From an uncultured Verrucomicrobia subdivision 3 bacterium (GTDB lineage Bacteria > Verrucomicrobiota > Verrucomicrobiia > Limisphaerales > UBA11358): a DNA stretch of 33,536 nt. The translations under genes were made by a program, and so were the position numbers. The number at the start of each line of letters is the position of its first letter. Position 1 is the stretch's first letter. The stretch lies in assembly GCA_903820285.1 (NCBI GenBank), contig CAIJGS010000308.1, forward strand, positions 1 through 33,536, written 5' to 3'. Positions 1-33,536 of this stretch are shown here, in pieces. Under the pieces are notes generated by a model that was given only the letters and a program-made list of their open reading frames with translations, was not told where the DNA came from and ran no database searches.

Positions 1-3000
1 CGCCTGCCCCGCAATCAAACTGCCATTGGTCGCCGCCGTCCAATCCGGCGTGAAGGTGCCGGTGCCCAGACCCGTTTGGGCGGAAATGCTGGTAACGATG
101 TTATTCGCCGCCGCCGGCACATTGCCAACCGTGAGGGAGGCCGGCGTACTGACCGCCACGCCCAAGGCATTGGAAGCCACCAGTTGATATGTTGCCGTGT
201 TGCCCAGTTGCAGATTGGTCAGCGTCAGAGTCGGGGTGGTTGCACCGGCGATACTGTTCGTCGTTCCGCCGCTGATCGCCAGCCATTGATAATTCATCGG
301 CTGGGCGCTGGTAAAGGCGGCCGTAAAATTGATCCGGTCGCCGACCACGGTGGTCGCGGTGGCGGGTTGCGTGTTTGCCACCAATGTGGGCGGCACCGTC
401 AAAGACGCCGAGGGCCTTCCAAACACGTTAATTCCCGCGTAGCCACAATACCCGTTCTCTGATGTCGGGCTGGTGAAATCAAATTTTAAGGCCGCCACAT
501 TGCTGGCCAGGATGCCAGTTGGATAAGTGAGCGACACGCGCGTGGCCGATTGCAAGCTGCCGGCAATCGAGGGGTTGAAACTAACGACTGCGAGAGAATT
601 AAAAACGGCCGGAGCCGCCACCGTGGAATAATAAACCGTGTAAGCCTGCTGGTCCCGGCCATTATCGCCCCAACCGCCATAGACCACAATGTTGGTGAGG
701 TCATAGCCGTTGGTGGAACCCGCCAAGTTATAGATCAAAGTGGAACCCGCCGCCGGGCTGCCACCGTTGCCACACGTCACATAGTTGGTGCTGGTGGTTT
801 TGGGGCTGCCACCCGTCGTGATGGCCAGGCTGCCGCCCGCAGTCAGGGAGCTTACCAGCCGCGTGCCCAAGCCAGTCTCCTCGGTAAAATCACCCGTCGC
901 CGTGGCCGGCAACTGGCCCGCAATCAAGCTGCCGTTCGTCACCACATTCCAGCTCGGCGTAAAGCTGCCGGTACCAGAGCCGGTCTGGTTGGTTGTGGTG
1001 ATGGTGACACTCGGCGGCACGGGAATGACAAAGGGTGAAGACCAGACGTAATGGCCCGAGCCCACGGCATAAATGGCGTAGCTGTTGGAAAGGCCAACGT
1101 AGGTAACGCCGGGCGAACTCGCCGCCGGCACACCGCTTTCCGTAATGGCGGCGGCATTGGTGGTCGGCACAAAAATCTGCGCCGTTGTGTTGGGCGGAAT
1201 TACGACGTCCAGATTGAAGGCGCTGCCCGTGTTGGTCCAGGCCGTCGAAATCAGGCCGCGCGTGGAATTATAACTCGTATTCGCCCAGTTCAGCCCGATG
1301 CCCGGAACCGGTTGAATGCGAATGGTCGCGTAGCTCGGACTGGCGGGATTGATGCCACCAATTGCATCGTACATATACTCACCCACCGCCCCGAAGGAAT
1401 AGTGGTTGAACGAATTCATGCCGATGGTCTGGAAACCGGCCGCCGGCGTCCAGCCGTCCCAACGTTCCCACATCGTCGTCGCACCGAGATTGACCTGATA
1501 AAGCCAGGAGGGATAGGTTTGCTGCAACAGCAAGGTATAAGCGAGGTCGTCACGACCAGCCAGATGCAGGGCGGGCAACAGACGCGGGGTGCCGATGAAA
1601 CCGGTTGCCAGATGATTGCCATAATTCGCTATGGAATTGGCAAATTGCTGGGCGGCCTGTGCCCGCAACGCCGGGGGCACAAGGTTCAGCGTGAAGGCCA
1701 GCGCATAACCCGTCTGGCCGCTGCCATCCGTGAACGAGCCATCGGCGTTAAAGAAATTGGCGAACGCGGCGACAATGTTGCTGTGCAGCGTGGCATAAGT
1801 TGCGGCATCGGCACTGTTGCCAATGGCCGCCGCCATCTCGGACATCGCCTGGGCATAATAGGCGTAAAAGGCCGTGTCCATCACCTTGGAAGTGGCGCCA
1901 CCGCCCAAATTCAACCAGTCGCCGAAATCACCGGGCAGGCTGGAAATCACATAGTTCGAGGCATTGGCGGCATCAAACTGGCCGCAGCGCACGAAGGAGG
2001 CGTAGTGATCTGCGATGATGTTGGTATCGCCATAGGTGCGATACATGTTGTAGGGGCAGATCCAGCCGGCATCACCCCAGGCGGTGCCGCCGTAGCCCGC
2101 GCCCAGATCCGGCACCACGACAGCATAAGCACCGCTGGACTGCTGGGCATCCTCGCAGAACGTGACCATGTGCCGGCGGAAAAACGACTGGACGTCATAA
2201 TTGTAAACAGCGGTCGGCACGAAGAATTCCGTATCGCCGGTCCAGCCCATGCGCTCATCGCGCTGCGGACAATCGGTCGGCACTTCCAGATAGTTCCCCT
2301 TCTGTCCCCAGACGATGTTGCTGTAAAGTTTGTTCACCAACGGGCTCGAACACGCAAAGCTGCCCGTCAGCGGCATGTCCGAATGCACCACGACGCCCGT
2401 CACCGAAGTGAGCGTGGGCGGCACCGTCAGTCCCCGCACTTCCACATAACGGAAACCATGAAAGGTGAAGCGCGGCTCATAAACCACCGTGCCATTCGTG
2501 GCGAAAACATAAAAGTCCGTCGCATTGGCGCCGCGCAGATTGGCCACGTAAACCGAACCGTCCGGGTTGAGCATTTCGCCATGCCGCACGGTGATGCGGT
2601 CGCCGACGCTGCCGCTGATATTTAACCGCACCCAGCCGACCATGTTCTGGCCGAGATCAAAGGTGTAGCAACCGGGCTTGGGCACGGTCAGATTGGTGGC
2701 CGCGAGAGTTTCCAGGCAGCGCGCGGGTTCCGTGACTGCGGCTTGCACCAGCAGTCCGCCAAGACCGGGAAAGGCCGCCGAATTGCCGTAGAGGGCCTGG
2801 ATGATGGTCAAAGGCAGACCGCTCCCGCCAATCGTCACCGTGGCATTTTCCGCATAGGTCGCGGTCTGGTTGGTGCCGCCCAGCGTGTAATTAATCTGCA
2901 ATACCTTTACGACATTCAGCGCCGGATCGCCGCCCAGATTACCATTGCTGGCCACGAAGTTGAGCTGGTTGTTCGTCACGAATCCAGTGACGATGGCCGT

Positions 3001-4506
3001 CACATTCGAGTAACCGCCGGTGGTGGCACTCAAGCCGGTCAGCACCGGTGACCAGGCACTGTCATTGTAATTGGTCGTGTCCCAGCCGGGCATTTCTTTG
3101 CGCGCATCGTAACTGGTGCCGATCAGCAAATCACCAAACAGAATGGGCCCGTAACTAGCCTTCCAAGAGCCGTCGCTGACAATCGTCTGCCTGGTGCCGT
3201 CGGACAATTCCAGGACGAGCTGCGCCAGAAATCGCGGGGTTCCGCCGTAATTCAGCCGCGTGCCTTTGAACGCCAGATCACTCGCATACCAGCCATCCCC
3301 CAGGATGGCGCTGATCGTATTCGAGCCGCCCTGCACCATTCCCGTGACATCATAGGTCTGGTAGTAAACGCGCTTCGTGAACTGCGTCCAGCCCGGAGTC
3401 AGCACATCTTTGCCAACCTTCTGGCCATTGAGCCGCAATTCGTACGCGCCCAGCGCGGTCACATAAACCGTCGCGCGGTTGACCGTCCGGCTGACAGAGA
3501 ATGTTTTGCGCAAATAAGGCGCGGGCATCCGCGAGATGTCGTTGAGCGCCGGCGTGCCCCACGGGGTGCCGCCACTCGCGGGCGTGGCCCAGGCGGAATC
3601 ATCATAGTTGGTCAGGGTCCAGCTGCCGGTTGGCCATTGGGCCGCCTTCCAGGTGGTATCCACCGGGAAGTTGGAGACGCTGCCGGAAGCGTACTGCACC
3701 ACCAGCCGGCCGATCACGGTGGCGGGCTGTTGGGCATCACTGTTCGTCGCCGCCAGCGCAATCACATTGGTGCCGCCGTGCATCCACGCGGTCACATTGA
3801 TCCGGGACGTCGCTTCCCAGCGCGCCGCCGAGTTCGTCATTGGCTGGCCGTTCACAAACACGCTGGCGGCGTTGTCGGCATACAGTGCCACGACGGCATT
3901 GGTGATGGTCCCGCCGACCGGCAGGATGATTTTCTTCCGCAACGACGATTGATAAAGTCCGCCCTGCGCAGACTGCCCGGAATAACTGACCCAGCTCAGT
4001 CCGGAGGTATTGTATAACGCATTGTCCGCCGCCTGTCCCGGCGTCGGCGAATAGGCTGCATCGTAGCCAATCCATTGCGCCAGCCAGTCCGTCTGGGCGA
4101 GCAGCCCCATGGACCATTGCGCCGGCACGCTCCAGGGCGACACATTGTTGCTGCCGTCATAAAGCCGTACCTGCCAGAAACAGAGTTTGCCGCTCGGCAG
4201 CGGCTGGCCGCCATACTGCACATCAAAGGTGGCCGCGCTCGTGACTTTCCCGCTATCCCACAAATCCGCCGCACCGGAAGTGGACCCAACTTGAATTTGA
4301 TAAGCGGTTTGCGTCTCGCCTCGGGCCGAGAGCGTGGCCGGCAATTGCCAGGAAAGCCGGGGCGTGACGTCGCCGATACCCAGCGGATTCACCCGTAACG
4401 CGGTACGCAGGTTCGTCGGGGCCAAAGCCGCCTGCACCTGCATGCCAGCCAGCCACGTTACCAACCCAAAGACAGCCATCACTGTCCGAAACAAATTTTT
4501 TCTCAT
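1..4506 (-). CDS. GH78 alpha-L-rhamnosidase with discoidin-like and Ig-like C-terminal extension (partial, C-terminus outside window)
   Basis: This is an exported inverting glycosidase predicted to remove terminal alpha-L-rhamnose. The frame is open from the ATG at 4506 to the window edge (1502 codons seen). Residues 1-27 form a signal peptide ending V-Q-A. An Fn3-like domain and an extra beta-sandwich follow, then the GH78 N-terminal module (NGQKVG, LGDGWY). The catalytic barrel carries DCPQRDERMGWTGD, with Glu751 as the expected general acid, and TMWERWD, with Glu1014 as the expected base. Their 263-residue spacing is close to that of characterised GH78 enzymes. SFNHYSFGAVGE is another family signature. 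After the GH78 C-terminal sandwich (to about 1155) comes a discoidin-like repeat (about 1165-1365), an Ig-like domain, and the start of a second repeat. Usual GH78 enzymes have about 900-1100 residues. The gene begins 86 bp after GH30 with no clear terminator between, so co-transcription is likely. The family call is firm; the substrate is inferred. Confidence 0.93.
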   Translation of the reverse strand, partial: MRKNLFRTVMAVFGLVTWLAGMQVQAALAPTNLRTALRVNPLGIGDVTPRLSWQLPATLSARGETQTAYQIQVGSTSGAADLWDSGKVTSAATFDVQYGGQPLPSGKLCFWQVRLYDGSNNVSPWSVPAQWSMGLLAQTDWLAQWIGYDAAYSPTPGQAADNALYNTSGLSWVSYSGQSAQGGLYQSSLRKKIILPVGGTITNAVVALYADNAASVFVNGQPMTNSAARWEATSRINVTAWMHGGTNVIALAATNSDAQQPATVIGRLVVQYASGSVSNFPVDTTWKAAQWPTGSWTLTNYDDSAWATPASGGTPWGTPALNDISRMPAPYLRKTFSVSRTVNRATVYVTALGAYELRLNGQKVGKDVLTPGWTQFTKRVYYQTYDVTGMVQGGSNTISAILGDGWYASDLAFKGTRLNYGGTPRFLAQLVLELSDGTRQTIVSDGSWKASYGPILFGDLLIGTSYDARKEMPGWDTTNYNDSAWSPVLTGLSATTGGYSNVTAIVTGFVTNNQLNFVASNGNLGGDPALNVVKVLQINYTLGGTNQTATYAENATVTIGGSGLPLTIIQALYGNSAAFPGLGGLLVQAAVTEPARCLETLAATNLTVPKPGCYTFDLGQNMVGWVRLNISGSVGDRITVRHGEMLNPDGSVYVANLRGANATDFYVFATNGTVVYEPRFTFHGFRYVEVRGLTVPPTLTSVTGVVVHSDMPLTGSFACSSPLVNKLYSNIVWGQKGNYLEVPTDCPQRDERMGWTGDTEFFVPTAVYNYDVQSFFRRHMVTFCEDAQQSSGAYAVVVPDLGAGYGGTAWGDAGWICPYNMYRTYGDTNIIADHYASFVRCGQFDAANASNYVISSLPGDFGDWLNLGGGATSKVMDTAFYAYYAQAMSEMAAAIGNSADAATYATLHSNIVAAFANFFNADGSFTDGSGQTGYALAFTLNLVPPALRAQAAQQFANSIANYGNHLATGFIGTPRLLPALHLAGRDDLAYTLLLQQTYPSWLYQVNLGATTMWERWDGWTPAAGFQTIGMNSFNHYSFGAVGEYMYDAIGGINPASPSYATIRIQPVPGIGLNWANTSYNSTRGLISTAWTNTGSAFNLDVVIPPNTTAQIFVPTTNAAAITESGVPAASSPGVTYVGLSNSYAIYAVGSGHYVWSSPFVIPVPPSVTITTTNQTGSGTGSFTPSWNVVTNGSLIAGQLPATATGDFTEETGLGTRLVSSLTAGGSLAITTGGSPKTTSTNYVTCGNGGSPAAGSTLIYNLAGSTNGYDLTNIVVYGGWGDNGRDQQAYTVYYSTVAAPAVFNSLAVVSFNPSIAGSLQSATRVSLTYPTGILASNVAALKFDFTSPTSENGYCGYAGINVFGRPSASLTVPPTLVANTQPATATTVVGDRINFTAAFTSAQPMNYQWLAISGGTTNSIAGATTPTLTLTNLQLGNTATYQLVASNALGVAVSTPASLTVGNVPAAANNIVTSISAQTGLGTGTFTPDWTAATNGSLIAGQA

Positions 4507-4592
4507 GTTATCAAAATTACCATCAGTCGCCGCGTTGCCAGCCATGCCAGGTCTTGCCTGCTCCCACAAATTTTAGAGAGACCATAAAATGA

Positions 4593-6083
4593 CTACAGGT
4601 CTTGACGGTTGAGCAGAAAGGTTGCAATCGAGTGGCCTGGAAGCATCACTGGATTAACGGTCTTCAGACTCATCAGGTTGAATTTGGCCGTCTGGTCGGT
4701 GCGGTTGAGCACCACCACCGCCACCATCCCATCGGGGTTGACGCACGCCGCCGCCTCTATATTGCTCTGTGACGAAGTACATAGAATCCGTTTGGCACCC
4801 GGCCGGATAAAGCGGGTGAAATGGCCGATGTAATAATAGGAGCTTTGAAACAGCAGCCGGTCATGCCGGGTATCAGCAATGATCGGCGCGCTGCAAAAAT
4901 TATTGGCATGATTAGGCCCGCCGTTTTCGTCCAGCACTAGGTTCCAGTCCACCCAGCCCACAGACCAGCGATTTAGATCATTGATGATCGCGGTGGCATA
5001 GCGCTCGCCCATGCCCCAATCCCCGATATGCGCTCCCCCGTCCTGACAGCCTTCCGTGGCCAGCAAAGGTTTCTCCGGCCACGCATCGTGGTGCATCGCC
5101 ATATTTTGGAAGGCCCCGTCAGAATACCAATGATACGCCGTACCCCAGATATATCGGCTGGCCACCGGATCCGAATACATCACGTCGGCATACTCCACCA
5201 TGTCATCGCGATTATGGTCCCAGGCCATGAGCTTCACCTTTTGCAGCTGCGCCCGCTGGAGTGTCGGGCCAAGATAATCACGGATGAAATCACGATGTTC
5301 GGCCGGTGTATACAGGCAGTTATCCCAGGGCGAGTTGGCCTCCGGTTCGTTTTGCGAGGTCAGCCCCCAGACATCAATTCCCTGCTTTTTGTACTCCTGA
5401 ATATAGCGGACGAAATAATCGGCCCAAGCCTGACGATATTCGGGTTTCAATTTTCCGCCATGGTTCATTTCTCCGTTGGTTTTCATCCACGCGGGGGGGC
5501 TCCAGGGAGTGGCGAATAGTTTGAATGGGGTTTTGCTGACGGCCAGGGCGGCCTTGATCATCGGCAACAATGCCCGTTCATCGCGCCCGATGGAAAAATG
5601 TTTCAGTTCCGTATCGCCGGCAACTTCGTCGTAGGCATAGTTGCTTGCGGAAAAGTCACAACTATTGATATGCGTCCGGCAGAGGGTGTAATTGTTTCCA
5701 TTGGTAGTATTAAAGTAGGCGTCGATAATGGCCGCTTGATTTGTCGGCCCCATTTTTTGCCAGGTAAGCGCCGCCGCTTCCGTGAACGCGCCACCGAAGC
5801 CCAGGATCGACTGGAACTGCCTGGCCGGATCAATGAAAACCGTGGCCAACGAACTGTCGGCGGTTTCACCGATGGTGGTAACGGGCTGCCAGCTCAGCCG
5901 GGCATTCAGGTCCTTTGCCGTCAGAATGGTGCCGAGCGTATGCGGCTGAACGCCACTCGTTGTAATATTCTGGCTGCCACTGGCGGGTGCCCCCTGCGGA
6001 AGGTCCGCGAAAGCAACCCTGCCCGCCGTGAAAAAACCGAGGCCGGCGCTCAACAGGGCATGAACGATCGTCCTGGGTTTCAT
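4593..6083 (-). CDS. GH30 family glycosidase (glucosylceramidase-like), exported
   Basis: This is a retaining glycosidase of family GH30, most like subfamily 1 (beta-glucosidase, beta-xylosidase or glucosylceramidase activity; the substrate cannot be told from sequence). I chose the ATG at 6083, giving 496 residues. It has GGAAG seven bases upstream and is followed directly by a signal peptide ending V-A-F-A. The alternative ATG at 6179 would add 32 non-signal residues and lies almost at the predicted transcription start. Visible signatures are GFGGAFTEAAA, RTHINSCDFS, the acid/base Glu246 in SQNEP and the nucleophile Glu344 in LLATEG. The C-terminus is the usual small beta-sandwich (VVVLNRTDQ, PGHSIATF). 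Length is normal for the family. It has its own promoter upstream and GH78 86 bp downstream, suggesting a two-gene unit for a mixed glycan. Rhamnose removal by GH78 may expose the GH30 substrate. Confidence 0.93.
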   Translation of the reverse strand: MKPRTIVHALLSAGLGFFTAGRVAFADLPQGAPASGSQNITTSGVQPHTLGTILTAKDLNARLSWQPVTTIGETADSSLATVFIDPARQFQSILGFGGAFTEAAALTWQKMGPTNQAAIIDAYFNTTNGNNYTLCRTHINSCDFSASNYAYDEVAGDTELKHFSIGRDERALLPMIKAALAVSKTPFKLFATPWSPPAWMKTNGEMNHGGKLKPEYRQAWADYFVRYIQEYKKQGIDVWGLTSQNEPEANSPWDNCLYTPAEHRDFIRDYLGPTLQRAQLQKVKLMAWDHNRDDMVEYADVMYSDPVASRYIWGTAYHWYSDGAFQNMAMHHDAWPEKPLLATEGCQDGGAHIGDWGMGERYATAIINDLNRWSVGWVDWNLVLDENGGPNHANNFCSAPIIADTRHDRLLFQSSYYYIGHFTRFIRPGAKRILCTSSQSNIEAAACVNPDGMVAVVVLNRTDQTAKFNLMSLKTVNPVMLPGHSIATFLLNRQDL

Positions 6084-6185
6084 TGGCAGCTTCCAAACTG
6101 ACGTGCCAGCTGCCCCGGCTTTCGACCACTCACGCCGGCCAGACATCCGAGTAACACATTGGCCGTCATAGCCATCCATATTTTC

Positions 6186-6214
6186 TTTATATAAGAGTGC
6201 ACGAAATGAAACAA
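6186..6214 (-). promoter_or_regulatory. Predicted promoter of the GH30-GH78 unit
   Basis: On the minus strand TTGTTT (6214-6209) and TATAAA (6191-6186) are separated by exactly 17 bp, a good vegetative sigma-factor layout. Transcription would start near 6179, leaving a leader of about 95 nt before the GH30 ATG at 6083. This agrees with the later start codon chosen for GH30. The 72-bp module found before the giant genes is absent here, so control is probably different. Confidence 0.55.
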
Positions 6215-6264
6215 CCTGCCATTTCCTCCCGGAAACAGCGATTAACCGCCCTCCCTGAACCTAA

Positions 6265-6287
6265 AGCGATAACGCGAAATTATCGCT
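6265..6287. other. Perfect 8-bp inverted repeat between the prepilin-like gene and GH30
   Basis: AGCGATAA and TTATCGCT pair perfectly around a 7-nt loop (CGCGAAA on the plus strand). It lies 32 bp past the prepilin-like stop codon and about 50 bp upstream of the GH30 -35 box. On the minus strand it is followed by TTAGG and no run of T, so it is a poor intrinsic terminator. It may be a transcript-end hairpin or an operator for the GH30 promoter. Confidence 0.45.
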
Positions 6288-6318
6288 ACCACCAACTGCT
6301 ACCAAAGGACTGCCAGCG

Positions 6319-7203
6319 TCACCACGGAACGCCAGCGATGGATCCCGAAGCATAGGTTGAAAGCCACAGCTGCTGCTTGTCCCGATTATTAAATTCCGCC
6401 GACTGGGCATTCACGCCCACCAGATTCTGGGTGTCGTTCTCAACCCACTTCATGTAGGCAGCATGACCGTCCGCATAGGAAAGCTGCCCGCGATTGCCGT
6501 GACGGCTGGACAAAACATTCCGCCACTGCCGTGAATTGTAGGTAAAATACGAACCGGAAGTACCGTCATCCACGGCAAAATAGCCGTCATCAATGCTCGT
6601 TTTGGTCGAATCCGCGCTGGACTGTTCATCCATAAAAAAGGAGGCATTGGAGGGGCCGGGGTTGCGCACGGCACCCAGTTTCCGATTTTCGGTCGTCGTG
6701 GGGTGACAGGCTGCGGCCGGACTGCCACCCGCCCCGCCGGGGGGCGTGTTATCGCCCATCATGCAATTCAATGAATAATTACGCACCCGCGCCGTGGCGA
6801 CGCCCGCGACCAGATCCTTGTCGCCCGGACACCGGTAAATGCCGGCCGCCGGATTGTAAGCCCAAAGCACCCCGGCCATCAGATTGGGCACGTTCGTAAT
6901 CCCGTCAATGCCGCTACGGCCACTCACATCGCCCGTAACCCAGGCATTCGCAGAGGTATTGTTGTTGGGAATGGAATCCTGAAAGTCAGCGGCATACACA
7001 TGGCAGGCCAGGGTCATCTGCTTCAAATTGCTGATACAGCCTATGCCCTGCGCCTTTCGCTTGGCGCTGGCCAAGGCAGGCAGCAGCATCGCCGCCAGAA
7101 TGGCGATGATGGCAATCACGACTAGCAGTTCAATCAGCGTGAATGCGCCCGTTTGTTGACCGCATTTCCGTTGACCCGTTTCACCGACTTTCCAATTTTT
7201 CAT
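6319..7203 (-). CDS. Type II secretion pseudopilin-like protein (HX9DG class)
   Basis: This 294-residue protein has a class III prepilin leader. There are 20 residues up to Gly-Ala, then Phe21-Thr-Leu-Ile-Glu25 with the conserved Glu at +5, followed by about 20 hydrophobic residues. The leader should be cut by prepilin peptidase between Ala20 and Phe21. The C-terminal region holds His235, nine residues, then Asp245-Gly246, the HX9DG signature of the large prepilin-like families expanded in Planctomycetes and Verrucomicrobiota. Such proteins are thought to be minor pseudopilins or surface fibre subunits, but most are uncharacterised. It sits directly between a giant exoprotein gene and the GH30 gene. 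Whether it helps export the neighbouring proteins is only a guess. No Shine-Dalgarno sequence precedes the ATG. Confidence 0.88.
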
Positions 7204-7223
7204 GATTTTGTATAACTAACCAA

Positions 7224-7252
7224 AATATCTTAACTAAACTTAAAATGTTCAA
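7224..7252 (-). promoter_or_regulatory. Possible promoter of the prepilin-like gene
   Basis: On the minus strand TTGAAC (7252-7247) is followed after 17 bp by GATATT (7229-7224), just downstream of the terminator of the preceding giant gene. The leader would be only about 15 nt. The hexamers are imperfect in an AT-rich stretch, so this is a weak call. Confidence 0.3.
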
Positions 7253-7259
7253 GGCAAAC

Positions 7260-7283
7260 GCCCGGGGACTTTCGTCCCCGGGC
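7260..7283 (-). terminator. Intrinsic terminator after the 1660-residue protein gene
   Basis: A perfect 10-bp GC-rich stem (GCCCGGGGAC with GTCCCCGGGC) surrounds a 4-nt loop, 30 bp past the stop codon at 7313. On the minus strand it is followed by GTTTGCCTTG, a modest T-rich tract. It is almost the same hairpin as the one at 12921-12957. Confidence 0.75.
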
Positions 7284-7312
7284 CGTCTGCCGTTGATTGC
7301 CAACCCTGCAAC

Positions 7313-8090
7313 TTACGGCAGACGGAGCCGGAAGAAGCTGGCCGGCACTGTCCCCACCGGAATGCTATTCGTGAAGGCACCCACGCCATCCAAGGTGCCG
7401 GTGCTGTTGGTTACCCAAACCGGCGACGCCAGGTTGGTCGTGCTCAGCCAGGTATAACCCGCTCCAGGAGTGCCGCCGGTGCCGGTCAGGATCAGGTTGC
7501 CACCCAACACGGTCGCCGTGCCCAGGACCGGCGGAGTCACCACGGTCGAAGGCAGATTGGTGCCCTGCAACACGATTTCCGAATAACCGCTCCAGCCGAA
7601 GTCCTGAATGCCTTGCGGCGTGAAGTCAAACTTCACTGCAGCCACATTGGTGGCGAGCATGGCCTGGCCAAGTGCCGGGGAAATCTGCACCCGGTTGCCC
7701 GAAGCCCGGCCATCATGCGGCACAAACGGATTGTAGGCCACACTGGTCAGCGGGATGAATGTGGAAGGAGCCGCCAGGGTCGAATAGCTCACGTTGTAGA
7801 ACTGACCGTCGCGGCCGTAATCGTGCCACAGGGAGTAGACCACGATGTTGGTCAGGTTCCAACCATTGGCGGTGCTGAAGACGATCCAGGGAACCGCCGT
7901 GCCGTCGTCGCCGCAGCTGGCGCCGAATTGGTAGCCGAAGCCAATCACGCCGTCGGTCAGGTTGGTCACATTGCAACCCTCTTCCGTGAAGACGCCGGTG
8001 CCGTAGCTGCTGGGCAACTGGTTGGCAATCAGGTTGGGAGTTTCCACGGTCCAATCAAAGTTGGTTTCTTCGTGCGCGGTGGTGATCACC
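7313..8090 (-). repeat. 3' gene segment duplicated at 12991-13770
   Basis: The last discoidin-like repeat and the C-terminal tail of this gene match the end of the neighbouring 1620-residue protein gene at well over 90% of residues by eye, with long identical DNA runs. The terminator just outside the coding region is also shared. Divergence rises sharply upstream of this segment. Confidence 0.85.
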
Positions 8091-11000
8091 GGTCCGGCCG
8101 TCGGCGCGGACGCCGAGGGCGTGCCGAAGACGCTGATTTCACTATAGCCGGAATATCCGTTCGGGACACCGGTCGGGACGGTGAAGTCCACATAGATGGC
8201 ATAGACGTTGCTCGCGAGCACACCGGACGCCGGCGTAAACGTCGTGCGAACAGTCGTCGGTATGCCGGCGCCCGCCGGCACCGCTTCACCGTTGCCGCCG
8301 CCGTTGGCATTGGCGGAACTGAGGTTATTCGCGACCGCGATCATCGGGAAGAACATGGTTGGATTCGCCACCGTGGAATACGAAACGGTGTAGAATTGTG
8401 AGCTGCGACCGTTGTCATTCCAACCGCCGGCGATCTGAATGTTGGTTACGTCATAGCCGTTGGCGGCCGGGCTGTAGTTGCCGAGCTGATAGGTGACATA
8501 TTGACCGGCACCGGGAGCGGAACCGCCGGCCCCACCGGTGGCAAAGGCCGGGTGGGCGCCAGTATTGTCAAAGGGACCGTAGCTACCATCGGTCAGCGCC
8601 GTCAGGCCGCCGCCCAGGTTGTGCGATTGAACACTGGTGTCCGGGTCGGCAAAATCGCCGGTCGGATCATAGTTAATAATGGGAGGATTCTGGTTGGCGA
8701 TCAAACTGGAAGCCAGCGAGGTGGTATCCCAGGTAGGCGTAAACCCGGCCGTCGTCGAGAGTTGATAGGCCACCGCCGTGACGATGTTGCTCACAGCCAC
8801 CGGCGCCGGGTCAACGAAGACCTGGCAGGACGAGGTTACGTTCGTGCCGGAAGAGTTGGAGGCCACGAGGCTGTAACCACTGTTGGTGGCCATGTCCGAT
8901 AGCTGAAGGTTATTCAGCGTGAGCGTCGGACTGGTGGCTCCCGGGATATTCGTCCCGTTTTTCAGCCATTGATAACTGTCGGCACCGCTGAAGCTGGCCG
9001 TCAGGGTCAAGGTACTGCCCACCACATCCTCGGCGATGGTCGGACTGACGTTCGCCGTCAGAACCGGCACCGGCGGCGAGGGCTGGCCGGCCACGACAAC
9101 TTCACTGTAACCGCTCCAACCGTTTTCACTCCCCGAAGCGGCATTGTAAAAGTTGATTTCAATGGCATAGACGTTTTGCGCCAGCGCGCCCGCCGACGGC
9201 ACCAGCATGGTGCGGCTGGCCGAGGGCAAGTTGGGCGAGCCACCGGCGGGATTGTAGTCCACCGTGGTTAGAGCGTTGAAGACGGTCGGCGCGGAAACCG
9301 TGGAATAGAGCACCTGATATTTCTGTTCGTCGCGACCATTGCTGCCCCAGCCGCCGTAAACCGTGATATTGGTCAGACTCCAGCCCGTGGCCGAAGAAGT
9401 GGGCAGCGTGTAAGTAACCGAAAATCCGGCGGAGTTACCGCAAGCATCCAAGGTGGTATTGCCGCCAATGCCGGGCCAATAATTGAGATAACCAGGCGAT
9501 CCATCGGAGAGAATTGCCGGGTCGCCACTGCAGGCGGAACCGATCGGGGCGAAATTGCCGCCACCGGCATAGACCGTTCCCGGAACCGAGGGGGAACCGC
9601 CATCGGTTGAACCCAAGATCAGGTCGCCGTTGGTATTTTCAATCCAGGTGGGAGTGTAATTCGTGCTGACGTTGATCGCACTGATGGCCCCCAGAAAGGT
9701 CTGGTTGGCGGTGGTGAGCACAATGTTGCCCACCGGGGCCGGCACGGGATTGACGGTCAGCGTGGCGGGCGTGCTATAAATGATAGCTGTGCTGTCGGCG
9801 ACGCTGACGGCTTTCAACCGGTAGGAACCGGAATTGTTCGTTTGCAGGTTGTTCAGCGTGAGGGTCGAGGACGTGGCACCGGAAATATCCGTCACGACGC
9901 TGTTGCTAATATACTGCCATTGCAGGTTGGCCGCCGGGGCATTGCTGAAGGTCGCCGAGAAGCTGACCTGATCGCCGACCACCGTGGTGGCGGTGGCCGG
10001 CAGGGTGTCCTGCACCAAAATCGGATTGTTCAGCGACGGGATGCCTTGGACCACGATTTCCGAATAGCCTTCCCAGTTGTTCTTGGGAGCCGGAGAAACA
10101 TTCCAGTTGATCGTGACCGCATACACATTTTTGGCCAGCGCGCCCGACACGGGAATCAGCATCGTGCGGGTTCCGGTCGGCAAGTTGGCCGGATCCGTGG
10201 GGTTGTAATCAAAGACGCCCAGGCTGGTGAAGACCGTGGGATTCGACACCGTGGAATAGAGCACCTCATATTTCTGCTCATTGCGGCCCGCGTCACCCCA
10301 GCCACCGTAGACGGTGATATTGGTGACATCATAACCGTAGGTGGAGTTCGCGAGCGTGTAGGTGATGTAATCACCGGCGCCAGCGGCACCGCAGCTGCAC
10401 TGGCCAAAATTGCCACCGACATTGACCCAGTAGGTCAAATAACCGCCCGATCCGTCGGACAACACGGACGGGTTGCCATTCATGGGACCGGGACCAGTGC
10501 CATAAGCCGACACTGTCATGTCAAAATTACTCGAGCCGGGATAGGAAGTCCCCTGAATACCGGGCAGGGCATTCGTTTGGAAACCGTTGATCAAGTCGTT
10601 GGCCGTGTCCACGGTCCAGGTGGGGGTGAAGTTCGTGCTGGTGTTCACCGGACTGAGGGCTCCCAGACCGAGTTGTTCGGAATATTTCAGGACGATGTTG
10701 CCCACCGCCGTCGGCGTGCTATTAACCACCAATTGGGCCGCCGAACTGAACGTGGGCGCGGCCGCACCGTTGGTGGCATTCACCGCTTCGAGCGTGTAGG
10801 TGCCGGCGTTGGCAGATTGCACGTTGTTCAGGGTCAGCGTGGAGTTCGTCTGACCGGCCAGGACATTGGTAACACCACCGCTGATCATGAGCCATTGCAG
10901 GTTGGCCGGCGGAAAATTGCTGTAGGTGGCCGTGAAAACAACCTGGTCACCCGCGATGGTCGCGGCATAGGAAGGCAAAGTGTCCTGAACGAGTGCCGGC

Positions 11001-12295
11001 GACGGCGGCGGCGGCGGTGAAGCCGTGTCATGACCCTGCACCACGATTTCAGAATAACCTTGGTAGGCATTGTTGAAGCCGCTCGCGTTGGGCGGGCTGG
11101 AAAAGTCGAATTTGATCTTGGCCACACCCTGCGCCAAGGCACTGCCGTCGTTCATGGCAATCGCCACCCGGTTGGCCGGGGCGCCGCTGACCGAGGGCAG
11201 ATAATAAACGGTGGTGATGGGCACGAAGGTGGTGGGTGCCGCGATGGTGGCATAGGAGACAATGTAATACTGACCGTCACGGCCACCATCACCCCAGCCG
11301 CTGTAGGTGACAATGTTGGTGATGTCCGACCCATTGATCAGGTTATTGGTCAGCGTATAGATGATGGAGGTACCACCATTGGCACCGCAGGTCGCAAAGC
11401 CGCCAATCGTACCGGAATGACCGATGGCGCCATCGGTCAACTTCGAAGTGCCGCCGGCACTCTCCTGAGTGAAATTGCCATTGGCAGTGGAGGGACTCAA
11501 GCCCAGCAGCAAGTCCGGCGTTTCCGCCGTCCAAGTAGGCGTGAACGGACTGGTACCACTTTGATTGGAATAGGTGATCGAAACCGCCGGCACCGGCACC
11601 GTCGCCACTGTTCCGCCCACCGTAATGGCCGCCAGACCGCAATAGCCATTCTCCACGCCCGGCCAGTTCAAAATGAATTGCAGGGCGTAAACATTATTGG
11701 CGATCGCCCCGCCGGAGGCATTTTTGATGACCGCCTGGATGGCGTCCGCCGTGTTGGCGGCAATAGAAGGATTACTATTGACGTAGGCCAGATAGTTAAA
11801 CTGGGTCGGATTGGCCACGGTGGAATAAAAAACCGCATAGGCCTGCTGATCGCGACCGCTATTGGCCCAACCGCCGTAGACGGAAATATTGGTGACGTTA
11901 TAGCCGTAAGTGTTTGCTGGAAGCGTATATACAAGCGATGACCCCGCCGAACTGCCGTTGCCGTAGGTCACATAATTCGTGCTGGTCGTGGTGCTCGGCT
12001 GGATGATGCCAATGGTCAGATTCGTATTAACCGTCAGGGAGTTGACATTGCGGCCGGCGATTTCCAGGCTCCAATTGCCGGGAGCCGAGGTGGGCGTCAA
12101 CCCGTGAATCAGGCTGTCGGCCTGATCAACCACCCAGGCAGAGCCGGTGGGGGTGAAGGGCCAGGTACTGGCGGTACCGGTCTGATTAGCCGTCGTGACG
12201 GTCACCTGCGCCGAGGCGTAACCGGCAAATAGCAGTAAAGCACCGCAGGCAAGGCTGGCGGATATTTTACGTTTGAGCTGTGGAGGGTTGTTCAT
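7313..12295 (-). CDS. Giant exported protein of six discoidin-like repeats and three Ig-like domains
   Basis: This 1660-residue protein has a signal peptide at 1-30 ending Y-A-S-A/Q. I recognise no enzyme in it. It is built from about 200-residue repeats near residues 31-233, 235-425, 532-755, 857-1072, 1168-1395 and 1400-1580. Each has an LTDG-type turn, a GGWxDxGRDxQ block, YSTVxxPTxF and a closing NGYxGYSEIxVxG. I read them as divergent discoidin / F5/8-C-like beta-sandwiches, which usually bind carbohydrate. Three Ig-like domains (about 432-530, 760-855, 1076-1167) with STLTLNNLQ signatures separate some of them. The last 70 residues are a tail ending FFRLRLP. A likely role is glycan binding or adhesion at the cell surface. 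It has the shared 72-bp promoter module about 180-250 bp upstream, its own terminator, and no Shine-Dalgarno sequence. Confidence 0.85.
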   Translation of the reverse strand: MNNPPQLKRKISASLACGALLLFAGYASAQVTVTTANQTGTASTWPFTPTGSAWVVDQADSLIHGLTPTSAPGNWSLEIAGRNVNSLTVNTNLTIGIIQPSTTTSTNYVTYGNGSSAGSSLVYTLPANTYGYNVTNISVYGGWANSGRDQQAYAVFYSTVANPTQFNYLAYVNSNPSIAANTADAIQAVIKNASGGAIANNVYALQFILNWPGVENGYCGLAAITVGGTVATVPVPAVSITYSNQSGTSPFTPTWTAETPDLLLGLSPSTANGNFTQESAGGTSKLTDGAIGHSGTIGGFATCGANGGTSIIYTLTNNLINGSDITNIVTYSGWGDGGRDGQYYIVSYATIAAPTTFVPITTVYYLPSVSGAPANRVAIAMNDGSALAQGVAKIKFDFSSPPNASGFNNAYQGYSEIVVQGHDTASPPPPPSPALVQDTLPSYAATIAGDQVVFTATYSNFPPANLQWLMISGGVTNVLAGQTNSTLTLNNVQSANAGTYTLEAVNATNGAAAPTFSSAAQLVVNSTPTAVGNIVLKYSEQLGLGALSPVNTSTNFTPTWTVDTANDLINGFQTNALPGIQGTSYPGSSNFDMTVSAYGTGPGPMNGNPSVLSDGSGGYLTYWVNVGGNFGQCSCGAAGAGDYITYTLANSTYGYDVTNITVYGGWGDAGRNEQKYEVLYSTVSNPTVFTSLGVFDYNPTDPANLPTGTRTMLIPVSGALAKNVYAVTINWNVSPAPKNNWEGYSEIVVQGIPSLNNPILVQDTLPATATTVVGDQVSFSATFSNAPAANLQWQYISNSVVTDISGATSSTLTLNNLQTNNSGSYRLKAVSVADSTAIIYSTPATLTVNPVPAPVGNIVLTTANQTFLGAISAINVSTNYTPTWIENTNGDLILGSTDGGSPSVPGTVYAGGGNFAPIGSACSGDPAILSDGSPGYLNYWPGIGGNTTLDACGNSAGFSVTYTLPTSSATGWSLTNITVYGGWGSNGRDEQKYQVLYSTVSAPTVFNALTTVDYNPAGGSPNLPSASRTMLVPSAGALAQNVYAIEINFYNAASGSENGWSGYSEVVVAGQPSPPVPVLTANVSPTIAEDVVGSTLTLTASFSGADSYQWLKNGTNIPGATSPTLTLNNLQLSDMATNSGYSLVASNSSGTNVTSSCQVFVDPAPVAVSNIVTAVAYQLSTTAGFTPTWDTTSLASSLIANQNPPIINYDPTGDFADPDTSVQSHNLGGGLTALTDGSYGPFDNTGAHPAFATGGAGGSAPGAGQYVTYQLGNYSPAANGYDVTNIQIAGGWNDNGRSSQFYTVSYSTVANPTMFFPMIAVANNLSSANANGGGNGEAVPAGAGIPTTVRTTFTPASGVLASNVYAIYVDFTVPTGVPNGYSGYSEISVFGTPSASAPTAGPVITTAHEETNFDWTVETPNLIANQLPSSYGTGVFTEEGCNVTNLTDGVIGFGYQFGASCGDDGTAVPWIVFSTANGWNLTNIVVYSLWHDYGRDGQFYNVSYSTLAAPSTFIPLTSVAYNPFVPHDGRASGNRVQISPALGQAMLATNVAAVKFDFTPQGIQDFGWSGYSEIVLQGTNLPSTVVTPPVLGTATVLGGNLILTGTGGTPGAGYTWLSTTNLASPVWVTNSTGTLDGVGAFTNSIPVGTVPASFFRLRLP

Positions 12296-12477
12296 AGCAG
12301 TTCTGATTTTCTGGTTGGTTGATTGGTTGGGTCGTTGCCAGGGTTGTTTGCAGTTTGGACAGGTTTGATTGCGGACAGGGGCATGCTGATTGATCAGTTT
12401 TTAGTCAAGGCGGTGAACGCCGTTGCAAACGGATGACATTCCATCTGGGTACTGCATTTGTTGTAATGGATAAATGT

Positions 12478-12549
12478 ACTATACTCGCAATCACCCTTTC
12501 GCATATCCCCAAACATGGTGAAGACCCCCCTACCGAAATAGGTGATGGT
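12478..12549 (-). promoter_or_regulatory. Shared three-site promoter module, copy A
   Basis: This 72-bp block matches 18046-18117 at about 59 of 72 positions and resembles 25272-25343. It contains three copies of one site. A distal copy CCGAAATAGGTGAT is at 12533-12546, a middle copy CCAAACATGGTGA is at 12509-12521, both reading on the plus strand, and an inverted copy CGAAAGGGTGAT lies on the minus strand at 12501-12490. Six bases further on the minus strand is TATAGT (12483-12478), a good -10 hexamer. No good -35 is present, and the inverted copy covers that region. This suggests an activator-dependent promoter with a leader of about 175 nt. Confidence 0.65.
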
Positions 12550-12552
12550 TCC

Positions 12553-12920
12553 CAGAACACTACTTTCAAGCCTCCTTTGCCCTTGGTATAGGGGGAGATA
12601 TATTAGATTTATTGAAGCGGGTGACGATAGAAAGGCACTTCATTCGAATAGGTTGCGTTGATGGTCATCCGCCGGACGCCTGGTTGGTGACAGCGGAGCC
12701 GGCGACCGCCACCCATTTACCCCGATAGGCCAGGCAGAGGAATGAAGTGAAAGAAGGTCCACCAACCTTGCCTAACATCCAGGTATTTGCCATCGAACTG
12801 GAATGATTGGGAAGAATCGCTTCTGGAAAGTCCCCTGGCATCAAACGACGCCCTCATACGGAGTTACTTCAAATGTCCAAGACACCAGCCAGCCAATTTA
12901 TTCCAGGCTGAAACCAAACA
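12553..12920. other. Intergenic stretch with no recognised gene
   Basis: Between the terminator of the 1620-residue protein gene and promoter module A there are about 370 bp without a supported gene. On the minus strand AAAGGAGG near 12570 is followed by GTG and a short open frame running through module A. The other two module copies do not keep this frame, so it is not called as a gene. Confidence 0.6.
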
Positions 12921-12957
12921 AGGCAAAAGCCCGGGGACTTGCGTCCCCGGGCTGCCT
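12921..12957 (-). terminator. Intrinsic terminator after the 1620-residue protein gene
   Basis: The same 10-bp stem as at 7260-7283 (12929-12938 with 12943-12952) surrounds a 4-nt loop, extended by an outer AGGCA/TGCCT pairing across a small bulge. On the minus strand the stem is followed by TTTTGCCTTGTTT, a proper T-rich tract. The stop codon is about 35 bp upstream. Confidence 0.8.
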
Positions 12958-12990
12958 GACTGCTTACTAAACCCAACTAACCCAACCGTC

Positions 12991-13770
12991 TCACGGCAGC
13001 CGCAGCCGGAAGAAGCTGGCCGGGACTGACCCGACCGGAATGCTGTTCGTGAAGGCACCCACGCCATTCAAGGTGCCGGTGCTGTTGGTCACCCAAACCG
13101 GGGCCGCCAGGTTGGTGGTGCTCAACCAGGTATAACCCGCCCACGGCGTACCGCCGGTGCCGGTCAGAATCAGGTTGCCACCCGACAAGGTTGCCTTGCC
13201 CAAAACCGGCGAAGTCACAACAGTTGAAGGCAGATTGGTGCCCTGCAACACGATTTCCGAATAGCCAGACCAGCCATAGTCCTGCTGCCCTTGCGGAGTG
13301 AAGTCAAACTTCACCGCGGCCACATTGGTGGCCAGCATGGCCTGGCCCAGTGCCGGGGAAATCTGCACCCGGTTACCCGTCGCGCGGCCGTCATGCGGCA
13401 CAAACGGATTGTAGGCCACACTGGCCAGCGGGATGAATGTGGAAGGAGCCGCCAGGGTCGAATAGCTCACGTTGTAGAACTGACCGTCGCGGCCGTAATC
13501 GTGCCACAGCGAGTAAACCACGATGTTGGTCAGGTTCCAGCCGTTGCCGGTTCCGAAGATGATCCAGGGAACCGCCGTGCCGTCGTCACCGCAGCTGGCA
13601 CCGTATTGATAGCCGAAGCCAATCGCGCCATCGGTCAGGTTGGTTACATTGCAACCCTCTTCCGTGAAGACGCCGGTTCCGTGGCTGCTGGGCAGCTGAT
13701 TGGCGATCAGGTTGGGGGTTTCGACGGTCCAGTCAAAGGTGTATTCCTCGTGCTGCAGGGTAATCACCGG
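12991..13770 (-). repeat. 3' gene segment duplicated at 7313-8090
   Basis: This is the second copy of the near-identical last discoidin-like repeat plus tail. The copies differ mainly by scattered synonymous changes and about two dozen residues, such as the PGAGY and PWAGY variants in the tail. Confidence 0.85.
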
Positions 13771-16700
13771 CCCGGCGGGCGGCGCACTCGCCGAAGGCGT
13801 ACCGGACACATTGAGCTGGCTGATGCCGGAATACCCGTTCGGGATGCCTTGCGGCCACTCAAAGTTGAACTGGATGGCGTAAACGTTACTGGCGAGCAGG
13901 CCAGCGGCCGGGGTAATCGTCGCCCGGATTTCAGATTTGGAGCCCAGCGTGGGGGTATTGGTAACCACCGCGAGAGGGAGGAAGACGGTTGGGTTCGCCA
14001 CCGTGGAATAAGTGATGGTGGCCCAATCGGCATTCCGGCCATCGTTATTCCAGCCACTGGCCACGAGAATGCCCGTGAGGTCATAACCATTGGCGTTGGC
14101 CGGCAGCGTGTAGGTGACATACTGGCCGGCGGTCGGTCCGCAAGTGGCAAAGGCGTAATGGGAGCCGGTGTCAACCACGGTTCCGTAGTCCCCATCCGTC
14201 AGGGCCGGCAACCCGCCAGCCAAATTCTGGCTGACCGGATTACTATCCGGATCGTTGAAATTACCCGGACCGTAGTCACTCGGCGTAGCCCCGCTGATCA
14301 AGCTCGCGGCAAACGCCGAAGTATCCCAGGTAGGGGTGAAGCTGGCGGCATCTGACGCCTGATTGGCATAGGCGACAATCGTATTGCCAATGGCCGCCGG
14401 CGCCGGGTGAACGATGAGCGTACAACCACGCGTCACCGAAGTGCCTGCTCCGTTGATCGCCTTGAGACGGTAGCCGCCATTGGTGGCCGTGTCGGTGAGC
14501 TGCAGGTTGTTCAAGGTCAGCGTCGAGCTGGTGGCTCCGGAGATATCGGTTCCGTTCTTCTGCCATTGATAACTGGTGGCCCCGCTAAAGCCCGCTTGCA
14601 GCGTGACCGAACTGCCCACCACATCTTCCGCCTTGAGCGGAGTGATGTCCTGAGTCAAGACCGCCACCGGCGCTGAGTGCGTGCCGGCAATGGTGATTTC
14701 GGAGTAACCTTCCCAGCCATTCTTGGGCTGGGAACCTTGCAGGTTCCAATTGATCTGAACCGCCGCCACATTTTGCGCCAGCACGCCCGTCGCGGGAGTG
14801 AGCATCACGCGGGTGGCGTTTGGTTCGGAGCTCGAAAACGCGGGGTTGTAGTCAAACGTGCCAATGCTGCTGAAGGTCGTGGGAGCAGCCACGGTGGAAT
14901 AAAGCACCTGATATTTCTGCTCATTGCGACCGTCGTCCGACCAGCCGCCATAGACCACGATATTTGTCAGGTCAAAGCCATTGGTCGCCACGCTCGTATC
15001 CAAGTTATAGGTCATGCTGAGACCGGCGCTGCTGCCCGGTCCACAGCTGACCATGCCGAACTTGACATTGGTCAGATTGCCGTCGGCCAAAATGGTCGGG
15101 TCGCCGTAAAGTTGGGTATCGACCCCAAAATTACCCGCCCCGGCCGTCGCCGTGCCCGGATTGCCGGATCCATCCGTGGGATATCCGAAAATCAAGTCCG
15201 TGTTGGTGGCCATGAGCCAGGCGGGATAGTAAGTCGCCGGACCGGATTGACCACTATTCTCCTGAACCACATTGCCCACCGTGGCTGGCGTGCCGACCAC
15301 GAGGGTCGCCACCGGGCTGTACGCGATGGCTGCGCTATTGGTCGCATTGATGGCTTCCAGCAGATAATTGCCGGAATTGGTCAGTTGCACATTGTTGAGG
15401 GACAGCGTCGAGGTGGTGACTCCGCCGCTGGAAACATTGACCACGCCGGTGTTGATCAGATTGGTCGTGCCGGAGGCAATCTGCACCCATTGCACGGCGC
15501 CCGCCACGTCATTGCTGTAGGCCGCCGTGAAGACCACCTGATCGCCCACGAAGGTCTCGGCATGAGACGGCAGAATGGTTTGGACCAAGGTGGCCGTCGG
15601 CGCGCCGGTCGTCAGGCGGACATTGTCAAACGCCGCCTGATAGGTGCCGGCCGGAGGGACGCCCAGCACAATGGTGAGATCCCCGCTCACCGAAGCCCCG
15701 GTGGTGAAGGTGACCGAATAGTCCTGCCAGGTGCCCGGTGTGGTCGGATAACCGGTGGTGGCTGCCAGCACCGTGCCGGTGTTGTCGGTGCCATTAACGA
15801 GGGAAATATCGCCCGGCGACCAGTTGCCGGTTCCGCCCGGACCATTGTCATCGCGGCGGCCGACCGCAACCGTAAGGGTATAGGTGGTGTTGGGCTGCAA
15901 GGCGCCCACATCCTGATAGGCACCGGTGTCGCCACTATCGCCCGGTCCCGTATTCACCGCATAATATTGGGTGCCATCGGGAACAATAGCCGGGGAATAG
16001 GCACCGGTATCGGTTGCCACGGTCGACCAGTCGCCATTAAAGGATGTCCATTGCACGGGGATTGCCCCGTTGCCGAAAGCCGGCGTGGATCCATTTTCAA
16101 AGCTGAAATTGTTGACAGTGACAATGTTCGCGGCGCTGATCACCACCCCGGTGGAGCTCGTGATGGAACCGGCGGTGTTGGTGATGACGACATGATAAGA
16201 ACTGGTGCCAGCCACCGAAGTGAACGAGTAGCTGTTGGTGGTCGCACCGCTGATCGGGCCGCTTTGATTATACCACTGATAGTTTAAGGGCGTACCCGTG
16301 GCGGCAACGGACATAGTTATCGGCGTGCCCGTGACCACTTCCGACCGGCGCGGATTGAGATCCGTGACCAAGTTGGGCGCGATGACCGCCGGCACCGTCC
16401 CCGAAAGGGTCAGGTTGTCAATGCCGCCGAGTTCGTTGCCATCGGCGCGGAAACCGAGCTTCAGCCCCGAGCTGCTCAACTGACTCAAGCTGACCGTACC
16501 GAGCGTGGTTGCGCCACTCATTACCGTGACTTTTGAGCCGTTGCCAGTGAAAGCCGAGCCCGTTCCGGCGTTATCCGTGAAGATAAACGTCATATGATTG
16601 TCCGGCGCAAAACCGCCATTGTTCCAGCCAGAAGGGGTAATACCGCCACCGTTCTGGAACAGCTGCAAGCCGCCATCCGACTGCCGCAAAAAGCCGAATT

Positions 16701-17853
16701 CGCCCGACCCAACGATGGGAAAAAAGCTGTTGGGCACATGGCACAAGCCAAGGGCCAGCCAATCGTTATTACTCACATACATGTCCAATTCAACCTTCAA
16801 CGGCCCGGTGGAGATAACCGGAATGTCCAGGTCGCTGTAAAAATAGCCGTTGAATGCGGTAAGCACATAGCCGCTGTTGGCCGCGCCAAATGGCTGACCG
16901 ACACCGGTACCACTGTTGCCAATCTGATGGTGCCAGTCGCCAGGAGTATAATTGAAGGGGGCCAGCAAGCCGCTCTGGCGATCAACCAGATCCACATTCA
17001 GATTGTTATTGTTTTCCGGATCGAGTCCATAAACCGCGTTGAAGTTATCATGGAAGAGGACCGGCAGGGCAGGCGCAGCGGGCAATGTGCCAGATATGAT
17101 CAGGTTGTCGATGCCGCCATAGCGGTTATCGTTACTGAAACCGAGCCGGAGACCCGTGCTGCTCAACTGGCTCAAGGTAAGGGTGACGCTAAACGAGGTG
17201 GTCACATTCGAAATCGTGACTTGCGAGCCGTTCCCGACGAAGGCGGAGCCGGTTCCCGCCGTATCAGCGAAGGTGAAAATGAAAGTGCCGTCCCCGGTAA
17301 ACCCGGCGCCGGAATAGGCGCCGCCGGTGATTTCGCCGCCGTTTTGGAACACCTGGAAACCGCCATTGGCCCGCTTGAGCAAGCCGAATTCACCGCCCCC
17401 GGCGATCGGGAACGTATTGCCCGGTGATCTTAAGGTGAACCCCATCCATTCGGTTTGGTCAGAACTGCCGCCATCCGCGCCATTATTATACATGTCCACT
17501 TGAATGGTCAGCGGCCCGGTGGAAACCTTGGCGATGTCCAGATCGCTTTGAAAAGACCCGCCGGCGAGGAGGATATATCCACCATCCGCAGGGTTGGGTT
17601 GGCCGACATCCGTGGTCGTGTTGCCGATCTGATGTTGACTGCCACTTAACGTATAGGTGGAGAAGAAACCCGAGCTGACGGAAGCCAGCGGACCCGTCTG
17701 ACGGCCGGCGGCAATGCCTTGGTTGACATCCTGGTTGTTCACCCCACCTGAGGGAAGGGTAAAGGTGTCCGTAAGCAGGACGGCCGCTGAGGCAGCCTGA
17801 GCCATCGCCGCCATGGAGGCGGCAATAAGCAGACTATGCAATTTGTTTTTCAT
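12991..17853 (-). CDS. Giant exported protein: two LamG-like domains, carbohydrate-binding-like domain, Ig-like and three discoidin-like repeats
   Basis: This 1620-residue protein has a signal peptide at 1-23 ending A-S-A. Two homologous concanavalin/LamG-like domains follow (about 24-256 and 265-486; shared DLDI..STGPL, GEFGxL, LSQLSSxGLxLGF and GGIDNL blocks). Next come an Ig-like domain (495-573), a carbohydrate-binding-like sandwich opening NFSFENG and closing FDNVRL (580-748), a second Ig-like domain (755-854), a discoidin-like repeat, a third Ig-like domain, two more discoidin-like repeats, and the FFRLRLP tail. No catalytic motif was seen. The C-terminal half follows the same order as the neighbour at 7313-12295 and its last 255 or so residues are nearly identical, so the two arose by duplication with exchange of the N-terminal half. 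A surface glycan-binding or adhesive role is inferred. Promoter module B lies upstream; no Shine-Dalgarno sequence precedes the ATG. Confidence 0.85.
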   Translation of the reverse strand: MKNKLHSLLIAASMAAMAQAASAAVLLTDTFTLPSGGVNNQDVNQGIAAGRQTGPLASVSSGFFSTYTLSGSQHQIGNTTTDVGQPNPADGGYILLAGGSFQSDLDIAKVSTGPLTIQVDMYNNGADGGSSDQTEWMGFTLRSPGNTFPIAGGGEFGLLKRANGGFQVFQNGGEITGGAYSGAGFTGDGTFIFTFADTAGTGSAFVGNGSQVTISNVTTSFSVTLTLSQLSSTGLRLGFSNDNRYGGIDNLIISGTLPAAPALPVLFHDNFNAVYGLDPENNNNLNVDLVDRQSGLLAPFNYTPGDWHHQIGNSGTGVGQPFGAANSGYVLTAFNGYFYSDLDIPVISTGPLKVELDMYVSNNDWLALGLCHVPNSFFPIVGSGEFGFLRQSDGGLQLFQNGGGITPSGWNNGGFAPDNHMTFIFTDNAGTGSAFTGNGSKVTVMSGATTLGTVSLSQLSSSGLKLGFRADGNELGGIDNLTLSGTVPAVIAPNLVTDLNPRRSEVVTGTPITMSVAATGTPLNYQWYNQSGPISGATTNSYSFTSVAGTSSYHVVITNTAGSITSSTGVVISAANIVTVNNFSFENGSTPAFGNGAIPVQWTSFNGDWSTVATDTGAYSPAIVPDGTQYYAVNTGPGDSGDTGAYQDVGALQPNTTYTLTVAVGRRDDNGPGGTGNWSPGDISLVNGTDNTGTVLAATTGYPTTPGTWQDYSVTFTTGASVSGDLTIVLGVPPAGTYQAAFDNVRLTTGAPTATLVQTILPSHAETFVGDQVVFTAAYSNDVAGAVQWVQIASGTTNLINTGVVNVSSGGVTTSTLSLNNVQLTNSGNYLLEAINATNSAAIAYSPVATLVVGTPATVGNVVQENSGQSGPATYYPAWLMATNTDLIFGYPTDGSGNPGTATAGAGNFGVDTQLYGDPTILADGNLTNVKFGMVSCGPGSSAGLSMTYNLDTSVATNGFDLTNIVVYGGWSDDGRNEQKYQVLYSTVAAPTTFSSIGTFDYNPAFSSSEPNATRVMLTPATGVLAQNVAAVQINWNLQGSQPKNGWEGYSEITIAGTHSAPVAVLTQDITPLKAEDVVGSSVTLQAGFSGATSYQWQKNGTDISGATSSTLTLNNLQLTDTATNGGYRLKAINGAGTSVTRGCTLIVHPAPAAIGNTIVAYANQASDAASFTPTWDTSAFAASLISGATPSDYGPGNFNDPDSNPVSQNLAGGLPALTDGDYGTVVDTGSHYAFATCGPTAGQYVTYTLPANANGYDLTGILVASGWNNDGRNADWATITYSTVANPTVFLPLAVVTNTPTLGSKSEIRATITPAAGLLASNVYAIQFNFEWPQGIPNGYSGISQLNVSGTPSASAPPAGPVITLQHEEYTFDWTVETPNLIANQLPSSHGTGVFTEEGCNVTNLTDGAIGFGYQYGASCGDDGTAVPWIIFGTGNGWNLTNIVVYSLWHDYGRDGQFYNVSYSTLAAPSTFIPLASVAYNPFVPHDGRATGNRVQISPALGQAMLATNVAAVKFDFTPQGQQDYGWSGYSEIVLQGTNLPSTVVTSPVLGKATLSGGNLILTGTGGTPWAGYTWLSTTNLAAPVWVTNSTGTLNGVGAFTNSIPVGSVPASFFRLRLP

Positions 17854-18045
17854 AATTATGATATTTCGTGGGGGAGCGCGGGGTCAGGGGTTTGGTGTTG
17901 CGTCTGGTCTTTTTGGATTGGAGTTGTGGAGCTTCTTGTCTGCGGTCTGCAAATAATGAAAGTTAATATGGCGTTTGAGCGATTAAATATATGACAGCGG
18001 GTATGAGCCCGGCAGGGTTTACATTTATTTGTATTGGATTCATCC

Positions 18046-18117
18046 ACTATACAAGCAATCGCCCATCCGCATATACCCAATGTTGGTGAAGACGACACTA
18101 CCGAAATAGGGGATGGT
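18046..18117 (-). promoter_or_regulatory. Shared three-site promoter module, copy B
   Basis: This is the same 72-bp architecture as copy A. The distal site CCGAAATAGGGGAT is at 18101-18114, the middle site CCAATGTTGGTGA at 18077-18089, and a more degenerate inverted site on the minus strand at 18069-18058. After 6 bp comes TATAGT (18051-18046). Distal-to-middle spacing is 24 bp, as in A. The leader to the ATG at 17853 would be about 185 nt. A fourth site-like sequence, TTCAAGGGTGATTG on the minus strand, lies at about 18140-18153. Confidence 0.65.
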
Positions 18118-18151
18118 CGCCGGAGCGCCTTTTTACCACCTCAATCACCCT

Positions 18152-18167
18152 TGAATTGGGCAATTCA
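18152..18167. terminator. Weak candidate terminator hairpin after the metalloprotease gene
   Basis: TGAATTG and CAATTCA pair perfectly around GG, 8 bp past the stop codon at 18175. It is AT-rich and has no T tract on the minus strand, so it may be only a transcript-end hairpin. No better terminator was found in this gap. Confidence 0.3.
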
Positions 18168-18174
18168 TGGACAT

Positions 18175-21100
18175 TTATTGAAACCAGAGGCGGTAAAAGA
18201 CACTGCCATTGCCGGGGTTGATGGGGAAAGACAACTGGTTGGTCACGGAGGAGCCAGCCACATCGACCCAGTTGGTTCCCAGCCCTTGAGCCAGACTGTT
18301 CGTCTGGACCTGCAACCGCCAGCCGAGGTGGTCGCCGGGCCAGCTTAAGGTCAGCAAATTGCCCATCGACAACTGCGACAGCAGTACGGGCGACGCCGTT
18401 GAGACCACGGACAGGGTCCCGTTGTTCACCAGGTTATTGGCCCAGGCATTGGGCGTGACGCTGGGCAGGTTCACGGTCGTAAACCCGCTGACTGGCTGAT
18501 TGAACAACTGGAAGATGTCCCCGGCCTGCAACGCCGGGCCCAGATTGCTCACCGTCAGCGTGCCCCCGGCGGTGATGGCCCCCACCCCGCTCACCAGCCG
18601 GTCATTCGGCACCCCGTTGGTCCGGTTCAGTTCCATCACCAGCAGTCCGTTCAACACGATGTTGCTTTGCACATTCAGCGTACCGATGCCATCGCCCGGA
18701 TTAAGGGTCGAACCGGCCTGCGCCGCCAGCTTGCCCTTCAAGGTCCCACTGCCCTTCAAGGTTTTTCCGCTGTTCAAGGTCAAGGTCTGGTCGGCGCGAC
18801 CGGTCACATCCAGCGTTGCCCCATTCGATACCGCAATCAGCGTGCTCGCACCGACTGAGCCCGGTTCTACCAGCGCGAGCGTGCCGGCATTGACGGTCGT
18901 ACTCCCGGTATAGATATCCGCCACGTTCAAGGACAATGTCCCACTGCCCAACTGTACCACCGAGCCGGTGCCGGAAATTAGGTTGCTCACAGTCACCACA
19001 TCCGTGCGTTTAAAGGCCAACACAGCATTATTGGTCAAAGCGCCGGATCCCAAACTGCCGTTGGTATCACTGTTGCCTACCTCCACGGTGCCGCCGTTGA
19101 TCTGCAGGCTGGAGAAACTATTCGCCCCGCCGTTATCCAACATCAACGTGCCGGTGCCATTCTTGATCAGGCTGCCGCTGGTGACGCCGAAGCTGCCGGC
19201 CAGCACATAGGTCTTGGTCGAATTATTGGTAAGCACCGTGGGCGAATGATTACCTGTCAGCGTCACCGTGATCGGACTGCTGCCGGTCGCGCTGTCGTCC
19301 AACGCCACCAGATTATTTTCCTGGTAACTGGTGACGGCGCCGCCGGGCAGCGTCTTCCAATTTAGAGTGCTCGTGTCCCAATTGCCGCTCGCGACCGCCC
19401 ATTTCACCGGCTGCGGTGTGGGCACGCCGGCCAGCAGGATTTCTGTATACCCGCAATAGCCGTTCTCCGAGGTCGGATTGGTGAAGTCAAACTTCACCGC
19501 CGCCACATTCGTCGCCAGCGCGCCGCTGGCCGCCGTCAGGGTCGCCCGGGTGGCCGACTGCGCATTGGCCGCATTCGCCGGATTGTAATTAACGCTGCCC
19601 AAAGAGATGAAGGTCGCCGGTGCCGCCACGGTCGAGTAGTAAACGGTGTAAGCTTGCTGATCGCGTCCGCCGTCCGCCCAACCGCCGTAAACGGTAAGGT
19701 TCGTCAAACTAAAGCCGCTGGCCGAACCGGTCAGGGTGTATATCACCGTGGCCCCTGCCCCGCCACTGTTGCCACAGGTCACATAGTTGATGCTGGTGGT
19801 ATAGCCCGAGGTGGCGCTGATCTGGGTAATCGAACCATTGCCGCCATCGGTCAGGGAGCCGACGTTCCGCCCCGGAACTTCCAGCGTGAAACTCCCGCTC
19901 GTGCTGCTTGGCGACTGGCCGGCAATCAGGCTGTTATTCGTCACCACTGTCCACGTGGGTGTAAAGGTGCCGCTGCCCGTGCCAGTTTGCGCGGCCAGCG
20001 AAGTGATGACATTGTTTACCGCCGCCGGCACACTCGAAACCGTCAGCGCCCCGGGTGAACTGACCGCCACGCCGTAGGTATTGGTGGCCCGCAACTGGTA
20101 GCTCGCCGTGTTGGCCAGTTGCAGGTTGGTCAGCGTGAGGATCGAATTCGTCGCCCCCGCCACATTGTTAGTCACCCCGCCACTGATCTTCTGCCACTGG
20201 TAGGCCAGCCCAACACCGGAAAAGGCCGCCGTAAAGGTCACCTGGCCGCCCACGACATCCGCCGCCGTCACCGGCAGCGTGTTCTGGGTCACGGCCGGGT
20301 AGATGGATGTGCCATATACGGAAATTTCCGAGTACCCACAATAGCCGTTCTCCGGCGCCGGCGTGGTGAAATCAAACATCAGGGCGGCCACGTTGGTGGC
20401 CAGCGGACCACCGGTGGCGGCGCTGAATGTCGCCCGCGTGGCGGACTGGACCGCACTGGGATTGGCCGGATTGTAATTGGCGCTCGCCAGCCAGATGAAA
20501 TTGGTCGGTGCTGCCACGGTGGCATAATAAACGGTATAGGCCTGCTGATCCCGCCCTGCATCGCCCCAACCTCCATAAACCACGATGTTCGACACATTGT
20601 AGCCGCCGACGGCATTGCCCAGGCTATAAGTAACCGACTGGCCGGCGCTCGAACCGCAACTGACCTCGGTGGTGCTGCCACCACCATTCGGCAGCGTGCC
20701 GAAACTGCCGTCAGTAAGCATGGTGACGTTCTGCCCAAAACTGCCACTGCCCACGCTACTGGGGGACTGTCCAATGAGCAGACTTCCCGGCGCCACCGTC
20801 CAGGTGGGGGTAAAGGTTGGGCTCGCACTGCCAAGACCCGTCTGGGCCGCAAAGGCGGCGATGACATTGGTGACCGCAGCCGGCAGGTTGGAAATCACGA
20901 GCGGACTGGCGGCGCTTACCGCCGCCCCCCATACGTTCGACGCCAGCAGACGGTAGTAAGCCGCATCGCCCAATTGGAGATTGGTCAGCGTCAGCATCGA
21001 ATTGGTCGCCCCTGCAACGTTGCTCAGCAAACCGCCGGTGATTTTCTGCCACTGATACGTGATCGGATTGGTGCTGGTAAAGGCGGCCATGAACGTGACC

Positions 21101-24100
21101 TGGCTGCCCACGACATCCGCCGCGGTGGCGGGCAATGTGTCGGTCAACACGGCCGGGGTCACTGGAGTGATGAGCGGCGGATTGAAACTCAGATTGTCAA
21201 TGAACACGGTATTGTCGCCACCGGCCAGATCGGTCCCGACAAAGGCCAGGGTGTGCATCGCCGCCGTCGCCGTGAAGCTGGCGGTGTAGGTTGTGTAGCT
21301 GGACGAGCCCGGATTGTTGGTCTTGATCACCGCACCATCAATGGTGACGTTCCACGATTCACCCCCATTTTGCACGGTGCTCCGCTGGGCCGCCGAGTAT
21401 GTAATGGTGTAGTTGGTTCCCGGCACAAAACCCGACAGCGTTTGGCTGATGTTCCCGTAACCTTGCAGCAAGGCCGCTTGCGTGCCCTCCGGCGCATTGG
21501 CATTGCCAAAGCCGCTGCCGTTGGCCGCTATGCCTGAACCGCTGGTGCCATCGCTGCCGGTAAAGGTCCAGGACCCGCCAGTCGGATTATAGGAATAATT
21601 ACCCGAGCCCAGGCTGGGCGTTTCAAAACCCAAATTCAGCGTGCGATTGATGATGGTCAGGTTGATGGGGCTGGAATCCGCCGTGCTGCCATTGTTAAAC
21701 AGCACCCGGGCGATCACGCTATGACTGCCCCCGCTGGGATTCACCCAGGCGAGCGTGTAAGGGGAAGCGCTAATCAGGCCGAGCGACGTGATGTTGTCGG
21801 CAATAAATTGTACACCGTTAATGACGTTGCCATTGGTGGTCACCGTCGCCGTCAGATACAGCGGAGCCGTCGCCGGGAAAACGGCATTGTTCGTCGGGCT
21901 GGTCAAGGCCACCGCCGCGGCCACCGGTTGTATCGTTGAAATGATGCCGACGTTGTCGAGGAAGACCGTATTGTCCCCGCCCGCAAGGTCCGTTCCCGCA
22001 AGGTCCGTTCCCGCAAAAGTCAGCGTATGCGTGGCGGCGGTAGCTACAAAACTGATCGTATACGTCGTATAGCCGGTACTTCCTGGACTGTTGGACTGGA
22101 TGACATTGCTGTCGATCTTCACGTTCCACGATTCGCCGCCAGCATTGGCCGTACGTTGCGCCGCCGAATAACTCAGCGTGTACGTTTTGCCCGGAGTGAA
22201 ACCGGTTAGCGTTTGCGAAATCGTCCCATATTCCTGGATAAAAGCCGCCTGTGTTCCCAGGGGCGCACCGGGGTTACCGAAGCCGCTGCCATTGGCAAGG
22301 ATGCCAGAGCCGCTGGGACTCCCGCCACTGAAAGCCCAGGATCCGCCCGCGGGGTTATATGAATAGGCGCCCACGCTGGGCGTCTCAAAGCTGAAATTCA
22401 AAATCGTCGGCGTCGCAATACTCACCTGCACGTTGTCGATGAATACCGTGTTATCGCCGCCGGCCAGATCGGTCCCGACAAAGGTCAGCGTATGGGCCGT
22501 GGCCGACGCCGTGAACGTGGCGGTGTACATCGTATAACTGCTTCCGCCCGGGGAGTTGGACTGGATGACCGTATTATCAATCATCACATTCCACGATTCG
22601 CTGTTGCCCGGGCGCTGCGCAGCCGCGTAGCGGATTTGATACGTTGTTCCCGGCACAAACCCGGACAAGGTCTGGGAGATGGTTCCGTAAGATTGCACGA
22701 ACGCGGCTTGCGTTCCTTCCGGCGAACTGGGATTGCTGAAGCCGCTGCCGTTGCCGAGAATGCCCGCCCCGTTGCCACTTCCGCCGCTGAATGTCCAGAC
22801 GGCACCGACCGGATTGTATTGATAATTGGCCCCAATGCCGGGGGTTTCAAAACTAAAATTCGCCACCGCCTGAGCCAGGGCGCTGACCTCCGCCGAGTTC
22901 GCACTTTCGCCATTCGTGTTCACCGCTGATACCACGTAGTAATACGTCGTCCCGTTGGTCAGGCCGCTGTCCACGTATGCGGTGCCGCCCAGACTGGCGA
23001 TCGTCGTATAAGGGCCGCCATGCTTGGTGGAACGCTTTACATTATAGCTGGCGGCGCTCAGCCCGCCTCCCCAGGAGAGATCAATCCGCAGTCCGGTGTC
23101 CGGCGTGGCCGTTACATAGGCTGGCACCGGCGGATACAATTGTTGTACCGCGATCACCACCCGCCGGTTCAATTCCGTCAGCGCCGGATTATTCACGTTG
23201 GTGATGTTCATGAACACTTCAAATTGCGCCGCGTACAGCGTCGTGTTCGTCGCCAGCTGGTAGTAGTCCAGCAATGCGTTGTTCGCCACCCGCACCACGC
23301 CCGAATTGTCCACCGAAAAGGTTGCGCCGGTATTTCCGCCCACAATCGCATACCCCAGCGGACTGCTGTTGGTATTGACCGCCACCACGGTGCCAACCGT
23401 CGTGTTATTGGTCGCGTGTTCGGCCACCGTCAACCGCGTCGGCAGACGCGCGCCCGCGATACTGCCGGTGATCGAATAATAGCCCAGGCTCGCATAGCTC
23501 GAAAAACCGGTGGTGACCGGATCATTCCGTCCAGCCCCCGTGACGCGGAACGTATACGTTCCCGCCGGCAGGTTGGTGGTGATACTGGCTGAAATCACCG
23601 TCTGCGGATTATTGCTCGCAATGATCGTATCCGTCGCATCCGCCAATGTGGCCATCACCGCGAGATCAGCCCAGTCGCCCACCGGATTGGCTGTCAGTGT
23701 CACCGTTCCGCCCGCGGTCGTAAATTGAAAGGCATCCGTGTCGTCGGTGCGCTCAATCACGCCTTCGGCGAACGCAGTATAATTGGTGTAAACCTCCAGA
23801 TAACGCGACGTCGCCAGCGTGCCGCCGGTGTCGTCGGCCCGGTAGGTGACATTGTTGTTGGCGGTGGCGATGATGTTCAGCTGATCCTGCAGATTGCTCG
23901 CGTACTGAAACTCACCATGCGAGAACGTGGTCACATTATCATAATAGGCCGCCCCCATGATGGGCGCCCAGCTGGTGGCCCCGGAACCCTGGCCAGCGTA
24001 GTATTCGTTATGGGTGGTGCCGTTGGTGCCGTTGGGAATTTCCTGGGTTTCATGGCTCAAGCCCAGGGTGTGCCCCGGCTCATGCGCCCCCACTTCCGCT

Positions 24101-25167
24101 GCCGGTTTGCCGACATAATAGACCGACCAGCAAACCGTGTCGCTGCCCCAGTTCCAGGACCCTTCATACGCCACCCCCGCCGCCGTAATGGGCGTGGTGG
24201 TGAAACAGCAGCGCTGCCGGCTAGCCGCCGGCGCTGCCGCATATACCCGGAAATCGGTGGTCACATTGATGTTGAATGGCAGATAATCTTCCGCCACCCG
24301 CTTCCAGATATCCTTGATGGTGCCGTTGTCCACGGGCGGACGCGCATAATTGACGCCGCCCCAGCTCGCCGTATAGCCGCCGGCAAAATCCAGCAGCAGC
24401 ACCGCCGGGGAACCGGGATAACTTTGCAAGGAAACAATGTTGCTGTTATTGTTCGGCACATAATAGGCAACCTGATCGGGGCGCAGCGGAATGAGATTTT
24501 CGGTTCCATTGGTCGCGGCCGCCACCGGGGCTGCCGCCGGCAGTTTCGCCGGATCAACCGCCGGCAAATCCATGCAGATGACTTCATCCAGCCGCCGCTT
24601 CCATAATTCCGGCGCGCCGGCCAGACCGGTCGGTTCGATGCGATAAGCCGTCTTGCTCGCCGGAAATTCCACCACCCCCACCGCGCTGCCCGCCTTCCCG
24701 CCCACCGGCGGGGTCAGGAAGAAAAACTTCCCGGTTTCCGGAGCCGTCAGCACGCCGGACACATAAGAAACCTGACCACCCTCGTTTTGAATGATTTTAA
24801 CATCTCCCTGCGCCAGCACGCCGCCGGTCAGTTCAAATTGCACCGGATCACCCACCTTGGCCGTTTGAAAGGTCTTAATATAGTCAGCCTCCCACGGCCG
24901 TTTGGCTTTGCCGGGTTCATGCAAACCCGCTGCATAAGGGTTCACAGATAAATCCATTTCGCGGGACACGGGCAGGTTGGTGCCGGCGTTGGCCAAAGAA
25001 GTTGACATTTTGCCGACCCCGGTTGTATTCGGCCCTGGCACTGTGGTGCTGACTGTCGGCCGGGCCGCAGGTGAGGCCGACCCGCGAACCGCCAGCTGGC
25101 GCTGCCGCCAAACTATGGCACCAACACAAAGTGCCACGAACAGGCCGAAAATTAACAATTTCTTCAT
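18175..25167 (-). CDS. Giant exported zinc metalloprotease with PPC, cadherin-like, FnIII, carbohydrate-binding-like, discoidin-like and PATR domains
   Basis: I start this protein at the ATG at 25167 (2330 residues), which opens a hydrophobic leader MKKLLIFGLF. The upstream ATG at 25215 adds 16 residues without a signal. The zincin site is HEPGHTLGLSH (His362, Glu363, His366, His372) with a candidate Met-turn in APIM (Met404), typical of metzincin-like peptidases. In order then come a pre-peptidase C-terminal-like domain (465-573), a cadherin-like domain (576-680), FnIII (682-768), two carbohydrate-binding-like sandwiches opening NFSFETP (767-1071), a bacterial Ig domain (1077-1172), a third sandwich (1174-1326), Ig, discoidin-like (1430-1620), Ig, discoidin-like (1712-1912), a PATR region (1916-2256) and a tail ending FYRLWFQ. 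A surface protease is likely; its target is unknown. No autotransporter barrel is present. Promoter module C lies upstream. Confidence 0.85.
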   Translation of the reverse strand: MKKLLIFGLFVALCVGAIVWRQRQLAVRGSASPAARPTVSTTVPGPNTTGVGKMSTSLANAGTNLPVSREMDLSVNPYAAGLHEPGKAKRPWEADYIKTFQTAKVGDPVQFELTGGVLAQGDVKIIQNEGGQVSYVSGVLTAPETGKFFFLTPPVGGKAGSAVGVVEFPASKTAYRIEPTGLAGAPELWKRRLDEVICMDLPAVDPAKLPAAAPVAAATNGTENLIPLRPDQVAYYVPNNNSNIVSLQSYPGSPAVLLLDFAGGYTASWGGVNYARPPVDNGTIKDIWKRVAEDYLPFNINVTTDFRVYAAAPAASRQRCCFTTTPITAAGVAYEGSWNWGSDTVCWSVYYVGKPAAEVGAHEPGHTLGLSHETQEIPNGTNGTTHNEYYAGQGSGATSWAPIMGAAYYDNVTTFSHGEFQYASNLQDQLNIIATANNNVTYRADDTGGTLATSRYLEVYTNYTAFAEGVIERTDDTDAFQFTTAGGTVTLTANPVGDWADLAVMATLADATDTIIASNNPQTVISASITTNLPAGTYTFRVTGAGRNDPVTTGFSSYASLGYYSITGSIAGARLPTRLTVAEHATNNTTVGTVVAVNTNSSPLGYAIVGGNTGATFSVDNSGVVRVANNALLDYYQLATNTTLYAAQFEVFMNITNVNNPALTELNRRVVIAVQQLYPPVPAYVTATPDTGLRIDLSWGGGLSAASYNVKRSTKHGGPYTTIASLGGTAYVDSGLTNGTTYYYVVSAVNTNGESANSAEVSALAQAVANFSFETPGIGANYQYNPVGAVWTFSGGSGNGAGILGNGSGFSNPSSPEGTQAAFVQSYGTISQTLSGFVPGTTYQIRYAAAQRPGNSESWNVMIDNTVIQSNSPGGSSYTMYTATFTASATAHTLTFVGTDLAGGDNTVFIDNVQVSIATPTILNFSFETPSVGAYSYNPAGGSWAFSGGSPSGSGILANGSGFGNPGAPLGTQAAFIQEYGTISQTLTGFTPGKTYTLSYSAAQRTANAGGESWNVKIDSNVIQSNSPGSTGYTTYTISFVATAATHTLTFAGTDLAGTDLAGGDNTVFLDNVGIISTIQPVAAAVALTSPTNNAVFPATAPLYLTATVTTNGNVINGVQFIADNITSLGLISASPYTLAWVNPSGGSHSVIARVLFNNGSTADSSPINLTIINRTLNLGFETPSLGSGNYSYNPTGGSWTFTGSDGTSGSGIAANGSGFGNANAPEGTQAALLQGYGNISQTLSGFVPGTNYTITYSAAQRSTVQNGGESWNVTIDGAVIKTNNPGSSSYTTYTASFTATAAMHTLAFVGTDLAGGDNTVFIDNLSFNPPLITPVTPAVLTDTLPATAADVVGSQVTFMAAFTSTNPITYQWQKITGGLLSNVAGATNSMLTLTNLQLGDAAYYRLLASNVWGAAVSAASPLVISNLPAAVTNVIAAFAAQTGLGSASPTFTPTWTVAPGSLLIGQSPSSVGSGSFGQNVTMLTDGSFGTLPNGGGSTTEVSCGSSAGQSVTYSLGNAVGGYNVSNIVVYGGWGDAGRDQQAYTVYYATVAAPTNFIWLASANYNPANPSAVQSATRATFSAATGGPLATNVAALMFDFTTPAPENGYCGYSEISVYGTSIYPAVTQNTLPVTAADVVGGQVTFTAAFSGVGLAYQWQKISGGVTNNVAGATNSILTLTNLQLANTASYQLRATNTYGVAVSSPGALTVSSVPAAVNNVITSLAAQTGTGSGTFTPTWTVVTNNSLIAGQSPSSTSGSFTLEVPGRNVGSLTDGGNGSITQISATSGYTTSINYVTCGNSGGAGATVIYTLTGSASGFSLTNLTVYGGWADGGRDQQAYTVYYSTVAAPATFISLGSVNYNPANAANAQSATRATLTAASGALATNVAAVKFDFTNPTSENGYCGYTEILLAGVPTPQPVKWAVASGNWDTSTLNWKTLPGGAVTSYQENNLVALDDSATGSSPITVTLTGNHSPTVLTNNSTKTYVLAGSFGVTSGSLIKNGTGTLMLDNGGANSFSSLQINGGTVEVGNSDTNGSLGSGALTNNAVLAFKRTDVVTVSNLISGTGSVVQLGSGTLSLNVADIYTGSTTVNAGTLALVEPGSVGASTLIAVSNGATLDVTGRADQTLTLNSGKTLKGSGTLKGKLAAQAGSTLNPGDGIGTLNVQSNIVLNGLLVMELNRTNGVPNDRLVSGVGAITAGGTLTVSNLGPALQAGDIFQLFNQPVSGFTTVNLPSVTPNAWANNLVNNGTLSVVSTASPVLLSQLSMGNLLTLSWPGDHLGWRLQVQTNSLAQGLGTNWVDVAGSSVTNQLSFPINPGNGSVFYRLWFQ
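21982..22011 (-). repeat. 15-bp perfect tandem duplication inside the metalloprotease gene
   Basis: CGCAAGGTCCGTTCC occurs twice in a row. It adds five residues in frame, giving GTDLAGTDLAGG in the second carbohydrate-binding-like sandwich, where the first and third sandwiches have GTDLAGG only. Recent replication slippage is the simplest explanation. Confidence 0.9.
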
Positions 25168-25271
25168 AGGTGCAAGGTCATCCGCAAATACAACAAACTT
25201 AACCAGCTGCGCCATCGTTGCCGACGGAAAGCGAGCCGAGTGCCGGTTCTGGGTTTGGAGTTGGTTCTCCT

Positions 25272-25343
25272 AGATTATCGCTTTAACCCGTTTCCACCTA
25301 TCCCCAAACACGGTAAAACCCCATCACCGAAACGGGTGATGGT
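25272..25343 (-). promoter_or_regulatory. Shared three-site promoter module, copy C
   Basis: This copy is more diverged from A and B but keeps all parts. The distal site CCGAAACGGGTGAT is at 25327-25340, the middle site CCAAACACGGTAA at 25304-25316, and an inverted site GGAAACGGGTTA lies on the minus strand at 25295-25284. After 6 bp comes TAATCT (25277-25272), with GATAAT overlapping. Distal-to-middle spacing is 23 bp instead of 24. The leader to the ATG at 25167 would be about 100 nt. Confidence 0.6.
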
Positions 25344-25436
25344 GCAGCCAACAATTGGGGGAGCCTGACTGAACATGATGAGTGGCTTGGTGATGAGACA
25401 AAAAGCTGCCTGCCCGGGCTGGCTGAAGCCCTAACA

Positions 25437-25612
25437 ATGCAGTTAAAAAACATTCTTAACCACGGATGGGCACAGATAATCACGGATGCGAACGCATTAC
25501 CAGACCTGCAAACCGGCCAACCACATAATGCCCGATGCCCATCGTCCAAAAAACCACCGCTGACACGGTATTAATCTGGGTTCATCCGTGTCCATCCGTG
25601 GTTGAACTGCAT
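25437..25612. repeat. Imperfect inverted-repeat element, possibly MITE-like
   Basis: The outer ends are ATGCAGTT (25437-25444) and AACTGCAT (25605-25612), a perfect 8-bp terminal inverted repeat. Inside each end is AACCACGGATGG followed by further CACGGAT-like heptamers at 10-bp steps (CACGGAT, CACAGAT, CACGGAT on the left arm; two on the right arm in inverse orientation). The centre has no recognisable gene. It sits between the terminator of the 2509-residue gene and module C. It may be a small non-autonomous mobile or dispersed repeat. Confidence 0.6.
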
Positions 25613-25641
25613 GGTTACGGCCGAAGCGGATTCAAATAAAG

Positions 25642-25672
25642 CGGGTCCCGCCGCTGGCACGGACGGGACCCG
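25642..25672 (-). terminator. Intrinsic terminator after the 2509-residue protein gene
   Basis: CGGGTCCCG and CGGGACCCG form a perfect 9-bp stem, and CCG/CGG can extend it inward across a one-base bulge. On the minus strand CTTTATTTG follows. It lies about 60 bp past the stop codon at 25734. Confidence 0.7.
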
Positions 25673-25733
25673 ATGTTATCAGCCATTACTGTGCGCCGGA
25701 CGCCAATCCCAAGTAGGATCGACGCTTCGCCGC

Positions 25734-28700
25734 TCAGGGATAAACCAGCCGGTAGAACTCGGTCGGCTTCGTGGGATCAATCGTGATATTGGTCTGGTTG
25801 ATGCCCGCTGAACCCGAAACTGTCGTCCAATCGTTGGTATCCATGCTGATACCGGCACTCAGATGATTGGTCTGCACCAGCAACCGCCAGCCCAGATGGT
25901 CGGCCGGCCAGGACAATGACAATGTGCTGCCATTGACGGTGGCCACGATATTCGTCGGCGTGGTGTTGACGGAAGCCCCCACCTGGATACTGCCATCCAC
26001 GGTGAGTCCGGCAGTATTCCACGCCAGTCCGCTGCCCAAAGCCGGCAGATTCAGGGTGCTGAAACTTCCCGCATAACCGGTGGAAGCAAAGAGCGTGAGC
26101 TTGTCGCCGCTGACCAGCGGAGCTCCCGAGGCGGTCACGGTCAGCGTGCCACCATAGGTTACGCCTTGCAGCCCCAGCACATTGTCATTCGTCAGTACCC
26201 CGCCGGTTTTGCTCGCGCGCAGAACCACCGAGCCGCTGGATACCGCGAGTGAATTGTTAATCACCAGCGTCCCAATCCCGGTGGTCGTACCGGCACCCAG
26301 CGTGCCGCCCGATACCGTGACATCGCCACCGATACTGCCGACACCGCACAAGATCCCACCGCTGACGGTCACCTCACCGTTGGCGATCGAGCCATCCACT
26401 TCCAAAGTTCCATTGCTGACCACCGTGGAACCGGAATAAGTATTCGCGGCGGTCAGAACCATGACCCCCGCCCCGGATTTGGCTATCCCGACGCCCGGCA
26501 GGAAGTTGTTGATCAAGGCGCTGACCAGCAAATCTGGCGACGCCGTGCCGGCAGCCACGTTGAAAGGAATCAGGTTGTTCGACTGCGCGTTGCGCGTGTA
26601 GATCGTGCCAGAGATAACCGAGGTCACGTTGGTTGCAATCGTATTATTGACCCAGCCGCCACCCATGGTGAAGTGCGACCCTGCCCCGCTCGCCGCCAGT
26701 GTGCCGCCCATAAGGTTGACGTTAATTCCCCAGCCCATGTCGCCACTCGTCGTGCTGTTGAACGTGCCGCCGATGATGTTGAGGTTGGTCACCCAAGCCG
26801 TGCCGGTGTAGCCCAAGGCATTGGTGGCCACCGCTGTGACGGATGCCCCCGGGTTGATGGTCAAAGTCCGGCTCGAAAGCTCGCCGCTCGCACCACCGAT
26901 GGTCAACGTCAGATTGCCGGCATTCACAATGGTGTTGCCGGTGTAGGTTTCCGCGCCGTTCAGAACCAGCGTGCCGGCCCCCGCCTTAATCAGGCCATTG
27001 GTGCCAGCCATGGGCGTTGCCACCGTGACGCTCTGGTCATTCACCACGATGGACGGTACCGCGACACCGGCATCCAGGGTTAGCGGACCGCTGCCGTTCA
27101 ACGACCAGCCATAGGCGTTGCCTTGATCACCAAACACCAGCGAGCCGATGGTTTCCGGACTGCCCACCAGTACGGTGGTGTTGGCCGTCATTGTTAGCGT
27201 GCTGAAATCAGCCGTCACGCCGCTGCCGTTGCCGACCGCGCCAACGTTCCAGTTGGCCGGCACCGCCCAGGCTCCGCCCGCCGAATTGGTCCAGACCGCC
27301 GAGGGAATCGTTACGTACGTCGCGCTGGAAAGCAGGCTGGGCGAACTCGTCGAGTTGGTCGCATACGCCTTGATGGTTTCGGTCGTGCTCACGGGCACGA
27401 TAAGGCCCGTGATCGGGCTGGCGCCATGCAGGCTTGCGGACGTCGGCGTGCTGCCGTCCGTGGTGTAGAAGATGGTCGAGCCGGCATCCGAGGAAATCGA
27501 GACCGTCACCGAACCGACATAACTGCCACCGGGCGGACTGAATACCGGCGTGCCCGTGCCACCAATCACCCGGATGCTCCCATTGGCGGCCAGCTGGGAC
27601 AAATCCCAGCTCAACCCGCCCGCGAGCGCCGGCAGGCTGGTGCTGGCAAAAGATCCGCTGTAGATCGTGGCATTGTAGAGCTGGAAGGTGTCGCCGGCCG
27701 CCAGCGTGTCACCCGAGGCCGTCACCACCAGTGTGCCGCCAAAATTCAGCTCCGTCATGCCGCGCAGCAAGTCGCTGGTAAAGGTGGACCCGGCCTTGTT
27801 GATGCGCATCGCATTGGTGCTGCCGGTCCCCAGCGTAAGCACATTGCTGACCGAGAGCGTCCCCATGTTGGCCAGGGTGCCAGCCATGAGCGTGGCGCCG
27901 GACTGGATCGTGGCCGCACCATTGATCGTACCTGTGCCATCCAGGATGCCGCCAATGATCGTGACCGCGCCATTGGCAATCGAACCGTCCACTTCCAGGT
28001 TGCCGTCACTGCTGGTCGTAACCCCCGGGTAAATGTTATTGCTGTTCAAAATCAGGCTGCCGGCCCCGGTCTTGGTCAGCGCGAAGGCACTGCCGCCGCC
28101 CCAGCCGTCCAGCACCCCGTTCACGATCAGGAATGATCCAGGTGCATTGCTAAATGAGCCGCCGCGCAGCGAAAAATTGGCACCGGCCGGCAGTGAAATA
28201 TAATTTGTCGTGCCGGGCGCGGTGGTGATGACCGCCGTCGCGTTAAACAAATTATAGCAATCGCCCGCCTGCCCGGCGTTAATCGCCCCGACCGTCAGCC
28301 CGGCACCGGCATTCGCCGTGATGGTGCCGTTGATCAGCGTGGTGGGACGGCCCAGGGTTTCGCTGTTGGTATTGATTTCACGCATGGTTCCGCCGTTCAA
28401 CGTCAGCGCGCGCGCGGCACTGTAGGTATAGCCCAGCCCATCACCGGCAAACAACTGAAGTTCCGCGCCGCTTTCGACCGTCACGGTGGAATTGGACAGT
28501 GTCCCGGCCGACCCGCCACCGCCAGTCAGTTGTAGCACGCCATTGCTGACTACCGTCGCGCCCGAGAACGTGCTCGCCGCTGCCAGACTCATGACACCAG
28601 CACCAGTCTTGACGATACCGACGCCCGCCGTGGTACCGGCAATCGTGGCATTCACCAGCAAATCCGGCGCGGCCACGCCGCCGCTACCCGCCACATTGAA

Positions 28701-31700
28701 CAGTATCTGGTTGCTCGAATTGCCTTCGCGGGCATTGATCGTACCGTTCAACACCGAACTCACATTAGTGGTCAGTGTGTTGATCACCGTGCCGCCGCCC
28801 GCTGCCAGGCGTGCCCCGGTTCCGCTGGCGGCAATGGTTCCACCCATCAGATTAATTTGCAATCCCCAGCCCTGGTCGCCATTGGCGGTAGTGGTGAACG
28901 TGGAGCCATAAAGGTTCAGATTTTGCACCCACAAAATTCGCGGATTGGTGGCGTTGGTGTAACCCAGCGCATTCGGCACCGTCGCCATGACCGCCGCTCC
29001 CGGATTCACGGTCAAGGTGCCGTCAATGTTTCCCTTGCCAGCGCTATTGGTGGCCAACACCAGGGTGCCAGCGTTGACAACCGTATTGCCGGTGTAGGTG
29101 CAAAAGTTGCTGAACACCAGACTGCCGGCGCCCGCCTTGATCAAACCATTGGTACCCGTCAACGGCACCAGGGTCGTGGTCGTCTGGTTGTTCACCGTAA
29201 TGGTGGGGGAACCGCTGCTGACCGCCAGTGTCAGCGGACCGGCACCGCCGTCGGCGATGTAATAATTATAAGTGTTGCCGGCATCGCCAAAAATCAGGTT
29301 TCCGATGGTCGGCGCAAAATCAAGCGTGATGATGGAATCACCGCCCAAGGTCTGGGTGCTGAAATCCGCCGTCACATCCACGCCCCGCCCAACAACGCTG
29401 TTCATCCAGTTGCCCGTGCCGAACCAGTTGCCGGAACCGGCAATCCAGGTAGGCACATCAATGGTCGAGAAATCGGCGACAGCGGTTCCGCTGGCACCCT
29501 TGCCCGCCTTGGCGGCGTACGCTTGCAGAAACAGGTTCGGGGTATTGACGGGAACCATTACCGTCACCGGACTGGTACCGGACAGCACCGTGCCAGAAGT
29601 GGTCGGATCCGTGCTATCCGTGGTGTAATAAATCGTCGCCCCGCTTTCTGAGGTAATCGTCACCGTCAATGCCCCCACATAACCGCCGGCCGTTGGACTA
29701 AACACCGGCGTCGCGGTGTTGGCGGAAACTTTGATCGTGCCCGTCGCAGCCAAACCGGACAGATCCCAGACCAGCCCCGCATCCAAGGGCGGCAAGTTCA
29801 AGGTGGCAAAAGAACCGGCATAGGTGCTGGCACTGAACAGCGCGAAGCTATCGCCATCCACCAGCGGGCTGCCATCGCTCGTGATATTGGTCACGGTGAG
29901 CGTGCCGCCAAAGGTCAGGGCGGTGATCCCCAACAAACTGTCGGACGCGGCATACCCTCCGGTCTTGTTGATCCGCAAATACGTCGTGCCGCCGGCCAGG
30001 TTCAGCACATTGTAATTGTACAGCGCCCCGGTGGACGCGGATGTGCCGGCGGCCAGCGTGCCGCCATTCAAGGTAATGACGCCATTGATGGTGCCGGTAC
30101 CGTCCACCACACCGCCATTGACAGAGACGCCACCGGTGCCGATCAAACCATCCACTTCCAAAGTGCCGTTGCTGACGATCGTGGCCCCGGTATAAGTGCT
30201 GGATCCGGTGATCGCCATGGTGCCACTGCCAGTTTTGATCAATTTACCCGCCGTACTGGAGTAATCGCCGGACGCGTTCGCCAAGGGAGCGGAAACGGTG
30301 AGGTCGGGGCCGGTCACGCCGGTTGCCGCAACATTGAATACCGTGCCGCTGCCCAGCAGATGGTCGGCCTTGCCATTGTCGGTGCTGATGGTCGAGGCAG
30401 CCGCTCCCCCCACCGTGATGCTGCCCAGAAACTGGTAACCCTGATAGCTGCCGCTGTCGCTGGCGGCCTGATCCAGCGTGCCGCCATTCAGGAAAATATT
30501 GGGCATCGCATTATAGCGCGTGGAATACATCAGCCCGTTCACCACCAAGGTCGGCAGACTGGTATTCGTCATGTTGGCACCGCCAAAGATATTGTTCACC
30601 GTAAAATTCAGCGTCGCGTTACTATTGACCGTGATGCTCCGACCGGCCACCTTCGCCCCCAGATCGGAGGTGGTACTGCCCGCGCCGGTGGTATTCGTCA
30701 CCGACACCCCGCTGATGGTCAGATTGCCCGTGAAACTGCTGCTGCCGCTGCTCAACATCAATCCGCCGGTGCCGGAAACGGCCAGACCATTGGTGCCGGT
30801 GATGGGCGTCGAGATGGTAACACTTTGGTTGCTGACGACAATGCTTGGCACGGTGGCACCCGCATCAACCGTCAACGGACCGGCACCGCTCAGAATCCAA
30901 CCATAGCTGTTGCCCTGGTCCTCAAACAGCAGGGTACCGATGGTTTCCGGTCCGCTCATCGCAACCGTGGTCACCGCCGGCAGGGTCAGCGTGCTGAAAT
31001 CAGCTTTCACGCCGCTGCCATTGCCCACCGCCCCGACGTTCCAGTTTCCCGGAATGGACCAACCCCCACCCGCCGTATTCGTCCAGATTGCCGTCGGTAC
31101 CGTCACATAAGTCGCACTGGCCACCGGACTGGCCGTGGTGCCCGAATTGGTGGCATAGGCCATGATCGTCTCGGTGGTATTCACCGGTATGACAATGCCG
31201 CTCACCGGACTGGCGACAGCCGTCCGGGTGCCGGAGGTGGTCGGATCACTGCCATCTGTGGTGTAGATGATTGTCGCGCCCGCATCGGAACTGATCGTGA
31301 CCGCTACCGAGCCAACATAACCGCCGCCGGGCGGATTAAAACTGGGAGTCGCTGTGCCGGCAATCACCTTGATCGTGCCGTTTACGAGCAACTGCGATTT
31401 GTCCCAGCTCAGGCCGACCGCCAAAGCCGGCAGATTGAATGCGGTATAAATGCCGCTGTAGCTGGCCGCATTGAACAGCTGGAACGTGTCCCCGGCCGCC
31501 AGCACACTCGCATCCGTGGTAATATTGCTCACCGTCAGGGTGCCGCCAAACGCCAGGCTCGACATACCGTTCAGTTGATCGCAGACGGCAGTTCCGCCGG
31601 TTTTGCTGAGGCGCATCACATTCGTGCTGCCGGAACTAAGGGTGAGCGAATTGCTGATCGAAAGCGTGCCCAACACGGCATTCGTACCAGCCATCACCGT

Positions 31701-33263
31701 ACCGCCTGATTGAACAGTGGTGGCGCCATAGACGGTTCCGATGCCATCCAGCGTGGCGCCGCTGCTCACCGTCACCAGATTGGTGCCGGTTGTGCCATCC
31801 ACCTCCAGCGTGCCGCCATTCACCGCCGTGGGCCCGGTATAAGTATTCGTGGCCGCCAGAATCAACGTGCCCGGCCCGGTCTTGGTGAAGGGAGTGGCGC
31901 CGGTGCCGTACTGTTGAACGATGCAGGCCATTGTCAGGGTGCTGTTCGCCTCATTGGTGAAATAGCAGGTGCTTGTGCGCAAACCAAAATGGCCGACACC
32001 GGTGATAAGATTCTTTGTTCCCGCCATGGTGCGGATATAGTTTCCGAAGAAATTATAAGCCTCGAGGCTGCCACCTGATACATAGCTGGTCGAAGTGATC
32101 GTTCCATTCGTCAGGACAATCGGACGATTCAGCGTCTCCGACTGGGCATTGATTTTCTTGATCGTGCCGCCGTTCGTAATCGCCAGGGCCACACTATAGC
32201 CGGACGCATCGCCGACGTTGTAATCCAGCTCCGCTCCGGGCAGCACATAAATTGCCGAGGATGGCACGCAGCCGGCACCGCCGCTGGAGGCCGCGAGCTG
32301 CAACGTGCCGGCCTGAACAATCAGTTCGCCAAAAGAGTTGGTTTTGCCCAACGCCAGTGTACCGGGGCCGTTCTTGATAAGAGCGTTGCCGCCGCCGCTA
32401 ATGATCCCGCCCACCAGCATGTCCACCCCGCCCGACACCGTGCCCAGTGCGTTGGTGATGCCGATGCCCGAATTCCGCAACGAAATGGGCGCGTTGAAAT
32501 TGGCCAGTGTGCTGCTCGCATAGGTGGTGATGCCGTAACCGGTGCTAAAATTGATTGCTCCGCTCGCCGCCACCACGTTGCCGCCCGTCATGAACCATTG
32601 CGTGATAAACGACTCATTCGCACCGCTGGTGTTGGTAAAGTTGCCCCCGTTGATGGTGAGCGTGGAAATACTGACGCCCCCGTTGTAGCCCAAGGCATCA
32701 CCGGCCGTCGTTACCACCGATCCGCCCGAATTGACCGTCAGCGCCCCTTGAATATTCCCCGTGCCCCCACCCACGTTCAATTGCAGGATGCCCCCGTTTA
32801 CCGTGGTGCCGCCGGTGTAATTGGCGGCGGTGGCCATTACCAGTTTGCCGCCCCCCGTCTTGATCATCCCCGCCGTGCCGCTCAGCACCTCGCTGTTGGT
32901 GGCCATCCCGTTATTGACGGTGATGGTCGGCGTCGTGCCCGCCAGCGTCAGCGGACCACCGGTGCCGGTGCTTAATGCCCAGTTATACGTATTGCCCACG
33001 TCGCCGAAGATCAGATTGCCGATGGTGCGCGCGCCATCCAAAGTAACCGCCCGGGATGAACCCAGAGTCAGCGAGCTGAAATCAGCCGTATTGCCGCTGC
33101 CGGAGGCGACACTGCCGTTGCTCCAGTTGGTGGAAGCCGCCCAGCTGCCATTGACCAGGTTGGTCCAGGTATACGTAGTCTGCGCCAGGCCTGTGAGTGA
33201 TGCCAGACCAGTGGCAATGAGCGCAACCAGTTTGAGGAACGGAATAGGTGTTATCGTTTTCAT
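25734..33263 (-). CDS. Giant exported PATR beta-helix protein with chitobiase-C-like domains
   Basis: This 2509-residue protein has a signal peptide (MKTITPIPF..., about 1-28). About ten autotransporter-associated beta-strand repeats are visible, each with K-T-G-x-G-x-L and a T-Y-T-G-x-T-x-V-x-x-G-x-L-x-V block, predicting a long right-handed beta-helix. The protein is four super-modules starting near residues 30, 724, 1269 and 1987, each opened by W..G.W....NW and an ADFSTLTL block. The first three end in a chitobiase/beta-hexosaminidase C-terminal-like domain (about 638-705, 1184-1258, 1906-1981; YTTDGSDPTTSG type). The tail (2444-2509) has LSLSWPADHLGW and ends FYRLVYP. There is no autotransporter barrel and no catalytic motif. 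An elongated surface fibre or adhesin is inferred. The promoter was not identified; an insertion sequence begins about 135 bp upstream. Confidence 0.87.
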   Translation of the reverse strand: MKTITPIPFLKLVALIATGLASLTGLAQTTYTWTNLVNGSWAASTNWSNGSVASGSGNTADFSSLTLGSSRAVTLDGARTIGNLIFGDVGNTYNWALSTGTGGPLTLAGTTPTITVNNGMATNSEVLSGTAGMIKTGGGKLVMATAANYTGGTTVNGGILQLNVGGGTGNIQGALTVNSGGSVVTTAGDALGYNGGVSISTLTINGGNFTNTSGANESFITQWFMTGGNVVAASGAINFSTGYGITTYASSTLANFNAPISLRNSGIGITNALGTVSGGVDMLVGGIISGGGNALIKNGPGTLALGKTNSFGELIVQAGTLQLAASSGGAGCVPSSAIYVLPGAELDYNVGDASGYSVALAITNGGTIKKINAQSETLNRPIVLTNGTITSTSYVSGGSLEAYNFFGNYIRTMAGTKNLITGVGHFGLRTSTCYFTNEANSTLTMACIVQQYGTGATPFTKTGPGTLILAATNTYTGPTAVNGGTLEVDGTTGTNLVTVSSGATLDGIGTVYGATTVQSGGTVMAGTNAVLGTLSISNSLTLSSGSTNVMRLSKTGGTAVCDQLNGMSSLAFGGTLTVSNITTDASVLAAGDTFQLFNAASYSGIYTAFNLPALAVGLSWDKSQLLVNGTIKVIAGTATPSFNPPGGGYVGSVAVTISSDAGATIIYTTDGSDPTTSGTRTAVASPVSGIVIPVNTTETIMAYATNSGTTASPVASATYVTVPTAIWTNTAGGGWSIPGNWNVGAVGNGSGVKADFSTLTLPAVTTVAMSGPETIGTLLFEDQGNSYGWILSGAGPLTVDAGATVPSIVVSNQSVTISTPITGTNGLAVSGTGGLMLSSGSSSFTGNLTISGVSVTNTTGAGSTTSDLGAKVAGRSITVNSNATLNFTVNNIFGGANMTNTSLPTLVVNGLMYSTRYNAMPNIFLNGGTLDQAASDSGSYQGYQFLGSITVGGAAASTISTDNGKADHLLGSGTVFNVAATGVTGPDLTVSAPLANASGDYSSTAGKLIKTGSGTMAITGSSTYTGATIVSNGTLEVDGLIGTGGVSVNGGVVDGTGTINGVITLNGGTLAAGTSASTGALYNYNVLNLAGGTTYLRINKTGGYAASDSLLGITALTFGGTLTVTNITSDGSPLVDGDSFALFSASTYAGSFATLNLPPLDAGLVWDLSGLAATGTIKVSANTATPVFSPTAGGYVGALTVTITSESGATIYYTTDSTDPTTSGTVLSGTSPVTVMVPVNTPNLFLQAYAAKAGKGASGTAVADFSTIDVPTWIAGSGNWFGTGNWMNSVVGRGVDVTADFSTQTLGGDSIITLDFAPTIGNLIFGDAGNTYNYYIADGGAGPLTLAVSSGSPTITVNNQTTTTLVPLTGTNGLIKAGAGSLVFSNFCTYTGNTVVNAGTLVLATNSAGKGNIDGTLTVNPGAAVMATVPNALGYTNATNPRILWVQNLNLYGSTFTTTANGDQGWGLQINLMGGTIAASGTGARLAAGGGTVINTLTTNVSSVLNGTINAREGNSSNQILFNVAGSGGVAAPDLLVNATIAGTTAGVGIVKTGAGVMSLAAASTFSGATVVSNGVLQLTGGGGSAGTLSNSTVTVESGAELQLFAGDGLGYTYSAARALTLNGGTMREINTNSETLGRPTTLINGTITANAGAGLTVGAINAGQAGDCYNLFNATAVITTAPGTTNYISLPAGANFSLRGGSFSNAPGSFLIVNGVLDGWGGGSAFALTKTGAGSLILNSNNIYPGVTTSSDGNLEVDGSIANGAVTIIGGILDGTGTINGAATIQSGATLMAGTLANMGTLSVSNVLTLGTGSTNAMRINKAGSTFTSDLLRGMTELNFGGTLVVTASGDTLAAGDTFQLYNATIYSGSFASTSLPALAGGLSWDLSQLAANGSIRVIGGTGTPVFSPPGGSYVGSVTVSISSDAGSTIFYTTDGSTPTSASLHGASPITGLIVPVSTTETIKAYATNSTSSPSLLSSATYVTIPSAVWTNSAGGAWAVPANWNVGAVGNGSGVTADFSTLTMTANTTVLVGSPETIGSLVFGDQGNAYGWSLNGSGPLTLDAGVAVPSIVVNDQSVTVATPMAGTNGLIKAGAGTLVLNGAETYTGNTIVNAGNLTLTIGGASGELSSRTLTINPGASVTAVATNALGYTGTAWVTNLNIIGGTFNSTTSGDMGWGINVNLMGGTLAASGAGSHFTMGGGWVNNTIATNVTSVISGTIYTRNAQSNNLIPFNVAAGTASPDLLVSALINNFLPGVGIAKSGAGVMVLTAANTYSGSTVVSNGTLEVDGSIANGEVTVSGGILCGVGSIGGDVTVSGGTLGAGTTTGIGTLVINNSLAVSSGSVVLRASKTGGVLTNDNVLGLQGVTYGGTLTVTASGAPLVSGDKLTLFASTGYAGSFSTLNLPALGSGLAWNTAGLTVDGSIQVGASVNTTPTNIVATVNGSTLSLSWPADHLGWRLLVQTNHLSAGISMDTNDWTTVSGSAGINQTNITIDPTKPTEFYRLVYP

Positions 33264-33397
33264 GGGTTGTTTAGGTTTCGGAGCAGATTGCTTTTCACTA
33301 CGGGCGGTCTATTTAATGTGGAATTCGCGCCAAAAGGAGTGCGGCGCAAAACATTTTTTGAACACACAATACATGCGTAATGGGTGCATTAGTTGCC

Positions 33398-33536
33398 TAG
33401 CAGCCTGTCGGACTTAGGATAAAGAGTAATGTCTTATACACTTTATAAGTACTTGTAATTTCTAATGGCTTTGCTATTATTGAGGCATGGCTGCCCGTTT
33501 TGTTTCCATTGACCGCGACACACCGCTGCTTTTGCC
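33398..33536 (+). mobile_element. Left end of an insertion sequence, probably IS1182-type
   Basis: A short AT-rich leader and a transposase-like start lie at the right edge. The presumed terminal inverted repeat begins near 33398 (TAGCAGCCTGTCGGACTTAG), which looks like IS ends I recall from this class, but the right end is outside the window so it cannot be confirmed. A small inverted repeat CTTATA/TATAAG (33433-33449) lies in the leader. Base composition is clearly lower in GC than the neighbouring genes. Confidence 0.55.
33487..33536 (+). CDS. Transposase N-terminus (partial)
   Basis: Only 16 complete codons are visible, reading MAARFVSIDRDTPLLL. This resembles the N-terminus of IS1182-type DDE transposases, which typically open with a short segment reaching a T-x-L-L-P motif. 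A weak promoter-like pair TTGTAA (33453) and TATTAT (33475) precedes it very closely. It is the only plus-strand gene supported here. The short length limits confidence. Confidence 0.55.
   Translation, partial: MAARFVSIDRDTPLLL

Follow-up and report, generated by a model that had tools for sequence, protein, structure and literature searches.

Three giant exoprotein genes in a 33,536-nt stretch of DNA from an uncultured Verrucomicrobia subdivision 3 bacterium (the window; contig C308 of a genome assembled to 5.2 Mb in 395 contigs, 91% complete) are each preceded by a copy of the same short module, which raises the question of what this module is and what might act on it. A preliminary description, made from the letters alone, took it for the operator array of an activator, with three sites per copy. 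The activator-type promoter is well supported by the analysis presented here; the three sites are not, and a NarL-type response regulator (RR) is now a strong candidate for the regulator. We put the probability at roughly 0.78 that the module forms the operator and core of a promoter that depends on an activator, and that a kinase with a CBM67-type sensor acts on it through a NarL/GerE-type RR, thereby controlling rhamnosidases and exoproteins. The features of the window on which the argument rests are the following (R2 is the site profile described below; A4 is an alignment).

1..4569, minus: GH78 alpha-L-rhamnosidase gene (Pfam), cut at the window edge, without a site of its own
4593..6179, minus: GH30 gene (Pfam), no R2 match before it
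7313..12295, minus: exoprotein gene, 1660 aa, Ig-like domains; start 181 nt after copy 1, its predicted driver
12478..12483, minus: -10-like TATAGT of copy 1 (read from A4; family-wide position test)
12504..12547, minus: two boxes of copy 1 (R2 match 12477-12551, E 2.6e-17 per genome; A4); box 1 CATCACC-N6-GGTAGGG, 12547-12528; box 2 ACC-N6-GGGGATA, 12519-12504 (box coordinates counted by hand)
12991..17853, minus: exoprotein gene, 1620 aa; start 189 nt after copy 2, its predicted driver
18046..18051, minus: -10-like TATAGT of copy 2 (A4; family-wide position test)
18072..18115, minus: two boxes of copy 2 (R2 match 18043-18119, E 2.9e-14; A4); box 1, 18115-18096; box 2, 18087-18072 (counted by hand)
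18175..25215, minus: exoprotein gene, 2346 aa (DUF642, PATR); start 56 nt after copy 3, its predicted driver
25274..25279, minus: -10-like GATAAT of copy 3 (A4; family-wide position test)
25299..25341, minus: two boxes of copy 3 (R2 match 25272-25345, E 4.5e-16; A4); box 1, a perfect CATCACC/GGTGATG dyad, 25341-25322; box 2, 25314-25299 (counted by hand)
25734..33263, minus: 2509-aa autotransporter-repeat protein gene (NCBIfam), no R2 match before it

The copies lie where the preliminary description had put them, in a common orientation and each upstream of a giant exoprotein gene; every copy carries the -10-like hexamer without a good -35. The true start of the 2346-aa gene may be an internal ATG 48 nt further in. 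It had also been said that no copy precedes the GH30 gene or the 2509-aa gene, and this holds, since at E<=1 R2 matches the three copies and nothing else in the window. In a BLAST search of its own genome, copy 1 found copy 2 at E 3e-16 and copy 3 at E 2e-5; a half-site-like match at G000:C392:10088 (E 0.77; G000 is this genome) was not recovered by R2 and was left as chance. A gapped two-box pattern gave three matches in the 5.2-Mb genome and none in the reversed control.

Several further elements of the window deserve mention in their own right. Behind the stop codons of the 1660- and 1620-aa genes (7260-7283 and 12929-12952) stand near-identical GCCCGGGGAC..GTCCCCGGGC hairpins with short runs of T after them; they resemble terminators, and these genes may therefore be transcribed singly. 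An inverted repeat with 30-nt arms of the CCACGGATG...CATCCGTGG type, 80% complementary, occupies 25458-25603, between copy 3 and the 2509-aa gene. A pseudopilin-like gene (6319-7203; N_methyl, with DUF1559 in the window copy) adjoins the exoprotein genes and recurs elsewhere, with relatives at G454:C136:26314, G505:C44:19156, G534:C13:6163, G443:C24:59327, G587:C80:14360 and G587:C9:154168; one pseudopilin-like gene of G587:C9 is the first gene after a site. A C-terminal ending such as PASFFRLRLP or GSVFYRLWFQ is shared by the window exoproteins and many site targets, and is perhaps a sorting or anchoring signal.

An exact pattern searched over 387 genomes of the phylum matched this genome alone, so that profiles were needed to reach its relatives. 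A sequence-only profile, R1, was built from five sequences, including two genus relatives out of 59 genomes; run over 49 genus genomes it yielded 25 aligned sites, from which R2 was made. At E<=1e-3, R2 found sites in 16 of the 49 genus genomes and in 22 of 293 genomes of the order, combining to 65 sites in 26 genomes and five families; adding two weaker ones, at E 0.002 and 0.006, gives a working list of 67. The search scores a limited number of candidates per genome, so sites may be missed, and the sites recovered include most of the 25 used for training. The genome under study has five, the three of the window plus C346:45343-45418 and C238:37204-37266, and sites tend to cluster, up to four per contig (G454:C136).

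Over 57 loci R2 gave 71 matches, 67 of them with both boxes and enough flank. The sense-strand consensus reads CATC(A/C)CC-N6-GGTGATG, a short spacer, (T/C)NACC-N6-GGGGATA and then TAnnnT, at 23-25 nt counted from the A behind GGGG. The two boxes repeat in direct orientation with a period of 23-24 bp (24, 24 and 23 bp in the three copies of the window). TAnnnT starts within one 3-bp window in 56 of the 67 sites, against a maximum of 13 at any offset in 500 shuffles of the flanks. The centre of box 2 would thereby fall near -43, where a -35 is expected, and that of box 1 near -67. An activator box near -43 is the layout of class II activation; with start-relative positions predicted from the -10, the module has the corresponding combination of an activator site over the -35 position and a -10 at fixed distance. 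The inverted third site of the preliminary description did not survive the comparison. Its best mean over the 67 related sites is 3.54 matches of 12, with a shuffle maximum of 3.6, which is chance level; in the window, copy 3 matches the inverted half-site at 9 of 12 bases and copy 1 at 8, and copy 2 is not among the 14 best matches listed. It was therefore rejected as a conserved part: the conserved array consists of two sites, not three.

That such copies might be a functionless dispersed repeat, or a relic of the tandem duplication of exoprotein genes, draws on the likeness of copies 1 and 2 (80% over 89 nt) and of the ends of their genes (87% over 300 nt), and duplication has therefore spread part of the module within the window. 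Random scatter, named beforehand as the mark of a dispersed repeat, was looked for and is not what the family displays. Under a strict rule, by which a site lies outside called genes (at least 150 aa) and its nearest gene is on the same strand and within 250 nt, 59 of the 65 sites with enough flank are gene-proximal, compared, on the same contigs, with 3.9% of positions drawn at random and 32% of those drawn at random from intergenic DNA. The other six fail because of overlapping or opposite-strand gene calls or, once, distance; under a laxer rule each has a same-strand reading frame 47-361 nt downstream. Sites moreover precede unrelated genes (GH78, GH106, PEP-CTERM and Ig exoproteins) in 26 genomes, and a functionless repeat, largely refuted by the positions, has next to no likelihood. 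A structured leader RNA such as a riboswitch, with box 1 as its hairpin, also seems extremely improbable. Box 1 can fold as a 7-bp hairpin, and matched CCCC/GGGG arms occur in five sites; at one arm position, however, an uncompensated C.T mismatch is found in 26 of 70 sites versus 5 compensated, so that the stem is not kept by compensatory changes. The boxes would, besides, lie upstream of the transcript, since the -10 follows them at a fixed distance (in G392 it stands a mere 40 nt or so upstream of the gene), and a search of the window against Rfam gave nothing at E<=1.

Site family, two-box geometry and fixed -10 are computed observations, and so are the classes of genes downstream. Two of the 71 matches have no gene and two are partial, leaving 67 first downstream genes (38 + 29; some cut by contig ends). 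Fifteen of these encode a GH78 catalytic domain and three GH106, giving 18 alpha-L-rhamnosidases; there is one GH88 and one GH76, an Ig_3 domain is found in 37 (E<=1e-5), and one target is a PEP-CTERM protein. The surface-protein regulon proposed earlier thus stands as far as exoproteins are concerned, but it does not comprise surface proteins alone, as rhamnosidases belong to it too. The regulon is better read as a rhamnose-glycan set of rhamnosidases and exoproteins, the link of the exoproteins and of the GH30 gene to rhamnose being a putative one. An excerpt of a study of freshwater Verrucomicrobia MAGs describes them as rich in GH29, GH78, GH95 and GH106 (PMC5615132).

The candidate regulator was first seen in clusters of another family, as a kinase-regulator pair beside a site. 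The genome under study encodes such a pair on C346, in the order kinase, RR (45515-46249), site, exoprotein gene, GH78 gene. Above the curated Pfam cut-offs the RR has Response_reg and GerE domains and the kinase HisKA_3 and HATPase_c, which places both in the HisKA_3/NarL-FixJ class of two-component systems; phosphotransfer from this kinase to this RR is predicted. An RR at least 60% identical is present on 24 of 46 site-bearing stretches and a kinase on 23, the kinase gene adjoining the RR gene on 23 of the 24; for 15 of these 24 RR genes, a same-strand site follows the 3' end at a distance of no more than 300 nt. The RR is absent from the DNA examined in the other 22 of 46. Contigs were chosen here for having sites, so these counts do not come from a random sample. 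A single G454 contig carries both the window's locus and the kinase-RR pair. The window rhamnosidase, cut at base 1, corresponds to residues 9-1508 of 1753 of one G454 gene (90.5% identity to G454:C136 27317-32578), and the truncated gene on the edge of C346 to residues 70-795 of 795 of the next. Because these edge-cut genes match consecutive G454 genes, it is very likely that C308 and C346 adjoin each other, which would put the RR a few kb past the left end of the window. The GH30 gene has no homologue in the G454 locus.

Across the 293 order genomes that were also searched for sites, matches to this RR of at least 340 bits (68-100% identity) occur in 21. Both RR and site are found in 20 genomes, RR only in 1, site only in 2 and neither in 270; at 300 bits the figures are 20, 5, 2 and 266. 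In the genus subset (37 genomes) they are 10, 0, 2 and 25 at 340 bits and 10, 1, 2 and 24 at 300 bits. Fisher tests that ignore kinship give 1e-27 (340 bits) and 3e-24 (300 bits), and 2e-7 and 2e-6 for the genus; the 340-bit cut was chosen after viewing the table, and the co-occurrence was read by eye. The RR-only genome at 340 bits, G597, has a site at E 0.0011, and those added at 300 bits are G492, G632, G452 and G475. The site genomes G408 and G395 have RRs of only 62-64% identity, besides one cut-off 68% match. Paralogues of the RR, 56-79% identical, are encoded in its own genome at G000:C238:24961-25656, C267:3716-4405, C338:17905-18591 and C381:6378-7037. In G632 an RR 71% identical (C21:3541-4161) is followed by a weak site (E 0.03) about 220 nt further on, which suggests sister systems with variant operators.

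A further link comes from the recognition helix. In 21 aligned RRs the position following DTVC (DTVS in one) is taken by Ser 15 times, by His 4 times and by Cys and Thr once each. We take this residue to correspond to Val189 of NarL; Val189 is a base-contacting residue. Box 2 starts with CTAC in all 6 sites on contigs with a His RR, in none of 32 on contigs with another RR, and in 3 of 26 on contigs without an aligned RR; 7 of the 71 matches, window copy 3 included, are gapped at the start of box 2 and were left out of this count. In five of the six sites that go with a His RR, box 1 contains GGGGATG as well. G418 encodes two RRs, one with His and one with Thr, and the site next to each is of the corresponding kind. 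The paired change may be one evolutionary event in one clade.

Linkage, co-occurrence, the matched helix and operator changes and the fold of the kinase sensor were all computed. Pfam recognizes the kinase core only. An AlphaFold2 model based on 21 homologues gives a beta-sandwich sensor with pLDDT 83-93 over residues 41-180; the model of the whole kinase is modest (pLDDT 72, pTM 0.39). Its best Foldseek matches are DesK kinases, and the kinase part also pairs with VraS; lower matches are a Streptomyces avermitilis rhamnosidase with L-rhamnose (3w5n, E 1.7e-10) and a Pleurotus lectin (6kc2, an entry with rhamnose). The Foldseek table gives no ranges, and sequence profiles place the matches on the sensor and on rhamnosidase residues 139-294, where homology to the CBM67 module of SaRha78A reaches E 1.7e-16. 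A conserved D-N and a later N of the sensor align, counted by hand, with D179-N180 and N228 of the rhamnosidase, which we take to be its calcium- and rhamnose-binding residues. Calcium-dependent binding of L-rhamnose by the sensor is a prediction. In the related lectin Shictin, according to an excerpt, two aspartates are conserved for calcium-based sugar binding (PMC11512411). Among the best 80 of 526 loci in a search of a named collection with the kinase, 12 also matched in the sensor (11 from Verrucomicrobiota groups, 1 labelled only bacterium). An R2 site at E<=0.01 was found at 2 of these 12, which look like G610 and G414 again, and at none of the 68 kinase-only loci. Since the more distant CBM67-type kinases (41-50% identity for the most part) mostly lie at loci without an R2 site, they are left outside the operator reading. 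A box-2-like motif, TCACCCATTTGGGGGATAGAC, occurs in two weak copies (L168:3938-3973 and 4869-4915; E ~0.04) before two genes of a Haloferula MAG whose CBM67-type kinase is 44% identical.

Taken together, the module is probably the landing site of an on-switch for exoproteins and rhamnose-cutting enzymes that senses an external rhamnose-containing sugar. A membrane histidine kinase with an extracytoplasmic, calcium-type CBM67-like sensor would detect L-rhamnose or a rhamnose-bearing glycan and phosphorylate the NarL/GerE-type RR encoded alongside it. RR dimers would then occupy the box 1 dyad (about -67) and the dyad-like box 2 (about -43, in place of a -35), and the bound RR would bring RNA polymerase to the -10 that starts 23-25 nt downstream of box 2. 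Under its control would stand secreted rhamnosidases together with the giant Ig-like exoproteins, whose part would be to capture the same glycan or to process it. The analysis supports an activator; binding, ligand and transcription starts, like phosphotransfer, activation rather than repression and the role of the exoproteins, are inferred.

Two other assignments of the operator have to be weighed. The module could serve an activator of another type common to the loci, for example of the AraC or LacI type, with the two-component pair merely a co-controlled neighbour. Direct boxes about two turns apart do resemble the operators of Bacteroides hybrid regulators (HTCS) with AraC-type output, inferred in the excerpt available as direct repeats at an average distance of 21 bp (PMC3878776), and nearly half of the site-bearing stretches are without the RR. 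An AraC-type operator was indeed the initial reading, dropped once two-component genes appeared in the clusters. Against another regulator stand the close co-occurrence of RR and site, the coincidence of recognition-helix and box-2 changes, and the dyad of box 1; dyad sites are the form bound by GerE-type dimers. We therefore allow this alternative a small chance. Alternatively, the RR itself could act on the module as a repressor or dual regulator, as the sign of control is not given by sequence alone; yet a regulator box in the -35 place without a good -35, as found here with box 2, is the usual layout of activator-dependent promoters, and repression seems improbable.

The proposed two-component system can be set beside several known ones. 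It shares with the HTCS of Bacteroidetes a glycan-sensing kinase and a DNA-binding output over a polysaccharide locus, as well as two-box direct-repeat operators as given in an excerpt (PMC3878776), but kinase and regulator are separate genes rather than fused, the output is GerE and not AraC, and the period is 23-24 bp and not about 21. With DesK/VraS-type kinases and NarL/FixJ RRs it has in common the domain composition of both proteins, whereas its sensor is extracytoplasmic and CBM67-like; DesK has a membrane sensor different in kind. Sequence profile, fold and aligned residues link that sensor to the CBM67 of SaRha78A, although it sits here in a histidine kinase and its sugar and calcium binding are predicted. 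Operators of Escherichia coli NarL consist of heptamers; inverted half-sites around a short spacer and several dimers per promoter are common to both, while the sequence ACC-N6-GGT and two dyads in fixed tandem before one -10 are particular to the present module. HTCS, ECF sigma and catabolite repression are named in a review of how hemicellulases are regulated, and a text search of it yields no Verrucomicrobi-, LuxR or NarL (PMC10766802). Among the entries listed by a search of open-licence papers, none was noticed that dealt with a CBM67-type-sensor kinase or with this operator.

On a broader scale, we give even odds to an expanded family of glycan-sensing two-component systems in this order of Verrucomicrobiota, in which a glycosidase sugar module has been grafted onto a kinase and paralogue-specific two-box operators co-vary with their regulators, the giant Ig-like exoproteins being machinery for the capture of rhamnose-rich glycans under joint control with rhamnosidases. 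If true, such a family would parallel the Bacteroidetes HTCS while being assembled from different components. The paired change of helix and operator makes the binding claim directly testable. Little-cultured polysaccharide degraders would gain a concrete candidate regulator, an operator and a predicted inducer, and the operator could be used genome by genome to link giant exoproteins without an assigned function to a substrate.
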